From contig NZ_CH902578.1 in assembly GCF_000152805.1 (NCBI RefSeq), forward strand, positions 3,109,029 to 3,173,028: a stretch of DNA of 64,000 bases. Reading direction: 5' to 3'. Under the pieces are notes generated by a model. It saw only the letters and a program-made list of their open reading frames with translations, did no database searches and was not told where the DNA came from. This document shows positions 1-64,000 of the stretch, piece by piece. Both the position numbers and the translations under genes were made by a program. This stretch comes from Maritimibacter alkaliphilus HTCC2654 (lineage in GTDB: Bacteria; Pseudomonadota; Alphaproteobacteria; Rhodobacterales; Rhodobacteraceae). The stretch's first letter is position 1, and every line of letters starts with the position of its first letter.

Positions 1-108
1 GCCCGCAGGTTCAATGACTTTCTGGCGCAGTGACATGCGTGTCGGTTGGGTGAGGCCGAAATGCGTTCCTGCTGTTGGGAACCGCGAAAGTCGTGATAAA
101 GGCCTGAT

Positions 109-588
109 ATGGTTGCCCTCGACGCCACAGACCTCGCCATCCTCAAGGTGCTCGCCCGCGACGGGCGTATCACCAAGGCCGCGCTTGCCGACGCGGTGGG
201 GCTGTCGCCCACGCCCTGCTGGAATCGCCTGAAGCGGCTGGAAAAGGCCGGGGTGATCGACGGCTACGGCGCGCGCTTCGACCTGCGCAGGATCGGGCCG
301 TCGGTGACGGTCTTCGTTGCGGTCGAGATCGCGGATCACACCGCCGCCAGTTTCCGCATCTTCGAAGACGCGCTTACCCGGTATGACGAGATCACCGCCT
401 GCTGGGCGCTGGGTGGCGGTTACGATTACCTCATGCAGGTCGTCACCCGCGACATCGACGCCTATCAACGCCTGATGGACGTGATGCTCGACGCCCGCAT
501 CGGCCTGTCGCGGTATTTCACCTACATCGTGACCAAGCCCGTCAAAGGCGGCCCGCCGCCCCTGGGTCTGATCGCGGGAGAGGAATAG
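109..588 (+). CDS. asnC: Lrp/AsnC-family transcriptional regulator
   Basis: The 159-residue protein has the standard Lrp/AsnC layout. An N-terminal winged helix-turn-helix spans about residues 4-60, with the recognition segment around LADAVGLSPTPCWNRLKRL. A RAM ligand-binding domain follows (about 65-145), including the turn ALGGGYDYLMQV. Start ATG 109 gives the usual Lrp N-terminus. It is directly followed on the same strand by a semialdehyde dehydrogenase and a class III aminotransferase. That asnC-ssd-atf order is known from the ectoine/5-hydroxyectoine degradation cluster of Ruegeria pomeroyi, where asnC ends the eut genes. The inferred role is control of ectoine catabolism in response to a pathway intermediate. 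Other Lrp-type roles cannot be excluded because the genes to the left lie outside the window. Confidence 0.88.
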   Translation: MVALDATDLAILKVLARDGRITKAALADAVGLSPTPCWNRLKRLEKAGVIDGYGARFDLRRIGPSVTVFVAVEIADHTAASFRIFEDALTRYDEITACWALGGGYDYLMQVVTRDIDAYQRLMDVMLDARIGLSRYFTYIVTKPVKGGPPPLGLIAGEE

Positions 589-625
589 TCTCCCAAACCC
601 TGCAGGCAGGAGAGGAATCCTCTCC
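576..625 (+). repeat. Two consecutive hairpins at the asnC 3' end
   Basis: Two inverted repeats sit back to back. At 576-594, GGGAGA and TCTCCC flank a 7-nt loop that contains the asnC stop codon. At 609-625, GGAGAGG and CCTCTCC flank AAT. Both share the string GGAGAGGAAT. Neither is followed by a T-run. They lie 73-122 nt before the ssd ATG, so an attenuator, an mRNA processing site or an operator are all possible. Confidence 0.45.
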
Positions 626-697
626 GCAAGAGACCGAATTCGGCCTCGACGTCCGCGCGAATCCCCCATCTTGAGCCCATCGAACAGGAGGCTTGAG

Positions 698-2173
698 ATG
701 CTCGACACAGCGATCCCGACCCACGTGGACATCACCGACAAGCGGCTTTTGCGCAGCTTCGCCTATGTGAACGGCAAGTGGCACGCGGCCTCGGACGGTG
801 GTTCGTTCAACGTCACCGACCCCGCCAACGGCGCCTTTCTCGGGGAAGTCGCCAAGCTGACCGCAGAGGATTCCACCTCCGCCGTCGACGCCGCGCAGAT
901 GGCCTTTGCCGACTGGTCCATGACCCTGCCGCAGGAGCGTGCCGCGATCATCCGCCGCTGGTTCGACCTGATGCTCGCCCACAAAGAGGATCTCGCCCGC
1001 ATCATGGTGCTGGAGCAGGGCAAACCGATCTCCGAAGCGCGGGGCGAAATCGACTACGCCGCCTCGTTCGTGGAGTTCTACGCCGAAGAGGCAAAGCGCC
1101 CGAACATCGAAGGCGTCACCTCGCACCTCCACGATGCCGAGGTCGAGCTGTGGCTCGAACCCGTCGGTGTCGTCGCCCTCATCACCCCGTGGAACTTCCC
1201 CTCTGCGATGCTGACGCGCAAGGCCGCCGCCGCGCTTGCCGCCGGCTGCACCATCGTTGCGCATCCGTCGCACGAAACCCCCTATTCCGCGCTCGCGCTG
1301 GCGGAACTCGCGGAACGCGCGGGCGTGCCGCCGGGCGTCTTCAACGTCGTCACCGGCCACGCGCCCACCATCGTCGAGCCTTGGACGCAGGACCACCGCG
1401 TTCGTGCCCTGTCCTTCACCGGCTCGACCGAAGTGGGCCGGCTCCTCTACCGCCAGTCGGCTGCCACCGTGAAACGGCTGGTCATGGAATTGGGGGGGCA
1501 CGCCCCGGTGATCGTGTTCAAGAACTGCGATCTGGACGAAGCCGTTGCCGAGACGATGAAAGCCAAATGGGCGACGTCCGGGCAAGATTGCCTCGGCGCG
1601 AACCGCATCTATGTCGAACGTGCTGTCTATGACGAATTCTGCCAGATGTTCACCGAAGCGACCGAAGCGCTGACCATCGGGCGCGGCATGGACGACCCCG
1701 ATATCGGCCCGCTGATGAACGAGAAAGCCGTGGCGAAACAGGAGGAACACGTTGCCGACGCGCTCGCAAAGGGCGCGACGCTCATGTGCGGTGGCAAACG
1801 CACCGAGCATGGCGATCTGTTCTACGCGCCCACCGTGCTCAAGGACGTGACCGACGACTGCCTCATCATGCGTGAGGAGACCTTCGGCCCCGTTGCCGCG
1901 ATCACCCCCTTCGACAGCGAGGATGAGGTGGTGCGCCGGGCGAACGATACGGAATACGGGCTTGTGGCCTATGTCCACTCGATGGACCCGCGCCGCATCT
2001 ACCGCCTGACCCGCGCGCTGCAATACGGCATGGTCGCGGTGAACCGCACCAAGGTCACGGGCGCGCCGATCCCCTTTGGCGGGACCAAGCAATCCGGTCT
2101 GGGTCGCGAAGGTGCGCGGCGCGGCATGGAGGAATTCATGGAAATCAAGTACGTCTGCCGCGACTGGGCCTGA
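698..2173 (+). CDS. ssd: NAD(P)-dependent semialdehyde dehydrogenase (ectoine cluster ssd/doeC-like)
   Basis: This is a 491-residue aldehyde dehydrogenase, the usual length for the GabD/SSADH group. It shows the ITPWNFP cofactor-binding motif, FTGSTEVGR, the general base in MELGGHAP (Glu264) and the catalytic Cys298 in SGQDCLGANR. ATG 698 is preferred over the upstream TTG 671 because AACAGGAGG lies 6-12 nt before it. In the ectoine pathway the enzyme oxidises aspartate-semialdehyde to aspartate after the aminotransferase step. By sequence alone it would be called succinate-semialdehyde dehydrogenase, and the asnC-ssd-atf context is what points to ectoine. It probably shares a transcript with the aminotransferase 77 nt downstream. 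Confidence 0.9.
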   Translation: MLDTAIPTHVDITDKRLLRSFAYVNGKWHAASDGGSFNVTDPANGAFLGEVAKLTAEDSTSAVDAAQMAFADWSMTLPQERAAIIRRWFDLMLAHKEDLARIMVLEQGKPISEARGEIDYAASFVEFYAEEAKRPNIEGVTSHLHDAEVELWLEPVGVVALITPWNFPSAMLTRKAAAALAAGCTIVAHPSHETPYSALALAELAERAGVPPGVFNVVTGHAPTIVEPWTQDHRVRALSFTGSTEVGRLLYRQSAATVKRLVMELGGHAPVIVFKNCDLDEAVAETMKAKWATSGQDCLGANRIYVERAVYDEFCQMFTEATEALTIGRGMDDPDIGPLMNEKAVAKQEEHVADALAKGATLMCGGKRTEHGDLFYAPTVLKDVTDDCLIMREETFGPVAAITPFDSEDEVVRRANDTEYGLVAYVHSMDPRRIYRLTRALQYGMVAVNRTKVTGAPIPFGGTKQSGLGREGARRGMEEFMEIKYVCRDWA

Positions 2174-2184
2174 GACGCGAACAA

Positions 2185-2228
2185 GCGCAGCCCGAAAAGT
2201 GGGCACCGGTTTTCGGACCAAGCTGCGC
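2185..2228. repeat. Nested palindromic intergenic repeat (CCGAAAA...TTTTCGG type)
   Basis: The gap between ssd and atf holds a nested inverted repeat. The outer arms are GCGCAGC (2185-2191) and GCTGCGC (2222-2228). The inner arms are CCGAAAA (2192-2198) and TTTTCGG (2210-2216), around a GTGGGCACCGG centre. Very similar CCGAAAAGTGGG.ACCGGTTTTCGG palindromes are, as I recall them, abundant intergenic elements in Rhizobiales genomes. It is transcribed inside the putative ssd-atf mRNA and would fold into a strong stem. No second copy was found in this window. Confidence 0.7.
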
Positions 2229-2250
2229 GAAAATAAGAAAAGGAAAAACG

Positions 2251-3621
2251 ATGCTCAAGAACGATCAACTCGACCGCTGGGACCGGGAAAACTTCTTTCA
2301 CCCGTCCACGCACCTCGCCCAGTTCGCCCGTGGCGAAGCGCCGAGCCGCGTCATCCAGACCGGCAAGGATTGTCACATCACCGACCGCGACGGGAACGAA
2401 CTGCTCGACGCTTTCGCCGGGCTCTACTGCGTGAACGTCGGCTATGGACGCCCCGAAATCGCCGAAGCCATCGCCGAGCAGGCCAAGGAACTGGCTTATT
2501 ATCACGCCTATGTCGGCCACGGCACCGAGGCGTCTATCACGCTTGCCAAGATGGTGCTCGACCGTGCGCCGGACCATATGTCCAAGGTCTATTTCGGCCT
2601 GTCTGGCTCGGACGCGAACGAAACCAACATCAAGCTGGTCTGGTATTACAACAACATCTTGGGCCGCCCCGAGAAGAAGAAGATCATCTCGCGTTGGCGC
2701 GGCTATCACGGGTCGGGCCTGATGACCGGGTCGCTGACGGGCCTGCATCTGTTCCACAAGAAATTCGATCTGCCGCTGGAACAGGTGATCCACACCGAGG
2801 CGCCGTATTACTACCGCCGCGAGAACACCGACATGACCGAAGAGGATTTCGTCGGTCACTGCGTCTACGAACTCGAGCAACTGATCGAACGGGAAGGGGC
2901 CGACACCATCGCCGCCTTCATCGGCGAGCCCGCGCTGGGCACCGGCGGCCTCGTCCCGCCGCCTGCGGGCTATTGGGAGGCGATCCAGAAGGTGCTCGAA
3001 AAGCACGACATCCTGCTCATCGCGGACGAGGTCGTGACCGGCTTCGGGCGTCTCGGGTCCATGTTCGGCTCGGACCACTACGGCATCAAGCCCGACCTCA
3101 TCACCATCGCAAAGGGCCTGACCTCGGCCTATGCGCCGCTGTCGGGGTCCATCGTGTCCGACAAGATGTGGAAGGTCCTGGAGCAGGGGACGGATGAGAA
3201 CGGCCCCATCGGCCACGGCTGGACCTATTCGGCCCACCCGATCGGTGCGGCGGCGGGTATCGCGAACCTGAAGCTGATCGACGATCTGAACCTCGTCCAG
3301 AACGCGGGCACCGTCGGCGCGCATTTCAAGGCGGCGCTCAAGGCCGAGGTGGGCGACCATGCCCATGTGGGTGAAGTGCGTGGCGAAGGCCTCCTTTGCG
3401 CGGTCGAATTCGTGAAAGACCCGGAAACGCGCACCTTCTTCGATCCGTCCGAGGGGATCGGCGCCAAACTCGCCGGTGCGCTTCTGTCGGAGGGCGTCAT
3501 CGCGCGCGCCATGCCGCAGGGCGACATCCTCGGTTTCGCGCCGCCCTTCTGCCTGACCGAAGCGCAGGCGGACGAGATCGCGACCAAGCTCGGGCGCGCC
3601 GTTCGCAGCGTTCTGGGATAA
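2251..3621 (+). CDS. atf: Class III PLP-dependent aminotransferase (ectoine cluster atf/doeD-like)
   Basis: The 456-residue protein is a fold-type I class III aminotransferase. The PLP-phosphate contact region SGSDANETN, the cofactor-ring aspartate in ADEVVTGFGRLG and the Schiff-base Lys288 in TIAKGLTSAY are all present. Start ATG 2251 follows AAAAGGAAA. In ectoine degradation this step removes the amino group from 2,4-diaminobutyrate and yields aspartate-semialdehyde, the substrate of the preceding dehydrogenase. Generic alternatives are omega-amino acid:pyruvate or putrescine-type aminotransferases, since class III substrate range is hard to read from sequence. A GC-rich hairpin at 3629-3657 ends the unit. 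Confidence 0.88.
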   Translation: MLKNDQLDRWDRENFFHPSTHLAQFARGEAPSRVIQTGKDCHITDRDGNELLDAFAGLYCVNVGYGRPEIAEAIAEQAKELAYYHAYVGHGTEASITLAKMVLDRAPDHMSKVYFGLSGSDANETNIKLVWYYNNILGRPEKKKIISRWRGYHGSGLMTGSLTGLHLFHKKFDLPLEQVIHTEAPYYYRRENTDMTEEDFVGHCVYELEQLIEREGADTIAAFIGEPALGTGGLVPPPAGYWEAIQKVLEKHDILLIADEVVTGFGRLGSMFGSDHYGIKPDLITIAKGLTSAYAPLSGSIVSDKMWKVLEQGTDENGPIGHGWTYSAHPIGAAAGIANLKLIDDLNLVQNAGTVGAHFKAALKAEVGDHAHVGEVRGEGLLCAVEFVKDPETRTFFDPSEGIGAKLAGALLSEGVIARAMPQGDILGFAPPFCLTEAQADEIATKLGRAVRSVLG

Positions 3622-3628
3622 GCACGCG

Positions 3629-3657
3629 GCGGGGCCGATCTTGAATTTCGGCCCCGC
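3629..3657 (+). terminator. Putative terminator after atf
   Basis: A perfect 10-bp stem, GCGGGGCCGA (3629-3638) with TCGGCCCCGC (3648-3657), has a 9-nt loop and begins 8 nt after the atf stop. No clear T-tract follows, so it may be a Rho-assisted or mRNA-stabilising hairpin. Confidence 0.55.
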
Positions 3658-3666
3658 GACCCCATA

Positions 3667-3689
3667 TTAGGTCAGCAAAGCAGACCTAA
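3667..3689. promoter_or_regulatory. Perfect 23-bp palindromic operator upstream of nadABC
   Basis: TTAGGTC (3667-3673) and GACCTAA (3683-3689) are perfect inverted arms with a 9-bp spacer, about 85 bp before the nadA start. The position suits a repressor site. Alphaproteobacterial nadABC operons are reported to be controlled by an NAD-responsive repressor of the NadQ type. Assigning this palindrome to NadQ is inference. Confidence 0.6.
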
Positions 3690-3711
3690 AACCCCTTCTA
3701 AACAGCGGTTT

Positions 3712-3735
3712 ACCTTGCAGCTTTGCATCCAAGGT
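3712..3735. promoter_or_regulatory. Second, shorter inverted repeat upstream of nadA
   Basis: ACCTTG (3712-3717) and CAAGGT (3730-3735) form inverted 6-bp arms around a 12-bp spacer, 22 bp after the larger palindrome. It could be an auxiliary operator or chance, and is weaker than the first site. Confidence 0.35.
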
Positions 3736-3773
3736 GCTTGAAGGGGCCGGTATGACCCGGAAAGGGGGCGGAC

Positions 3774-4826
3774 ATGCTCGATTTTCGCACCATGCGTCAG
3801 GAACTGGCCGAGGTTTACGACCTCGCGCCCAACCCGGACCTGGCCGAGGAAATGAAGGACGACTACGCGAAGATGGATCGCGTGGTGTCGCCGCCCGAAT
3901 GGGCCGTGGCCGCACCCTATGTGCGTGCGATCAACCGCCTGAAAAAAGAGAAGAACGCGGTCATCCTCGCACACAACTACATGACGCCGGACATCTATCA
4001 CGGCGTGGCCGACTTCGTGGGCGACAGCCTGCAACTCGCCATCAAGGCGACCGAGGTCGAGGCCGAGACCATCGTCCAGTGCGGCGTGCATTTCATGGCC
4101 GAGACGTCGAAGATCCTGAACCCGGCCAAGCGCGTGTTGATCCCGGATATGGAGGCAGGCTGCTCGCTCGCCAACTCCATCGGGGCCGAAGGCATCAAGC
4201 AGATGCGCGCGCAATATCCGGGCGCGCCGGTCGTGACCTACGTGAACACGACCGCCGAGGAAAAGGCCAACTCCGACATCTGCTGCACCTCGTCCAATGC
4301 CGCCGCCATCGTGCGCGCGCTGCCCGAGGACACGATCATCATGGCCCCGGACCAGTACCTGGCCCAGAACGTCGCGCGTCAGGTGCCGGAAAAGAACATC
4401 GTCTGGTGGAACGGCTCCTGCGTGGTGCACGAAAGCTTCACGGCGCAGGACCTCAAGGACTATCGCCAGTGGAACCCCGACACCACGATCATCACGCACC
4501 CGGAATGCCCGCCGGACGTGGTGGACGAAAGCGATTTCTCCGGCTCCACCAGCGGGATCATCAACTATGTGCGCGAGCATAAGCCCAAGCAGGCGCTGCT
4601 CGTGACCGAGTGCTCGATGGCCTCGAACATTTCCGACGAGCTGCCCGAGGTGGATTTCGTCGGCCCCTGCAACATGTGCCCCTACATGAAGAAGATCACG
4701 CTGGAGAAAATCCTGTGGTCGCTCCACGCGGGCGTCGAAGAGGTGCACGTCGATGAAGACGTGGCCGCCAAGGCGCGCGTGGCGGTCGAGCGGATGATCG
4801 ACCTCAGCAAGAAACTGGGCATCTGA
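3774..4826 (+). CDS. nadA: Quinolinate synthase A
   Basis: The 350-residue protein matches NadA, which condenses iminoaspartate with dihydroxyacetone phosphate to quinolinate on a 4Fe-4S cluster. Candidate cluster ligands are visible in [15 protein letters not shown] and GPCNMCPYM. Other family signatures include [12 protein letters not shown] near residue 65 and [14 protein letters not shown]. Start ATG 3774 follows GGAAAGGGGGCGGAC. It is the first gene of nadABC, with nadB starting 14 nt after its stop. The product of NadB is passed to NadA and then to NadC, so the operon encodes the complete aspartate-to-NaMN route. Confidence 0.96.
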
Positions 4827-4840
4827 TAGGGGCGACCCCC

Positions 4841-6391
4841 ATGAAAACCGAACGTATCGTCATCGTCGGCGCGGGTATGGGCGCGCTCTATGCGGCCCTG
4901 ACGCTGGCGCCGCGCCCGGTGCTGATGATTTCGCCCGAACAACTCGGCGAGGGTGCAAGCTCGGCCTGGGCGCAGGGCGGTGTCGCCGCCGCGATGGCCG
5001 CGTCCGATACGCCCGCGGCGCATGCCAAGGATACGATGACTGCGGGCGCAGGCACGGTGGATGGCGAGGTTGCGGCAATGGTCACCCGCCACGCCGCCGA
5101 ACACATCCTCGACCTCACGGCGTTCGGCACGCCCTTCGACCGCGACGCCGACGGGAACTACGTGATGAGCCGCGAGGCCGCGCATTCGGCAGCCCGCGTC
5201 GTGCGGGTCAAGGGCGATCAGGCGGGCCGTCAGATCATGGAGACCCTGATCGCCAGGGTGCGCGCGACGAATTCGGTGCAGGTCATCGAAGGGGCGCTCG
5301 CAACCGGACTTGAGACTGAGGGCGAACGCGTCACCGGCGTCTGGATCAGGCACACCGATCCGGCGTCCGGCCCTGTGCTGATCGAAACCCCCGCCGTGCT
5401 TCTCGCAGGTGGCGGCTCCGGCGGGCTTTATGCGCATACGACGAACCCGCCGCGCATCCGGGGCCAGGTCATCGGCTTCGCCGCCCGCGCGGGCGCCGTG
5501 ATCGCCGACCCGGAATTCGTGCAGTTCCACCCCACCGCAATCGACATGGGCGAAGACCCCATGCCGCTCGCGACCGAGGCGCTCAGGGGCGAGGGTGCGA
5601 TCCTCGTCAATGCCGATGGCGAACGGTTCATGACGACGGTGCATGAGGATGCCGAACTCGCGCCGCGCGACATCGTCGCCCGCGAAATCTTCAAGCAGAC
5701 GCAGGCGGGCAAACGCCCGATGCTCGACACGCGCGCCGCGCTCGGGGCCGAAGTTCTGACCCGTTTTCCGGCGGTGGCCGAGGCCTGCGCGCGCGCCGGG
5801 TTCGATCCGGTCGAAAACCCGATCCCCGTCGCGGTCGCGGCGCATTACCACATGGGCGGCGTGGACACCGACGAACATGGCCGCTCGTCGCTCGACCGCC
5901 TCTGGGTCTGCGGCGAAGCCTCGTCCACGGGCCTGCACGGTGCCAACCGGCTCGCCTCCAACGGCCTGCTCGAAGCCTTGGTCTATGGCAAGAAAGCCGC
6001 CGAAGACATCGCACGAACGCTTGGCGACATTCCCGAGGCCGAAGAACTGACCTTCACCTTCCCGACGGGTGGCGAGGACGTGGACGAAGCCGCCGTGATT
6101 GACCTGCGCCGCACCATGACCACCCATGTCGGTGTGCGCCGCAATGCGGACGGGCTGAAGCAGGCGCTCGCCACCATCGCCGGGCTCGAAGCTGCGGCCA
6201 ACAACGAGACCATGCGCAACATGACCGCGACCGCGACCCTCATCGCCGCCGCCGCACTCACCCGCGAGGAAAGCCGGGGCGGGCATTATCGCGACGACTT
6301 TCCCGAGCAGGTTCCCGCGCTCGCCCATCGCACCAAGATCACGCTGGAGGCCGCCGTCGGCATCCGGGACGCCGCCAAGGATATGGTATGA
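4841..6391 (+). CDS. nadB: L-aspartate oxidase
   Basis: The 516-residue flavoprotein oxidises L-aspartate to iminoaspartate in the first step of de novo NAD synthesis. The N-terminal dinucleotide-binding motif IVGAGMGALYAAL, the NadB signature SSAWAQGGVAAA and the active-site segment HSAARVVRVKGDQAG are all visible. GEASSTGLHGANRLASNGL marks the C-terminal part of the FAD domain. The length fits the family. Its stop overlaps the nadC start by 4 nt (ATGA), which implies translational coupling. Confidence 0.96.
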   Translation: MKTERIVIVGAGMGALYAALTLAPRPVLMISPEQLGEGASSAWAQGGVAAAMAASDTPAAHAKDTMTAGAGTVDGEVAAMVTRHAAEHILDLTAFGTPFDRDADGNYVMSREAAHSAARVVRVKGDQAGRQIMETLIARVRATNSVQVIEGALATGLETEGERVTGVWIRHTDPASGPVLIETPAVLLAGGGSGGLYAHTTNPPRIRGQVIGFAARAGAVIADPEFVQFHPTAIDMGEDPMPLATEALRGEGAILVNADGERFMTTVHEDAELAPRDIVAREIFKQTQAGKRPMLDTRAALGAEVLTRFPAVAEACARAGFDPVENPIPVAVAAHYHMGGVDTDEHGRSSLDRLWVCGEASSTGLHGANRLASNGLLEALVYGKKAAEDIARTLGDIPEAEELTFTFPTGGEDVDEAAVIDLRRTMTTHVGVRRNADGLKQALATIAGLEAAANNETMRNMTATATLIAAAALTREESRGGHYRDDFPEQVPALAHRTKITLEAAVGIRDAAKDMV

Positions 6392-7236
6392 CCTACGCCA
6401 CGCTGCCCGACATCGTTCTGGAACCCATCGTGCGCAATGCGCTGATGGAGGATCTGGGCACCTATGGCGACGTCACCACCCGTGCCGTGATCCCGCCCGC
6501 GACGACCTATGACGCCGCGATCAACGCGCGTGAGCCGGGGATCGTCTCGGGGATGCAGATCGCGCGCATCGCCTTCGGCCTCGTCGACCCCTCGCTTGAA
6601 ATCGAGCCGCTCGTCGAGGATGGCGACACCATCGCGCCCGGCGACACGCTCATGCGTATTCGGGGCAAGGCCGCATCGATCCTGTCGGGGGAACGCGTGG
6701 CGCTGAACTTCGCGGGCCGCCTGTCCGGTATCTCCACCATGACCGAGTCCTTCGTGGCGAAAACCGAAGGCACAAAGACCCGGATCACCTGCACCCGCAA
6801 GACCACGCCGGGCCTGCGCGTGGTCGAAAAACTCGCCGTTCTGCATGGCGGCGGCTTCAACCACCGCTATTCGCTCTCCGACGCGATCCTCATCAAGGAC
6901 AACCACATCGCGGCCGCCGGGGGTGTGCGTGCGGTGCTGGAGGCGTCCAAGGCGGTGGCCAGCCACATGATGACCGTCGAGATCGAGGTCGATACGCTCG
7001 ACCAGCTTGCCGAAGTGCTCGACGTCGGCGGGGCGAGCGCGGTTCTGCTCGACAATATGGACACGCCGACATTGGTCGAAGCGGTCAAGATGACGGGCGG
7101 GCGCCTGCCCTTGGAGGCATCCGGCGACATGAAGCTCGAGCGCATCGCGGAAGTTGCCGCGACGGGCGTCGATTACATCTCGTCCGGTGCCCTGACGCAC
7201 TCGGCCCGGACCCTTGATCTCGGTCTGGATTTTTAG
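6388..7236 (+). CDS. nadC: Nicotinate-nucleotide pyrophosphorylase (carboxylating)
   Basis: The 282-residue protein is quinolinate phosphoribosyltransferase, converting quinolinate and PRPP to nicotinate mononucleotide. Family motifs include EDLGTYGDVTTRAVIP at the N-terminus, LNFAGRLSGISTMT, TRKTTPGLRVVEKLAV and the C-terminal barrel segments EIEVDTLDQL and LEASGDMKLERI. It starts inside the nadB stop codon (4-nt overlap) and is the last gene of nadABC. Confidence 0.96.
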   Translation: MTYATLPDIVLEPIVRNALMEDLGTYGDVTTRAVIPPATTYDAAINAREPGIVSGMQIARIAFGLVDPSLEIEPLVEDGDTIAPGDTLMRIRGKAASILSGERVALNFAGRLSGISTMTESFVAKTEGTKTRITCTRKTTPGLRVVEKLAVLHGGGFNHRYSLSDAILIKDNHIAAAGGVRAVLEASKAVASHMMTVEIEVDTLDQLAEVLDVGGASAVLLDNMDTPTLVEAVKMTGGRLPLEASGDMKLERIAEVAATGVDYISSGALTHSARTLDLGLDF

Positions 7237-7437
7237 CTTTCAAATCCGAGACTTAGAGTCGTGATTGCGAAGTCGGGACGCTATATCTTGCGTCTTTTGT
7301 ATGTGTCGCCACGACCACTACGTCGGCGGGAACGGGTCATTCCGGTCACAACTCGGTCATGACCGCTAGCAGCGGCGTCTACTTCCGGTTACGATTCACG
7401 GCACGAGCAAACGCGCGAACCTGGGGATCGCGAATTC

Positions 7438-9249
7438 ATGAGGCCAAAATTTCGCCTGACGCGGCTCCTGCCGACCGCCGTCGCAATGGTATGTCTTGCG
7501 ACCATGTCCGCGACGGCGCTGGACGATATTCAATTCAATGTCGAAGGCGGCGGAGCGTTGCAGAAGGACCTCGAGTCCGCGTCGCTCCTGCTTTCCGTTC
7601 AGGAAGAAGGGATCGACGATCCCCGTGATCTGCTCGCCACGTCGCTGGCGGAATACGAGCGGCTTCTGAACACGCTTTATGCCAACGGGCATTACGGCGG
7701 CGTCATCAATGTGCGGCTCGACGGGGTCGAAGCCGCCGCGATCCAGAATTTCAACGTGCCGAGCACGGTCCGCAGGATCACGGTCGATGTGCGTCCGGGT
7801 CAGCAGTTCCATTTCGGCAGCACCCAGATCACGCCGCTGGTGCAGGGCACGCAGAAGATCGACGAATTCCGCAACGGCGAGCCGGCCTATTCGACGGTCA
7901 TTCAAAGCGCGGTGGAAAGCGCGGTAGACGATTGGCGTCACGCCGGGCGCGCCAAGGCGACCGTGCGCGATCAGGACCTGACCGCGAACCATCAGAACAA
8001 ACTCATCAACGCACGTATCTGGATCGATCCCGGTCCGCTGGTCCGGTTCGGGCAGCTTCGCCACACGAATGCCTCGGCCGTCCGCACGAGCAAGATCGAA
8101 CGGATCGCCGGACTGCCCGAGGGTGAAGTGTTCGATCCCGACGAGGCGGAAGCGGCGGCCAATCGTCTGCGCCGCACCGGGGCTTTTGCCTCGGTCGTTC
8201 TGCGGGAGGCCGAAACGCTGGGCCCGGGCAACACGATGGACATGCTGCTGACCACGGCGGACATGAAGCCGCGTCGGTTCGGGTTCGGGGCGGAACTGTC
8301 GTCGATCGAAGGGCTGGGGCTGTCGGCCTACTGGATGCACCGCAACCTTTTGGGCGGGGCCGAACGGTTCCGCGTCGATGCCGCGGTCAACGGCATCACG
8401 CCCGCGCTCAACAATCTCGACGTGGAACTCGACGCGCGTCTGGATATCCCTGCCGCCTTCGGCACCGACAACGATGCCTATGTCGAGGTGGCCGGGCTGT
8501 GGCTGCGCGAACCCTCCTACAACATCCTCGGTGCGGGGATCGAGGCAGGTGTGAAGCGCTATTTCAGCCCGAACCTCGAAGGTGAGATCGGCCTTGGCTT
8601 CGCCTACGCGCAGGTGACCGACAGCTTCGGCACGCGCAGTTTCACCACCGTCAAGGTTCCCGCCATGGTCGAATGGGACAAGCGGAACGACAGCCTGAAC
8701 CCGACGCGGGGCTTTTACGTGCGTGCGGATGCCCAGCCGTTCTTCGATATCGGTCGGGGCGTCGGCGCCTGGGGCCTGCTCGATGCCCGCGTTTACCGGG
8801 GCTTCGGCGAAGACGACCGCTTCGTTCTTGCGGCGCGGGGGCAGGTCGGCACCGTGGTCGGCCCGAACCCGTCGCAGACCCATCCTGATCTGCTGTTCTA
8901 TTCCGGCGGCGGCGGCACGGTGCGCGGCCAGCCCTACCAATCGCTCAACTTCGCCTCCGGCACCGGCACAGTGGGGGGGCAGGCCTTCCTCGGCGGCCAG
9001 TTCGAGGTGCGCGTCAAGGCGACCGATACCATCGGTGTCGTCGGGTTCTTCGACGTGGGCTACCTTGGCGATACGGGGTTCTTCGGCGGCACGAACGCAT
9101 GGCACTCCGGCGCGGGTCTGGGCGTGCGCTACAACACCGCGCTCGGTCCGATCCGGCTTGACGTCGGCTACCCCGTCACCGGCGGCGTCCGCTCGCCCAA
9201 CCCGCTGCGCAACGTGCAGCTTTATGTCGGGATCGGGCACGCCTTCTGA
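7438..9249 (+). CDS. tamA: TamA-type Omp85 outer membrane protein
   Basis: The 603-residue protein has an N-terminal signal sequence (basic MRPKFRLTR, hydrophobic core ending near SATA). POTRA-like repeats follow to about residue 270. The Omp85 beta-barrel includes GLGLSAYWMHRNLLGGAERF and the C-terminal GPIRLDVGYPV with a terminal aromatic residue. It overlaps the next gene by one base, and that gene encodes the TamB partner. Together they form the translocation and assembly module spanning the periplasm for outer-membrane protein insertion or lipid transport. BamA is excluded by the shorter POTRA region and the TamB neighbour. No obvious promoter was recognised in the 201-bp gap upstream. 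Confidence 0.9.
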   Translation: MRPKFRLTRLLPTAVAMVCLATMSATALDDIQFNVEGGGALQKDLESASLLLSVQEEGIDDPRDLLATSLAEYERLLNTLYANGHYGGVINVRLDGVEAAAIQNFNVPSTVRRITVDVRPGQQFHFGSTQITPLVQGTQKIDEFRNGEPAYSTVIQSAVESAVDDWRHAGRAKATVRDQDLTANHQNKLINARIWIDPGPLVRFGQLRHTNASAVRTSKIERIAGLPEGEVFDPDEAEAAANRLRRTGAFASVVLREAETLGPGNTMDMLLTTADMKPRRFGFGAELSSIEGLGLSAYWMHRNLLGGAERFRVDAAVNGITPALNNLDVELDARLDIPAAFGTDNDAYVEVAGLWLREPSYNILGAGIEAGVKRYFSPNLEGEIGLGFAYAQVTDSFGTRSFTTVKVPAMVEWDKRNDSLNPTRGFYVRADAQPFFDIGRGVGAWGLLDARVYRGFGEDDRFVLAARGQVGTVVGPNPSQTHPDLLFYSGGGGTVRGQPYQSLNFASGTGTVGGQAFLGGQFEVRVKATDTIGVVGFFDVGYLGDTGFFGGTNAWHSGAGLGVRYNTALGPIRLDVGYPVTGGVRSPNPLRNVQLYVGIGHAF

Positions 9250-12200
9250 TGAAAAGATTTCTCGCTCTTCTCGCCACGCTCACCCTCATCGGCCTGCCCG
9301 CAGGGGCGCAGGACGACACGACCGAGGAAGAGGACAAGTCGATCCTCGAATCCTTCCTCGAAGAGAACCTGTCGTCCGAAGGGATGGACGTGACCGTCAA
9401 CGGTTTCTCGGGCGCATTGTCGCGCGAGGCGACGATGCAGGAGATGACTTTTGCCGATGCGGAAGGCGTCTGGCTCAGGCTTGAGGACGTGGCGCTCAAC
9501 TGGAACCGGGCCGCCGTGCTGCGCGGGCGGATCGAGGTGCGCGAGTTGTCGGCGGGGCTTATCGAACTTGCGCGCCTGCCCGCGGGCGGCTCATCCGGCC
9601 CTTCGGCGGAAGCGTCGGATTTCACGCTGCCGGACCTGCCCGTTTCGATCGACATCGGCCTGATCGACGCCGAACGCCTCGTCCTTGGCGCGCCGGTTCT
9701 GGGCGAACGCATCGAAATGACGCTCGAAGGTTTGGCCAATCTCGCCGACGGCGAGGGGGCGGTCGATGTGGCGCTGTCCCGCACCGACGGCGAATTGGGC
9801 GACCTGACCCTTGCCGGGTCTTATTCGAACACCTCCAAGGTGCTTGCCGTGAACCTTCGGCTCGAAGAAGGGCAGGGGGGCATCGTCGCGAACCTTGCCA
9901 GCCTGCCGGGCGAGCCTGCACTGTCGGTGCGGGTCGAAGGCGAGGATCGGCTCGACGATTTCACCGCGAACATCGTGCTGGCGACCGATGGCCAGAACCG
10001 GGTGGCCGGGCAGGTGCGCGCGGCCGCCGCGGTCGATGGTGAAGGCGACGCTCAAAAGACCCAGTTGCAGATCGAAGCCGATCTGGCCGGTGACCTGCGG
10101 CCCCTGTTCGAAGAGCAGTATCAGGCGTTCTTCGGGGGGGAGAGCGTGCTGCACCTCGACGCGACCCGGTTCCAGAACAAGTCGATCCGGGTGGCGGATC
10201 TGTTCCTCAAGACCGAGGCGCTGGAACTGCGTGGCGACGCTTTGGTCTCGGCGAAGGGTTGGCCGCAGAATGCACAGATCACCGGCACGCTGGCCAATGC
10301 GGACGGATCGCCCGTGGTGCTCCCTATTGCTGGGCCGGAGACGCGGATCGGGTCCGCCGAGATCGAATTCGACTATGACGCCCTGCGAGGCGAAGGCTGG
10401 GTCGGTGCGATCGAGCTGGAAGGTTTCGCGCGCGAAGACATGGCGCTTGCCGCGCTCAACGTGTCGGGTGCGGGAAAACTGCGCTCCGGCGGCGGCGACA
10501 CCATTCCCAGCGTGGGGGGGCGTGTCGTCATATCTGCGGACGGGATCGACCTTGGAGACGAGCCGCTGAATGCCGCCGTGGGCGAGCGCATCACCGGCAA
10601 CCTGATCTTCGCCAAGGCCGACAACACGCCCTTTCGGTTCACCGACGTGGATATCTCGGGCGAGGATTACGGCCTGACCGGCGACGTGACCCTGCGGACC
10701 GAGGTCGAGCAACTCGACCTCGTCTCAGACCTCGACCTGAGGCTCGAGGCCGAGCGGCTGGCCCGCTTCGCGCAGATTTCCGGTCAAGACCTCAAGGGCG
10801 CGGCGTCGCTGTCGATCAAGGGGTCCGTCGCCGTACCGGATGGGCCGTTCGACCTTGAAATCGACGGCGCGACCCAAGACCTTTCCGTGGGCATCGCCCA
10901 AGTCGACAGCCTCTTGGCGGGGGAAAGCCGGATTTCCATCGCGGCGGACCGGAACCAGCAGCGTACGGCCATCAACCGTTTGACCATCGCCGGGCCGGGC
11001 ATCACGGCTTCTGCCATGGGCGAGTTGCGCACCAACGGCAGTAGTCTGGATGCGCAGATCGAATTGCCGGATGCGTCCCGGCTGGATGAACGGCTCTCGG
11101 GTCGGCTCGCGCTGAACGCCACGGCGGTTCAGGTGCGCGACGACTGGACGGTCGAGGCGACGGCGACCGGCCCCGGTGGCCTCGACGCGGACATCACCGG
11201 AACCGGCACCATCGCAGACGGTGCCATCGGCCCGGTTCAGGCAACGCTCGTCGCGGCGCTCGACAGTATCGCCCCCTATTCCGGCCTTGCCGGAGCCGAT
11301 CTGGGCGGGGCGGTCGATCTGACCGCCTCGGTGGATGCGGACCTGACCACCATGGCGGTCGCGCTCACCGGGTCTTTGCAGGGCCAGAACCTGTCGTTTC
11401 GCATGGGGGACACCGATCAGTCTTTCGCGGGCGCGAGCGAGCTGGTGTTCGACGTGAGCCGGGATGCGGCGGGCGCGCTCGCCGCCGATGTCACCGCGCG
11501 TGGCCCCGGCGGGCTGATCGCGGATATCGAAGGCACCGGTGCGATGGTCGAAGGCAAGATCGGCCCGGTCGCGGCGACGGTGAATGCCTCGGCCAACTCC
11601 ATTGCGCCCTACTCGGGCCTCGCAGGCCGCGATCTGACAGGGTCGATCGACCTGTCCGCCAATGTCGAGGCGGACCTGACCACCATGGCCGTCTCGCTCG
11701 ACGGCAGTTTGCAGGGCCGGGATCTGTCGTTCAGCGCGGGCGAAGTGGACCAGCTTCTTGCCGGCGGTAGCGAGGTCGTGTTCGACGTCCGGCGCGACGA
11801 GGCGGGCAAGATTTTCGTCGACAGGCTAACGGCGAACACGCCGCAGGTCAGCCTGACCGCCGACGGCACGTCGGAAGGGGGGCAGAGCCGCGTGAACTTC
11901 GATGCGCGCTTGGCCGATGTCGGGATCTTCGTGCCCGAGTTCCCCGGCCCCTTCTCGGCAAGCGGCACGGCTGTCCTGACCGGCGACGATTACCGCGTCG
12001 ATATCTCGGGCCAAGGGCCGGGCGGGATCACAGTGAACGTGGCGGGCAGCCTTGCCAGCACGATGGACAACGCGAACCTGTCGATCGACGGCACCGTGCC
12101 GCTCGCCCTCGCCAATGCTTTCACCGGACAAAACCGCGTCGACGGCACCGCGAGCGTGAATGTGAATCTCAACGGCCCCCTTGTGCTGACCTCGCTGTCC

Positions 12201-13364
12201 GGCACCGTGCGCACGACGAATGCGCGCGTGGCGGTGCCCAGCCTGCGGGTTTCGCTCGATCCGATTCAGGCCAACGTCAATCTCGGGAACGGGCGCGCCC
12301 GGCTCGAAGTCGGGGCGGCCGTATCGTCGGGCGGGCGGATCGAGATTGCGGGGCCGATCACATTGGAACCGCCGTTCAACGGCGATCTCGTCATCCGGCT
12401 TCAGAATGTCGGGCTGACCGATCCGTCGCTTTATGACACGCAGATCAACGGCCAGTTGACGGTGAGCGGCCCGTTGACGGGCGGTGCCCGGATCGCCGGA
12501 ACCGTGCGCCCCGGCGTGGCCGAGATCCGCATTCCATCGTCCGGCTTCGGCGTCGCCGGGACCGTCGAGGGGCTGCGCCATGTCAACGAACCCGCCGCAG
12601 TCTATGCGACCCGCGTGCGGGCCGGACAGGTCGGCACGACCGCGAGCGGCAATTCGGCGGGCGGTCCCGCGTTCCCGCTCGATATCGTCGTGGATGCGCC
12701 GAACCAGGTCTTCATCCGCGGACGCGGGCTGGACGCCGAAGTCGGCGGGCGTTTGCGCCTTACGGGTACCACGAACGACATCGTGCCTCAGGGCAGCCTG
12801 TCCCTGATCCGGGGGCGACTGTCCCTGCTTGGCAACCGCATCGAACTGACCGAGGCGCGCGCGACGCTCGAAGGCGATTTCGACCCCTTCATCGCGGTGA
12901 CCGCCGAGACGACCGTGGACGATACCGCGATCCAGATTCGGATCGACGGACAGGCGACCGACCCCGAGATCACCTTTTCGTCGGTGCCCGATCTGCCGCA
13001 GGACGAGATTTTTTCGCGCCTGATCTTCGGGCGTTCGATTTCGGAAATCTCCGCGCTTCAGGCGCTCAGGCTCGCCAACGGGATCGCGACGCTCACCGGA
13101 CGGTCCGGGGGCGGGGTGATCGGCAACCTCAGGCAGGGGTTCGGTCTGGCGGACCTCGACATCGGCCAGAACGACGACGGGGCGCTCGCGGTGCGGGCCG
13201 GGGCCTATATCTCGGAAAACATCTATACCGGCGTCGAAGTCGGGGCCGATGGCGAGGCCGAGGTGAACATCAACCTCGACCTGACCAAGAACCTGACGGC
13301 ACGCGGCGCGGTGTCGAACAAGGGCGAAGCGTCCATCGGCATCTATTTCGAGCGCGACTACTGA
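9249..13364 (+). CDS. tamB: TamB, translocation and assembly module inner membrane component
   Basis: The 1371-residue protein begins with a signal anchor (MKRFLALLATLTLIGLPAGA). It continues as a long AsmA-like, beta-rich repeat region. The C-terminal TamB/DUF490 domain (about 1000-1371) contains GSLSLIRGRLSLLGNRIEL and PQDEIFSRLIFGRSISEISALQALRLA. Start ATG 9249 overlaps the tamA stop as TGATG. TamB bridges inner and outer membranes by binding the TamA POTRA domains. Residues 641-862 contain two consecutive copies of a 111-residue unit. A strong hairpin follows the stop codon. Confidence 0.92.
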   Translation: MKRFLALLATLTLIGLPAGAQDDTTEEEDKSILESFLEENLSSEGMDVTVNGFSGALSREATMQEMTFADAEGVWLRLEDVALNWNRAAVLRGRIEVRELSAGLIELARLPAGGSSGPSAEASDFTLPDLPVSIDIGLIDAERLVLGAPVLGERIEMTLEGLANLADGEGAVDVALSRTDGELGDLTLAGSYSNTSKVLAVNLRLEEGQGGIVANLASLPGEPALSVRVEGEDRLDDFTANIVLATDGQNRVAGQVRAAAAVDGEGDAQKTQLQIEADLAGDLRPLFEEQYQAFFGGESVLHLDATRFQNKSIRVADLFLKTEALELRGDALVSAKGWPQNAQITGTLANADGSPVVLPIAGPETRIGSAEIEFDYDALRGEGWVGAIELEGFAREDMALAALNVSGAGKLRSGGGDTIPSVGGRVVISADGIDLGDEPLNAAVGERITGNLIFAKADNTPFRFTDVDISGEDYGLTGDVTLRTEVEQLDLVSDLDLRLEAERLARFAQISGQDLKGAASLSIKGSVAVPDGPFDLEIDGATQDLSVGIAQVDSLLAGESRISIAADRNQQRTAINRLTIAGPGITASAMGELRTNGSSLDAQIELPDASRLDERLSGRLALNATAVQVRDDWTVEATATGPGGLDADITGTGTIADGAIGPVQATLVAALDSIAPYSGLAGADLGGAVDLTASVDADLTTMAVALTGSLQGQNLSFRMGDTDQSFAGASELVFDVSRDAAGALAADVTARGPGGLIADIEGTGAMVEGKIGPVAATVNASANSIAPYSGLAGRDLTGSIDLSANVEADLTTMAVSLDGSLQGRDLSFSAGEVDQLLAGGSEVVFDVRRDEAGKIFVDRLTANTPQVSLTADGTSEGGQSRVNFDARLADVGIFVPEFPGPFSASGTAVLTGDDYRVDISGQGPGGITVNVAGSLASTMDNANLSIDGTVPLALANAFTGQNRVDGTASVNVNLNGPLVLTSLSGTVRTTNARVAVPSLRVSLDPIQANVNLGNGRARLEVGAAVSSGGRIEIAGPITLEPPFNGDLVIRLQNVGLTDPSLYDTQINGQLTVSGPLTGGARIAGTVRPGVAEIRIPSSGFGVAGTVEGLRHVNEPAAVYATRVRAGQVGTTASGNSAGGPAFPLDIVVDAPNQVFIRGRGLDAEVGGRLRLTGTTNDIVPQGSLSLIRGRLSLLGNRIELTEARATLEGDFDPFIAVTAETTVDDTAIQIRIDGQATDPEITFSSVPDLPQDEIFSRLIFGRSISEISALQALRLANGIATLTGRSGGGVIGNLRQGFGLADLDIGQNDDGALAVRAGAYISENIYTGVEVGADGEAEVNINLDLTKNLTARGAVSNKGEASIGIYFERDY
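11169..11834 (+). repeat. In-frame tandem duplication inside tamB (2 x 333 bp)
   Basis: Unit 1 (11169-11501) and unit 2 (11502-11834) each start with GPGG. Both carry IGPV.AT, then SIAPYSGLAG.DL, then ADLTTMAV.L.GSLQG..LSF in the same order and spacing, 111 residues apart. A partial third GPGG appears near 12016. The units are diverged at many positions, so the duplication is not recent. Confidence 0.8.
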
Positions 13365-13373
13365 AACGAAAGA

Positions 13374-13424
13374 CGCCCCCCGGTGGCACGAGGGTTCGGA
13401 AGGAACCTCGGGCCTCGGGGGGCG
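13374..13424 (+). terminator. Long hairpin downstream of tamB
   Basis: The outer arms CGCCCCCCG (13374-13382) and CGGGGGGCG (13416-13424) enclose a second stem of CGAGG(G)TTC with GAACCTCG. There is no T-run afterwards. It starts 10 nt after the tamB stop and probably serves as a terminator or 3'-end stabiliser. Confidence 0.6.
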
Positions 13425-13582
13425 CTTCGCTCACGGCGTACTGAAATGGCTTCTGAAATCGCCCTCTGAAATTCTTCCGCGCCGTGCGGCACGGTGCCGA
13501 TGGTCGATTACCTGAAGCCCCACTGGTCCGGGTGTGCCCCCGGATCCCTTGGGTTTATCGTGGACTTTCAGTCTCAAGTTGT

Positions 13583-13603
13583 AACCCCCCTGAACAGGGG
13601 GTT
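13583..13603. terminator. Hairpin between tamB and the lipoprotein cluster
   Basis: AACCCCC (13583-13589) pairs with GGGGGTT (13597-13603) around a 7-nt loop. It lies just beyond the stop of the minus-strand lipoprotein gene at 13613, so it most likely terminates the lipoprotein transcript. It may act on both strands. Confidence 0.6.
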
Positions 13604-13612
13604 TGCCGAGTC

Positions 13613-14278
13613 TCAGTTGGCGACGCCGTAGAATTGGCCGGTGACGATAGCGTCGTTCGCGGTGCCGGTGATGGCAGATACGCCGCCGCTTGGGTTGATG
13701 TTGAACTGCGCCTCCCCCGTGACCACCCGGGCATTGGAGCCACGGAAATCACCCTGTAGCCAGCTTCCCTGCGCGGGGCCGAACCCGGCCTGAAGCCGGT
13801 TGCGCACCCCGGTGTCGTCGTTGCGAAGCGTTCCGCCGATCGACACGAACATCGTCGATGCGGCGGTGGGTCCGAAGCCGGAGGTCAGAACCTGGTTGAG
13901 GGGCAGAAGCCCGGGCGCGTCGTCGCTGGAGAGTTGCCCGGAATAGGTCACGCGCTGCCCGTTGACGGTGCCCGCGAATCCGCCGGCCGTCGCGGTGATC
14001 GGATCGGTCGACGAAAACGACGCTTCCATGATGAGACCCCCACGGATAGAACCGGATTGGGTCGTGCCGGATATGGTGTCGATCTGGATCTCGCCCTCAT
14101 AGGTCGCCGACCCGAAAATCGGAACCGCTGCGGGGGTAAGCGCGTTGTTCGTCGCGAAAACGGTATCGAACTGCGCCTCGGTCGTTGTGTTGGTGTCGAA
14201 GTTGACCGTGGAGCAGGCCGACATGGCCGCACAGGCCAGCGCGGCGGCAAAGGGCCGCGCGAAACGTAACTGATTCAA
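13613..14278 (-). CDS. Putative beta-barrel lipoprotein, third of three tandem paralogues
   Basis: The 221-residue protein has an N-terminal lipoprotein signal with lipobox AMSAC (Cys22). It shares an ordered set of motifs with the two genes upstream: ATYEGEIQI, GSIRGGL, GGFAGTVNGQ..TYSG, IGGTLRNDDTGV.N, a G.F.G turn and SAITG near the C-terminus. The repeated G.F.G and glycine-rich strand pattern resembles the small barrels of TbpB-like or Slam-dependent surface lipoproteins, but that is only a structural guess. The start is TTG 14278, with GGGAG a few bases upstream. Function is unknown. Transcription order is 15799, 15116, then 14278. Confidence 0.75.
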   Translation of the reverse strand: MNQLRFARPFAAALACAAMSACSTVNFDTNTTTEAQFDTVFATNNALTPAAVPIFGSATYEGEIQIDTISGTTQSGSIRGGLIMEASFSSTDPITATAGGFAGTVNGQRVTYSGQLSSDDAPGLLPLNQVLTSGFGPTAASTMFVSIGGTLRNDDTGVRNRLQAGFGPAQGSWLQGDFRGSNARVVTGEAQFNINPSGGVSAITGTANDAIVTGQFYGVAN

Positions 14279-14369
14279 ATGGAGTCTCCCAGAAAAGCAG
14301 ATGCAGACCGTACGAGATTAGCTTGCGAAAACTTGCTTGTCTCGCGGCAAAACACGTCATCCGAACGGA

Positions 14370-15116
14370 TCAGGGCGTCTGGCGATCTGCCCATACCTCG
14401 ACACTCGCGTCGGCTTCGGTCGACTGTCCGGTGATCGCCGAGGTGCCGCCGTTCGGCGTGATCCGAAACGTGCCGTCGCCCACCAGAGTGTCGCCCGTTC
14501 CCCGGAAAACGCCGTCGATCTGCGATCCCGCATTCAACGTGTTTTCGACTCCGCTTGCGTCGTTGACGAGCGTGCCGCCAAGGTCGGCCGTGAACCAGCT
14601 TCCCGGACCGGGCGGATCGAAGATCGTGCCTGTCCGCCGCTCCGGGTTCATGTCGAGCGCGTAGAGATCGCTCAACGTGCCGGAATAGGTCACCGGCACC
14701 CCACCGATCTCTCCCGCAAAGCCCCCGGCGGCGACCTCCAGCGTTCCGGTGTATTCGTCGAAGGTGCCGTCGATCTGAAGCCGACCCCGGATCGATCCGT
14801 TCCGGGTCGTTCCGTCGGAGGTATAGATCTGAAGCTCCCCGACATAACGGGCGGTGGTGTCCTTGGGTGCGGTAGCGATGCCGATGAACGGGCTGTTTCG
14901 CGGCACCCAGATCGCGGCGAACTCCGCTTCGGTCGATGTGGTCGGGGCAAAAACAGGCAGGACACGGGGCGTTGTCGGATCGGTCGGGTCGGTCGTGCCC
15001 GGCGGGTTCTGAACCGACGCATCCACGACCGCGCATCCGGCGACGAAGGCCAGAACGGAAACGAGAAAACCAATGCGCGTCGATCTGAAAATGCGTGGCA
15101 ACCAATCCGGGGGCAA
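14370..15116 (-). CDS. Putative beta-barrel lipoprotein, second of three tandem paralogues
   Basis: The 248-residue protein has the hydrophobic signal FLVSVLAFVAGC with lipid-acceptor Cys28. A Pro/Thr-rich linker (NPPGTTDPTDPTTP) leads into the core. Paralogue motifs follow in order: VGELQIYTSDG, GSIRGRLQ, GGFAGEIGG..VTYSGTL, DLGGTLVNDASGVEN, GVFRGTGD, then GGTSAITG. The start is uncertain: TTG 15116 follows a GGGGA box, but no ATG is available in frame before the signal core. It is the longest of the three and ends with extra residues after SAITG. Function is unknown, with an outer-membrane-anchored periplasmic or surface location inferred. Confidence 0.72.
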   Translation of the reverse strand: MPPDWLPRIFRSTRIGFLVSVLAFVAGCAVVDASVQNPPGTTDPTDPTTPRVLPVFAPTTSTEAEFAAIWVPRNSPFIGIATAPKDTTARYVGELQIYTSDGTTRNGSIRGRLQIDGTFDEYTGTLEVAAGGFAGEIGGVPVTYSGTLSDLYALDMNPERRTGTIFDPPGPGSWFTADLGGTLVNDASGVENTLNAGSQIDGVFRGTGDTLVGDGTFRITPNGGTSAITGQSTEADASVEVWADRQTP

Positions 15117-15157
15117 ATCCCCATGCCCCCGGAGGTTAGCCTGTCACGCGGGCCGTG

Positions 15158-15799
15158 TCACTGTTCGGCGTAGAACTGGCCGCCGGTCGCGGCACCGAAG
15201 CTTGCGCCGGTGATGGCCGAGGTTCCGCCGGTCGGCGTGATCGCCACACCGACAGCCCCCGCCACGGCCTGACCGTCCGTGCCGTAGAAGTTCCCCATCA
15301 GGTTCGACCCCGGCTCGAACTTGTTCTCGACCCCGGTCGCGTCCTCGGTCAGCGTGCCGCCGAACGACAGCGCCATCGACGTGGTCTCGCCACCTCCGGC
15401 AATCGCCGGCAGGGCCGCGGTGCGGACTTCGTTGAAGGCCGAGCGGTCGGTCGACTGGTCATGCGTGAGCGTGCCGGAGAAGGTGGTCTGCTGCCCGTTG
15501 ATCTCGCCCGCGAAATCGGTGGCCGACATCGTGAACGGCGTGGCCGATGCAAAGTTCGCCGTCAGTTCGAGCGCACCGCGGATCGACCCGCTTTCCGAGC
15601 CGTTTTCCAGCGTCAGGATCTGCATCTCACCGTTGTAGGTCGCCGAGCCCGACAGGGGCGTGGTCGTCACGCCAAGCCCTGCGGCCGCCAGAAACGCTTC
15701 GTTGAATTCTTCGGGCGTCGCGCTGACGCCGTTGTTGCCGAAACAGCCCGCCAACATGGACGTGGCGGCCAGCGCCGCACTGATGTGAATGAGTCTCAT
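15158..15799 (-). CDS. Putative beta-barrel lipoprotein, first of three tandem paralogues
   Basis: The 213-residue protein starts at ATG 15799, chosen over an upstream in-frame ATG because GGAGGGG lies just before it and the lipoprotein signal starts there (lipobox MLAGC, Cys19). Conserved motifs are ATYNGEMQI, GSIRGAL, DFAGEINGQ..FSGTL, FGGTLTEDATGVEN, GNFYGTDG and GGTSAITG. The GNFYG turn is the closest to the GxFYGP element of TbpB-type barrels. It diverges from the histidine kinase at 15952 across 152 bp, so the kinase/regulator pair could control it. Function is not recognised. Confidence 0.75.
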   Translation of the reverse strand: MRLIHISAALAATSMLAGCFGNNGVSATPEEFNEAFLAAAGLGVTTTPLSGSATYNGEMQILTLENGSESGSIRGALELTANFASATPFTMSATDFAGEINGQQTTFSGTLTHDQSTDRSAFNEVRTAALPAIAGGGETTSMALSFGGTLTEDATGVENKFEPGSNLMGNFYGTDGQAVAGAVGVAITPTGGTSAITGASFGAATGGQFYAEQ

Positions 15800-15859
15800 T
15801 GGTATACCCCTCCAGAAATGACTGGCTTCAAATGGGGGTGGGGGTTCCATTTTGGCAAT

Positions 15860-15897
15860 CCCCCGGTTCTGGGGGTGTGGCCCCCGGTTTCAGGGGG
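15860..15897. repeat. Tandem C5/G5 palindromes in a divergent promoter region
   Basis: Two near-identical 21-bp units, CCCCCGGTTCTGGGGG (15860-15875) and CCCCCGGTTTCAGGGGG (15881-15897), lie between the divergent lipoprotein and kinase genes. Each is a palindrome with 5-bp GC arms, and their spacing is two helical turns. A run of GGGGGTGGGGG precedes them. Candidate roles are a tandem operator or a strong DNA or RNA secondary structure. Confidence 0.6.
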
Positions 15898-15951
15898 TTT
15901 CGCGGCCCGCCACTTCGCGGCAAGATCGCAAAAAAAGGGATAGGGACAAAC

Positions 15952-18162
15952 GTGCGCGTTTTCGCTCCGGTGCGGATTTTCCTTGCGGTCGGGCTGTTCG
16001 GTCTGGCGCTGGTCGTGGCCGCCGTTGTGCTGGCGACACGTCAGCCGTGGCTGGGGCTCGATCTCAGGCTCGACGACACGGGTCAGGCGGTCCTGATCGA
16101 GAAGAGCGAGGGGCCAGCGGTCCTGATTTCCGAATGGTATCGGCTGGAAGGTGTCGAAGGCGAGGACGGGGTGCGCGTGCCGGTCGGCCCTACCACGATC
16201 ATCGAAGAGCCGGACCAACTGTCGGACTTCGACACGCTCGACCTGTTTCGGGCCGAACAGGACGGGATCGCACGCGCGATGCGATCGGACCTCGTGACCC
16301 TGCATCTTGCAGCACCCGGCGACGTGACCCGCGAGGTGACGGTCACACCCCGTCCGCACCGCCCGATCTCGGACCTGCCCGCGATGTTCTGGGTGCAGGT
16401 TTTCGTCGGGCTCAGCGGTATCCTGATCGGCGGGTGGATCTGGTCCCTCGCGCCCGGTCGCAGGCCGCAGGCGTTCCTGATGCTGACCGGGGTCGGTCTG
16501 GCGCTGTCCTCGACGGCGGCGGCGATCTATTCGACCCGAGAACTGGCGCTTCCGGCGTCATATTTTCAGGTGTTGGGGCCATTGAACCTGACGGGCTCTT
16601 TGACGTTCGGGGCCGGGGTCATCGGCCTGTTCCTGAGTTACCCGGCACAGATCGGGCCAAGGTGGCTTGCCCTCGTGCAGGTCGGCGTGATCGCGGCGTG
16701 GCTTGTGGGGGCCTTCACGCGGGTCATTCCCGACTACACCTTCGCCTATCAGCTTCCCATCGCCACCGCGATGCTGGTGCTCGTGTTGCTGGTCGCGTTG
16801 CAGTTCCGGCGCGCGCGCAAGGCCAAAGATCTGCCCGCCCGCGCGGCCCTGCGCCTGTTCGGGCTGTCGGTTCTGATCGGGGCGGGCAGCTTCGTGGGCC
16901 TCGTCACCGTGCCTCAACTCCTCGGTCTCGAGGCGCAGGTTTCCCAAGGCTATGCCTTCACGCTGTTCCTGATCTGCTACCTCGGCCTCGCCCTCGCCGT
17001 GCGGCGGCACCGGATCTTCAACCTCGATCAATGGGCGTTTCGCATCCTGTTCTTCGCGGTGGGCGCGCTGTTCCTCGTCTGCCTCGACGCCGCCCTGATC
17101 TATGGCCTGTCGCTGGAACGCGCCCCTGCTCTCGGCATCGCGCTTTTCACCGTCGCCTTCTTCTACCTTCCCTTCCGCGAAGCCGTGTCGCGCCGCTTCG
17201 CACGATGGCGCGGGCAGACCACGGTCGAGGCGTTCTTTCGCGACGTCTCCACGGTGGCACTGACGAAAGACCCGCAGGAACAGGCCCTGCGCTGGGACGA
17301 ACTGCTTCAGGCGATGTTCCAACCGCTTTTCATCGAAACCGGGCCGAACGTCACCGAACACGCGGAGCTTGCGGGCGAAGGCGTCTTTCTCGTTCTGCCC
17401 GCGGTCGCCCCGCTTCCGTCCCGGCAACTCAAATGGGCGGCTGGCGGTCGGCGGTTGTTTTCTGACAGCGATGTGCAGAAGGCCGAAGAACTGGTCGATA
17501 TCCTGTCCCAGCTTATCGAAAGCCGAAAGGCTTATGAAACGGGCGCCGCCGAAGAGCGGTCGCGCATCGCACGCGACATCCACGACAACATCGGCATCCA
17601 GCTTCTCGGCGCGCTGCATTCGCAAGATCCGAAGCGCAAGGACGTGCTGATCCGTGAAACGCTCGCCGATCTGCGTGAGATCATCGACAACCAGACCGGG
17701 CCGGGGCTGGACCTTGGCAATCTGATCGCGGACTTGCGCCTTGAACTGTCCGAAGTGCTCGAAGCGGCCGGGCTTTCGGTCAACTGGCCGCTTGGCGCGA
17801 ACCTGACGGGCTACAACCTGAGCCCCCGGATCGCCCACGCCCTGCGGTCCGTCCTGCGCGAATGCGTCAACAACGCCATCCGCCACGCCGGCGCGCGCGA
17901 GGTGGGTGTCGGCTTCGACGTCCAGAAGGGCCATGTCCGCATCACGGTGACCGACGATGGCCGGGGCTTCGACCCGAATGCGGACGTGTTCGGACAGGGG
18001 GTTCAGAACATGCTCGTGCGCGTGTCGGCGCTGGGCGGGCACCTCAAGGTCAGCCCCGCAGCCCCCGGAACCGACCGGCCGGGAACGCATATACTGGTGG
18101 ACCTGCCGCTCATGCGCGGCGCGATCGACGACGACGACGGCATGATGGAGGCCGCGCAATGA
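15952..18162 (+). CDS. NarL-group sensor histidine kinase with multi-spanning membrane domain
   Basis: The 736-residue protein starts at GTG 15952, after AGGGATAGGGA, and this choice gives a clean N-terminal membrane helix. An extracytoplasmic segment (about 27-140) with a PDZ-like GLDLRLDD start is followed by about seven to eight hydrophobic helices up to residue 410. A cytoplasmic linker then leads into a HisKA_3 dimerisation domain with phospho-accepting His544 in ARDIHDNIG. The ATPase domain has RECVNNAIRHAG (N box), DDGRGFDP and GQGVQNM. It overlaps the response regulator by 4 nt. The signal is unknown. Divergence from the lipoprotein genes suggests envelope sensing. Confidence 0.85.
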   Translation: MRVFAPVRIFLAVGLFGLALVVAAVVLATRQPWLGLDLRLDDTGQAVLIEKSEGPAVLISEWYRLEGVEGEDGVRVPVGPTTIIEEPDQLSDFDTLDLFRAEQDGIARAMRSDLVTLHLAAPGDVTREVTVTPRPHRPISDLPAMFWVQVFVGLSGILIGGWIWSLAPGRRPQAFLMLTGVGLALSSTAAAIYSTRELALPASYFQVLGPLNLTGSLTFGAGVIGLFLSYPAQIGPRWLALVQVGVIAAWLVGAFTRVIPDYTFAYQLPIATAMLVLVLLVALQFRRARKAKDLPARAALRLFGLSVLIGAGSFVGLVTVPQLLGLEAQVSQGYAFTLFLICYLGLALAVRRHRIFNLDQWAFRILFFAVGALFLVCLDAALIYGLSLERAPALGIALFTVAFFYLPFREAVSRRFARWRGQTTVEAFFRDVSTVALTKDPQEQALRWDELLQAMFQPLFIETGPNVTEHAELAGEGVFLVLPAVAPLPSRQLKWAAGGRRLFSDSDVQKAEELVDILSQLIESRKAYETGAAEERSRIARDIHDNIGIQLLGALHSQDPKRKDVLIRETLADLREIIDNQTGPGLDLGNLIADLRLELSEVLEAAGLSVNWPLGANLTGYNLSPRIAHALRSVLRECVNNAIRHAGAREVGVGFDVQKGHVRITVTDDGRGFDPNADVFGQGVQNMLVRVSALGGHLKVSPAAPGTDRPGTHILVDLPLMRGAIDDDDGMMEAAQ

Positions 18163-18806
18163 AACGCGCTCTGATCCTCGAAGACGTTCAGGAAACCCGC
18201 ATCTGGCTGGGCGAGATCGCCTTGCGTGCCTTTCCAGACCTGACGATCACCGAAGCCGCCACCATCGCGGCCGCGCATGTGGCGCTGGACCGCGACCTGC
18301 CGGAGATTGCCCTTATCGACCTTGGGCTGCCCGACGGGTCCGGTCTGGAAATCCTGCGAAAACTCAAACAGAAATCCCCGACCAGCATCGCGGTCGTCAC
18401 GACGATCATGGGGGATGACGTTTCGGTCGTTTCGGCACTGTCCGCCGGAGCGGACGGGTATCTGCAAAAGGACCAGACGCAGGACCAGATGGTCGCCCAA
18501 CTGCGCCAGATCAGCCACGGTATTCCCGCGCTCTCCCCTGCCGTGGCGCGCCGGATCATGGGGCATTTCTCGCGCACCGGGCCTGTGGCCAACGACGACG
18601 GGAAACTCACGGATCGGGAAACGGACGTGCTTGCCCTGATCTCACGCGGTCTGCGAAATGCCGAAGTCGCCCGCGAACTCGGCCTCGCGGAAAGCACCGT
18701 CGCGGGCTACATCAAGACGATCTATCGCAAGTTGGGGATCTCGTCGCGCGCGGAGGCCGCATGGCACGCGACCCGGCTGGGCCTGTCCGAGAACCGCCGG
18801 GGTTAG
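18159..18806 (+). CDS. LuxR/NarL-family response regulator
   Basis: The 215-residue protein has a receiver domain (about 1-120) with acidic residues ILEDVQ near the N-terminus, phosphoacceptor Asp54 in LIDLGLPDGSG and the conserved lysine in YLQKD. A C-terminal LuxR-type HTH (about 145-205) contains LTDRETDVLALISRGLRNAE and IYRKLGISSRAEA. ATG 18159 overlaps the kinase stop as ATGA, so the two form a translationally coupled two-component pair. Its stop codon overlaps the convergent stop of the orphan regulator as TTAG. Confidence 0.9.
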   Translation: MKRALILEDVQETRIWLGEIALRAFPDLTITEAATIAAAHVALDRDLPEIALIDLGLPDGSGLEILRKLKQKSPTSIAVVTTIMGDDVSVVSALSAGADGYLQKDQTQDQMVAQLRQISHGIPALSPAVARRIMGHFSRTGPVANDDGKLTDRETDVLALISRGLRNAEVARELGLAESTVAGYIKTIYRKLGISSRAEAAWHATRLGLSENRRG

Positions 18807-19417
18807 CCGACCAGCCCAAGATCACGGGCGATCATCGCCGCATGAGTCCGGTTCTTGGCGTCGAGTTTTCGGATAACGGCGCGCACGTGCATTTTCACCG
18901 TCACTTCCTTGATGTTGAAATCGTGCGCGATTTCCTTGTTCTGGAGGCCCTTGCAGACACCGGCCAGCACCTGCAACTCCCGGTCCGACAGTTTCTGCGC
19001 GACGACGCTCGGATCGGGCAGAACGTCCTCGTTCAGGGTCGGAATCCGGAGGCCCGTATGCATCAGCGACAGCAGGTGGCCCATGGCCGTGCTCGGCATG
19101 TCGTCGGTCAGCACCGCGCCCGCCCCGTTCACGATACAGCGCCAGACGGTCGAGGGACTCGCCTTATGCGGGAGTACGATCGCCACCGGCTTGCCCCGGC
19201 TGCGCGAAATCGTCGAGAACGCCGACCTGAGGTTGGCCTCGCTGACAGAGGGGACGTGCAGGACGATGACGTCCAGTTCCTTTCCATCCGTGCGAAGCCG
19301 TTGATCGGCCTGAAAACAATCGGAGACGCGATCCACGGAAACCTCGGCCCCACCGATGTGCGCCGTCGCAATTTTATCTGTAATACTTGCCAAGTCGCTG
19401 GCGACCAAAACCTTCAC
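18803..19417 (-). CDS. Orphan LuxR-type regulator with degenerate receiver domain
   Basis: The 204-residue protein starts at GTG 19417, preceded by AAAGGGGA; a longer in-frame start at 19498 is less likely. The N-terminal 120 residues follow the receiver pattern. The residue at the phosphorylation position is His54 (ELDVIVLHVPS) instead of Asp, and the N-terminal acidic pair is missing (VLVASDL). The C-terminal LuxR HTH is intact (LSDRELQVLAGVCKGLQNKE, VTVKMHVRAVIRKLDA). It should bind DNA without classical phosphorylation. No partner kinase adjoins it on this strand. Target genes are unknown. Confidence 0.82.
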   Translation of the reverse strand: MKVLVASDLASITDKIATAHIGGAEVSVDRVSDCFQADQRLRTDGKELDVIVLHVPSVSEANLRSAFSTISRSRGKPVAIVLPHKASPSTVWRCIVNGAGAVLTDDMPSTAMGHLLSLMHTGLRIPTLNEDVLPDPSVVAQKLSDRELQVLAGVCKGLQNKEIAHDFNIKEVTVKMHVRAVIRKLDAKNRTHAAMIARDLGLVG

Positions 19418-19529
19418 CAACTGTCCCCTTTCGCACGTTGGTTCGCGCGACCGCTCTTCCCAGTCCAAGCAGGCATTACACAACTGCTGGTTAGCCAAAA
19501 CCTATCAATAAGGATAAATCGTCGCGCTT

Positions 19530-19548
19530 TTCCTCAAAACCTGAGGAA
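19530..19548. promoter_or_regulatory. Inverted repeat upstream of the orphan regulator
   Basis: TTCCTCA (19530-19536) and TGAGGAA (19542-19548) are perfect 7-bp arms around AAACC, about 115 bp before the GTG start. They lie in a locally AT-richer stretch, which is typical for a promoter/operator region. Autoregulation is a possibility only. Confidence 0.4.
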
Positions 19549-19623
19549 TTTCTAAGTTTCCTGTTCCGCAAAATGCGGGCCTGCGCGGAATCGAAAAAAC
19601 CCTGTGTTTAAATAATGTTAGGA

Positions 19624-19645
19624 AGGGTAAGGTTTTCCTTACCCT
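19624..19645 (-). terminator. Hairpin after the HupE/UreJ-like gene
   Basis: AGGGTAAGG (19624-19632) and CCTTACCCT (19637-19645) form a perfect 9-bp stem with a TTTT loop, 21 nt past the stop of the minus-strand gene at 19667. It has no strong T-tract on that strand. Terminator function is likely but not certain. Confidence 0.5.
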
Positions 19646-19666
19646 ACGGCAGTCCCGTCTTGCGCG

Positions 19667-20782
19667 TCAGAGAATCAACCGCTCGACCGCCCACCAAAGG
19701 CCCATCAGGCCGATGAGAACGGACGCGGGCACGACGATGCGTTGGCGATACCAGGGCCTTGCGCCGAACCAGACGGTAATCGAGAAAAAGGCGGTCGTGA
19801 CGATTGCGATCTGGCCCAGTTCGACGCCGATGTTGAACGCGATCAGACTGGCGAGGAAATACGCGGGCGACAGCCCGATCTCGCCCAGCACCGAAGCGAA
19901 GCCGAGGCCGTGCAACAGGCCGAAGCCAAACACAACCATAAGGCGCATTCTGGATAATTTCGGTCGGAGGATGTTTTCGACCGCGACATAGGCAATCGAC
20001 AGGGCGATCAGGGGTTCCACGATGCTTGCAGGCACCGAAACGACACCAAGGCTCGCCAATGCGAGCGTAATCGTATGGGCGACGGTAAACGCCGTGATCT
20101 GATACAACAGCGGCCGCGCTTCACGTGAAAAGAAAAACAGGCCGAGCACGAAAAGAATATGGTCGAGGCCCTTGGGCAGAATATGCGTGAAGCCGAGCCA
20201 GACGTAATTCGCGAAACTGGCAAGTCCGGTGATTTCGACCGTCCCGGTCCGGGGCATCGGCGCCGACATCTGTCCGGGGCCGAGAAAAGCCGAATACGCC
20301 TCCTGACCTTCCGGGAGATCCTGAACGATCTGGCGCAGGATGATCGGGCCATATTGCGCGTCCCATCCGAAAGACACGTCGCTCCCATCGTCCGGCAGGG
20401 CGGCGCGCAGGATCACTCGGCTTTCCCTCGGCAACGCGTCGCTCACGGCCTCGGCCGTCGACGCCTCGACCAGTTCGGGCACGAGCATCGTGTCCCCGGC
20501 CTGCATCCGCACGCCGTCCGACAGGTCCGGCCAGGCGGCTTGCAGCCTTTGCGAGAACGCGTCGGGGGAAAGCGCGCGCAACGCGTCATAGGCATCTGCA
20601 CGAGGGGAATTGTTGGTGTCGGTCACCGATGACAGGTCGATCCCGGCCACCATCGCCTCGCCCTGAAGGATGATCGACATCTCGAGGCTGTCCTCGCCGA
20701 TCTCGATATCAGCGATGGCGGGCGACATTTCGTGCGCCATGGCGGGTGACGACAGGGCCATCACGATAACGACAAGCCACAT
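19667..20782 (-). CDS. HupE/UreJ-family membrane protein
   Basis: About 371 residues. A signal-like segment ends ALSSPAMAHE, followed by an extracytoplasmic domain (about 20-180). A C-terminal membrane domain of about six helices carries the HupE/UreJ signature HILPKGLDHILFVLGLFFF and GLLHGLGFASVLGE. HupE and UreJ proteins are linked to nickel or cobalt uptake. The start is uncertain: ATG 20782 leaves a 64-bp divergent gap, while in-frame GTG 20815 and ATG 20848 would add a more basic N-terminus and overlap the partner start. It diverges from a DUF4198 gene, a periplasmic family also associated with metal uptake. Confidence 0.8.
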   Translation of the reverse strand: MWLVVIVMALSSPAMAHEMSPAIADIEIGEDSLEMSIILQGEAMVAGIDLSSVTDTNNSPRADAYDALRALSPDAFSQRLQAAWPDLSDGVRMQAGDTMLVPELVEASTAEAVSDALPRESRVILRAALPDDGSDVSFGWDAQYGPIILRQIVQDLPEGQEAYSAFLGPGQMSAPMPRTGTVEITGLASFANYVWLGFTHILPKGLDHILFVLGLFFFSREARPLLYQITAFTVAHTITLALASLGVVSVPASIVEPLIALSIAYVAVENILRPKLSRMRLMVVFGFGLLHGLGFASVLGEIGLSPAYFLASLIAFNIGVELGQIAIVTTAFFSITVWFGARPWYRQRIVVPASVLIGLMGLWWAVERLIL

Positions 20783-20846
20783 GCCAAGCGTTGACAGTGG
20801 CCACCATGCTGCCACCCTGCACCCCCGACCCAATAATGGATGCCCC

Positions 20847-21647
20847 ATGCGCCTGCTCGCCTCTCTCGTCGCCTTCTTGTTCTTCGTCCCGGCCGCCACG
20901 GCCCACGAATTCTGGATCGAGCCTGAAACCTATACGGTCGACCCGGGCGATCCGATCATCGCGGAACTGCGGGTCGGACAGGATTTCAAGGGCGCGGCCC
21001 AAACCTATTTTCCCGACCGTTTCGCGCGGTTCGATGTGAAAATGGGGGAAACCACCCGTGCTGTCGAGGGCCGTATCGGTGACAGGCCCGCGATGACCTT
21101 TGTCCCCGAGGGCGAGGGGCTTGCCGTCGTGATCCACGAAACCAAGGGCCATACCCTGCGCTACAGCAGCCGCGACCTGTTCGAAAACTTCGTCGAGCAC
21201 AAGGATCTGGGCGACGTGTTGGAGCGCCACGCGGCGCGCGGCCTGCCCGAACTCGAGTTTCGCGAGGCCTATACCCGCTATGCCAAATCCCTCGTCGCGG
21301 TCGGAGACGGGGTCGGCACGGACACGGCCGTGGGCCTGCACACCGAAATCGTCGCGCTGACAAATCCCTATACCGACGATCTGTCGGACGGAGTCGGGGT
21401 GCGCGTGCTTTTGGATGGAAAACCGCGGGCCGATGCGCAGGTCGAGGTGTTCGCCCGCGACGGCGACGGGAACGTCACCCAGAGCTTCTATCGCACAGAC
21501 GCGGCGGGCGAGGCGGTCATTCCGGTCGGCCCCGCGACGGAGTACATGGTGGACGCGGTCGTCATGGAGGACACCGGCAACGACGACCCCGAAGCGGGGC
21601 CGGTCTGGCACTCGGCCTGGGCCAACCTGACGTTCCGTACCCCCTGA
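20847..21647 (+). CDS. DUF4198 domain-containing periplasmic protein
   Basis: The 266-residue protein starts at ATG 20847 (MRLLASLVAFLF) with a signal peptide cleaved after AATA and a mature N-terminus HEFWIEPETY, typical of DUF4198/NikK-like proteins. The exposed N-terminal His after cleavage is a feature of periplasmic nickel/cobalt uptake components. The domain continues to a C-terminal Ig-like segment (GVGVRVLLDGKPRADAQVEV). It diverges from the HupE/UreJ-like gene. A joint role in delivering a transition metal to the membrane protein is inferred. A TTGACA hexamer at about 20790 could be a -35 element for it. Confidence 0.8.
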   Translation: MRLLASLVAFLFFVPAATAHEFWIEPETYTVDPGDPIIAELRVGQDFKGAAQTYFPDRFARFDVKMGETTRAVEGRIGDRPAMTFVPEGEGLAVVIHETKGHTLRYSSRDLFENFVEHKDLGDVLERHAARGLPELEFREAYTRYAKSLVAVGDGVGTDTAVGLHTEIVALTNPYTDDLSDGVGVRVLLDGKPRADAQVEVFARDGDGNVTQSFYRTDAAGEAVIPVGPATEYMVDAVVMEDTGNDDPEAGPVWHSAWANLTFRTP

Positions 21648-21717
21648 AGACCGAGCGGAGACGCGCAAAAGCGCGTCACAGGTTTTGCGCTGCCCCGCCT
21701 TTGGCGGGCCAGCGCGG

Positions 21718-21798
21718 TGGGGGGAGGCCAGCCTCCCCATCGCCGGTGGCAGGCCACCGTCGATTCCCCTCCGAGGTTTCCGGAAACGAAGAAGAGCG
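21718..21798 (+). repeat. Dispersed GC-rich intergenic repeat, copy A
   Basis: A stem of GGGGAGGC with GCCTCCCC and a second stem of GGTGGC with GCCACC are followed by the conserved tail CCGAGGTTTCCGGAAACGAA. The same architecture recurs at 52576-52640 and, inverted, at 52759-52827. The copy lies between the converging DUF4198 and esterase genes and may double as their terminator. Confidence 0.65.
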
Positions 21799-21804
21799 GA
21801 CCCG

Positions 21805-22497
21805 TCAGTCGCCTACGCGTGCGTAGAGTTTCATCGCATAGGGTCCGATCTCGGCGACGTTCAGCTTCACGCCCTGTGCGTTCGGGTGGATGCCGTCGCG
21901 CTGGAAACCGTCGGTGCGCGACATCTCGCCCCGTCCCATCGCCTTGCCCATGCCCTGAAAGATGTAGGGCATGAAGATCATATCGGGGTGGCGCGCGGCG
22001 ATACGGGGATACATCTCGTCGAAGGCGCCTTTGTACTCGGGGCCGAAGTTCGCGGTGGCGCGGTAGCCCACCAGCATGACGGGCAGGTTTTTCGCCTTCA
22101 CCTTCTGGATGATCTGTTCGAGGTTCGCTTCGATCGAATTGAGCGGTATGCCCCGCAGGAGATCGTTGCCGCCGAGGGCGATCATGACCGCGTCGACCTC
22201 GTCCGTCAGGGACCAGTCCACGCGGTTCAGCCCGCCCCGCGTCGTGTCGCCCGAGACGCCCGCGTTGATGATCTTCACATCCGCGCCGCGAGCCTGCATC
22301 CAGCCCTGAAGCTGCGGCACCAGCCCGGCCTCCACCGGAAGGCCGTAGCCCTGTGTCAGGCTGTCGCCCAATGCCAAAATCGTGACCTCTTCGGCGATGG
22401 CGGGCATGGCGAGGAAAGGGAATATCAACAAAGACTTGGATATGACCCGCCGCAGCCCATATCCCTTGGGCACGATCCGTGAAAAGGCTTTCCGCAT
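21805..22497 (-). CDS. tesA: GDSL-type arylesterase / TesA-like lysophospholipase
   Basis: About 230 residues of an SGNH hydrolase. Block I ALGDSLTQGYGL carries the nucleophile Ser, block II is GVSGDTTRGG, block III is ALGGNDLLRG, and block V DGIHPNAQG carries the Asp and His. A signal-like stretch (SLLIFPFLAMPAIA) indicates periplasmic location. ATG 22497 is adopted, although its Shine-Dalgarno is weak. Divergence from an ABC ATPase/permease pair reproduces the tesA-ybbA-ybbP arrangement of Escherichia coli. The two divergent start codons overlap. It probably hydrolyses acyl esters or lysophospholipids. Confidence 0.88.
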   Translation of the reverse strand: MRKAFSRIVPKGYGLRRVISKSLLIFPFLAMPAIAEEVTILALGDSLTQGYGLPVEAGLVPQLQGWMQARGADVKIINAGVSGDTTRGGLNRVDWSLTDEVDAVMIALGGNDLLRGIPLNSIEANLEQIIQKVKAKNLPVMLVGYRATANFGPEYKGAFDEMYPRIAARHPDMIFMPYIFQGMGKAMGRGEMSRTDGFQRDGIHPNAQGVKLNVAEIGPYAMKLYARVGD

Positions 22498-23164
22498 GAC
22501 CGACCCCGTTCTCGACCTGACCGATGCCAAGCTGAGCCTCATGGGCAATGCCGGGCCGGTCGATATCCTGCGTGGCATCACGCTATCGGTCGCACGGGGG
22601 GAGACGTTGGGGCTGACGGGGCCAAGCGGTTCGGGCAAATCATCGCTCCTGATGTTGATGGGCGGGCTGGAGCGCGCGACCTCAGGCCGGGTGGCCGCTT
22701 TGGGCCAAGACCTCGGGCCGATGGATGAGGATGCGCTCGCCCGCTTTCGTCGGGATCATATGGGTGTCGTGTTCCAGTCATTCCACCTCATCCCGACGAT
22801 GACGGCCATTGAAAATGTCGCGACCCCGCTGGAACTGGCGGGAACCCGCGACGCCTTCGACCGGGCCGAGGCGGAGCTGGAGGCGGTGGGGCTGGGCCAT
22901 CGAAGCGGGCACTACCCGTCGCAGATGTCGGGCGGCGAGCAACAGCGGGTGGCGCTGGCACGGGCCGCCGTCACCAGGCCCGAAATTTTGCTGGCCGACG
23001 AGCCTACGGGCAACCTCGACGGGGCCACCGGGCAGGCGATCATGGACCTGCTCTTCGGGCTGCGGGATCGCCACGGGTCGACGCTCGTGCTAGTCACCCA
23101 CGCACCGGAGCTGGCCGAACGCTGCGACCGGGTCATCGGATTGGCCGACGGGGTGCTGGCGTGA
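22496..23164 (+). CDS. ybbA: ABC transporter ATP-binding protein, YbbA/LolD type
   Basis: The 222-residue ATPase has Walker A GPSGSGKSSLL, a Q-loop in VVFQSFHL, signature MSGGEQQRVALARA and Walker B ILLADEPTG. The H-loop is in LVLVTHAPE. ATG 22496 is chosen over an upstream in-frame ATG because the family N-terminus begins there; the overlap CATG with the divergent esterase start leaves no intergenic space. It overlaps the permease GTG by 4 nt. YbbAP belongs to the MacB-like type VII ABC group thought to do mechanical work or move lipids at the inner membrane. Confidence 0.92.
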   Translation: MTDPVLDLTDAKLSLMGNAGPVDILRGITLSVARGETLGLTGPSGSGKSSLLMLMGGLERATSGRVAALGQDLGPMDEDALARFRRDHMGVVFQSFHLIPTMTAIENVATPLELAGTRDAFDRAEAELEAVGLGHRSGHYPSQMSGGEQQRVALARAAVTRPEILLADEPTGNLDGATGQAIMDLLFGLRDRHGSTLVLVTHAPELAERCDRVIGLADGVLA

Positions 23165-25680
23165 GCGTTGCGTGGCGTATCGCCCGACGGGAACTGCGCG
23201 GCGGTCTCACCGGGTTTCGTGTCTTTCTGGCCTGCCTCGCGCTGGGTGTCGCGGCGATTGCGGCGGTCGGATCGGTGCGCTCCGCCATTCAGGCGGGGAT
23301 CGCCGAACAGGGGGCCGTGCTGCTGGGGGGCGATGCCTCGGTCCAGCTGACCTATCGCCGGGCGTCGGCGGACGATCTGGACTACCTCGCGAGCGTGGCG
23401 GATGAGGTGGGGGAAGTGATCGACTTCCGCTCGATGGCGCGGCTTCCGGGCGATGCCGATACGGCGCTGACGCAGGTCAAGGCGGTAGATGGGGTCTACC
23501 CGATCTATGGTCAGACCGTGCTGGACCCGGTCATGCCGCTGGACGAGGCGCTCGAGCTGCGGGACGGTTTGCCGGGCGCGGTCATGGCGCCGCTTCTGGT
23601 GGAACGGTTGCAGATCGCGCCCGGCGACACGTTTTTCCTCGGCTCGCAGGAATTTCGGCTGTCGGCGCGGCTCATGTCCTTCCCCGACGATGGCTCCGGC
23701 GGGTTCGATTTCGGCCCGCCCACCCTGGTTCATATCGACGGACTGGCGAACTCAGGGCTTATCACCGAAGGCACGCTGTTCAACTCGGAATACCGGATGC
23801 GGCTGCCCGACGGGACCGACCTTTCCGCGCTGGAAGCACAGACGATGCAGGCGATGGCGGGGTCCGCCCCGCGCTGGTCCGACGCCCGCAACGGCGCGCC
23901 GGGGGTGAGCGAATTCGTCGATCGGCTGGGCAGTTTCCTCGTGCTGGTCGGGCTTGCGGGGCTGGCCGTGGGCGGTGTGGGGATTTCGGCGGCGGTGCGC
24001 AGCTATCTGGACGAAAAGACCGAGGTGATCGCGACGCTCAAGACGCTGGGGGCCGGGCGCCGCACGATCTTTGCCGTCTATGCGTTTCAGATCGGGGTGC
24101 TCGCGGTGATCGGGATCGTGCTGGGGCTGATCCTTGGTGGGCTTCTCCCCATCGTCTTCGGTCCGATCATCTCGGCGGCTCTTCCCATCCCCGCCGACAT
24201 CACGATCCGCCCCGGACCCTTGGCCGAAGCGGCCCTTTACGGCGTGATCGCTGCGGCGCTGTTCACGCTCTGGCCGCTCGCCAAGTCTGAAAACGTGCGC
24301 GCCGCGGCGCTGTTTCGGGATGGTGGCACGCCGGAGGGCTGGCCGCGCCTGGTCTATGTGTTGTCGACGGGTGTCCTCCTCGCCCTACTCGTGGGGGCGG
24401 CGACGTGGTTTTCGGGCATGGAGCGGATCGCGCTCTGGTCCGCTTTCGGCATCTTAGTGGCGTTTCTGCTGCTCGTGGGCGCTGGCCGTGCGGTGAAGGG
24501 GCTTTCGCGTCGGCTGGCCCGCACACGCGCGCTGCGCGGGCGGCCGATGCTGCGCATGGCGCTGGCGTCGGTCGGCGGGCCGGGGAACGAGGCGGCCTCG
24601 GTGGTGCTGTCGCTGGGGCTTGGTCTTTCGGTTCTCGCCGCCGTGGGGCAGGTGGACACCAATCTGCGCGGCGCGATCCAGCGCGAACTGCCGGACATCG
24701 CGCCGAGTTTCTTCGTCGTCGACATCCAGCCCGACCAGATCGACGCGGTGCGCGACCGGGTGACGAACGATCCGAAGGTCAGTCGGATGGACGCGGCCCC
24801 GATGTTGCGGGGGATCATCACGCAGATCAACGGGCGCGACGCGAAGGAGGTCGCGGGCGATCACTGGATCGTCGAGGGCGACCGGGGCGTGACCTATTCC
24901 GCCGCCTTGCCGGACCGGACCAAGATCACGGCAGGCGAATGGTGGGCCGAGGATTACGCAGGCGACCCGCTTATCAGTTTCGTGGCCGAAGAGGCCGAGG
25001 AAATCGGGCTCGAGATCGGCGACACGATGACGATCAACATTCTGGGGCGGGAAATCACCGGAACGCTCGCCAGTTTCCGGGACGTGGATTTTTCATCCGC
25101 CGCGATGAACTTCACCATCGCCATGAACCCCGCCGCGCTTTCCGGTGCACCGCACAGCTGGCTCGCCACGATCTATGCCGAGGACGACGCCGAGGCGGCA
25201 CTCATGCGCGATATCACCCGGACCTATCCCAACATCACCATGATCTCGGTCAGCGATGCGATCGGCCGGGCGACCGAGTTGCTGGGCACCATCGCCGCCG
25301 CGATCACCTATGGCGCATTGGTCACGCTCGCCACGGGTGCGGTCGTGCTGATCGGCGCGGCGGCGGCGGGCGAACGCGCGCGGACCTATGAGGCGGCGGT
25401 GCTGAAGACGCTGGGTGCGCCGCGCGGGCGCATCCTTGCCGAGTTCGCCTTGCGCTCGGCCATCCTCGGCGGGGCGGCCGGGATCGTCGCGGTGTTCGCG
25501 GGGGGACTGGCGGGTTGGGCGATCTCGACCTTCGTGATGGACACGACGTTCGTGTTCGAGCCGGTCTCGGCTGCGGACATCGTGATCGGCGGGGTGGTCG
25601 TCACGCTGCTCGCCGGGCTGGCGTTCGCGTGGCGGCCGCTTTCGGCCCGGCCCGCGCGGGTGCTCAGGGCGCGGGAGTAG
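23161..25680 (+). CDS. ybbP: ABC transporter permease, FtsX-like (YbbP)
   Basis: The 839-residue protein starts at GTG 23161 inside the ybbA stop (4-nt overlap). It has an N-terminal membrane helix (FLACLALGVAAIAAVGSV), a large periplasmic region and two FtsX blocks: a first at about 260-400 and a second at about 715-835. Cytoplasmic motifs LKTLGAGRRTIF and LKTLGAPRGRIL lie after the first helix of each block. This ten-helix layout is that of YbbP. It partners YbbA. The 3' end overlaps the convergent creD gene by 17 bp. Confidence 0.9.
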   Translation: MSVAWRIARRELRGGLTGFRVFLACLALGVAAIAAVGSVRSAIQAGIAEQGAVLLGGDASVQLTYRRASADDLDYLASVADEVGEVIDFRSMARLPGDADTALTQVKAVDGVYPIYGQTVLDPVMPLDEALELRDGLPGAVMAPLLVERLQIAPGDTFFLGSQEFRLSARLMSFPDDGSGGFDFGPPTLVHIDGLANSGLITEGTLFNSEYRMRLPDGTDLSALEAQTMQAMAGSAPRWSDARNGAPGVSEFVDRLGSFLVLVGLAGLAVGGVGISAAVRSYLDEKTEVIATLKTLGAGRRTIFAVYAFQIGVLAVIGIVLGLILGGLLPIVFGPIISAALPIPADITIRPGPLAEAALYGVIAAALFTLWPLAKSENVRAAALFRDGGTPEGWPRLVYVLSTGVLLALLVGAATWFSGMERIALWSAFGILVAFLLLVGAGRAVKGLSRRLARTRALRGRPMLRMALASVGGPGNEAASVVLSLGLGLSVLAAVGQVDTNLRGAIQRELPDIAPSFFVVDIQPDQIDAVRDRVTNDPKVSRMDAAPMLRGIITQINGRDAKEVAGDHWIVEGDRGVTYSAALPDRTKITAGEWWAEDYAGDPLISFVAEEAEEIGLEIGDTMTINILGREITGTLASFRDVDFSSAAMNFTIAMNPAALSGAPHSWLATIYAEDDAEAALMRDITRTYPNITMISVSDAIGRATELLGTIAAAITYGALVTLATGAVVLIGAAAAGERARTYEAAVLKTLGAPRGRILAEFALRSAILGGAAGIVAVFAGGLAGWAISTFVMDTTFVFEPVSAADIVIGGVVVTLLAGLAFAWRPLSARPARVLRARE

Positions 25681-27067
25681 GGGGCGGCTCTTTCTTGCGG
25701 CGGAGCGGTCTTGCGTCCTCTCCCGCATACCAATCCTCGTCCCGCGTCATCCACATGGTCGCGGCCAGCGCGATAAAGGCCAGCGTAGAGCCTGCGATCA
25801 GCGCGTAATCGGTGGATTGCAGGATCAGGTAGAGCACGGCGTAGAGCACCACCAGCATGACGAAGAGCACGCTGGTGCGCGCACCGAGTTTCAGCCCGAA
25901 CCAGCCGAACATGGTGATAAGGATGATCGTCGCGGCGGAGGACAGCAGATAGGCCGTGCCGAACCCGATCTGTTCGGCATAGGCGACCATCAGCAGCACG
26001 AAGGTCGTCTGACTGAGACCGATCAGTATGTATTGCACCGGATGCGCGGGCCGCGTGGTATGGCGGTCGATCAGAAGCACGGTCAGGAAGGTCAGCGCGA
26101 TGAACAGGATGCCGTATTTCGCCGCGCGAAACGCCTTTTGGTAGAAATCGTTGGGCTCATAGTAATCGACGCCGAAGGCCATCTGGTTGCGCATGGCGTC
26201 GGTATAATCCTCGCGGCTCAGTTGCGGCAGGGTGCGCGCGAGGTGCGGGATCGTCCATGTCGCCTCGAACCCGTCATCTGTGATGGTCGAGCCGTCGGGC
26301 AGAAAGCCCCCGGTGAAACTCGGGTGCGGCCAGTCCGAGGCGAGCGTGACGGCGGTCTGCCGCCCCACCGGCGCGATCTTCAGCGTCTGCGCCCCATTGA
26401 GGCCCAGACGCATCGAAAACGCCTCCATCCCGCGCGGATCGCCCAGATCGGCTGTGATCCCGGCGCTGTTGCCGGCGGATGCGAGCGGTTCGATTGCCAC
26501 GTCTTCGCCGTCGACGGTCAGCTCGGCCACCCCGCGCAGGGCGGCGTTGGAGCTGATGTTGAGGATGAGGTAGGCGGCATCCCAGCGAATGACCTCCTGC
26601 CCGCGCGCTTGGGCTTCGATCTGGTCGGTCGGAAAATCGAACGCCATATCGACGTCCGCGCGATAGACCGGCACGTTGAAAATCCCGCGATGGCGAATCT
26701 CGGTCGTGGTGTCGATGGTCACGTCGAAGCGGTCGGGATTCACGTAGATCGAACTGCGCCAAACGGTTTCGCGCTTGGTCACGCTTTGCAGCACCGGGTT
26801 GCCGTTGCCATCGGTCTGAATGTTGCCGGTCGCAGGGTCCGTCACCTGCTCCTGCACCACCCGGTCGACGGTTTCCTGCACCGGGACGACGAGGATCGGG
26901 CCGGATATCACCTGCGCGCCGCCCCATTCGCGACCGACCTCGACCATGGCGTCGCGGGAATAGTTCTTGCGTGAATTGATGACCTCGGAAGCGAGGATCA
27001 GGGGAATGACCATGAGGATGGTCAGAATGCCGACGATGAGAAACCGAAAGCCCAGTGAACGCCGCAT
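25664..27067 (-). CDS. creD: Inner membrane protein CreD family
   Basis: The 467-residue protein starts at ATG 27067, which follows AGGGAGG; a longer in-frame start at 27148 lacks this. One N-terminal helix (FLIVGILTILMVIPLIL) precedes a periplasmic domain with the CreD-type WGGAQVISGPILVVPV segment. A C-terminal bundle of about five helices includes LIDRHTTRPAHPVQYILIGL. In enterobacteria creD is induced by CreBC and affects envelope sensitivity. No creBC genes are present here. The extreme C-terminus is basic and proline-rich (LRRKKEPPPTPAP). Confidence 0.9.
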   Translation of the reverse strand: MRRSLGFRFLIVGILTILMVIPLILASEVINSRKNYSRDAMVEVGREWGGAQVISGPILVVPVQETVDRVVQEQVTDPATGNIQTDGNGNPVLQSVTKRETVWRSSIYVNPDRFDVTIDTTTEIRHRGIFNVPVYRADVDMAFDFPTDQIEAQARGQEVIRWDAAYLILNISSNAALRGVAELTVDGEDVAIEPLASAGNSAGITADLGDPRGMEAFSMRLGLNGAQTLKIAPVGRQTAVTLASDWPHPSFTGGFLPDGSTITDDGFEATWTIPHLARTLPQLSREDYTDAMRNQMAFGVDYYEPNDFYQKAFRAAKYGILFIALTFLTVLLIDRHTTRPAHPVQYILIGLSQTTFVLLMVAYAEQIGFGTAYLLSSAATIILITMFGWFGLKLGARTSVLFVMLVVLYAVLYLILQSTDYALIAGSTLAFIALAATMWMTRDEDWYAGEDARPLRRKKEPPPTPAP

Positions 27068-27210
27068 GAAAATCCTCCCTGAATGGGCGCGATCATGCGG
27101 CGGAACGACGGGGTGCGCAATGTTCTTGGGCGGTGGGGCGGTGTTCATCGCCGGGCTTGTGCCCGCTCTTCGCGATGAGAGCGCCGCGTGCCCGACGAGC
27201 GGGACGCAAT

Positions 27211-27236
27211 AAAAAGCCCCGCCGGAGCGGGGCTTT
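27211..27236 (-). terminator. Rho-independent terminator of the sdh operon
   Basis: The stem AAAGCCCCG (27213-27221) pairs with CGGGGCTTT (27228-27236). Read on the minus strand, the hairpin is followed by TTTTTATT. It lies 26 nt past the sdhB stop and is the best intrinsic terminator in the window. Confidence 0.88.
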
Positions 27237-27262
27237 GGGATCGTTGGGCCGGCCTGTGCCGA

Positions 27263-28042
27263 TCAGATCGTGCGCTGCACCATCTTTTTCTTGATCTCCG
27301 CGATGGCCTTGGCCGGGTTCAGACCCTTGGGGCAGGTCTGCGCGCAGTTCATGATCGTGTGGCAGCGGTAGAGTTTGAACGGATCTTCCAGATCGTCCAG
27401 ACGCTCGCCCGTCGCCTCGTCGCGCGAGTCGATGATCCAGCGATAGGCGTGGAGCAGCGCGGCGGGGCCGAGGTAGCGTTCGGAGTTCCACCAGTAGCTC
27501 GGGCAAGAGGCCGAGCAGGAGGCGCACATGACGCATTCGTAAAGACCGTCGAGCTTCTTGCGGTCTTCGATCGACTGGCGCCATTCCTTCGCCGGGGCGT
27601 TCGTCTTGGTTTCGAGCCACGGCATGATCGACGCATGTTGCGCGTAGAAATGCGTGAGGTCGGGAACGAGGTCGCGCACGACGTCCATGTGCGGCAGCGG
27701 ATAGATTTTCACGTCGCCCTTGATCTCGTCGAGACCGTAGATGCAGGCGAGGTGGTTGCCGCCGTCGATGTTCATCGCGCAGGAGCCACAGATCCCTTCG
27801 CGGCAGGAGCGGCGAAAGGTCAGGGTCGGGTCGATCTCGTTCTTGATCTTGATGAGCGCGTCCAGAACCATCGGCCCGCAGGTGTCCATGTCGACGAAAT
27901 AGGTGTCGACGCGCGGGTTCTGGCCGTCATCCGGCGTCCAGCGATAGATCAGGAACTTGCGCACGTTCTTGGCGCCCTCGGGCTTCGGCCAGGTCTTGCC
28001 GGTCCGGATGCGCGAGTTCTTGGGGAGTGCGAATTCAACCAT
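27263..28042 (-). CDS. sdhB: Succinate dehydrogenase iron-sulfur subunit
   Basis: The 259-residue subunit carries the 2Fe-2S ligands in [16 protein letters not shown]...C and the 4Fe-4S motif [12 protein letters not shown]. The 3Fe-4S ligands lie in [17 protein letters not shown]. It passes electrons from the SdhA flavin to ubiquinone at the SdhCD interface (complex II, TCA cycle). It is the last gene of sdhCDAB, 12 nt after sdhA, and is followed by a strong terminator. Confidence 0.97.
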
Positions 28043-28054
28043 GGATCTCTCTCC

Positions 28055-29860
28055 TTAGAACGTCCGCGCCTTGGGCGCGATTTTCTTGAGTTCGATGCCG
28101 CCCTGATCCTCTTTCGTGAGCGGGTCGAGGATGACGGGGCGGTAGCTCAGCGTCACCTTGTCGCCGTCGACGCGGGAGATCGTGTGCTTGCGCCAGTTCT
28201 CGTCGTCGCGGGCGGTGTGATCCTCCATCGCGTGCGCGCCACGGCTTTCCTTGCGGGCTTCGGCGCCGACGATGGTGGCCAGCGCGTTCGGCATGAGGTT
28301 GGTCAGCTCCAGCGTTTCCATCAGGTCCGAGTTCCACACCAGCGAGCGGTCGGTGACCTTGAGGTCGGCCAGCTTGCCCGCGATGGCGGTCATCTTCTCG
28401 ACACCCTCTTTCAGCGTCTTGTCGGTGCGGAACACGGCGGCGTCGGCCTGCATCGTCTTCTGCATTTCAAGGCGCAGTTCGGCGGTCGGCGTGCCGCCGT
28501 CGGCGTGGCGCAGCCCGTCGAAACGGTCGAAGGCCGCGTCGATGGAAGCCTGGTTCGGGGTCGGCACCGGGGACTTGGCGTCCACCACCTCACCCGCGCG
28601 GATCGCGGCGGCGCGGCCGAACACGACGAGGTCGATGAGCGAGTTGGAACCAAGGCGGTTCGCCCCGTGGACCGACGCACAGCCCGCTTCGCCCACGGCC
28701 ATCAGGCCCGGCACCACGGCGTTCGGGTTGTCTGCGGTCGGGTTCAGAACCTCGCCATAATAGTTCGTGGGGATTCCGCCCATGTTGTAGTGAACGGTCG
28801 GCAGAACCGGAATCGGCTCTTTCGTGACGTCCACGCCCGCAAAGATTTTCGCGGATTCGGAAATACCCGGAAGCCGCTCGGCCAGCGCCTCAGCGGGCAG
28901 GTGGCTGAGGTTCAGGTGGATGTGGTCGCCCTCGGCCCCGACACCGCGCCCTTCGCGGATTTCCATCGTCATCGAGCGCGAGACGTAATCGCGCGGGGCG
29001 AGGTCTTTGTATTGGGGCGCGTAACGCTCCATGAACCGTTCGCCCTCGGAGTTGGTGAGATACCCACCTTCGCCGCGCGCGCCCTCGGTGATGAGACAGC
29101 CGGAGCCGTAGATGCCGGTCGGGTGGAATTGCACGAATTCCATGTCCTGAAGCGCAAGGCCCGCCCGCGCCACCATGCCGCCACCGTCACCGGTGCAGGT
29201 GTGGGCGGACGTGGCCGAGAAATAGGCGCGGCCATAGCCGCCCGTCGCCAGCACCACCATCTTGGCGTTGAAGACGTGCATGGTGCCATCGTCGAGCTTC
29301 CAACAGACGACACCCTGACACACGCCGTCATCCGACATGATGAGGTCGATTGCGAAGTATTCGATATAGAACTCGGCGTTGTTCTTGAGCGATTGACCGT
29401 AGAGCGTGTGCAGGATCGCGTGACCCGTGCGGTCGGCGGCGGCGCAGGTGCGCTGCACGGCCGGGCCTTCACCGAATTCGGTGGTGTGGCCGCCGAAGGG
29501 ACGTTGGTAGATCTTGCCCTCTTCGGTGCGCGAGAACGGCACGCCGTAGTGTTCCAGCTCATAGACGGCGGCGGGCGCTTCGCGGGCGAGGTATTCCATC
29601 GCGTCCGTATCGCCCAGCCAGTCGGACCCCTTCACGGTGTCGTACATGTGCCACTGCCAGTTGTCGGGGCCCATGTTCGACAGCGAGGCGGCGATGCCGC
29701 CCTGTGCTGCCACCGTGTGCGAGCGGGTCGGGAACACCTTGGTCACGCAGGCGGTTTTCAGACCCTGCTCGGCCATGCCCAGCGTCGCGCGCAAGCCAGC
29801 GCCACCGGCACCGACCACGACCACATCGTATTCGTGCGTTTCGTATTCGTATTCAGCCAT
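28055..29860 (-). CDS. sdhA: Succinate dehydrogenase flavoprotein subunit
   Basis: The 601-residue subunit has the FAD-binding motif [15 protein letters not shown] and the covalent-FAD histidine in [14 protein letters not shown]. Substrate-binding segments HPTGIYGSG and [20 protein letters not shown] are present, and the catalytic arginine region near RTDGK-like segments is consistent with the family. It oxidises succinate to fumarate. Length and start (ATG after GGGACAAGAC) are standard for alphaproteobacterial SdhA. Confidence 0.97.
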
Positions 29861-29870
29861 GTCTTGTCCC

Positions 29871-30248
29871 TCAGGCGCCCAGCGAGATGCGGATGACGGC
29901 GTAGACGCCGACGAGCGCGAACAGCGTGCAAAGCAGGCGGGTGGCGATGATGATCACCATCCCGGCGCGGCCATGCACGTAATCTTCGACGACCACCTGC
30001 ACACCTTGGAAGAGGTGCAGGAAGGCGGTCAGGAAAAAGGCGATCGCGATGATCGCGTTCACCGGATGCGCGTATGCGGCGCGCACCGCTTCGTATCCGT
30101 CGCCAAGGTTGTAGGCGAAGGGAAAGACGAAGAGCGGCACGAGGAACAGGAGCGCGATGGCGCTGATCCGCTGTTCCCAGAAATGCCCGGTGCCCTGCTT
30201 GGCGGAGCCAAGGCCTTCGACGCGGGCGCGGTCGGTCTGATAACGCAT
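29871..30248 (-). CDS. sdhD: Succinate dehydrogenase membrane anchor subunit
   Basis: The 125-residue protein has three transmembrane helices (about 27-45, 62-80 and 97-118) and the family segment [17 protein letters not shown]. That segment holds candidate haem and quinone-site residues. N-terminal [20 protein letters not shown] matches alphaproteobacterial SdhD. It lies 10 nt after sdhC and 10 nt before sdhA. Confidence 0.93.
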
Positions 30249-30258
30249 GTTGTCCCCC

Positions 30259-30642
30259 TTATCCGACGATGATGGTCACGATGACCATGACGACGGCGAA
30301 GCCGATGCCGATCAAGGCCGAGCGGTTCACGGTTTTCTGTCCGAAGTGCGAACCCGTGTCCCAGATCAGGTGCCGAACGCCGTTGGCGAAGTGCAGCCAG
30401 AGCGCGCAGATCGACAGGAAGAACACGATATCCCCGAACCATGAGGTCAGGACCGCGCTGGCCGTCTCGAAATACTCGGGCCCCGTTGCGAGCGCGAGAA
30501 AATACCAGACGATCAGAACGCCGGAAAAGCCCATGGCGACGCCGGTGATCCGGTGCAGGATCGACAGTTTCGCATTGAGCGGAAGGCGATAGGCCTGAAG
30601 GTGGGGGGAGAGCGGGCGGTTGCCCTGGTTCACATCAGCCAT
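30259..30642 (-). CDS. sdhC: Succinate dehydrogenase cytochrome b556 subunit
   Basis: The 127-residue protein contains the SdhC signature RPLSPHLQAYRLP...SILHRITG and the haem-ligand region LHFANGVRHLIWDTG. Three membrane helices are visible. It is the first gene of sdhCDAB. A 12-bp-arm palindromic operator lies 134-170 bp upstream and recurs before sucC. AAAGGTCGC precedes the ATG. Confidence 0.95.
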   Translation of the reverse strand: MADVNQGNRPLSPHLQAYRLPLNAKLSILHRITGVAMGFSGVLIVWYFLALATGPEYFETASAVLTSWFGDIVFFLSICALWLHFANGVRHLIWDTGSHFGQKTVNRSALIGIGFAVVMVIVTIIVG

Positions 30643-30775
30643 GAAGCGACCTTTCGATGCAGTTGGCGACGAGCTGTTTGCAATTCGGCCCCATCCATAG
30701 ACAAAATTGACCGAGAGTCACGGGTGGATTCCACCAAATCGCGTTTGATCGGCGCTAACGTGAAGATTTTGTGGC

Positions 30776-30812
30776 ATTTGTGATCACGGTCAAAGTCCGC
30801 GTGATCACAAAT
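30776..30812. promoter_or_regulatory. Palindromic operator upstream of sdhCDAB (shared with sucC)
   Basis: TTGTGATCAC (30778-30787), a 13-bp spacer and GTGATCACAA (30801-30810) form a perfect inverted repeat, and flanking AT/AT extends the arms to 12 bp. Each arm contains the palindrome GTGATCAC, so two dimers could bind 23 bp apart. The same arms with the same spacer occur at 41054-41086 before sucC. The regulator is not identified. Confidence 0.78.
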
Positions 30813-31536
30813 TACCAATCCGCCATTTCTGCGAGGAAATCGACATATTCGGTGCAGATCGTGATCTCGCGATATTCCGGGTCGTAGAAGGCGTTCGCCT
30901 CGCCGCAACCCGCGTATGAGATCACCAGATCGTCGTCGAGGCTGAATTCCGCGTTCAGCGCGTCGATCTCGTCGAACAGAAGATCGGCGATATAGTCGTC
31001 CCGCTCGAATTCGCCCGCCACGAAGGTTTCTCCTTCTCCGGCCTCCGCCATCGCGTCGAGGATCTGTCCCCATGAGTTGTTGGCCTGATTAAACTCGTCC
31101 TCGCACCATTCGGAGCGTTCCTCGGGCAGGCCGAGCTCCTCGGCCACGTCGTCCCGCTCGTCCGGGTTGGCGCCGTAAAAGATGCAGACGAGGTTGTAAT
31201 ACCGCTGTTCGTCCGGCCCATGCACGTCCCAGAACATCGGTTCTTCCCCGGCCTCGCGGGCCATGTCCGCCTCGGTCAGGAACCCGAAGGCCGCGTCATA
31301 GGCGATGCCGACCGCGTCCTCTCTTCCCAGAACGCATCGACGAGCAGGATCGACAGAACATCCGCCGCGTCCTCCTCCTGCCCGAAGATCGGCACGTCCT
31401 GAATGTCGATCAGGGCGTGGCCCAATTCGTGATAAAGCGTGGCCAAGATGTTCGATTCCACGAAGGCTTCCACATCCTGCGCCACCGCAAGAGACGGCAG
31501 TCCCACAAGGGCCGCCGTGGCGAGTTTTTTCAGCAA
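30812..31536 (-). pseudogene. DUF4344 metallopeptidase-like gene, frameshifted
   Basis: Two reading frames together match the intact neighbour at 31549. The 5' part starts at TTG 31536, with AGGGGGAT upstream. It encodes a signal peptide and the zinc motif HELGHALI (His36, Glu37, His40), then EEDAAD, and runs off frame at about 31319. The 3' part continues as DAVGIAYDAAFGFLTEADMA and then WDVHGPDEQRYYN and CGEANAFYDPEYREITIC, ending at 30812. A one-base deletion near 31319-31320, in TCCTCTCTTCC, explains the break. It is either a recent pseudogene or a sequencing error, because both halves are otherwise well conserved. Confidence 0.8.
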
Positions 31537-31548
31537 TTCGGTATCCCC

Positions 31549-32343
31549 CTAGCGGGCCATATTGGCCAGTTCTTCCCCAAATTCCGTGCAGATCTGAATC
31601 TCCAGCAGGCCCGGGTCATAAAAGGCATTCGCCTCGCCGCAGGGGATCACGCTGATATTCAGTGTCTCGGGCAGAACCATCTCGGCATTCAGCCGTGCGA
31701 CTTCGCTCCGCACGAAACGGGTCAGATGGTCGTCCTCGTTCATCACCCAGTCGAGCCGGATGGTCTGCCCCGGCGCATCGGTGACCAGACCATCCAGAAC
31801 CGCGTTCCATGACGTTTCCGCAAGCGCATATTCCTCGTCACAGGTGCGCGCCCGCGCTTCGGGCAGATCGAACAGATCGACAAGGTCGGCCCGCATGTCG
31901 GTATCGACCCCGTACATGAGACAGGCGAAATTGTAATAGCGTTGCAGGTCCGGCCCATGCACGTCCCACAGCGAAAGGTCGTCGCGATGCTTTCCCGCGC
32001 CTTCCGCAAAGAGCCAGTAATTGCGGGCCACATCCCCCGCCATGCGCTGCACCGTCACGTCGTCATGCAGCCGGTTCATCAGGACGACCGCGAAGGTGTC
32101 GGCCGCAAACTCCTCCGGCCCGTAGATCGGCAGGTCCAGCAGGCCGATCAGCGCATGGGCCAGTTCGTGATAAAGCGTCTCGGTGACGTTCGCCTCGACA
32201 TACAACTGCACGGGATCGACGCGGGCAGGGGCGGCCTGAAGGGTTTGGCCGCCCGGCTTTGCGAAGGTGTAGAAATCCTTGTCCCCTTCGGCGTGCGCCG
32301 GAGAGAGAGACAGGGCGAGGGCGATGGCAGCCGCGAAACGCAT
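31549..32343 (-). CDS. DUF4344 domain-containing secreted metallopeptidase-like protein
   Basis: The 264-residue protein has a signal peptide (MRFAAAIALALSLSPAHA). The zinc-peptidase motif HELAHALI (His59, Glu60, His63) is followed by PEEFAADTFA, which supplies a third acidic ligand. Conserved segments include WDVHGPDLQRYYNFAC, a CDEEYALAETSW helix and CGEANAFYDPGLLEIQICTEF. The same blocks appear in the frameshifted copy downstream, so the two are tandem paralogues. DUF4344 is a putative metallopeptidase family of unknown substrate. It sits between an uncharacterised membrane-anchored protein and the sdh operon, all on the minus strand. Confidence 0.85.
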   Translation of the reverse strand: MRFAAAIALALSLSPAHAEGDKDFYTFAKPGGQTLQAAPARVDPVQLYVEANVTETLYHELAHALIGLLDLPIYGPEEFAADTFAVVLMNRLHDDVTVQRMAGDVARNYWLFAEGAGKHRDDLSLWDVHGPDLQRYYNFACLMYGVDTDMRADLVDLFDLPEARARTCDEEYALAETSWNAVLDGLVTDAPGQTIRLDWVMNEDDHLTRFVRSEVARLNAEMVLPETLNISVIPCGEANAFYDPGLLEIQICTEFGEELANMAR

Positions 32344-32381
32344 GTCTACATGAGGGCGCGAACCGCGGGCGCCGTCAAGAA

Positions 32382-32927
32382 CTAGCTGTCACGGCACCGA
32401 AACCGAAACCGCGCCGCAGTCGCCTCGGCATCGGTCGGTCCGACATACATGACCTGACAGGTTTCCGTTTCCTGCGGGAACCTCAGCAATTCACCGGGAA
32501 GCAGGTTATGCTCCTCGCCGTTGAAATAGACGCCGGCCCAGGTCTCGCTCCCACTTTTGAAACGGTGGAAGCCGAGGCTCGCGAAATCGCCGTCCGGCGC
32601 GTCGAGGTCGACGGCGCTGTTGGGTGGCAGGTCGAAGACACCGCTGAAGACGCGCAGGTAAGAGCCGCTTTCGCCACTGTTGTCGGCGGATTCGGCCAGA
32701 GCCTGCGAAACGCCGCCCAAGGCGCTGATGGCCTTTTCCAACTGTTCGTCGTTCTGGGGCGCGATCCCCTGATCCGAGATCGACGTGGCAATGCTGTCGA
32801 GACTAGCGACGAGGTCGTCGATGGTGCTGACGGTCGTATCGGTCGCGCGATCGAAAAGGGCGAAACCGGCGACGCCGGCAGCCAGCAATCCGCCGACGAA
32901 GCCAAGCCCCTCTTTCAGAAATTTCAT
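32382..32927 (-). CDS. Uncharacterised membrane-anchored protein
   Basis: The 181-residue protein has one N-terminal hydrophobic helix (LGFVGGLLAAGVAGFALF). A helical, probably coiled-coil, segment follows (about 33-85: STIDDLVASLDSIATSI and later KAISALGGVSQALAES). A C-terminal beta-rich domain contains two cysteines (CQVMYVG and FRCRDS) that could form a disulfide. Start ATG 32927 follows TAGGGGTA. No family was recognised. It is co-oriented with the DUF4344 genes and mch. Confidence 0.7.
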   Translation of the reverse strand: MKFLKEGLGFVGGLLAAGVAGFALFDRATDTTVSTIDDLVASLDSIATSISDQGIAPQNDEQLEKAISALGGVSQALAESADNSGESGSYLRVFSGVFDLPPNSAVDLDAPDGDFASLGFHRFKSGSETWAGVYFNGEEHNLLPGELLRFPQETETCQVMYVGPTDAEATAARFRFRCRDS

Positions 32928-32955
32928 GTGCGAATACCCCTAAGTAACGGGGTCA

Positions 32956-33990
32956 TCACATCGGCATCAGCGCCCAGTAGTCAAGATCGAGCATCACGTG
33001 GGGCAGGTATTTCCCGTCCTCGCCCTTGAGCGCGAAGTCCTGAATGCCGCCTTTGGTCGCCACCAGCCGCAGACGCACCGCCCCCACGCCGGGCGACGGG
33101 GTTTCGGCCTTGTCGAGCACTTCGGACCATGCGCGAACCGTGTCGCCCGCAAAGCACGGGTTGGCATGGGCGCCCGCGTTCAGGCCGACGATCATCTGCG
33201 CGTTTGCCAGACCGTTGAAGCTGAGGCTTCGGGCCATCGAAATCACGTGCCCGCCGTAGATCAGGCGCTTGCCGTCCTCGCGGTTGGTCGCGTCGAAATG
33301 CACCTTGGCCGTGTTCTGCCACAGGCGCGTGGCGATCATGTGCTCGGCTTCCTCGACGGTCACGCCGTCCACATGGTCGATCTTTTCGCCGATCTCGTAG
33401 TCGCCGAACCTGTGCCGCTCGCCCGCCAGCTTGAACTCGTAGCGCGAGAAGTCGAGCCCTTCGGGGATCACCAGATCCTCCACGGGCACGACCTGTTTCA
33501 ACTCCGGCACCAGCGTGTCCGGCGCATCGGCGGAAAGGTCTTTCTTCCGCACCATGACCCAGCGGATATATTCCAGCACCGGCTCGTCATGCTGGTTGTA
33601 GCCAGTCGTCTTGACGTAGACGACGCCCGATTTGCCGTTCGAGTTCTGCTTGAGCCCGATCACCTTGGACTCCGAACGCAGTGTATCGCCCGGCCAGACC
33701 GGTTTGAGCCAACGCCCTTCGGCATAGCCAAGGTTGGCGACCGCGTTCAGGGAGATGTCCGGGACGGACTTGCCGAACACCAAATGGAACGCGGCAAGAT
33801 CGTCGATCGGTGAGGCATCCAATCCGCAATCGCGCGCGAATTCGTCGGAGGAGTAGAGCGCGTGACGGGCCGGGTAGAGCGCGTGATACATCGCACGCTC
33901 GCCCCCCGATACCGTGCGCGGCACGGCATGGGTAATCACTTCGCCGATGCGATAATCCTCGAAAAACCGGCCCGGATTGGTCTTTGCCAC
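32956..33990 (-). CDS. mch: Mesaconyl-CoA hydratase (beta-methylmalyl-CoA dehydratase)
   Basis: The 344-residue protein is a double MaoC-like (hotdog) hydratase. The first half holds FFEDYRIGEVITHAVPRTVS and the second RFGDYEIGEKIDHVDGVTVEEAEH. The length matches Mch of Rhodobacter sphaeroides (about 343). Mch hydrates mesaconyl-CoA to beta-methylmalyl-CoA in the ethylmalonyl-CoA pathway for acetate assimilation. Start is GTG 33990, with GGGAGAA upstream. It lies in one minus-strand unit with DUF1737, an NnrU-like gene and mcl2, as remembered from the R. sphaeroides locus. Confidence 0.9.
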   Translation of the reverse strand: MAKTNPGRFFEDYRIGEVITHAVPRTVSGGERAMYHALYPARHALYSSDEFARDCGLDASPIDDLAAFHLVFGKSVPDISLNAVANLGYAEGRWLKPVWPGDTLRSESKVIGLKQNSNGKSGVVYVKTTGYNQHDEPVLEYIRWVMVRKKDLSADAPDTLVPELKQVVPVEDLVIPEGLDFSRYEFKLAGERHRFGDYEIGEKIDHVDGVTVEEAEHMIATRLWQNTAKVHFDATNREDGKRLIYGGHVISMARSLSFNGLANAQMIVGLNAGAHANPCFAGDTVRAWSEVLDKAETPSPGVGAVRLRLVATKGGIQDFALKGEDGKYLPHVMLDLDYWALMPM

Positions 33991-33991
33991 G

Positions 33992-34195
33992 CTATTGTTC
34001 TCCCAGCTTGATGTCGGGGTGGTAGTCGCCGGGGGCGTCCTTGGTCACGGCCTGACCGCAGCGCATCACGCCGTTGGCCGCGTCGAAGGCATAGGTCGGA
34101 CTGCCGTGAAGCACCCAGCCCTTGTTCAGGGCCGCCGTCACCTTGTGGCAGAACTCCGACGTGTCGTCGGCGGACAGAAATCGATAGAGTTGCAT
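33992..34195 (-). CDS. DUF1737 domain-containing small protein
   Basis: The 67-residue protein matches the DUF1737 pattern: MQLYRFLSADDTSEFCHKVT and LNKGWVLHGSPTYAFD. AAGGAGCAGCC precedes the ATG. It lies 1 nt from mch and 9 nt from the NnrU-like gene, so it is part of the mcl2-mch unit. Function is unknown. Confidence 0.82.
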   Translation of the reverse strand: MQLYRFLSADDTSEFCHKVTAALNKGWVLHGSPTYAFDAANGVMRCGQAVTKDAPGDYHPDIKLGEQ

Positions 34196-34204
34196 GGCTG
34201 CTCC

Positions 34205-34750
34205 TTATCCGAACGCCGGGTAGCCGAGCCAGTAGTGGACGCCCGCGATGGCGGCAAAGACGACGACGGCACCGACCGCGGCCCCGATCTCCTTGCCGAC
34301 CGGGAACGGCCCGGTGTTCTTGGCGGGTTTGGCCTGACGGTTGATGAGGATCACCTCGATCACGGCCCAGGCGAGCAGGCCCCCGAACAGCACGAAGGAC
34401 GGCATGTCGCCGTTCACCAGCAGGTGCGCGATGGCCCATGTCTTGACGCCGGTAAGCTGCGGGTGGCGGATCTTGGACGTGATCCACGTCTTCATGCCGG
34501 ATGCCGCGAACAGGTAGACCGCGAACAGCATGAGCAGATTGTTGATGCCCACCATCGCGGGGCTGCGGCCCCAATAGGCCGACCCGTCCCACATCCGGTA
34601 GCCGATCACCATCAGGACGATCCCGACGAGAGACAAAAGCGCGACAGGCCCCTTGGCCTTGTCGCCCATATTGGCGCGCGCCTCGGGCGCGATACGTTTG
34701 AACAGATGCGCGAGCGTCCAGATGAGGACGCCCAGAATGAGAACGAGCAT
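34205..34750 (-). CDS. NnrU-family membrane protein
   Basis: The 181-residue protein has about five transmembrane helices and the NnrU-type segments RIAPEARANMGDKAKGPVAL and IRHPQLTGVKTWAIAHLLVNGD. NnrU relatives occur near nitrite/nitric oxide reduction genes but also as methyltransferase-like membrane proteins elsewhere. Here it lies between mcl2 (3-nt gap) and DUF1737, so a role tied to the ethylmalonyl-CoA operon or chance co-transcription is possible. ATG follows GAAGGATAAGCC. Confidence 0.83.
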   Translation of the reverse strand: MLVLILGVLIWTLAHLFKRIAPEARANMGDKAKGPVALLSLVGIVLMVIGYRMWDGSAYWGRSPAMVGINNLLMLFAVYLFAASGMKTWITSKIRHPQLTGVKTWAIAHLLVNGDMPSFVLFGGLLAWAVIEVILINRQAKPAKNTGPFPVGKEIGAAVGAVVVFAAIAGVHYWLGYPAFG

Positions 34751-34753
34751 GGC

Positions 34754-35608
34754 TTATCCTTCGAGACTGGCGATGGCCTCTGCTTTCGCGAGCAGAGCTT
34801 TCGCGGTCACGATATGCAGATTCTCAACGATCTTTCCATCGACGACCGCCACGCCCTGTCCCGATGCCTCGACCTCTTCGAAGGCTGCGATCTGGCGGCG
34901 GGCGAGGTCGATGTCGGCCTCGGAGGGCGCGAAGAGCTCGTTCGCGATGTCGATCTGGGCCGGGTGGATCAGCGTCTTGCCGTCGAAGCCGAGGTCGCGG
35001 CCCTGTTCGCATTCCGCGCGCAGGCCGTCGTCGTCCTTGAACGCGTTGTAGACACCATCGACGATCAGGGCACCGGCGGCACGGGCCGCGATCAGGCTGA
35101 TCTGAAGGCTGGTCATGACGGTGGAGCGGTCGGGCGTGACGCGGCAGCCCAGTTCCTTGACCAGATCGTTGGTGCCCATGACGATCCCCGCCAGACGCGG
35201 GTGGGCCGCGATCTCGCGCGCGTTCAGGATGCCCTCGGGCGTCTCCATCATGGCCCAGAGCGGGACATCGGGAATCATGTCGGCCAGCGTTTGCAGATCG
35301 TAGGCCGAGTTCACCTTTGGCAGAAGCAGCGCGTCGATTTCGGCGCCCTGCATCGCTTCGACGTCCTGACGCCCCCAGACCGTATCGAACCCGTTGATCC
35401 GCACGATCCGCATCCGGTTGCCGAAGCCGCCCTTGTCCAGTTCCGCGCGCAGGGTGGCCCGTGCATCCGCCTTGGCGTCGGGGGTCACGGCGTCTTCGAG
35501 GTCGAAGATGATCGCATCGGCGGGCAACCCCCGCGCCTTGTCCAGCGCCCGCTCTTTCGAGCCGGGAATGTAGAGCACGGAGCGGACGGGGCGCGTCGAT
35601 TGGGTCAT
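34754..35608 (-). CDS. mcl2: HpcH/HpaI-family malyl-CoA thioesterase
   Basis: The 284-residue protein starts at ATG 35608 behind AGAGGTAG. It has the CoA-ester lyase fold with RSVLYIPGSKERALDKA, IIFDLEDAVTP (metal-binding acidic residues), ALLLPKVNS, MMETPEGILNA and KTLIHPAQIDIANELF. Its length and proximity to mch match Mcl2 of R. sphaeroides, the (3S)-malyl-CoA thioesterase that releases malate at the end of the ethylmalonyl-CoA pathway. A lyase (Mcl1/CitE-like) assignment is the alternative. Confidence 0.85.
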   Translation of the reverse strand: MTQSTRPVRSVLYIPGSKERALDKARGLPADAIIFDLEDAVTPDAKADARATLRAELDKGGFGNRMRIVRINGFDTVWGRQDVEAMQGAEIDALLLPKVNSAYDLQTLADMIPDVPLWAMMETPEGILNAREIAAHPRLAGIVMGTNDLVKELGCRVTPDRSTVMTSLQISLIAARAAGALIVDGVYNAFKDDDGLRAECEQGRDLGFDGKTLIHPAQIDIANELFAPSEADIDLARRQIAAFEEVEASGQGVAVVDGKIVENLHIVTAKALLAKAEAIASLEG

Positions 35609-35888
35609 GATTCTACCTCTGAGCAATTTTGTTGCGCGAAACCAACATGGGGCGCACGAATTGGCAAGGGTCAATGTGCCGCAATGCAGAAAAACGCGGG
35701 CGAGACGACGCAACGCTCCTGCCGTTAACCAAACTTTCGGGGATGTGGCGCGAGGATGAATGCACAAGCCGGGCGACGGAGGCCCAATGCGGTTGGCCAT
35801 CACGCCACGGGGACAAGCCCGGCGATGTCACAGGGTTTGCCGTCGGAATACCGGCTGGCCAGCAAGCCCCGACCTGAAGGACCGAACC

Positions 35889-36200
35889 ATGAAACGGACC
35901 CTTATCGCATCGACCTTCGTCTGCCTGTCCACGCTCGCCGCGTCGACCGCAGTCGCCCAGACCGCCAATTGCTCGACCCGTGACCATGTCGTCGGACACC
36001 TCGCTGACCGTTTCGGCGAGGCGCGCCAGTCCATCGGACTCGCGTCCGGTAACCGGATCGTCGAGATGTTCGCCTCGCCCGAGACCGGCACATGGACCCT
36101 GACCATGACCACGCCCGACGGGCGCACCTGCATCATCGGTGCGGGCCAGGCCTGGGAACGTGTCGAGGACGAGGTGACGCCTGCGGGCCAGCCTACGTAA
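35889..36200 (+). CDS. Small secreted protein of unknown function
   Basis: The 103-residue protein has a signal peptide (MKRTLIASTFVCLSTLAAST ending near VAQ). A mature domain follows with two cysteines (ANCSTRDH and GRTCIIGAG) and strand pattern IVEMFASPETGTWTLTMT. ATG 35889 is chosen because the signal starts there and GAAGGACC lies upstream. It converges with the TauE/SafE gene, overlapping it by 8 bp. No function was recognised. Confidence 0.72.
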   Translation: MKRTLIASTFVCLSTLAASTAVAQTANCSTRDHVVGHLADRFGEARQSIGLASGNRIVEMFASPETGTWTLTMTTPDGRTCIIGAGQAWERVEDEVTPAGQPT

Positions 36201-36945
36201 GCGCATCCGCGATCAGCTTGGTCCCGGTGAGGACGAGGAGCGTGTATGTGATCGTGAAGTAAAGGCGCTCGGGGATGATGTCGTGAAGTTTGACCCCGAG
36301 CCAGACGCCGATCACCGCGGCGGGAATCAGCATTACGTCCGCCTTGAGCGACTGCCACGTGAAGATGCCCAAAAACATATAGGGCACGAACTTCATCAGG
36401 TTGATCGCCCAAAACACGAGGACGGTGGTCGCCTGATACGTCGTCTTGTCCAGCCCGCGCGACAGAAGGAAGACCGCGGCGGGCGGGCCGCCGGCGTGAC
36501 TGACGAACGAGGTGAAGCCGCCCACCGTGCCCGAGATGAGCCCGCCGGTTCGGCCCATCGGCTGCCGGGCGGGCCGAAGCAGCCCGAATTTCCGCGCCAG
36601 CTGAAACGCGACGAACCCGATCGCGACGGCGCCGATCAGCAGCCTGAACAAATCCGGATCGGCCAGATGGTAGAAGACCGCACCAAGCGCCACACCGGGA
36701 ATGGCGCCGAGGATCAGCATCAGTGCTGCGAAGCGATCCCACTTCTTCCAGTAGGGCTTGAGCGCGGTGACATCCATCAGCATGAGGAGCGGCAGCATCA
36801 GACCGACGGCCTGGCCGGGTTCCAGAATCAGCGCCAGAAGCGGCGTCGCGGCAAAGGCCGCACCGGACCCGAAGCCGCCCTTGGATATCCCCGCGAAGAT
36901 TACGGCCGGGATCGCGACGAGGAAGAACATGAGGTCGATTTCCAA
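36193..36945 (-). CDS. Sulfite exporter TauE/SafE family permease
   Basis: The 250-residue protein has seven to eight hydrophobic helices and the family segments ISKGGFGSGAAFAATPLLAL near the N-terminus and GTVGGFTSFVSHAGGPPAAV in the middle repeat. Start TTG 36945 is preferred over ATG 36930 because GGGGAG sits 8 nt before it. TauE/SafE proteins export sulfite, sulfoacetate or related organosulfonates; the substrate cannot be told here. The start faces mdh across 153 bp. Confidence 0.87.
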   Translation of the reverse strand: MEIDLMFFLVAIPAVIFAGISKGGFGSGAAFAATPLLALILEPGQAVGLMLPLLMLMDVTALKPYWKKWDRFAALMLILGAIPGVALGAVFYHLADPDLFRLLIGAVAIGFVAFQLARKFGLLRPARQPMGRTGGLISGTVGGFTSFVSHAGGPPAAVFLLSRGLDKTTYQATTVLVFWAINLMKFVPYMFLGIFTWQSLKADVMLIPAAVIGVWLGVKLHDIIPERLYFTITYTLLVLTGTKLIADALT

Positions 36946-37083
36946 AGCGCGCGCTCCCCAAAGTCTCTGATTGCCCACACCTTTAGCGGTATCAACGGGG
37001 CCTGCAAGGCATCCTGCCGCAATGCAGCGCCCTTGCGCCGTCTGGTGAACGGGGCTAGGCAGCGCGAGGACAGTAAAACCTGA

Positions 37084-38061
<978 letters not shown>

Positions 38062-38087
38062 TCGCAGTCCACAGGTAAGTTTCGAGA

Positions 38088-38114
38088 GGGTCGGGCGGTT
38101 GTCCGGCCCTTTTT
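38088..38114 (+). terminator. Rho-independent terminator of mdh
   Basis: GGGTCGGG (38088-38095) pairs with CCGGCCC plus G-U pairs (38102-38109) around a 6-nt loop and is followed by TTTTT (38110-38114) and a further T-run. It begins 26 nt after the mdh stop. Confidence 0.82.
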
Positions 38115-38200
38115 CGTTTTTGGGCGGTGAAGGGGCTGCGTTAACCTTTGGCGAGGTTGCGTGGCGTTAAGTCGCTGAAAAACAGGGGATATTTTTGGGA

Positions 38201-38233
38201 AGGATACTAGAATCCTAGTATCCTAGAATTCTG
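38201..38233 (+). repeat. CTAG-rich 33-bp repeat, copy 1
   Basis: AGGATACTAG (38201-38210), AATC, CTAGTATCCT (38215-38224) is a perfect 10-bp palindrome. It is followed by AGAATTCTG. The entire 33-mer occurs again, exactly and inverted, at 57673-57705. It contains three CTAG tetramers, a word normally rare in bacterial DNA. It is AT-rich compared with its surroundings and lies after the mdh terminator. Confidence 0.85.
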
Positions 38234-38278
38234 ACACGCGCGTCCAAGAGCCCCATCCGAACCACGCCCCACCGTCCC

Positions 38279-39295
38279 TCATCCTGGCGCAGGCACCGCA
38301 AGCAACGCGCCCCGACGTGCCGCCACTTCTGCGGCAAGCTCGTCCAGATGCGGGGCAAGGGCGTGGTCCAGCCGCGCGCCGGTCGCATCGAATTCCACCT
38401 GCGGAGCGTGACGCGCGACGGTGCCCTCAATATCGAACGGCACGCTGTGCAGCGCCCCGCGCGCCGACAGGGTCGCCAGCGTGTCAGCCGACAGTCGATA
38501 GGTCCGGTCGAACCGCTCGAGCGCCGCCGCTCTCACGTCCTGCGCCGCGATGATTTCGCGCAAAGCGGCGTAACGTGCCGGCCGCATCAGGATGCGCCGC
38601 TCCGATTGCACGGCATAGCGGAGTTGCTTCACGGCCCAATGCGTCGGCGTCAGCCCTTCGAAATGCAGAATGCGCATCTTTTCGGCTCTGCGCCGCGGCC
38701 GCGGCCCGTCTGGCCCCATGACCCGGTGCGTCACGACGTGGTGCGGCATGTAGGCGGGCACCATCGGCTTGGCCGAGGCATAGCCGGCCATCCCCTTCGG
38801 CTCCAGAAAGCGGGCGTCATCGCCGTAAACGTCGGCCAGCCCGCCCTCGACCGTGCTGCGGAACGCACCGGCGAAAAGCCCCGTGTCGCCGAGCGCCAAG
38901 ACCCGTTCCCACGGCGGAACGGCCAGCCAGTCCGCGTCACCCACCGCGTCCACGTCGTGCCAGACCCCCTCCGGTGCCCAGAGAAACTCGTCCGCGTCCA
39001 GATGGATCAGCCAATCCGCCAGCCCCTGTGCCACGGCCCACCGGAAGTTGGTGTTTTGCCGCGGCGTCTGTATGTCCGGCTGCCTGTCCCATCCCAACGC
39101 GGCCCAATGCGCGGCGTCGCAGCGGATCACGCGCACGCCGTCCAGACCGTCCAGCACCGCCGCCGCCGGATCGTCAGGGTCGTCGAAGAACAGCGTGACT
39201 TCGGCCCCCATGTCGAGGTGATGGCAGGCGAAGGCGAGCACGAGGTCGATAGGTTCGCGCACCGTCGCGACCACGCCCCAACGGCGATCAGGCAT
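38279..39295 (-). CDS. Glycosyltransferase family 2 protein, second of a tandem pair
   Basis: The 338-residue protein opens with RRWGVVATVREPIDLVLAF, has an FFDDPDDPAA strand and the metal-binding DxD-type motif HLDADEFLW, then KMRILHFEGLTPTHWAVKQL. This is the PF13704-like glycosyltransferase group often found in Rhodobacteraceae. ATG 39295 overlaps the upstream paralogue by 8 bp. Several blocks (RWGVVATVREP, DADE.LW, HFDG/HFEG.TP.HWA.K.LRYA) are shared with that gene. The acceptor is unknown, with surface polysaccharide modification inferred. Confidence 0.83.
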   Translation of the reverse strand: MPDRRWGVVATVREPIDLVLAFACHHLDMGAEVTLFFDDPDDPAAAVLDGLDGVRVIRCDAAHWAALGWDRQPDIQTPRQNTNFRWAVAQGLADWLIHLDADEFLWAPEGVWHDVDAVGDADWLAVPPWERVLALGDTGLFAGAFRSTVEGGLADVYGDDARFLEPKGMAGYASAKPMVPAYMPHHVVTHRVMGPDGPRPRRRAEKMRILHFEGLTPTHWAVKQLRYAVQSERRILMRPARYAALREIIAAQDVRAAALERFDRTYRLSADTLATLSARGALHSVPFDIEGTVARHAPQVEFDATGARLDHALAPHLDELAAEVAARRGALLAVPAPG

Positions 39296-40340
39296 TGCGT
39301 CGGGCCTGACGCTTCTGGCGGACGATGGATTGCGCGCGGGCCGAAAGCTCGGCCCGATGCAGCCGGTCGAAGCCTTCTGCGCTGAAATCCGGCGAAAGAT
39401 GCGGGGCCACTCGCGCGACCGCCCCCGCCACGTCCACAGGGTAATCAAAGAGCGCCCCGGCCTCGCGCAATGTGGCGGCCTCGTCCTCGTTCAGGCGATA
39501 GAGCGCCTCATAGACCCGCGCCCCGGCCCGCTCGGGGTTCGGCGCCTGTAGGATCGCGCCGATCGAGGCCATGCGCTGAGTGTTCAGAAGCTGGTTCATG
39601 GCCGCGCCCTGCTCGGCATATCGCAGGTTCTTGAGCGCCCAATGCGCGGGCGTGATCCCGTCGAAATGCAGGATGCGCGCGCCCGGTGCCGGGACCGACG
39701 GGCGCACCGGCGCCCCTTCGGCGTCGCGCACCTTGTGGATGGCCAGAAACCCCTCGCCGACGCGGGCCATGGCCTTGCCCGCGGAATAGCCGCCCATGCC
39801 GCCCGACAGCGCCGCCGCGCGCTTGCCATAGACCCGTTCCGCCAGACCGGGCATGTCATGCAACGGCCCGCGAAAAATCCCGCCGTAGATCTCGCCGTCC
39901 GGTGCCGTCTTCCAGCATCTCTCGACGTTGGGAATGTGAAGCCACGCGCCTTCGTGCACCTGCGCCAGCTCATCGGCCAACGGCCCCGGCAACCAGAGCA
40001 ATTCGTCCGCATCCGCGTGAAGCAGCCAATCCAGATCGCTTTGCGCCATGACCCGGTTCGCATTCACCGTCTGTCGTTTGGTCTGAAGCGCAGGTGGCTT
40101 TGCGAACCCGGCCTCTCGCCAGTAGTCGGCGTCGCATAGCGTCACCGTGACACCGGGGATGGTCGCCGCCACCTTGGCCGCCGGGTCATGCGGCACGTCG
40201 AAGAACAGGTGAACCCTCTCTGCCCCCAGCGCGAGGTGATGGCAGGCGAAGCCCACGATCAGCGCGACCGGCTCGCGCACCGTGGCCACGACGCCCCAAC
40301 GCGGCGGTTTTCCCGATGCAGTCGATACGTTCTGTTTCAC
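39288..40340 (-). CDS. Glycosyltransferase family 2 protein, first of a tandem pair
   Basis: The 350-residue protein has the same architecture as the downstream gene: PRWGVVATVREPVALIVGF, LFFDVPHDPAAKV, catalytic-metal motif HADADELLW and RILHFDGITPAHWALKNL. Start GTG 40340 has no clear Shine-Dalgarno, so the exact N-terminus is uncertain. The pair probably arose by duplication and is co-transcribed. It lies divergent from a TetR regulator 120 bp away, which could control it. Confidence 0.82.
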   Translation of the reverse strand: MKQNVSTASGKPPRWGVVATVREPVALIVGFACHHLALGAERVHLFFDVPHDPAAKVAATIPGVTVTLCDADYWREAGFAKPPALQTKRQTVNANRVMAQSDLDWLLHADADELLWLPGPLADELAQVHEGAWLHIPNVERCWKTAPDGEIYGGIFRGPLHDMPGLAERVYGKRAAALSGGMGGYSAGKAMARVGEGFLAIHKVRDAEGAPVRPSVPAPGARILHFDGITPAHWALKNLRYAEQGAAMNQLLNTQRMASIGAILQAPNPERAGARVYEALYRLNEDEAATLREAGALFDYPVDVAGAVARVAPHLSPDFSAEGFDRLHRAELSARAQSIVRQKRQARRNA

Positions 40341-40460
40341 TTGGGGGTCATTTGTGCCGTGATTTGTGTTAAGCTAGGGTCATTGACGGCTTCAAGTCCA
40401 GTTAACCCTTTTGTTTTGGTGTTCGAGGCGTCACAACACGATGACGGACAAAGGACTGAC

Positions 40461-41012
40461 ATGGCAGTTAAACGCAGGGCGGATTTCGCCGAAAATCGTG
40501 TGCGCATCCTCGAGGCTGCGGATGAAATCTTCGTCGAGCGCGGCGTCGGGGCACCACTCGACTCCATCGCGCAACGGGCCGGCGTGGGGCGTGCGACGTT
40601 CTTCCGGCACTTTCCGGACCGCCGCGCGCTCATCAACGAAATGCTGGATCTGTTCCTGAGCAAGCTCGAAGAAACCAGCAGCAAGCTGGACGTGACCGAG
40701 ACGTCGATCAACGAAATCACCCCGATGTTCTACGACCAGATGATCCACTACGCGCCGGTCGCCGATTTCCTGCGCGCGCAAAGCCGCGAAGACCCGGTTC
40801 TGCTCGAAGCCATCGACCGCTTCCACGCGCTGCTCCGCCCGCATGTTCAGGCCGCGATTTCGGCGGGAACGGTGCGCGAGGATCTGCGCGAAGCCGACAT
40901 CGTGATCTTCGCCGTCATGCTCGCAGCCGCCGCGACCACGCCGAATATCGGGCCCGAAGGCCGCCGCGCCGCCTATGACCTGATGATGCGCGGACTGCAA
41001 AAACAGGGCTGA
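40461..41012 (+). CDS. TetR/AcrR-family transcriptional regulator
   Basis: The 183-residue protein has an N-terminal TetR HTH (RVRILEAADEIFVERGV, then DSIAQRAGVGRATFFRHFPD) and an alpha-helical ligand domain. Start ATG 40461 follows AAAGGACTGAC; longer in-frame extensions upstream have no support. It is divergent from the glycosyltransferase pair and precedes sucC by 180 bp. The ligand and target are unknown. The GTGATCAC operator downstream of it belongs to the sucC promoter and is not clearly related. Confidence 0.85.
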   Translation: MAVKRRADFAENRVRILEAADEIFVERGVGAPLDSIAQRAGVGRATFFRHFPDRRALINEMLDLFLSKLEETSSKLDVTETSINEITPMFYDQMIHYAPVADFLRAQSREDPVLLEAIDRFHALLRPHVQAAISAGTVREDLREADIVIFAVMLAAAATTPNIGPEGRRAAYDLMMRGLQKQG

Positions 41013-41053
41013 AGCCCCGAATCTCCGCTGCGACCGGCTGACGCACCGGAGTT

Positions 41054-41086
41054 TTGTGATCACGACTTCGCGGGGTGTGATCACAA
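41054..41086. promoter_or_regulatory. Palindromic operator upstream of sucC (shared with sdhC)
   Basis: TTGTGATCAC (41054-41063), a 13-bp spacer, then GTGATCACAA (41077-41086), 107 bp before the sucC ATG. Arms and spacer length are identical to the site before sdhCDAB, while the spacer sequence differs. That is the expected pattern for a conserved regulator-binding site. A smaller CGGT-N3-ACCG repeat follows about 25 bp downstream. Confidence 0.78.
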
Positions 41087-41192
41087 GCTGCGCAATTCTT
41101 GGCCATTTTATCGGTAACACCGAAAAATACGTTTCATGGCGGTTCGCGCGGGTGCATGTAGGGCCCGAACGCAAACCAGATGGGACGAGTTC

Positions 41193-42386
41193 ATGAACAT
41201 CCATGAATATCAGGCGAAGGCGCTCCTTCGCGATTATGGCGCTCCGGTCTCCGATGGCCGTGTGGTCATGAAGGCCGAAGAAGCCAAGACCAAAGCCAGC
41301 GAACTGGACGGCCCGCTCTGGGTCGTGAAAGCCCAGATTCACGCCGGTGGTCGCGGCAAGGGCCACTTCAAGGAAGAAAGCGCCGGCGAAAAGGGCGGCG
41401 TGCGCCTCGCCAAGTCGGTGGAAGAAGCCGCCGAAGAAGCCAAGAAGATGCTCGGCCGCACGCTGGTCACGCACCAGACCGGCCCGGCGGGCAAGCAGGT
41501 CAACCGCATCTACATCGAAGCAGGCTCGGGCATCGAAACCGAACTGTACCTCGCGCTGCTGGTGGACCGCCAAACTTCGCGCGTGTCCTTCGTCTGCTCG
41601 ACCGAGGGCGGCATGGACATCGAAGAGGTGGCCGCGTCGACCCCCGAAAAAATCCTGTCCTTCTCGGTCGATCCCGCGACCGGCTATCAGCCGTTCCACG
41701 GCCGCCGCATCGCCTTCGCCCTCGGCCTCGAAGGCCCGCAGGTCAAGCAGTGCGTGTCGCTGATGGGCACCCTTTACAAGGTGTTCACCGAGCGCGACAT
41801 GGAGATGCTCGAGATCAACCCGCTGATCGTCACCGACGGCGGCGACCTCAAGGTGCTCGACGCCAAGTTCGGCTTCGACGGCAACGCGCTTTACCGCCAG
41901 CCAGACATCGCCAACCTGCGCGACGAGACGGAAGAGGACTCGAAGGAACTCGAGGCCTCCAAGTACGACCTGAACTACATCGCGCTCGACGGTGAAATCG
42001 GTTGCATGGTGAACGGCGCGGGCCTCGCCATGGCGACGATGGACATCATCAAGCTCTACGGTGCGGAACCGGCCAACTTCCTCGACGTCGGCGGCGGCGC
42101 CACGAAAGAGAAAGTGACGGAAGCCTTCAAGATCATCACGTCCGACAAGAACGTGAAGGGCATCCTCGTGAACATCTTCGGCGGCATCATGCGCTGCGAC
42201 GTCATCGCCGAGGGCGTGATCGCCGCGGTGAAGGAAGTCGGTCTCGAAGTGCCGCTCGTCGTCCGCCTCGAAGGCACGAACGTCGACAAGGGGAAAGAGA
42301 TCATCGCGAACTCCGGCCTGAACGTGATCGCTGCCGACGACCTCAAGGACGGCGCGCAGAAGATCGTGAAAGCGGTGAAAGGCTAA
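41193..42386 (+). CDS. sucC: Succinyl-CoA synthetase beta subunit (ADP-forming)
   Basis: The 397-residue protein begins [16 protein letters not shown], has the ATP-grasp domain ([13 protein letters not shown] near residue 45) and the CoA-ligase segment [14 protein letters not shown] near the C-terminus. Start ATG 41193 follows GGGACGAG; an in-frame ATG at 41136 is not needed. It forms the TCA enzyme with SucD. Unusually, a sulfotransferase gene lies between sucC and sucD. Confidence 0.96.
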
Positions 42387-42397
42387 GGCCCGGACGA

Positions 42398-43144
42398 ATG
42401 GTCTTCGTGGTCCCGACATACAACCTCGTTTACGCGGCCGTTCCCAAGGCCGCGTGCACGTCGTTGAAACGGGCCATGTACCGGCTCGAGCATGGCACCG
42501 AGTTCAGGGGCGTCGAGGCGAACGGCAAGCGGCTGGGGCTCCAGCAGGCCTTTCCGACGACGCGGTTCGAGCGGGGCGATTTCGCCCAGCTTGACGATCC
42601 CTGGCTTTTCGCCGTGATCCGTGACCCCGCCGAACGGGTGTTGTCCACCTGGTCGGAGCGGGTCATGGGGGCGGGCCGGTTGGAGATTGCGAACGACCGG
42701 CGCATGGGATCGGGTCTGACCCGGATCATGCGCAAGGTTACCGGCGGGATGGGGGCGCAGCCGATGCTGGACCCGCGCCCGACGCTCGACCAGTTCGTGC
42801 TGAACCTCGACCATTATGCCGCGACCTATCCGGCCGTCGCACATCACGTGCAGTCGGCAAGCTGGTTCCTCGGCCCCGATCTGGGGATCTACGACCGCAT
42901 CTATACAGTGCGCGAGTTGGACCAGCTTCAAACCGACATCCGCGCGCGCACCGGCGTGGCCGATTTCACCATTCCGCACCGGAACGCTTCCCCAAAGGCC
43001 TACAGGGCCACGATCGACGACCTGTCGGACGCGGCCTTTGACGCACTCATGACGTGGCTGGCACCCGAATACGACTTTCTGGGACAGTGGGTCGATATGC
43101 CCCGCCGCGACCAACGCAACACGCAACAGACAGGAACCATATAA
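42398..43144 (+). CDS. Sulfotransferase-family protein between sucC and sucD
   Basis: The 248-residue protein has the PAPS-binding 5' loop [13 protein letters not shown] near residue 15 and the 3'-phosphate segment [15 protein letters not shown] near 75. This is the pattern of carbohydrate sulfotransferases (Sulfotransfer_2 group). It starts 11 nt after the sucC stop and ends 2 nt before the sucD ATG, so it must be co-transcribed with both. No signal or membrane segment is evident. A PAPS-dependent sulfation of a surface glycan is inferred. The placement inside a succinyl-CoA synthetase operon is atypical. Confidence 0.82.
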
Positions 43145-43146
43145 CA

Positions 43147-44034
43147 ATGGCCGTACTCGTTGATGAAAACACCAAGGTGATCTGCCAGGGCTTCACCGGC
43201 TCACAGGGCACCTTCCACTCGGAACAGGCGATCGCCTATGGCACCAAGATGGTCGGCGGCGTGACCCCCGGCAAAGGCGGCCAGACGCATCTCGACCTGC
43301 CCGTGTTCAACTCGGTCCACGAGGCCAAGCACAAGACCGAAGCCAACGCTTCCGTCATCTACGTGCCGCCGCCCTTCGCCGCCGACTCGATCCTCGAAGC
43401 CATCGACGCCGAGATGGAGCTGATCGTCTGCATCACCGAGGGCATCCCGGTCATGGACATGATGAAGGTCAAGCGCGCGCTGGAAGGGTCGTCGTCGATC
43501 CTGATCGGCCCGAACTGCCCCGGTGTCATCACGCCCGACGCCTGCAAGATCGGCATCATGCCGGGCCACATCCACAAGCGCGGCACCGTCGGCGTCGTGT
43601 CCCGCTCGGGCACGCTGACCTATGAGGCCGTGAAGCAGACCACCGACGTGGGCCTCGGCCAGTCGTCCTGCGTCGGCATCGGCGGCGACCCGATCAAGGG
43701 CACCGAGCACATCGACGTGCTGGAATGGTTCCTCGCGGATGATGAGACCGAGTCGATCATCATGATCGGTGAAATCGGCGGCTCCGCCGAAGAAGAAGCG
43801 GCACAGTTCCTTAAGGACGAAGCCAAAAAAGGTCGCAAGAAACCCGTCGCGGGCTTTATTGCCGGGCGCACGGCCCCTCCGGGCCGCCGCATGGGTCACG
43901 CTGGCGCGATTGTGGCTGGCGGCAAGGGCGGTGCCGAGGACAAGATCGAAGCCATGAAATCGGCCGGTATCGTCGTCGCGGAAAGCCCCGCCCAGCTTGG
44001 CGAAGCCGTGCTGGAAGCGATCAAGCAAGGCTGA
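43147..44034 (+). CDS. sucD: Succinyl-CoA synthetase alpha subunit
   Basis: The 295-residue protein begins [21 protein letters not shown] with a CoA-binding Rossmann domain. [20 protein letters not shown] follows, and the phosphorylated active-site histidine lies in the [18 protein letters not shown] region. ATG 43147 is the family start; an in-frame ATG at 43054 falls inside the preceding gene. AGGA lies 14 nt upstream. It pairs with SucC. Confidence 0.96.
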
Positions 44035-44124
44035 GGACCAGAGATGACGTTTAACTCCCGTATTCCAATGCCGATCGCGCGACAGCCCGTCGCGGCGACG
44101 GGTATTGGGTGCGCGGAGTTCGCG

Positions 44125-44853
44125 TCACGCGGGCGGCGCGTATCCGAGGATCGTGAAATCCTCGGCGTAAAGCCGAGCAATGATTTCCTTGGTCCGGTCC
44201 GACGTTTCGGGCCGGACACGCGATCCGCGGCTGCCGACGTTCACCCGAGGAAGGTCTTCGACAAGCCCATGAACGCGGGCAAACGGCGGCCAGTCCGTGT
44301 CCAGCATCTCGAACTTGAGGATGCGGTCGACCGCGATCTTTCCGGCATCGTCCTTCAACATGTAGGCTTGAGGGCGAAAGTGCATCTGGCGCAAAAGCCG
44401 CGGATGGCTTTCCAGATGCTCGGCGAAATCGTTGTGCGTCATATCGGGTGCAATGTTTCGCTGCGACCAGCGCCTGTCCTGTCCGGTCGAGCCGCCGCCC
44501 TTGAGGTAGTAGAACGCCGAAACAAAGCGGTCCATCGGATCGCGCGCGATAGCGAAGGTCGCAGGCATCGCGCGATCGGCCGGTTTGTGCCGCAGATAGT
44601 AGCGGACAGGCTTGTGGCCCAACGTGTATTTGACACCCGTGCGCAGCACGCTGCTGCCGGCGGCTTTGGGGACATGTATAAAGATCGGGCCGTCCCAGAC
44701 CTCGGGGTCCGGCCCTTCGAGCTCAAGCCACCCGTGCAGGATCGGTTTGCTTATGGCGCTCCGCTCGATGCCGGTGACAAGGCTTACAAGGCGCGGCACC
44801 CCCTTCAGCGCCAACGCCCGCGTTCCATTCCTCAGAATTCCATGCTTCGCCAT
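44125..44853 (-). CDS. Sulfotransferase-family protein between sucD and sucA (opposite strand)
   Basis: The 242-residue protein carries the PAPS 5' loop in FIHVPKAAGSSVLRTGV and the 3'-phosphate motif AIARDPMDRFVSAFYYL. This is the Sulfotransfer_2 pattern of heparan/chondroitin-type sulfotransferases. ATG 44853 is preferred over TTG 44886. It is antisense to the suc genes, and its promoter must lie in the 134 bp before sucA. It is only distantly similar to the sulfotransferase at 42398. The substrate is unknown, with surface polysaccharide likely. Confidence 0.82.
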   Translation of the reverse strand: MAKHGILRNGTRALALKGVPRLVSLVTGIERSAISKPILHGWLELEGPDPEVWDGPIFIHVPKAAGSSVLRTGVKYTLGHKPVRYYLRHKPADRAMPATFAIARDPMDRFVSAFYYLKGGGSTGQDRRWSQRNIAPDMTHNDFAEHLESHPRLLRQMHFRPQAYMLKDDAGKIAVDRILKFEMLDTDWPPFARVHGLVEDLPRVNVGSRGSRVRPETSDRTKEIIARLYAEDFTILGYAPPA

Positions 44854-44987
44854 GTCTCGCCCAACCCAAGGACCATCCCGTTCCAAATGGTTATCGGACG
44901 AAATCCAATACTTCCAGAACGCGCATTGATATCTGCGGCGCGGAAGACGACTTGCAACGGAAATAGAGCCAACACAGGGTTCACCAA

Positions 44988-47963
44988 ATGACCGACCAAA
45001 GCCCCAACGACCAGTTCCATGCCTCTTCGTTCATGCAGGGACACAACGCCGAGTATCTCGAACAGCTCTATGCCAAATACGCCAACGACCCGAATGCGGT
45101 CGACGAGGCATGGCAGGCGTTCTTTCGCGAGCTTGGGGATGACGATGTCTCGGTCAAACGCGAGGCGCAGGGGCCGTCATGGATGCGCGCCGACTGGCCG
45201 CCACAGCCCAACGATGACCTGACCAACGCGCTTGACGGTCAATGGCCCGCCGAGCCGGAAAAAGCGCCCAAGGATTTGGCGAAAAAGATCGCGGACGAGG
45301 CGTCGAACCGCGAAATCGAGATTTCCGAGGACGCGATCAAACGCGCCGTGCTCGACTCGGTCCGCGCGCTGATGATTATCCGGGCCTACCGGATCAGGGG
45401 CCACCTTGCCGCCGACATCGACCCGCTGGGGATGCGCGACACCTCGGGCCATGCCGAGCTCGACCCGAAATCCTACGGCTTCACCGAGGCCGACATGGAT
45501 CGCCCGATCTTCCTCGACAATGTGCTCGGGCTCGAAGTCGCCTCGATGCGTCAGATCATCGACATCGTGCGCGCCACCTACTGCGGCACCTTCGCGCTGC
45601 AATACATGCACATCTCGAACCCGGAAGAAGCCGGTTGGCTCAAGGAACGGATCGAAGGCTACGGCAAGGAAATCCGCTTCACCCGCGAAGGGCGTCGCGC
45701 GATCCTGAACAAGCTGGTCGAGGCCGAAGGGTTCGAGAAATTCCTGCACGTCAAGTATATGGGCACCAAGCGGTTCGGCCTCGACGGTGGCGAAGCCTTG
45801 ATCCCGGCGATGGAGCAGATCATCAAGCGCGGCGGCAACCTCGGTGTCGAGGAAGTCGTCATCGGGATGCCTCACCGGGGTCGTCTGTCGGTGCTGGCCA
45901 ACGTGATGTCCAAGCCCTACCGCGCGATCTTCAACGAGTTTCAGGGCGGCAGCTTCAAGCCCGAGGACGTGGACGGGTCGGGCGATGTGAAATACCACCT
46001 CGGCGCGTCGAGCGACCGGGAGTTCGACGGCAACACCGTCCACCTGTCGCTGACCGCCAACCCCTCGCACCTCGAAGCGGTGAACCCGGTCGTGCTGGGC
46101 AAAGCCCGCGCCAAGGGCGACCAGTTGAAAGACCCCGAGCATCACAAGGTGATCCCGGTGCTTCTGCACGGGGACGCGGCCTTTGCCGGGCAAGGCGTCG
46201 TGGCCGAGTGCTTCCAGCTGTCGGGTATCCGTGGCCACCGCACCGGCGGCACGATCCACATCGTCGTGAACAACCAGATCGGTTTCACCACCGCACCCTC
46301 GTTCTCGCGCACCTCGCCCTATCCGACGGATATCGCGCTGATGGTGGAAGCGCCGATCTTCCATGTGAACGGCGACGATCCCGAGGCCGTGGTTCACGCC
46401 GCCAAGGTGGCGACCGAGTTCCGGCAGAAGTTCCACAAGGACGTGGTGATCGACATCTTCTGCTACCGCCGTTTCGGCCACAACGAGGGGGATGAACCGA
46501 TGTTCACCAACCCCCTCATGTATAAAGAGATCAAGACTCACAAGACGACGCTGCAACTCTACACCGACCGTCTGGTGAAGGATGGCCTGATCCCCGAGGG
46601 CGAGATCGAGGATATGAAGGCCGCTTTCCAGGCCCACCTCAACGAAGAGTTCGAGACGGGCAAGGACTACAAGCCGAACAAGGCCGACTGGCTGGACGGG
46701 CGCTGGTCGCACCTCGACAAGCAGGGCGAGGATTATCAGCGCGGCGAAACCGCGATCTCCGAGGACACGTTCCAAGAGGTCGGGCGCGCGCTGACCACCG
46801 CGCCGGACGGGTTCACGCTGCACAAGACCGTGGGGCGTCTGCTCGACACCAAGGCCGAGATGTTCAAATCCGGCAAAGGCTTCGACTGGGCCACGGCCGA
46901 GGCGCTGGCCTTCGGTTCGCTGCTCACCGAGGGCTACCCGGTGCGCCTTGCCGGGCAGGATTCCACGCGCGGCACGTTCTCGCAGCGTCACTCCGGTTTC
47001 ATCAATCAGGACACCGAAGAACGCTATTACCCGCTGAACAACATCAAGTCGGGTCAGGCGCGCTACGAGGTCATCGACTCGATGCTCTCGGAATACGCGG
47101 TGCTCGGGTTCGAATACGGCTACTCGATGGCCGAACCCAACGCGCTGACGCTGTGGGAGGCCCAGTTCGGCGACTTCGCCAACGGCGCGCAGATCATGTT
47201 CGACCAGTTCATCAGTTCCGGTGAATCGAAGTGGCTGCGGATGTCCGGCCTCGTCTGCCTGCTGCCGCATGGCTACGAAGGGCAGGGGCCTGAACACTCG
47301 TCGGCCCGTCTGGAACGGTTCCTGCAAATGTGCGGCGCCGACAACTGGATCGTCGCCAACTGCACGACGCCCGCGAACTACTTCCACATCCTGCGCCGGC
47401 AGCTTCACCGCTCCTACCGCAAGCCGCTGATCCTGATGACGCCGAAATCGCTTCTGCGGCACAAGCACGCCGTGTCCGAAGCCGCCGATTTCATTTCCGG
47501 CTCGTCCTTCCACCGCGTGTTGTGGGACGATGCGGATGCGCAGAAGCGGACCGGCCACGCCGATATCGAGCTGAAATCCGACGACAAGGTGCGCCGCGTC
47601 GTGATGTGCTCCGGCAAGGTCTATTACGACCTGCTCGAAGCCCGCGACGAGGCGGGGATCGACGACGTCTATATCCTGCGGGTCGAACAGTTCTATCCCT
47701 TCCCGGCCTTGTCGCTGGTCAAGGAAATGGAACGCTTCCCGAACGCCGACGTCGTGTGGTGTCAGGAAGAGCCCAAGAACCAGGGCGCGTGGACGTTCAT
47801 GGAACCCAACATCGAATGGGTCCTGTCGCGCATCCGCGAAACCAACTACCGGCCCAAATACGCCGGCCGCGCCTCCTCGGCCTCGCCCGCGACGGGTCTG
47901 GCCAGCCAGCACAAAGCACAGCAAGCCGCGCTCGTTAATGACGCGCTGACCATCGAAGGATAA
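44988..47963 (+). CDS. sucA: 2-oxoglutarate dehydrogenase E1 component
   Basis: The 991-residue E1 has the N-terminal subunit-binding helix ([21 protein letters not shown]). The ThDP-binding region includes [32 protein letters not shown] and [12 protein letters not shown]...NNQIGFTT. The C-terminal transketolase-like domain is [15 protein letters not shown] and [16 protein letters not shown]. Length and order are normal. It decarboxylates 2-oxoglutarate and transfers the succinyl group to SucB. The sucB gene starts 4 nt after its stop. Confidence 0.97.
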
Positions 47964-47967
47964 GATC

Positions 47968-49491
47968 ATGAGCACCGAAGTCCGTGTTCCCACGCTGGGC
48001 GAAAGCGTGACCGAAGCCACCGTCGCGACGTGGTTCAAGAAACCCGGCGATGCCGTGCAAGCAGACGAGATGCTGTGTGAGCTTGAAACCGACAAGGTGA
48101 CGGTCGAAGTTCCGGCCCCCGCCGCCGGCACGCTGGGCGACATCGTCGCGAACGAGGGCGATACCGTGGGTGTCGACGCGCTCCTCGCCACGATCGAGGA
48201 AGGCGAGGGGGCCAAGCCCGCCAAGTCCGAAAAGAAAGACGCGCCGAAGGATGAACCCAAATCCGAAGCCCCCGCTTCGGGTGGTGGCGACAGCGTCGAC
48301 ATCATGGTCCCCGCTCTGGGTGAATCGGTGTCCGAGGCGACCGTTTCGACGTGGTTCAAGAAAGTGGGCGACACCGTCGCGGCGGACGAGATGCTGTGTG
48401 AGCTTGAAACCGACAAGGTGTCGGTCGAAGTGCCCGCGCCGTCCGCTGGCACGATCACCGAAATCCTCGCGGACGAGGGTGAAACGGTTGCCGCCGGTGC
48501 CAAACTCGGCGTGATCTCGGCCTCGGGCGACGCCCCGGCCCCCGCGCCGAAGTCGGAAGCGCCGAAGGGCGATGAGGCCAAGTCGTCCTCCGGCAAGGAC
48601 GTGGAAGACGCGCCGTCCGCCAAGAAGATGATGGCCGAGGCCGGGCTCAAATCCGATGACGTCAAGGGCACGGGCCGCGATGGCCGCGTGATGAAGGAAG
48701 ACGTGCAGGCCGCGATTTCGGCCTCCAAGTCCGCCGCGTCCTCGCCCGCACCGGCCAGCGCCCCGCGCGCGCCCGTTTCGGCCGACGACGAGGCCCGCGA
48801 AGAGCGCGTGAAGATGACACGCCTGCGCCAGACCATCGCCCGCCGTCTGAAGGAAGCGCAGAACACCGCGGCCATGCTCACCACCTACAACGAGGTGGAC
48901 ATGACCGAGGTCATGGCGCTGCGTAACGAATACAAAGACCTGTTCTTCAAGAAGCACGGCATCAAGCTCGGCTTCATGTCCTTCTTCGTGAAGGCCTGCG
49001 CCCATGCGCTGAAAGAGGTGCCCGAGGTGAACGCCGAAATCGACGGCACCGACGTCATCTACAAGAACTACGTCCACATGGGCGTGGCCGTCGGCACGCC
49101 CACCGGGCTGGTCGTGCCGGTCGTGCGCGACGCCGATCAGATGTCGTTCCACGGGATCGAAGCCAAGATCAACGAGCTCGGCAAACGCGCCCGTGACGGC
49201 AAGCTGTCCATGGCTGAGATGCAGGGTGGATCGTTCACCATCTCGAACGGTGGCGTCTACGGCTCGCTCATGTCTTCACCGATCCTGAACCCCCCGCAGT
49301 CGGGCATCCTAGGCATGCATAAAATTCAGGATCGTCCGATGGTCGTGAACGGCGAGATCAAGATCCGCCCGATGATGTATCTGGCGCTCTCCTACGACCA
49401 CCGCATCGTCGACGGCAAAGGCGCCGTGACGTTCCTCGTCCGGGTGAAGGAAGCCCTCGAGGATCCGCGCCGTCTGCTGATGGATCTGTAA
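47968..49491 (+). CDS. sucB: Dihydrolipoyllysine succinyltransferase (E2) with two lipoyl domains
   Basis: The 507-residue E2 has two N-terminal lipoyl domains (about 1-80 and 108-187), each with the lipoyl-lysine motif ETDKV (Lys43 and Lys150), joined by Ala/Pro/Lys linkers. A peripheral subunit-binding domain follows (about 210-250, [20 protein letters not shown]). The catalytic domain ends with the active-site histidine in [12 protein letters not shown]. The Escherichia coli enzyme has only one lipoyl domain. The two domains share a 36-nt identical stretch around the lipoyl lysine. It lies in the suc operon directly behind sucA. Confidence 0.96.
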
Positions 49492-49496
49492 GGTGC

Positions 49497-49560
49497 GGTG
49501 GGTTGGCACCCACCCTACGGTCCCGTTTGGGACAGGTGGGGCGGGTGCAACCCACGCTGG
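49497..49560 (+). repeat. GTGGGTTGC/ACCCAC-type REP-like element after sucB
   Basis: GGTGGGT (49497-49503) TGGC ACCCACC (49508-49514) is a perfect short palindrome followed by CTACGG. A second partner GGTGGGGCGGGTGCAACCCACG lies about 20 nt on. GTAGGGTGGGTGCAACCCAC-like intergenic repeats are, as I recall, widespread in proteobacteria, including Rhodobacteraceae. It sits 5 nt after the sucB stop and may end that transcript. Confidence 0.6.
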
Positions 49561-49582
49561 TGCCCGGTCGGAGGCCGAATGA

Positions 49583-49975
49583 ATGTCCATCGCGCTTTGG
49601 GGACTGGTCGGATTGGCGCTGCTGGTCCTCGTCTACGTCAGCACGGACAGCTTTCTTTTGAAGGGCAGCGTGGGCAACGCATGGACGGTCGGGGCGCGGG
49701 ACAACCCGCCCGAGATCGGCCCCATTGCGGCGCGCGCCCATCGCGCACTCTGGAACCTTCTCGAAACCGCTCCCGCCTTCCTCGCCGTCACACTTGTCGC
49801 GGAACTCACGTCGCGGGGCGGGGCTTGGGTCGCGTGGGGCGTCGCGCTGTATTTAGGGGCGCGCGTTGCCTATCTGCCCGCCTATCTCTCGGGTCTGCCT
49901 TGGGTGCGCACGGCGTTCTGGCAGGTGGCCACGCTCGGCATCGTGCTCATCCTGATCGGAGTGCTGGTCGGATGA
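49583..49975 (+). CDS. MAPEG-family membrane protein
   Basis: The 130-residue protein has four hydrophobic helices and the MAPEG-like RAHRALWNLLETAPAFLAVT segment, with LGARVAYLPAYLSGLPWVRT in the third helix. GGAGG lies 8 nt before the ATG. MAPEG proteins include membrane glutathione transferases, but bacterial members are mostly uncharacterised. A paralogue lies at 50597, and both sit between sucB and lpd. Confidence 0.85.
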   Translation: MSIALWGLVGLALLVLVYVSTDSFLLKGSVGNAWTVGARDNPPEIGPIAARAHRALWNLLETAPAFLAVTLVAELTSRGGAWVAWGVALYLGARVAYLPAYLSGLPWVRTAFWQVATLGIVLILIGVLVG

Positions 49976-50091
49976 TGTTTTCTGCGCCTGATCGCCAATC
50001 CGTGAACACCCGGCGGGGGGCCGTTGACGCCATGACCCTTCCCGCGCGATATGGCCGCGCCCCGCTTCGGGGTGTTAACAAAGGCCCCAAC

Positions 50092-50589
50092 ATGCATATC
50101 CGCCGCGCCCTCCCGCTTCTCGCTCCCCTTGCGCTTGCCGCCTGCACCGTGCCCGCCCAGATCGATCAGGCGCCGGTGCCCTATACGGCGCTCAAACCTC
50201 TGAACGAGGTCGGCACGTCGTCGTTCAGCGTGCGGGTGATGAATGGCGCGAGCCGCATTCCGAAAGAGATGACAGGTATCCCCTGCACCTTCGGCGGCGA
50301 CGGCTTCGTGTCGTCCTTCACCGCGCCCGCCATCGTGACCGCCCCGAACATGGGCGCGCGCACGCCCGCCGCTTCGGTCAAGTGCAGCTTCGAGGGCCGG
50401 ACCCAGACCCGCGCGCTTCAGGCGCAGAACAAGACGCTGGGCGACATCACCGGAACGGTGTCGGCAGGCGCCAACGCGGGCGTCGTCGGCGTGCTCGTGG
50501 GCGGAGCCGTGGCCGCCGCCCAGACCGTCACCCGCGACAAGACCGCCGATGTCTGGGGCTACCCGGACGTGACCATCACCTTCGACTGA
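50092..50589 (+). CDS. Putative lipoprotein with glycine-zipper segment
   Basis: The 165-residue protein starts at ATG 50092 (AAAGG upstream). It has the lipoprotein signal MHIRRALPLLAPLALAAC (acceptor Cys18). The mature part has a beta-rich domain with two cysteines (GIPCTFGG and VKCSFEG) and a glycine-zipper-like hydrophobic stretch AGANAGVVGVLVGGAVAAA near residues 123-141. Its function is not recognised. It lies between two MAPEG genes and 7 nt before the second. Confidence 0.72.
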   Translation: MHIRRALPLLAPLALAACTVPAQIDQAPVPYTALKPLNEVGTSSFSVRVMNGASRIPKEMTGIPCTFGGDGFVSSFTAPAIVTAPNMGARTPAASVKCSFEGRTQTRALQAQNKTLGDITGTVSAGANAGVVGVLVGGAVAAAQTVTRDKTADVWGYPDVTITFD

Positions 50590-50596
50590 GGCCAGC

Positions 50597-51007
50597 ATGA
50601 CACCGGAACTCACCGTCCTCGCACTTGCCGCCCTGCTACAGGTCGTGCAGTTCGCCCTAATGGCGATTCCGGCGAACCTCGAGCTCGGTGTCGGCAAGAC
50701 GGCGTCGCCCCGCGATACGTCCCGGCTGAAAACCCCGCTGGTCGAGCAGGTTTCGGACCGGACCGGTCGACTCATGCGGGCCTTCACCAACCATTTCGAG
50801 GCGCTGATCCTCTTCACCATCGCGGTCGTGGTGGTGTCGGTGTCGGACCAGTCCACCGGCTTCACGGCGGCTTGCGCCTGGGTCTACCTCGGCGCGCGCG
50901 TCCTCTACATCCCGGCCTATGCCTTCGGCTGGGTGCCGTGGCGGTCGTTCATCTTTTTCGTCGGCCTCTTGGCGACGACGCTCATGATCCTCGCCGCGCT
51001 GTTTTGA
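50597..51007 (+). CDS. MAPEG-family membrane protein (paralogue)
   Basis: The 136-residue protein has four helices, with RLMRAFTNHFEALILFTIAVV and YLGARVLYIPAYAFGWVPWRS matching the MAPEG pattern and the paralogue at 49583. It is 7 nt after the lipoprotein gene, so the two are co-transcribed. The following 84 bp hold the lpd operator region. Confidence 0.85.
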   Translation: MTPELTVLALAALLQVVQFALMAIPANLELGVGKTASPRDTSRLKTPLVEQVSDRTGRLMRAFTNHFEALILFTIAVVVVSVSDQSTGFTAACAWVYLGARVLYIPAYAFGWVPWRSFIFFVGLLATTLMILAALF

Positions 51008-51026
51008 GGCGGGGGTGACAATCGTA

Positions 51027-51065
51027 TGTACGGCGCGTGCACATGATGTGTACGCGCGGTGCACA
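51027..51065. promoter_or_regulatory. Paired direct-repeat operator upstream of lpd
   Basis: Two 17-mers, TGTACGGCGCGTGCACA (51027-51043) and TGTACGCGCGGTGCACA (51049-51065), are 22 bp apart start to start, i.e. about two helical turns. Each is an imperfect TGT...ACA palindrome. Between them the overlap GCGCGTGCACA-TGA-TGTGTACGCGC also forms a strong inverted repeat. They lie 27-65 bp before the lpd ATG. Confidence 0.6.
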
Positions 51066-51091
51066 GCAAGAAACGGCCAAAGGAGGGACCT

Positions 51092-52477
51092 ATGGCAGAC
51101 TATGATGTGATCGTGATCGGCAGCGGGCCGGGGGGCTATGTCTGTGCGATCCGGTGCGCCCAACTGGGCCTCAAGACCGCCTGTGTCGAAGGCCGCGATA
51201 CGCTGGGCGGCACCTGTCTGAACGTCGGCTGTATCCCGTCCAAAGCGCTTCTGCACGCGACCCATTCGCTGCACGAGGCCGAGCACAACTTCGCCACCAT
51301 GGGTCTCAAGGGCAAATCGCCCTCGGTCGACTGGAAGCAGATGCTTGCCTACAAGGACGACGTGGTCGGCCAGAACACCAAGGGCATCGAATTCCTGTTC
51401 AAGAAGAACAAGGTCGACTGGCTCAAGGGCTGGGGCAAAATCTCGGGCAAAGGCGAGGTCACGGTCGGGGACGAGACCCACAAAGCCAAGAACATCGTGA
51501 TCGCCACCGGGTCCGAGGCGTCGAGCCTGCCGGGTGTCGAGATCGACGAGAAGGTCGTCGTGACCTCCACCGGCGCGCTGGAGCTCGGCAAGATCCCGAA
51601 GAAACTGGTGGTGATCGGCGCAGGCGTCATCGGGCTTGAGATGGGGTCGGTCTACGCACGGCTCGGGTCGGAGGTGACGGTGGTGGAATACCTCGACACG
51701 ATCACCCCGACGATGGACGCCGAGGTGTCCAAGCAGTTCCAGAAGCTCTTGAAGAAGCAGGGGCTGGAGTTCGTTCTGGGTGCCGCCGTCCAGAGCGTCG
51801 AGGCCATGAAAACCAAGGCCAAGGTGACATACAAGCTCAAGAAAGACGACAGCGAAGAGGTGCTGGACGCCGATGTCGTGCTTGTCGCCACCGGTCGCCG
51901 CGCCTTCACCGATGGGCTGGGTGCGGCCGAAGCAGGGGTCGAAATGACCGACCGCGGCGTCATCAAGACCGACCACTGGAAGACCAGCGTCGACGGCATC
52001 TGGGCGATCGGGGATGTGACCTCCGGCCCGATGCTGGCGCACAAGGCCGAGGATGAAGGCATGGCGGTCGCAGAATCGATCGCCGGTCAGGCGGGTCACG
52101 TGAATTATGACGTGATCCCCAGCGTGATCTACACGGTGCCGGAAGTGGCGGCTGTCGGGAAAACCGAGCAGGAGCTGAAGGATGAGGGGCGCGACTACAA
52201 GGTCGGCAAATTCTCGTTCATGGGCAATGCGCGCGCCAAAGCGGTGTTTCAGGGCGACGGCTTCGTGAAGATCCTGTCCGACAAGGCGACGGACCGCATT
52301 CTGGGCGTGCACATCATCGGGCCGTCGGCGGGCGACCTGATCCACGAGGCCTGCGTGGCGATGGAATTCGGCGCGGCCGCCGAAGACCTCGCCCGGACCT
52401 GCCATGCTCACCCGACCTTCTCGGAAGCGGTGCGCGAGGCGGCGCTGGCCTGCGGCGACGGACCGATCCACATGTAA
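51092..52477 (+). CDS. lpd: Dihydrolipoyl dehydrogenase (E3)
   Basis: The 461-residue flavoprotein has the FAD motif [14 protein letters not shown] and the redox-active disulfide [16 protein letters not shown]. The NAD motif is [19 protein letters not shown], and the C-terminal catalytic His-Glu pair lies in [13 protein letters not shown] 51092 follows the strong AGGAGGGACC; a GTG 33 nt earlier is less likely. It reoxidises the lipoyl groups of SucB. It is separated from sucB by about 1.6 kb of membrane-protein genes and has its own operator region. Confidence 0.96.
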
Positions 52478-52575
52478 GAAGCATTGCGCCGCGGGCTACG
52501 CCCGCGTCGCGACGGCGCCTCGCTGCGCTCGGCGGGGGAAGACCTCGACAGATCGCGCGGAATGGTGATCGGGTA

Positions 52576-52640
52576 GGGGGGCTGTCTGCCCCCCTCGCCC
52601 TGCGGGCTCACCCCCCGAAGGTTTCCGGAAACAGAGAAGA
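52576..52640 (+). repeat. Dispersed GC-rich intergenic repeat, copy B
   Basis: GGGGGGC TGTCT GCCCCCC and GCCCTGCGGGC-type stems lead into CCCCCCGAAGGTTTCCGGAAA and then CAGAGAAG. The tail matches copy A (21718-21798) in order and content, including the TTTCCGGAAA palindrome. Confidence 0.65.
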
Positions 52641-52651
52641 TGAACGGTCCA

Positions 52652-52674
52652 CCCCCTGCTTATATGGCAGGGGG
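52652..52674 (+). terminator. Hairpin terminator downstream of lpd
   Basis: CCCCCTGC (52652-52659) pairs with GCAGGGGG (52667-52674) around a 7-nt AT-rich loop. CTTCTCCGTTT follows. It is the best terminator candidate for lpd, although it lies 174 nt past the stop. Confidence 0.6.
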
Positions 52675-52758
52675 CTTCTCCGTTTACGGCCCTGGCTCCT
52701 CAGCTGGTGCCGCATTCCCAAGATAGCGCGTTAACCTTAACAGGCGGTAAACCCGCCC

Positions 52759-52827
52759 CTTCTCTGTTTCAAAAAACCTCGGGGGCCGTTGGCCAGCTTG
52801 CTGGCCGGCGCGGGGGCAGCGCCCCCT
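52759..52827 (-). repeat. Dispersed GC-rich intergenic repeat, copy C (inverted)
   Basis: Read on the minus strand it has GGGGGCGCTGCCCCC, a GGCCAGC/GCTGGCC stem and CCCCCGAGG, followed by TTTTTTGAAACAGAGAAG. The order matches copies A and B in reverse orientation. In this copy TTTCCGGAAAC is replaced by TTTTTTGAAAC. Confidence 0.6.
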
Positions 52828-52870
52828 CTGACTTCGACGTCAGCGCGATTTTGGAGGTCGGAAACGCAAA

Positions 52871-52893
52871 CGCCGCGCCCGAAGGGCGCGGCG
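52871..52893 (-). terminator. Terminator of the aminotransferase gene
   Basis: CGCCGCGCCC (52871-52880) and GGGCGCGGCG (52884-52893) form a 10-bp stem with a GAA loop. On the minus strand GTTTGCGTTT follows. It lies 32 nt past the gene's stop codon. Confidence 0.75.
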
Positions 52894-52924
52894 CGTCGCG
52901 ACGGCAAAGCCGGCGCAATCCCTG

Positions 52925-54109
52925 TCAGACACCCGCGTCGACGATGGCATCGGCGAGGATGTCGACGGTATCCTTGTTCAGCCCGGCGATGTTCATGCGG
53001 CTGTCGCCGACCATGTAGATGCCGTGCTTTTCCTTCATCGTCTCGACCTGTTCGGGGGTCGCACCCAAGCGCGAGAACATGCCGCGGTGTTCGGCGAGGA
53101 AACCGAAACGGTCGGAACCGGTGCGCGCCTGCAACGCCTCGGCGAGTTGCGTGCGCAGGCCGAGCATGGTGTTGCGAACCTCTTCCAGCTCCGTCTCCCA
53201 TTCGGTCCGCAGCGCCGGATCGTCGAGGATCATTTGCACCACGCGCGCGCCGTGGTCCGGCGGGAACGAGAAGTTCTGACGGTTGAGGTGCGTCAGGTTC
53301 TGCTGCGTGACGGCCTTCATCTTGTCGTCGGGCGACACCGCCATCAACAAGCCCGTGCGTTCGCGGTAAACCCCGAAGTTCTTTGAGCAGCTCGCCGCGA
53401 TCAGGCTTTCGGGCAGGGTCGAGGTGATGTGGCGCACGCCTAGCGCGTCCGCTTCGAGCCCGTCACCGAAGCCTTGATAAGCGATGTCGATCAGCGGAAG
53501 CGCCTGTTTGGCGCCCAGAAGCTCGGTGACTTCCTTCCACTGTTCCATATTCAGATTGGCGCCTGTCGGGTTGTGGCAACAGCCGTGCAGGATCACCACG
53601 TCGCCTGCCGCCACATTGCCGAGGTCCGCCATCATGCCGGAGAAATCGACCGCGCGGGTGTCGTTGTCGAAATAGCGGTAGGGGGTCATCTTCATCTTGA
53701 GATGCTTGATGATCGACAGGTGGTTGGGCCAGGTCGGGTCCGACACCCAGACGGTCGCGTCGGGGTTCGCCATCTTCACGAGTTCCAGCGCCTGGTGAAT
53801 TGCGCCGGTGCCGCCGGGCTGGGCCGCCGCGGCGAGGCGGCCCTCTTCGACCGCGCCGTTCAGCACCAGACCGGACAGCGCCTTGACGAAGGCCGGGTCG
53901 CCGCCGAGAGCGGTGTAGCTTTTGGTCGTCTCTTTTTCGAGCAGCTGTTTCTCCGCCGCTTTCACCGCGCGCATCACCGGGGTGTTTCCGGTTGGGTCTT
54001 TGTAGACGCCCACACCAAGATCGACCTTGGTGTCGCGCGGGTCTTCGCGGTACTCGACCATGAGCGCCATGATCTTGTCTTGAGCTTGTGCGTTCAGATG
54101 TTCGAACAT
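52925..54109 (-). CDS. Aromatic amino acid / aspartate aminotransferase (class I)
   Basis: The 394-residue protein is a class I fold aminotransferase of the TyrB/AspC Ib-type group: VDLGVGVYKDPTGNTPVM, PGGTGAIHQALEL, HGCCHNPTGANL (PLP contact), IDIAYQGFGDGLEADA and the Schiff-base lysine in AASCSKNFGVYRERTG. Near the C-terminus RMNIAGLN supplies the substrate carboxylate-binding arginine. It transfers amino groups among aspartate, aromatic amino acids and 2-oxoglutarate. It could be called tyrB or aspC, and sequence alone does not separate them. Confidence 0.92.
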   Translation of the reverse strand: MFEHLNAQAQDKIMALMVEYREDPRDTKVDLGVGVYKDPTGNTPVMRAVKAAEKQLLEKETTKSYTALGGDPAFVKALSGLVLNGAVEEGRLAAAAQPGGTGAIHQALELVKMANPDATVWVSDPTWPNHLSIIKHLKMKMTPYRYFDNDTRAVDFSGMMADLGNVAAGDVVILHGCCHNPTGANLNMEQWKEVTELLGAKQALPLIDIAYQGFGDGLEADALGVRHITSTLPESLIAASCSKNFGVYRERTGLLMAVSPDDKMKAVTQQNLTHLNRQNFSFPPDHGARVVQMILDDPALRTEWETELEEVRNTMLGLRTQLAEALQARTGSDRFGFLAEHRGMFSRLGATPEQVETMKEKHGIYMVGDSRMNIAGLNKDTVDILADAIVDAGV

Positions 54110-54146
54110 CTCTCTCTCCTTGTCAGCCCGAAGGGGCCGTTCGCAT

Positions 54147-55004
54147 TCAGGCGTCGCCGGTGGCGATCTTGAGGTCGTTGTACATGCCCCATTCGGCCCA
54201 CGACCCGTCGTAGATCGCGTGGCGCGGGTGGCCGAGACGGGCGAGCGCGAGATCGATGATCGCCGCGGTCACGCCGGAGCCGCAGGACGAGATCACGGGT
54301 TTGGCGAGGTCCACGCCTGCCGCCTCGAACACGGCTTTCAGGCCGTCCTCATCCTTCATCGTTCCGTCCGCGTCCAACAGGTCGGTGAAGGGCACATTGC
54401 GTGAATTGGGGATATGGCCCGAGCGGAGGCCTTCGCGCGGCTCGGGCGCTTCGCCTTTGAACCGAGCGGCGGAGCGGGCATCGACGATCTGCCAGTCGCC
54501 CAGCTTGGCGGCGGCGGCGACCTGCGTCACGTCCTTCACCATGTCGGCCTGACGGGACACGGTCATGTGGCGGTCGCGGATGACCGGCGGCATGTCTTCG
54601 GTAGGGCGGCCTTCGGCGAGCCATTTCGGCAGGCCGCCGTCCAGCACGGCGACATCGGTCTTGCCCATCAGGCGAAAGGTCCACCAGACACGCGGGGCGG
54701 AAAAAATCCCGTTGGAATCGTAGACCACGACCTGGTGACCGTCGCCGATCCCCTTGGCGCGCATCCGCGACATGAATTTTTCGACCGGCGGGGCCATGTG
54801 GGGCAGGTCGGAGCGGGCATCGGAAATCTCGTCGATGTCGAAGAACCGCGCCCCCGGAATGTGCGCTTCGTCGTATTCCGCCTGACCGTCGCGCCCGGCA
54901 TCGGGCATGTGCCACGACGCGTCGATGATCCTGAGATCGGGATCGTTCAGGTGCTGGGCGAGCCAGTCGGTCGAGACCAGCGTTTTCGGATCGTCCTTGG
55001 CCAT
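54147..55004 (-). CDS. sseA: 3-mercaptopyruvate sulfurtransferase
   Basis: The 285-residue protein has two rhodanese domains: LVSTDWLAQHLNDPDLRIID opens the first and WQIVDARSAARFKGEAPEPR the second. The catalytic loop is VISSCGSGVTA, the CG(S/T)GVTA form typical of mercaptopyruvate sulfurtransferase. Start ATG 55004 has GGGGAGCACG upstream and is preferred over the ATG at 55022. It lies 37 nt downstream of the aminotransferase start region on the same strand. Together they could work in cysteine transamination and sulfur transfer. Confidence 0.9.
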   Translation of the reverse strand: MAKDDPKTLVSTDWLAQHLNDPDLRIIDASWHMPDAGRDGQAEYDEAHIPGARFFDIDEISDARSDLPHMAPPVEKFMSRMRAKGIGDGHQVVVYDSNGIFSAPRVWWTFRLMGKTDVAVLDGGLPKWLAEGRPTEDMPPVIRDRHMTVSRQADMVKDVTQVAAAAKLGDWQIVDARSAARFKGEAPEPREGLRSGHIPNSRNVPFTDLLDADGTMKDEDGLKAVFEAAGVDLAKPVISSCGSGVTAAIIDLALARLGHPRHAIYDGSWAEWGMYNDLKIATGDA

Positions 55005-55096
55005 CGTGCTCCCCTCGTTCACGGGTCCGGTCTTGCCTAGCGCCGGGGGGGCGGACTGGCAAGGGGGACGGCGGGGGACGACGTGGCGAAACGGCG

Positions 55097-55684
55097 TTAT
55101 TTCGCGGGGGTGAGCAGCTTCAGCGCGCCGTCGACCAGCGCCGCGGCGAAGGCGTCGTCGAGCGGCTGGTGACCTGCGAGCAGGCGGTAGAGGACGGGGC
55201 CGTAAATCATGTCGAGCGTGACTTCGATCCCGGCAGGCGGGTGGATCTCGCCCCTGTCGGCGGCGGTGGCGATCAGGCTGCGCCCCGCCTCGCGCGAGGA
55301 CAGGATCACGCGGTTGCGGAAGGCACGGGTGAGTTCGCTGTCCGGGTCGGCGGTGGCGAGCGCCATCGCGATCTGGCGGCCACGGGTCGTCGCGAAGGCG
55401 CGCACGAGGTCGGTAAGCTGGCGAGAGAGGGCGTGTTCCAGCGACGCGCCCTGAGACTTGCTTTCGGGAAAACCCGCCATAAGCGCGGCCATCGCAAGCT
55501 CGGAAGCGTTGGCCCAGTGGCGATAGATCGTCGGCTTGCCAACGCCGGAGCGGGCTGCGACCGCCTCGACCGACAAACGCCCGAAACCCTGATCGAACAG
55601 GATCTCGCGCGCGGCGACGAGCGCCTTGTCACGGGCGGCCTTGGAGGGTGGGCGACCGCGAGGTTTGGGGGTGTCTTGACTCAT
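55097..55684 (-). CDS. TetR/AcrR-family transcriptional regulator
   Basis: The 195-residue protein begins with the basic PKPRGRPPSKAARDKALVAA, followed by the TetR HTH (ILFDQGFGRLSVEAVAARSG, VGKPTIYRHWAN). The C-terminal helical domain resembles the TetR_C_11-like group. Start ATG 55684 is taken at the family N-terminus. It is divergent from a VOC-family gene across 51 bp containing a TTACG/CGTAA palindrome, so it most likely represses itself and that gene. Confidence 0.88.
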   Translation of the reverse strand: MSQDTPKPRGRPPSKAARDKALVAAREILFDQGFGRLSVEAVAARSGVGKPTIYRHWANASELAMAALMAGFPESKSQGASLEHALSRQLTDLVRAFATTRGRQIAMALATADPDSELTRAFRNRVILSSREAGRSLIATAADRGEIHPPAGIEVTLDMIYGPVLYRLLAGHQPLDDAFAAALVDGALKLLTPAK

Positions 55685-55688
55685 TTCA

Positions 55689-55706
55689 TTACGATACGTA
55701 ACGTAA
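55689..55706. promoter_or_regulatory. Likely TetR operator between the TetR and VOC genes
   Basis: TTACGATACGTAACGTAA contains TTACG-ATA-CGTAA and a further CGTAA repeat. It lies 4 bp before the TetR ATG and 29 bp before the VOC ATG, so occupancy would block both promoters or starts. Confidence 0.6.
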
Positions 55707-55735
55707 ATATGCGAGTCGGGCAAGGATGGACGGCC

Positions 55736-56167
55736 ATGAAACTCATTCCCTATATCGTCTGCCGGGACGCGCCGGCGGCCATCGATTTCTACGTTGCGGC
55801 CTTTGGTGCGGTCGAGGATTTCCGGATGACCGAGCCGGGCTCCGGCAAGCTGGGGCATGCAGAACTGGAGATCGGTGACGCGCGGCTGATGCTCGCTGAT
55901 GAATGGCCGGATTTCGGCGCGCTCTCGCCCGACAGTATCGGTGGCACGGCGGTCACGCTTTACCTTCAGGTCGAGGATGTGGATGCGGTCGTCGCACAGG
56001 CCGAACAGGCCGGCGCGATGGTGCTGCGCGCGCCAGCCGATCAGAGTTTCGGGGAACGCACGGCGACGGTGCAGGACCCGTTCGGGCACCGCTGGATGCT
56101 GGCCACGGTCAAGGAAGTGCTGACCGGGGAAGAAATGCAGAAGCGGTGGGAGGCGGAGGTCGGCTAG
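55736..56167 (+). CDS. VOC-family (glyoxalase/PhnB-like) protein
   Basis: The 143-residue protein starts MKLIPYIVCRDAPAAIDFYV and has the two beta-alpha-beta-beta-beta modules of the VOC fold. TVQDPFGHRWMLATVKE closes the second module. AAGGATGG precedes the ATG. The PhnB-like subgroup includes glyoxalase and bleomycin-resistance relatives, and substrate is not predictable. Divergent TetR control suggests response to a small molecule. Its stop shares CTAG with the convergent permease stop. Confidence 0.87.
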   Translation: MKLIPYIVCRDAPAAIDFYVAAFGAVEDFRMTEPGSGKLGHAELEIGDARLMLADEWPDFGALSPDSIGGTAVTLYLQVEDVDAVVAQAEQAGAMVLRAPADQSFGERTATVQDPFGHRWMLATVKEVLTGEEMQKRWEAEVG

Positions 56168-57198
56168 ACCACCGCCTGAAAGACGAGCCCCGCAAGGATC
56201 GCGCCCAAGACTCCGAGGCCGAGGTAAAGCGCGAAGACACGCGGCTTCACCAGCGCCCAGACCGCGGCCATCGCCGGGATCGAACTGACCGCGCCCGCGA
56301 CCATGAAGGACATGGCGGCCCCGGAGCTCATCCCCTGTTCCATGAGACCGGCGAGCAGGGCGGGCGCCACGTAGCTGTTGAGATAGGCGGGCATACCGAC
56401 CAGCGCCGAGAGCGCGATGGGACCAGCGCCCGTGCCGCCCACGACCGAGGCGATCATCTCGGCGGGCATGTAGGTGATGAGCAGGGCCTCCAGGATATAG
56501 GCCAGCACCAGCCATTTGGTGAGGAACACGAGGTTTTCCCATCCTTCGTGGCGGAAAGCTTGGCGGCGCGCGGCCTCGGTCCAGATGCGCCAGTGCGGAC
56601 GCCCGGTGGCCGGGTTCGCGCCGCAGCCGCAGCCCTGTTTCGGGCGCTGTTTGGCGACGTTCGCCAGCAGACCCGCGCGGGAGAGCGCCATGGTCGCGAA
56701 GCCTCCGAAAAGGCCGAGGCCGACGGCGGCGGTGGCTTTGCCGATGGCGAAGGGCCAGTCGAGTGCGGCGGCGGTGATGAGGAGCGAGCCCGGGTCGATC
56801 AGGGGCGAGGCGAGCCAGAAGGCCATGATCGCGGCGATGGGTGCCCCGAGCGCGATGAGGCCCGCGACGAAGGGAATGACTTCGCAGGAGCAGAACGGGG
56901 CGAGGCCGCCGAAGAGGGCGGCGAGGACGATGGCAGATGCCTCGCGCCCCTCGAAGGCGCGCCCGATCAAGGTTTCGGCACCGGAAGCCTTGAGATAGGC
57001 GACCAGAGCGACCGCCACGAGAATGAAGGGCAGGGTGCCTGCGAAGGCGCGGGCGGCATCGGTGCCGATTGTCGCAAGACGGGTCGGGTGGAGAACGGCG
57101 ACCGTTATGAGCGCGAGGGCCGACGCCGTCCACGGGGATTTGAGGCGCTTCGCAATCTCGCCGACAGATGGCGCGCGCGGTGCTGTGCTGTCGGTCAT
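56164..57198 (-). CDS. ArsP/DUF318-family permease
   Basis: The 344-residue protein has about eight transmembrane helices in two halves and the conserved cysteine pair in FGGLAPFCSCEVIPFVAGL near residue 100. A cytoplasmic loop has a KQGCGCGANPATG cysteine cluster. The second half contains IALSALVGMPAYLNSYVAPA. ArsP members export trivalent organoarsenicals; others have unknown substrates. Start ATG 57198 (GGGAGAAGC upstream) overlaps the arsR stop by 4 nt, so export of a thiophilic metalloid is inferred. Confidence 0.85.
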   Translation of the reverse strand: MTDSTAPRAPSVGEIAKRLKSPWTASALALITVAVLHPTRLATIGTDAARAFAGTLPFILVAVALVAYLKASGAETLIGRAFEGREASAIVLAALFGGLAPFCSCEVIPFVAGLIALGAPIAAIMAFWLASPLIDPGSLLITAAALDWPFAIGKATAAVGLGLFGGFATMALSRAGLLANVAKQRPKQGCGCGANPATGRPHWRIWTEAARRQAFRHEGWENLVFLTKWLVLAYILEALLITYMPAEMIASVVGGTGAGPIALSALVGMPAYLNSYVAPALLAGLMEQGMSSGAAMSFMVAGAVSSIPAMAAVWALVKPRVFALYLGLGVLGAILAGLVFQAVV

Positions 57199-57560
57199 GC
57201 CGCTTCTCCCCCGGTGCAGCCGCAGGTGTCGTCGCACCCTTCTTTGGCGCAGCCCGATCCGCAGGTATCGCTGCATTCGTCGGCGCAGCATTCCTCGACG
57301 ATGTAGGCCGCAAGCGCACGCAATTGGTCGAAGCTCGCCCGGCTGATCGTCTCGCGCCCCTGCCGTTCCTGATGGACGAGGCCGCCCACGACGAGGAACT
57401 TGAGGTGATGGGCGAGGGTCGAGGGCGCGATTCCGGTTCGCTCCTGAATGCGGGCCATGTTGAGCCCGCTTTCACCGGCGCGCACGAGGGATTTCAGAAC
57501 CGACAGGCGGGATTCCGATCCAATGGCAGAGAAACCGGCGGAGGCCGCTTCGGGGGTCAT
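57195..57560 (-). CDS. ArsR-family regulator with cysteine-rich C-terminal tail
   Basis: The 121-residue protein is an ArsR/SmtB winged helix with GIAPSTLAHHLKFLVVGGLV as recognition region. It lacks the classical ELCVCD site in the DNA-binding helix. Instead the tail holds eight cysteines at 91, 92, 96, 100, 104, 109, 113 and 115. A vicinal CC plus a third Cys resembles the AfArsR-type C-terminal As(III) site. ATG 57560 follows GAAAGG; a TTG at 57575 is less likely. It is the first gene of the pair with the permease. Confidence 0.87.
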   Translation of the reverse strand: MTPEAASAGFSAIGSESRLSVLKSLVRAGESGLNMARIQERTGIAPSTLAHHLKFLVVGGLVHQERQGRETISRASFDQLRALAAYIVEECCADECSDTCGSGCAKEGCDDTCGCTGGEAA

Positions 57561-57578
57561 GACGATACCTTTCAACTA

Positions 57579-57593
57579 ATAAACTAGATTTAT
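57579..57593. promoter_or_regulatory. Inverted repeat upstream of arsR
   Basis: ATAAA-CTAGA-TTTAT is a short AT-rich palindrome 19 bp before the arsR ATG. Position and composition suit an ArsR-family autoregulatory operator. Confidence 0.45.
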
Positions 57594-57672
57594 AGTGGAT
57601 TCGGCTCGGCTGTCCAGTGGGGGGCGGATTTGGAGCGTTTGGTGGGGTGAAGCCGGGGGTCTTGGTATGCAC

Positions 57673-57705
57673 CAGAATTCTAGGATACTAGGATTCTAGT
57701 ATCCT
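57673..57705 (-). repeat. CTAG-rich 33-bp repeat, copy 2 (inverted)
   Basis: This is the exact reverse complement of 38201-38233. Read on the minus strand it starts AGGATACTAG, with the same palindrome and AGAATTCTG tail. It lies 69-101 nt after the stop of the UPF0178 gene in the same reading direction. CGCTGAAA occurs shortly before the element in both copies. Confidence 0.85.
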
Positions 57706-57773
57706 GAAACGCATAGATTTCAGCGAGTTACAGGCCGCTCACGCCTCCAGCGTTAACGAAGTTCTTAACTCGC

Positions 57774-58217
57774 TCAACCAGCAGCGCGTCTGAGCGCCCG
57801 CTCCAGCCCATCGCGAAACCGCGAACGATCCGCTTTGGAAAACGCCTTGCCACCACCCTGCCGGAACGGGTCCGCAGCCCGGAGGTCCGCCATGAGATCA
57901 CGCGTGGCAAGCACCTGTCCGATGTTCGCGACCGTCAGCGCCTCGCCGTCATGTTTGACCACCTGTGCGCCTGCTTCGACGCATTTCGAGGCGAGCGGGA
58001 TATCTCCCGTCACCACCACATCGCCGGGCCCGGCGCGGTCTGCGATCCACTTGTCCGCTTCGTCCGGTCCGTCGGGCACGTAGATCACTTCGATCAGAGG
58101 GTTGGACGAGGGGCGAAGACCGCCGTTGCAGACAAGCGCCAAGCGCACCTTGTGGCGTGTGGCCACAGCTTCCGCCTCGGCCTTGACCGGGCAGGCGTCG
58201 GCATCGACGTAGATCAC
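57774..58217 (-). CDS. UPF0178 (YaiI/YqxD, DUF188) family protein
   Basis: The 147-residue protein begins [19 protein letters not shown] and has the family segments [20 protein letters not shown] and [19 protein letters not shown]. The fold resembles a PIN-like nuclease with conserved aspartates, but activity is unproven. It overlaps the upstream formylglutathione hydrolase by 4 nt on the same strand. Confidence 0.92.
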
Positions 58218-59044
58218 CCGTAAAGCGCCTCGGCGTGGAAGGCGACATGCTCTTCCATGAAGCTCTGCACGAAGAAATACGAGTGGTCGTAGCCCGGTTG
58301 CAGCCGCATGATCGCCTGCTGGCGCTTCTGCCCGACCTCCTGCATCAAAGTCTCCGGCATCAGCAGATCGATGAACTGATCCTTGGTGCCGGTGTCGACC
58401 AGCATCGGCCCGTCGAACCCGCGTTCGCGCATCAGGAACACGGCGTCATGCGCTTCCCACGCGTCCTGATCGTCGCCGAGATAAGCGGTGAGTTGTTTCT
58501 GCCCCCAGTCCGAGGCGGTCGGGTGGCAGATCGGTGCGAAGGCCGAAATCGAGCAGAACCGTTCGGGCAGGGTCATCCCGATGGTGAGTGCGCCGTGACC
58601 GCCCATCGAATGTCCGGTGATCGACTGGCGTTCGGGGTCGAGGGCGAAGTGGTTGAACAAAAGCTCCGGCAGATCCTCGGTGATGTAGTCCCACATCCGA
58701 AAATGCTGCGACCACGGCGGTTCGGTCGCGTTGACGTAAAAGCCCGCGCCTTGCCCAAGGTCATAGGCTTCGTCATCGGCCACACCCGGTCCGCGCGGCG
58801 ACGTGTCGGGAAAGACGAGCGCGATCCCATGTTCGGCCGCCCAGCTTTGGGCACCGGCCTTGGTCATCGCGTTCTCATGCGTGCAGGTCAGACCCGACAA
58901 ATACCACAAAAGCGGCACCGGCCCTTCTCGGGCTTCTTCGGGCAGGAACAGCCCAAAGGTCATGTCCGTGCGCGTCGCGTTCGAAGAATGGGTATAGACC
59001 ACCTGAACCCCGCCGAAGCAGGCGTTTTCAGACTGTATTTGCAC
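58214..59044 (-). CDS. fghA: S-formylglutathione hydrolase
   Basis: The 276-residue serine esterase (esterase D family) has the oxyanion-hole region [12 protein letters not shown] and the nucleophile in [13 protein letters not shown]. The catalytic Asp lies around [10 protein letters not shown] and the His in GYDHSYFF. It hydrolyses S-formylglutathione to formate and glutathione, the second step of glutathione-dependent formaldehyde oxidation used in C1 and methylated-compound metabolism. Length is normal. The alcohol dehydrogenase partner is not in the window. Confidence 0.95.
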
Positions 59045-59118
59045 GGTTGACCCCTCCTTCGTTCATTGCGCCGACCTGAACATGAGGGGCGTGGAAGGGC
59101 AAGCGGTTGGTGGTGTTT

Positions 59119-59694
59119 TCAGGCCCGCCCGCCGCCGGACGACAGGACCGAAGGGTCGATCCCCAGCTTGCGCAGCGCGCGCGACCATTTGGACTCGTTG
59201 TCGCTGTCGAACACGATGGCCGCATCGGCATCCACCATCAGCCAGGCGTTTTCCTGCAACTCGCCCTCGAGCTGGCCCGGTCCCCACCCGGCATAGCCGA
59301 GCGCGGTCAGCGCCTTGTCCGGCCCGTCACCGTTCGCGATGTCGACAAGGATATCCTTGGTCGCCGTCATGCCGAAACCGCCGTCGACCGCCAGCGTTCC
59401 CGCGCTGCCCTCGTAGTCGCCGGAATGGAGGACGAAGCCGCGCCCGCCCTCGACCGGGCCGCCGAAATGAACGTGGATGCCGGCGCTTCCGGCACCGCGC
59501 CCGATCTCAAGTTGGTCGAGCACGTCGTCGAGCACGATATCGGGCACCGTCTTGTTCACGATCAGGCCCATCGCGCCTTCGTCCGAATAGGCGCACAAGA
59601 ACACCACGCTCGATTCGAACCGCGGATCGCCCATGCCGGGCATCGCGACGAGCAGCTTGCCCGTCAGGTCGCTGAAATTCACAGGCGTCTTCAT
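59119..59694 (-). CDS. yqgE: YqgE/AlgH family protein (UPF0301)
   Basis: The 191-residue protein starts at ATG 59694 (MKTPVNFSDLTGKLLVAMPG), the family N-terminus. Family blocks are MGDPRFESSVVFLCAYSDEG, GLIVNKTVPDIVLDDVLDQL and GYAGWGPGQLEGELQENAW. YqgE is a conserved cytoplasmic protein of unclear function, called AlgH in Pseudomonas. It is monocistronic and divergent from the secreted DsbD-N-like gene. Confidence 0.93.
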   Translation of the reverse strand: MKTPVNFSDLTGKLLVAMPGMGDPRFESSVVFLCAYSDEGAMGLIVNKTVPDIVLDDVLDQLEIGRGAGSAGIHVHFGGPVEGGRGFVLHSGDYEGSAGTLAVDGGFGMTATKDILVDIANGDGPDKALTALGYAGWGPGQLEGELQENAWLMVDADAAIVFDSDNESKWSRALRKLGIDPSVLSSGGGRA

Positions 59695-59804
59695 GTCCCA
59701 AAGATGGGCATGCGGGCCACAGGTTTGCAAGGGCTTCGCTCGGATCGCGGGGGACTGGCAGGAATGTGACTTTTGCTTCACGCGATGCTGGCTATATCGG
59801 ATGC

Positions 59805-60611
59805 ATGAAGTTGCGAACTGCTCCCCTTTTCCTCGCTTTGGCGATGCTGGCCACACCTGTGTCGGCCGAGCCTGCGCCTGCGAATGTCACGCTCCTGCCC
59901 GGTTGGCGCATGGAGAACGGTCATCACATGGCTGCGATCCGCGTCGATCTGTCGGATGGGTGGAAGACCTACTGGCGCGCACCGGGCGAGGGCGGCATCC
60001 CGCCTGAAATCGACTGGTCGCAATCGTCGAACGTGGCCGGGGTGACGTTTCACTGGCCGGTGCCGGAAGTGATCCGGCGCGACGGGATGACGACGATCGG
60101 ATACGAGGACGAACTCGTGCTGCCGGTCGAACTCGTCCCCGCGCGCGGCGGTGAAGCCATTCATATCGACGCCGACGTGCTGGTCGGCATCTGCGAGGAA
60201 ATCTGCGTGCCGCTCGAGACCGGCTTCGATTCGGTCCTGCCAGCCGACCTGACCGCGCCCGATCCGGTGATCGAACGCGCGTTGGCGGCCCGGCCGGACA
60301 CGGCCGCCGAAGCGGGGGTGTCCGCCGCCAGTTGCACGCGCGAGGAGCTTTCCGACGGTGTGCGCCTGACCGCTCAGATCGACATGCCGTCGCTGGGTGG
60401 CGATGAACTGGTGGTCATGGAGGCCGCGAACCCGGCGATCTGGGTGTCGGAAGCCGTGGCAAGTCGCGGGGCCGAGGGTGCGCTCATGGCACATGCGGAT
60501 TTCGTGCCGCCGAACGCGCGACCCTTCGACATCGAGGGCGACGAGGTGCGTCTGACGGTCATCGGGGCGGGCCGCGCCGTGGATATTCCCGGCTGCGATC
60601 TGTCAGAGTGA
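59805..60611 (+). CDS. Secreted DsbD-N-terminal-domain-like protein
   Basis: The 268-residue protein starts at ATG 59805 with a signal peptide (MKLRTAPLFLALAMLATPVS). It has the segments WRMENGHHMAAIRVDLSDGWKTYWRAPGEGG, FHWPVPEVIRRDGMTTIGY and LVGICEEICVPLE. These match the N-terminal (alpha) domain of DsbD/ScsB-type reductases as a free periplasmic protein. The CEEIC pair is the candidate redox or copper-binding site. No membrane or thioredoxin domain follows. Its Shine-Dalgarno is weak, so the start is moderately certain. Confidence 0.8.
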   Translation: MKLRTAPLFLALAMLATPVSAEPAPANVTLLPGWRMENGHHMAAIRVDLSDGWKTYWRAPGEGGIPPEIDWSQSSNVAGVTFHWPVPEVIRRDGMTTIGYEDELVLPVELVPARGGEAIHIDADVLVGICEEICVPLETGFDSVLPADLTAPDPVIERALAARPDTAAEAGVSAASCTREELSDGVRLTAQIDMPSLGGDELVVMEAANPAIWVSEAVASRGAEGALMAHADFVPPNARPFDIEGDEVRLTVIGAGRAVDIPGCDLSE

Positions 60612-63600
60612 CTTCGGCCTGACGATCAGGGCCGTTACATAGGCCCCGACCGCGACCAGCGCGGCCCCCAGAACGAACAGACCCGTCGCCGCGCCGATCG
60701 TCCCGGTCCCGCCGGGCATCGTTCCGGTGACCAGCACCCATCCCATCGTCGCCACGAACAGCGCGGCGATAAGACTGGCCGACACCGCCATGATCCGCAT
60801 GACCCAAGGCGCACGGTGCCCGATGGCAAGGCCGTGGCGCAGCGCGTTCATCTGCCGCCGGACGTCTTCTTGCATGGCGAGGATCGCGGGCACGACGAGC
60901 AGGACGAGGAAGAAGCCGAAGCCCAGCCCATAGACGAGCGTGACGACCGTGGGTTTCAGGAACTGCGCCTGTTGCGAGCTTTCGAACAAGAGCGGCAGCA
61001 GGCCCAGCACCGTGGTCGCGGTCGTCAGGAACACCGGGCGCAGACGGTCCGCCACCGCATCGACGATAGCCGGGCGGATGCCGCGTTCGGCGGCGTATTC
61101 ATCCACGGTCGACACCAACACGATGGAATCGTTGATGATGATCCCGACCATGCCGATCAGACCCACGACCGAGAACATCGACAGCGGAATGTTCCAGGCA
61201 TGGTGGCCATAGATCGCGCCGATCAGGCCGAAGGGGATGATCGCCATGACGACGAGCGGACGGGTCCAGCTTGAAAAGATCCACGCCAGAACGATGTAGA
61301 TGCCGACAAGGCACAGGACGAGGCCGACCATGGCGTCGGACAGGAATTGATCCTCTTGCTCGCTCAGGCCCGACAGGCGGTATTCGACGCCGTAGTCCTC
61401 GGCGATGGTGGGCAGGATGGTCTGCTCCATCGCAAGCTGGATTTCGGCGGCCCGGTCGGCGTCGCCCTCGTCCATGTCCCCCGTCACCTCGACCACGCGC
61501 AGGCCGTTCTCGCGGTTGACGCTGGCGAACCCGGTGCGGGAGGTGACGCGCACGATGTCCGAGAGGTTCACGTAGTTCCCCGCATCGGTGCGAAGCTGCG
61601 ACTTTTCGAGGAAGGCGAGGGAAAGCTCTTCCTCCGGCAGTTCGACCCGGATCGCGGCGGAGCGCATACCGTCGGGATAGGTCGCGGCCTCGATCCCCGA
61701 CAGGCGATTGCGCAGCACTTGCCCGACATCGTCGATGGCGAAGCCCAGCGCCTGCCCCTGCGGGGTCAGTTCCAGAACCAGTTCTTCCTTGTCGTAGGCG
61801 AGGCTGTCTTCCAGTGCCGATATTTCCGGGAAATCGCCAAGCGCGGTCTTGAGTGCTTCGGCAGCGGCTTTCAGAAGCTCGTTGTCGGCCCCCATGAGCT
61901 GAATATCGATGGCATCCCCGCCCGGCCCGAACCGGCCGCCGCGGAACGAGAATTCTTCGAGCAGCGGGTGCTGCGGCACCGCGTCCTGCACGATCGAGAC
62001 GAATTCGAACGAGGAATAGGGGCGAAGATCGGCGTCGATCAGTTCGATGGTGATCGCGCCCAGAAGGTCTTCGTCCTTGTCCTCGGCGCTGGCAAGGCCA
62101 CGGCCCGACGAGCCGCCGATTTCTGCGAGGACATAGGTGATCGGATTGCGCCCGTGTTCCTCTTCAAGCCGTTTTCCGGTCGCGTCCACCGAGGCCTGAA
62201 GCTGGCGCAGGAACCTGAGCGTATCCTCGCGCGATGCGCCGTTCACCATCGCGAAGCTGCCGGTCACGGTGCCCTGCTCAGGCGCATTGAAAAAGCGGAA
62301 CGGCACGTCGCCCCGGATGAACAGCCCGGCCTGCGTGGCCAGCAGCAGAACGCCCCCCGCAAAGACCGCGTATCGCGCGGTTACGACCCAGGTCATGAGC
62401 GGACGGAACAGCGTCTCGCGGAACCAGCGGAACCCCTTGTTCACCTGACGGGACGGCCAGTCGTACCAGTGTTCCTTCGCCGCATGGGCGAGTGCGTGCG
62501 ACATATGGTTGGGCAGGATCAGGAAGCATTCGACGAGCGAGGCGGTGAGGACCGCGATCACGGTAAAGGGCACGTCCGCAATGAATTCGCCGAACCGGCC
62601 CTCGATCATGGTCAGCCCGAAAAAGGCGATGATCGTCGTCAGGGTCGAGGAAAACACGGGCGAGAACATGCGCCGCGCCGCGTTCTCGGCGGCTTCGACC
62701 GGGGCCTCGCCCCGCCGTCGCGCCCGGAAATCGGCGTGTTCGCCCACGACGATGGCGTCGTCCACGACGATCCCCAGCGTGATGATGAGCGCGAAGAGCG
62801 AGATCATGTTGATGGTCAGCCCGAACATATACATGATCGCGACCGCAGCCAGCATGGACACCGGAATACCCGCTGCGACCCAAAGCGCCGTGCGCGCGTT
62901 CAGGAACAGAAACAGCGTGATGAGAACGAGGACGAGGCCCATCGCCCCGTTTTCCATAAGGATGTTGAGGCGTCCGGTGATAAGCTCGGCCCGTGTGCGC
63001 ACAAGGTCGATGGACACGCCCTGCGGCAGCGTCGTCATCATCCGTTCGGCGACCTGTTCGACCGTGCGCTGGATGCCGATGGCGTCGCCCGCCGCGTTGC
63101 GGTCGACCCGCACGGTCACGGCGGGGTTGTCGCCCACGAAAAAGGTGCGGGCGCGGTCCACGCCCTCCACCCGAACCGCGGCCACGTCGCCGACGGTCAG
63201 CGTCGCGCCGTCCATTTCCGAGCGCAGCACGATGGCCTCGATCTCGTCCGCCGAACGCTTTTCGACGCCTGCCCGGATGCGGGCCGCGCCCGACGCCACG
63301 TTGCCCGCCGGGCTCGCCTCGGCCTCGCCCGCGATGGCCTGAGCGATCTGCGCCATGGTCACGTCGTAGCGGACAAGATCGGCGGTCTTGACCTCGACCA
63401 CCGTCTGCGGGGCGACGACGCCCTGAATGGTGGTGCGCGTCACACCCTCTTGAAACAACCGTGCGACCATTTCGTCCGAGAACCGGGCAAGCTGGTCGAT
63501 GCCCACCGGCCCGGTGATGACCACATCCGTCACCCGGTCGCGCCAGCCGCCGCCCGAGACGTTCGGGTCTTCGGCGGCGTCGGGCAGGTTCGAGACGCTG

Positions 63601-63959
63601 TCGACGGCGGCCTGAACGTCGTCCAGTGCCTGCGCCATGTTCCAGCCGGGTTCGAACTCCAGCCGAATATAGGCGGACCCTTCGCGGGCGCGTGACGAGC
63701 TTTCGTCCACGCCGTCGATGGCCAGAAGCGTGGGTTCGAGCACCTGAATGATGCCCGCGTCCACGTCTTCGGCGCCGGCACCGCTCCACGTCACCGTAAC
63801 GCGGATGTCGTCGACGACGACGTCGGGAAAGAACTGCGCGCGCATGTTGGGCATCGCGGCAAGGCCCGCCACCATGAGCAGCACGAAGAGCAGGTTCGCC
63901 ACCGTGGCGTGGCGGGTGAAGTAGGACAGGATGCCCCCGGCGTTGACGCGACCCGCCAT
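60603..63959 (-). CDS. RND efflux transporter permease subunit
   Basis: The 1118-residue protein is an AcrB/MdtB-like RND pump with twelve helices. The first begins at residue 15 (FTRHATVANLLFVLLMVAGL), followed by a porter domain. In the helix-4 region, ITLGIVVDDAIVVGEHADF carries the proton-relay aspartates. A second porter domain follows, and then the second-half signature FSVVGLIGMVGIIINDSIVL. It is slightly longer than typical HAE1 pumps because of C-terminal helices. It starts 3 nt after the stop of an upstream gene, which should be the membrane-fusion adaptor. Substrate is unknown. It overlaps the convergent DsbD-N-like gene by 9 bp. Confidence 0.93.
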   Translation of the reverse strand: MAGRVNAGGILSYFTRHATVANLLFVLLMVAGLAAMPNMRAQFFPDVVVDDIRVTVTWSGAGAEDVDAGIIQVLEPTLLAIDGVDESSSRAREGSAYIRLEFEPGWNMAQALDDVQAAVDSVSNLPDAAEDPNVSGGGWRDRVTDVVITGPVGIDQLARFSDEMVARLFQEGVTRTTIQGVVAPQTVVEVKTADLVRYDVTMAQIAQAIAGEAEASPAGNVASGAARIRAGVEKRSADEIEAIVLRSEMDGATLTVGDVAAVRVEGVDRARTFFVGDNPAVTVRVDRNAAGDAIGIQRTVEQVAERMMTTLPQGVSIDLVRTRAELITGRLNILMENGAMGLVLVLITLFLFLNARTALWVAAGIPVSMLAAVAIMYMFGLTINMISLFALIITLGIVVDDAIVVGEHADFRARRRGEAPVEAAENAARRMFSPVFSSTLTTIIAFFGLTMIEGRFGEFIADVPFTVIAVLTASLVECFLILPNHMSHALAHAAKEHWYDWPSRQVNKGFRWFRETLFRPLMTWVVTARYAVFAGGVLLLATQAGLFIRGDVPFRFFNAPEQGTVTGSFAMVNGASREDTLRFLRQLQASVDATGKRLEEEHGRNPITYVLAEIGGSSGRGLASAEDKDEDLLGAITIELIDADLRPYSSFEFVSIVQDAVPQHPLLEEFSFRGGRFGPGGDAIDIQLMGADNELLKAAAEALKTALGDFPEISALEDSLAYDKEELVLELTPQGQALGFAIDDVGQVLRNRLSGIEAATYPDGMRSAAIRVELPEEELSLAFLEKSQLRTDAGNYVNLSDIVRVTSRTGFASVNRENGLRVVEVTGDMDEGDADRAAEIQLAMEQTILPTIAEDYGVEYRLSGLSEQEDQFLSDAMVGLVLCLVGIYIVLAWIFSSWTRPLVVMAIIPFGLIGAIYGHHAWNIPLSMFSVVGLIGMVGIIINDSIVLVSTVDEYAAERGIRPAIVDAVADRLRPVFLTTATTVLGLLPLLFESSQQAQFLKPTVVTLVYGLGFGFFLVLLVVPAILAMQEDVRRQMNALRHGLAIGHRAPWVMRIMAVSASLIAALFVATMGWVLVTGTMPGGTGTIGAATGLFVLGAALVAVGAYVTALIVRPKSL

Positions 63960-63962
63960 GGA

Positions 63963-64000
63963 TCAGCCCCCCATCCGGCTTTCGATGCGCTCGATCATGT
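63963..64000 (-). CDS. 3' end of the upstream gene, probably the RND adaptor (partial)
   Basis: On the minus strand the last codons read MIERIESRMGG followed by TGA at 63963-63965, 3 nt before the RND permease ATG. RND permeases normally follow the HlyD/AcrA-type periplasmic adaptor gene, so this is inferred to be its C-terminus. The body of the gene lies beyond the window. Confidence 0.5.
   Translation of the reverse strand, partial: MIERIESRMGG

Follow-up and report, generated by a model that had tools for sequence, protein, structure and literature searches.

The window, a 64-kb stretch of DNA, carries two clusters of open reading frames, which we presume to be the sdh and suc genes and name accordingly. 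On the reverse strand, sdhC (30259–30642), the first gene of sdhCDAB, is followed by sdhD (29871–30248), sdhA (28055–29860), and sdhB (27263–28042), the latter three spanning 27263–30248. On the forward strand, a suc operon begins with sucC (41193–42386) and continues over 43150–49491 with sucD (43150–44034, its start picked by eye), sucA (44988–47963), and sucB (47968–49491). Upstream of each operon lies an exact match to TTGTGATCAC-N13-GTGATCACAA, a 33-mer located at 30778–30810 on the reverse strand, 136–168 bp before the sdhC ATG at 30642, and at 41054–41086 on the forward strand, 107–139 bp before the sucC ATG at 41193. A preliminary description of this DNA had reported identical arms and spacer length before sdhC and sucC, these same distances, and palindromic arms set two helical turns apart; all are borne out, as each arm is its own GTGATCAC palindrome and the centers within each pair are 21 bp apart.

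The chance expectation for the 33-mer with up to three mismatches is 0.01, and two matches arose in none of 100 shuffles. The four exact copies of GTGATCAC in the 64 kb all fall inside the two operators. Across the 4.54-Mb genome, no further pair of exact arms was found, either at N13 or with 3 to 33 bases between the arms; N13 copies with up to three mismatches in the 16 arm bases number 73 genome-wide, five of which have two mismatches. The reversed-pattern control of the genome search is weak because the reversed pattern contains CTAG, and our conclusions are not based on it.

Candidate promoter elements follow both operators. At sdhC, GTGAC (30717–30721, reverse strand), 56 bp past the operator, resembles a −35 element and TATGGA (30694–30699, reverse strand) a −10 element of a putative promoter. 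In 28 of 37 sdhC loci GTGAC recurs 55–58 bp past the operator, and in four others it stands at 67, 76, 77, and 77 bp; across these 32 loci, bases 22 and 23, counted from the start of GTGAC, are T and A (84% each). At sucC, CGTTTC (41130–41135, forward strand), 43 bp past the operator, is a possible −35 region, for which the case is weaker than for the sdhC elements, with CGTTT located 41–43 bp past the operator in 16 of 43 sucC loci. Sites with more than two mismatches were left out of these promoter-position counts.

The arrangement is widespread in the family: the N13 pair is present in 339 of 394 family genomes, mostly as two copies per genome, vs 3 of 380 non-family genomes. We examined 85 copies, comprising 82 from the family and three class-level matches from outside it. 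Of the family copies, 37 precede sdhC and 43 precede sucC (80 of 82 in all). The preliminary description had suggested checking for the motif before these genes in relatives, with a lack of conservation counting against its proposal; because the site is conserved in both positions, this check did not refute it. The spacer in relatives is mostly 13 bases and also 12, which sets the centers 21 or 20 bp apart. Three exact arms occur in two genomes (G285 and G135), the third palindrome keeping the same 21-bp period, and at two loci (L026 and L128) a third palindrome stands at this period with one arm imperfect. Among nine stretches with unusually spaced pairs (L309–L317), L311, L313, and L314 hold N12 pairs before sdhC, L310 an N5 pair before a GntR-type frame that is akgR-like by eye, L309 a pair with an N23 spacer, and L312, L315, L316, and L317 pairs within long open frames. 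As for the matches outside the family, one (L148) is closely followed by a gene that, judged by eye, resembles a GntR gene, and the other two (L149 and L150) lie within long open frames.

The preliminary description did not recognize the motif as a known site, and here it requires correction. One report lists GTGATCAC among the sites that the activator AkgR binds in Rhodobacter sphaeroides (PMC6365646), and a second predicts that RSP_0981, a GntR regulator of R. sphaeroides, controls sdh, sucCD, and 2-oxoglutarate dehydrogenase, the operons found here (PMC4344238). A literature search on this regulon returned a third report (PMC11323563) and no other, and searches with the motif brought up PMC6365646 among mostly unrelated papers. 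Set against the AkgR/RSP_0981 system, the sites described here are paired at 20 or 21 bp and the akgR site is single, features that may already be reported there; the regulator and the motif are known, and the strictly spaced double arrangement together with a single site at akgR is possibly new. A conserved GTGATCAC palindrome also precedes the gene for PS417_07240, a GntR-like protein of the Pseudomonas simiae deoxyribonate cluster with 32% identity to AkgR, but there one palindrome is described and the target pathway is a different one (PMC6365646).

Outside the window, the genome encodes a candidate akgR (P0001, 221 aa; G000:C4:2007669–2008331, reverse strand) with GntR and FCD domains, located more than 1 Mb from the sdh/suc cluster. 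Just one of the 18 GntR loci in the genome, that of P0001, has TTGTGATCACAA within one mismatch, and this single copy of the 12-mer operator ends 6 bp before the ATG. An exact operator precedes akgR in only 20 of 30 loci in one set and 43 of 80 in another, R. sphaeroides being absent among the 80. As expected of an AkgR regulon, the GTGATCAC operator stands before sdh and suc genes, here and in relatives, and a GntR-family gene of the same genome carries a copy upstream of itself. Among the matches listed, akgR lies by eye 9–15 kb from a paired site in 10 of the 14 genomes with both on one contig, a proximity that we compare to that of RSP_0981, a few locus tags from RSP_0974-6 in R. sphaeroides. 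From family, motif, targets, and neighborhood we infer that P0001 is the orthologue of R. sphaeroides AkgR and that AkgR is RSP_0981. The structure predicted for P0001 by AlphaFold from the single sequence was of low quality (mean pLDDT 47.9) and was left out of the analysis.

A different regulator might use the operator, for instance the product of the TetR-type gene at 40458–41012, which has a TetR_N match and ends just before the sucC site. However, among 43 stretches selected for having the operator ahead of sucC, each reaching about 1.5 kb to either side, the window's own is the one case with a homologue of this TetR protein, and the recurrence of the operator before a GntR gene also argues against such a regulator. 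We regard a different regulator as very improbable.

The distribution of akgR, scored as present at E ≤ 1e-70 and found in 356 of the 394 family genomes, follows that of the operator pair. The N13 pair is missing from 28 of the 38 genomes without akgR vs 27 of the 356 with it (p = 1.5e-19); G367 and G388 were assigned to the former group by elimination. Nineteen of the 27 yielded a full sucC, and all 19 have a pair before it, 17 of them at N12; the other eight (G061, G147, G166, G190, G201, G212, G322, and G344) yielded no full true sucC. Of the 28 genomes without akgR or an N13 pair, four (G021, G122, G172, and G335) yielded no full true sucC, and none of the 24 with a true sucC has a pair before it. 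Paralogues of sucC with less than 60% identity were set aside. When spacing is left free and the arms are kept exact, the pair is absent from 28 of 38 genomes without akgR vs 5 of 356 with it, with the proviso that free-spacing pairs may not all sit at target genes. Among the 24 sucC upstream regions from genomes without akgR, L270 holds a clearly decayed pair (four mismatches, N13; none of 200 shuffles was as good), and L274 (0.04) and L267 (0.105) hold no convincing remnant.

Ten genomes that carry the N13 pair gave no clear match to akgR (G019, G033, G096, G114, G256, G264, G273, G319, G325, and G334), seven of which are less than 90% complete; G019, G114, and G256 are not. A tree of 88 SucC sequences requires at least 13 changes in akgR and at least 11 in the pair. 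Over six supported independent contrasts, the pair changes with akgR in 4.4 on average and never in the opposite direction. The co-occurrence expected of an AkgR regulon is therefore found, with the ten exceptions above and with a sign test on supported branches that, taken alone, is not significant (median p 0.125).

The 10-bp arms are mutually inverted repeats, and each pair could fold into a hairpin whose stem has 10 bp and whose loop has 13 bases, as a terminator, an attenuator hairpin, or a mobile repeat might. We consider such a structural element extremely unlikely, given the copy number and placement described above, the lack of a T-run after the two window copies, the recurrence before akgR of a single palindrome unable to form this hairpin, and the joint absence of pair and akgR.

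We consider it very probable that both 33-mers are paired operators of an AkgR orthologue, which most likely activates sdhCDAB and sucCDAB together, and that akgR is most likely autorepressed. The analysis itself shows the sites, their positions, conservation, and spacing, and their joint absence with akgR; the activator role of AkgR and the predicted GntR control come from the reports on R. sphaeroides. The single coordinator of complex II and the succinyl-CoA/2-oxoglutarate steps envisaged in the preliminary description is likewise very likely, given an operator shared by the two operons and conserved before sdhC and sucC. One AkgR dimer would be expected on each GTGATCAC palindrome, presumably binding cooperatively, so that two dimers would sit two helical turns apart on the same DNA face. 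From the −10-like box upstream to the near end of the operator the distance is about 78 bp at sdhC and perhaps 70 bp at sucC; dimers on one face, upstream of these boxes, would most likely activate both operons together. The single palindrome over the akgR −10 region would most likely mediate negative autoregulation, and the effector may be a TCA metabolite.

AkgR could instead bind these sites and repress sdh and suc, looping being one conceivable mechanism, as many GntR/FCD proteins are repressors and AkgR is probably a repressor of its own gene. Against this, the operator leaves the −35-like element uncovered, with GTGAC 55–58 bp beyond it in 28 of 37 sdhC loci, and GTGAC matches the −35 consensus, TTGACA, poorly, as expected of an activated promoter. 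The literature also calls AkgR an activator (PMC6365646). We regard repression of the two operons as unlikely. We would put at even odds the idea that the sign of AkgR control is set by two operator grammars, in which a pair fixed at 20–21 bp and kept in phase with the promoter along the helix activates TCA operons and a single palindrome at the −10 region represses akgR; the sdhC −35-like offsets and the occasional third palindromes at the 21-bp period fit this face-of-helix logic. The pairing and spacing make it possible to test directly how one GntR/FCD protein might be an activator at one promoter and a repressor at another. The distribution suggests that placement of complex II and 2-oxoglutarate oxidation under one GntR regulator, as described in R. 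sphaeroides, is near-universal in the family and disappears along with that regulator.

Very improbable, in our estimation, is that the 33-mers are sites for CceR or for a CRP/FNR-type protein. TGTGA and TCACA resemble CRP half sites, but the six-base gap of a CRP site (TGTGA-N6-TCACA) is absent, the half sites here sharing bases within a single palindrome. CceR (RSP_1663), a LacI-type regulator of central carbon metabolism, has also been linked to sdh in R. sphaeroides, where one report predicts this control (PMC4344238) and another places succinate dehydrogenase, 2-oxoglutarate dehydrogenase, and fumarase in the CceR regulon of R. sphaeroides and not of Paracoccus (PMC11323563). Its motif, however, is GTT-N6-8-AAC (PMC4344238), which occurs in neither 33-mer. 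Separate CceR-like half sites follow the operator at no more than 80 bp in 9 of 37 sdhC loci and 2 of 43 sucC loci, and the window has one at 30753–30759, so CceR may act beside AkgR.

The preliminary description placed a 33-mer, two GTGATCAC-centred arms separated by a 13-base spacer (N13), before sdhC (30778–30810) and sucC (41054–41086). Both copies are exact at those positions, and their distances from the sdhC (30642, minus strand) and sucC (41193, plus strand) start codons were given correctly. All four exact copies of GTGATCAC in the window lie within these two paired sites, which are also the two copies of the exact-arm pair in the whole Maritimibacter genome, both at N13 and when 3–33 bases are permitted between the arms. 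Weaker N13 copies number 73 at up to three mismatches over the 16 arm bases.

With two or fewer mismatches, the N13 pair occurs in 339 of 394 Rhodobacteraceae genomes (this one counted), usually twice per genome, and in seven of 385 genomes drawn across the class, namely four of the five family members and three of the 380 others. We examined 85 copies: 75 among the family matches listed, eight further from the class-wide draw, and the two of the window. A search of relatives had been proposed in the preliminary description, and among the 82 family copies examined, 37 precede sdhC (start codon 113–190 bp away, median 134) and 43 precede sucC (95–176 bp, median 108). One other precedes a gene that reads by eye as fumC (L121, genome G042) and another precedes sucA, which there comes after mdh (L127, genome G177), so the regulon of AkgR, the Rhodobacter sphaeroides activator among whose binding sites the motif has been reported (PMC6365646), may expand or shift along with its genes. 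Of the three pairs outside the family, one (L148) ends directly 5′ of a gene that, judged by eye, resembles a GntR gene, and the other two are within long open frames.

Two exact arms 3–33 bases apart are found in 361 of the 394 family genomes. Among 75 listed sites from 36 genomes (a one-strand count made by eye), N13 spacers account for 63, N12 for six and N10 for three, with single cases of N5, N19 and N23; the arms thus lie mostly 20 or 21 bp apart, centre to centre. The three N12 pairs looked at here (L311, L313 and L314) precede sdhC. A third palindrome continues the 21-bp period with all arms exact in G285 and G135, and with one arm imperfect at L026 and L128. In genome G265 there are 11 exact-arm pairs with a wide assortment of spacings; the three long-spaced pairs of G330 come with a recurring CCATCCTAC sequence and may represent a repeat family.

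The 12-mer TTGTGATCACAA occurs, within one mismatch, at just one of the 18 GntR loci matched in the Maritimibacter genome, that of P0001, a 221-residue protein with GntR and FCD domains that is encoded outside the window and is a candidate AkgR orthologue (gene hereafter akgR). This copy, TTGTGATCACGA, ends 6 bp 5′ of the ATG. Two other GntR loci carry weaker likenesses of the motif away from the gene start: L061 has an exact GTGATCAC some 820 bp beyond where the HTH match begins, and L062 a 12-mer with two mismatches some 660 bp ahead of that point; five further 12-mer copies (up to one mismatch, outside both pairs) all lie within long open frames. An exact operator stands 5′ of akgR at 20 of 30 loci in a first set, own genome counted, and at 43 of 80 in a second set from named genomes, among whose misses at least two (L175 and L186) seem to result from a misplaced start codon. 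Among solved structures, P0001 is matched best in sequence by McbR, and its nearest named relatives are 91–94% identical to it. Residues N141, H145, H188 and D210 are near-invariant across 76 aligned rows, P0001 counted. FCD proteins usually carry a D-H-H-H metal site, and these residues, at the usual metal-site positions, possibly indicate an altered effector or metal pocket. In G187, two GTGATCAC palindromes 5 bases apart (L310, 1550–1570) precede a GntR-type frame that is akgR-like by eye.

The pair and akgR tend to be present or absent together. In 356 of the 394 family genomes P0001 is matched at E ≤ 1e-70, a cut-off within the gap between 3.7e-76 and 5.7e-59; the N13 pair is present in 329 of these and missing in 27, and present in 10 and missing in 28 of the genomes that lack a match (Fisher p = 1.5e-19). 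The 27 yielded a full sucC from 19, with a pair upstream in every case (17 at N12, two at N13 with weaker letters). The 28 yielded a true sucC from 24, none with an upstream pair, one of these regions (L270) holding a decayed one; the same reading detected the pair in G256 and G114, included as known carriers that lack akgR. The exact-arm pair at free spacing (3–33 bases) is missing in 33 genomes, 28 without akgR and five with it (G040, G147, G155, G291 and G344). A quick tree of 88 SucC proteins, many of its branches weak, requires a minimum of 13 changes for akgR and 11 for the pair. Six independent contrasts on supported branches have the pair changing in the same direction as akgR in 4.4 on average and never in the opposite one, a test that by itself is non-significant (median p 0.125).

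Promoter-like elements suggest how such a regulator might act. GTGAC lies 55–58 bp beyond the operator in 28 of 37 sdhC loci and at 67, 76, 77 and 77 bp in four more, with no such match in five; in the 32 loci that have it, a T and an A, 22 and 23 bases after its start, are each 84% conserved. The pattern is weaker at sucC, where CGTTT lies 41–43 bp beyond the operator in 16 of 43 loci. Spacer A+T is 0.56 (sdhC) and 0.63 (sucC), against 0.43 and 0.44 in the 60 bp upstream; the excess is smaller against the 60 bp downstream (0.48 and 0.54). At the 43 akgR loci with an exact operator, TTGAC starts 18 bases before GTGATCAC in 35, 19 bases in four and 20 in one, and is absent in three; a spacer of usual length after TTGAC would place the operator across the −10 region. 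Judged from this sequence layout, operators lying at such a distance 5′ of a poor −35-like element would agree with activation, and one over the −10 at akgR with repression.

The primary AkgR study (mBio, 2015) reportedly describes a GntR protein that activates TCA genes, and we take AkgR, from the match of targets, to be RSP_0981. Passages of PMC4344238, the sole result of a literature search on RSP_0981, predict control by this GntR protein of succinyl-CoA synthetase, succinate dehydrogenase and 2-oxoglutarate dehydrogenase, with the LacI-type carbon regulator CceR (RSP_1663) also acting on sdh. Passages of PMC11323563 assign sdh, 2-oxoglutarate dehydrogenase and fumarase to the CceR regulon in R. 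sphaeroides, not in Paracoccus, and name AkgR just in the title of a reference; those of PMC4419725 and PMC5343134 add nothing on AkgR. A paired site arrangement is described in none of the cited passages. The motif and the regulon are already known, and are seen here in a genome like that of Maritimibacter; what may be new is confined to the pairing of the sites and the way it differs from the lone site 5′ of akgR.

A CceR-like half site, CGCTAAC (30753–30759), stands past the operator and ahead of the sdhC promoter; nine of 37 sdhC loci and two of 43 sucC loci have such a half site in the 80 bp that follow the operator. Sulfotransferase-like ORFs, recognised by eye, lie between sucC and sucD (about 42390–43144, plus strand) and between sucD and sucA (about 44125–44886, minus strand). 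Beside sdhC are two adjoining DUF4344 metallopeptidase-like genes (PF14247; 30812–31264 and 31549–32343, minus strand), homologues of which occur in nine of the 37 sdhC stretches.
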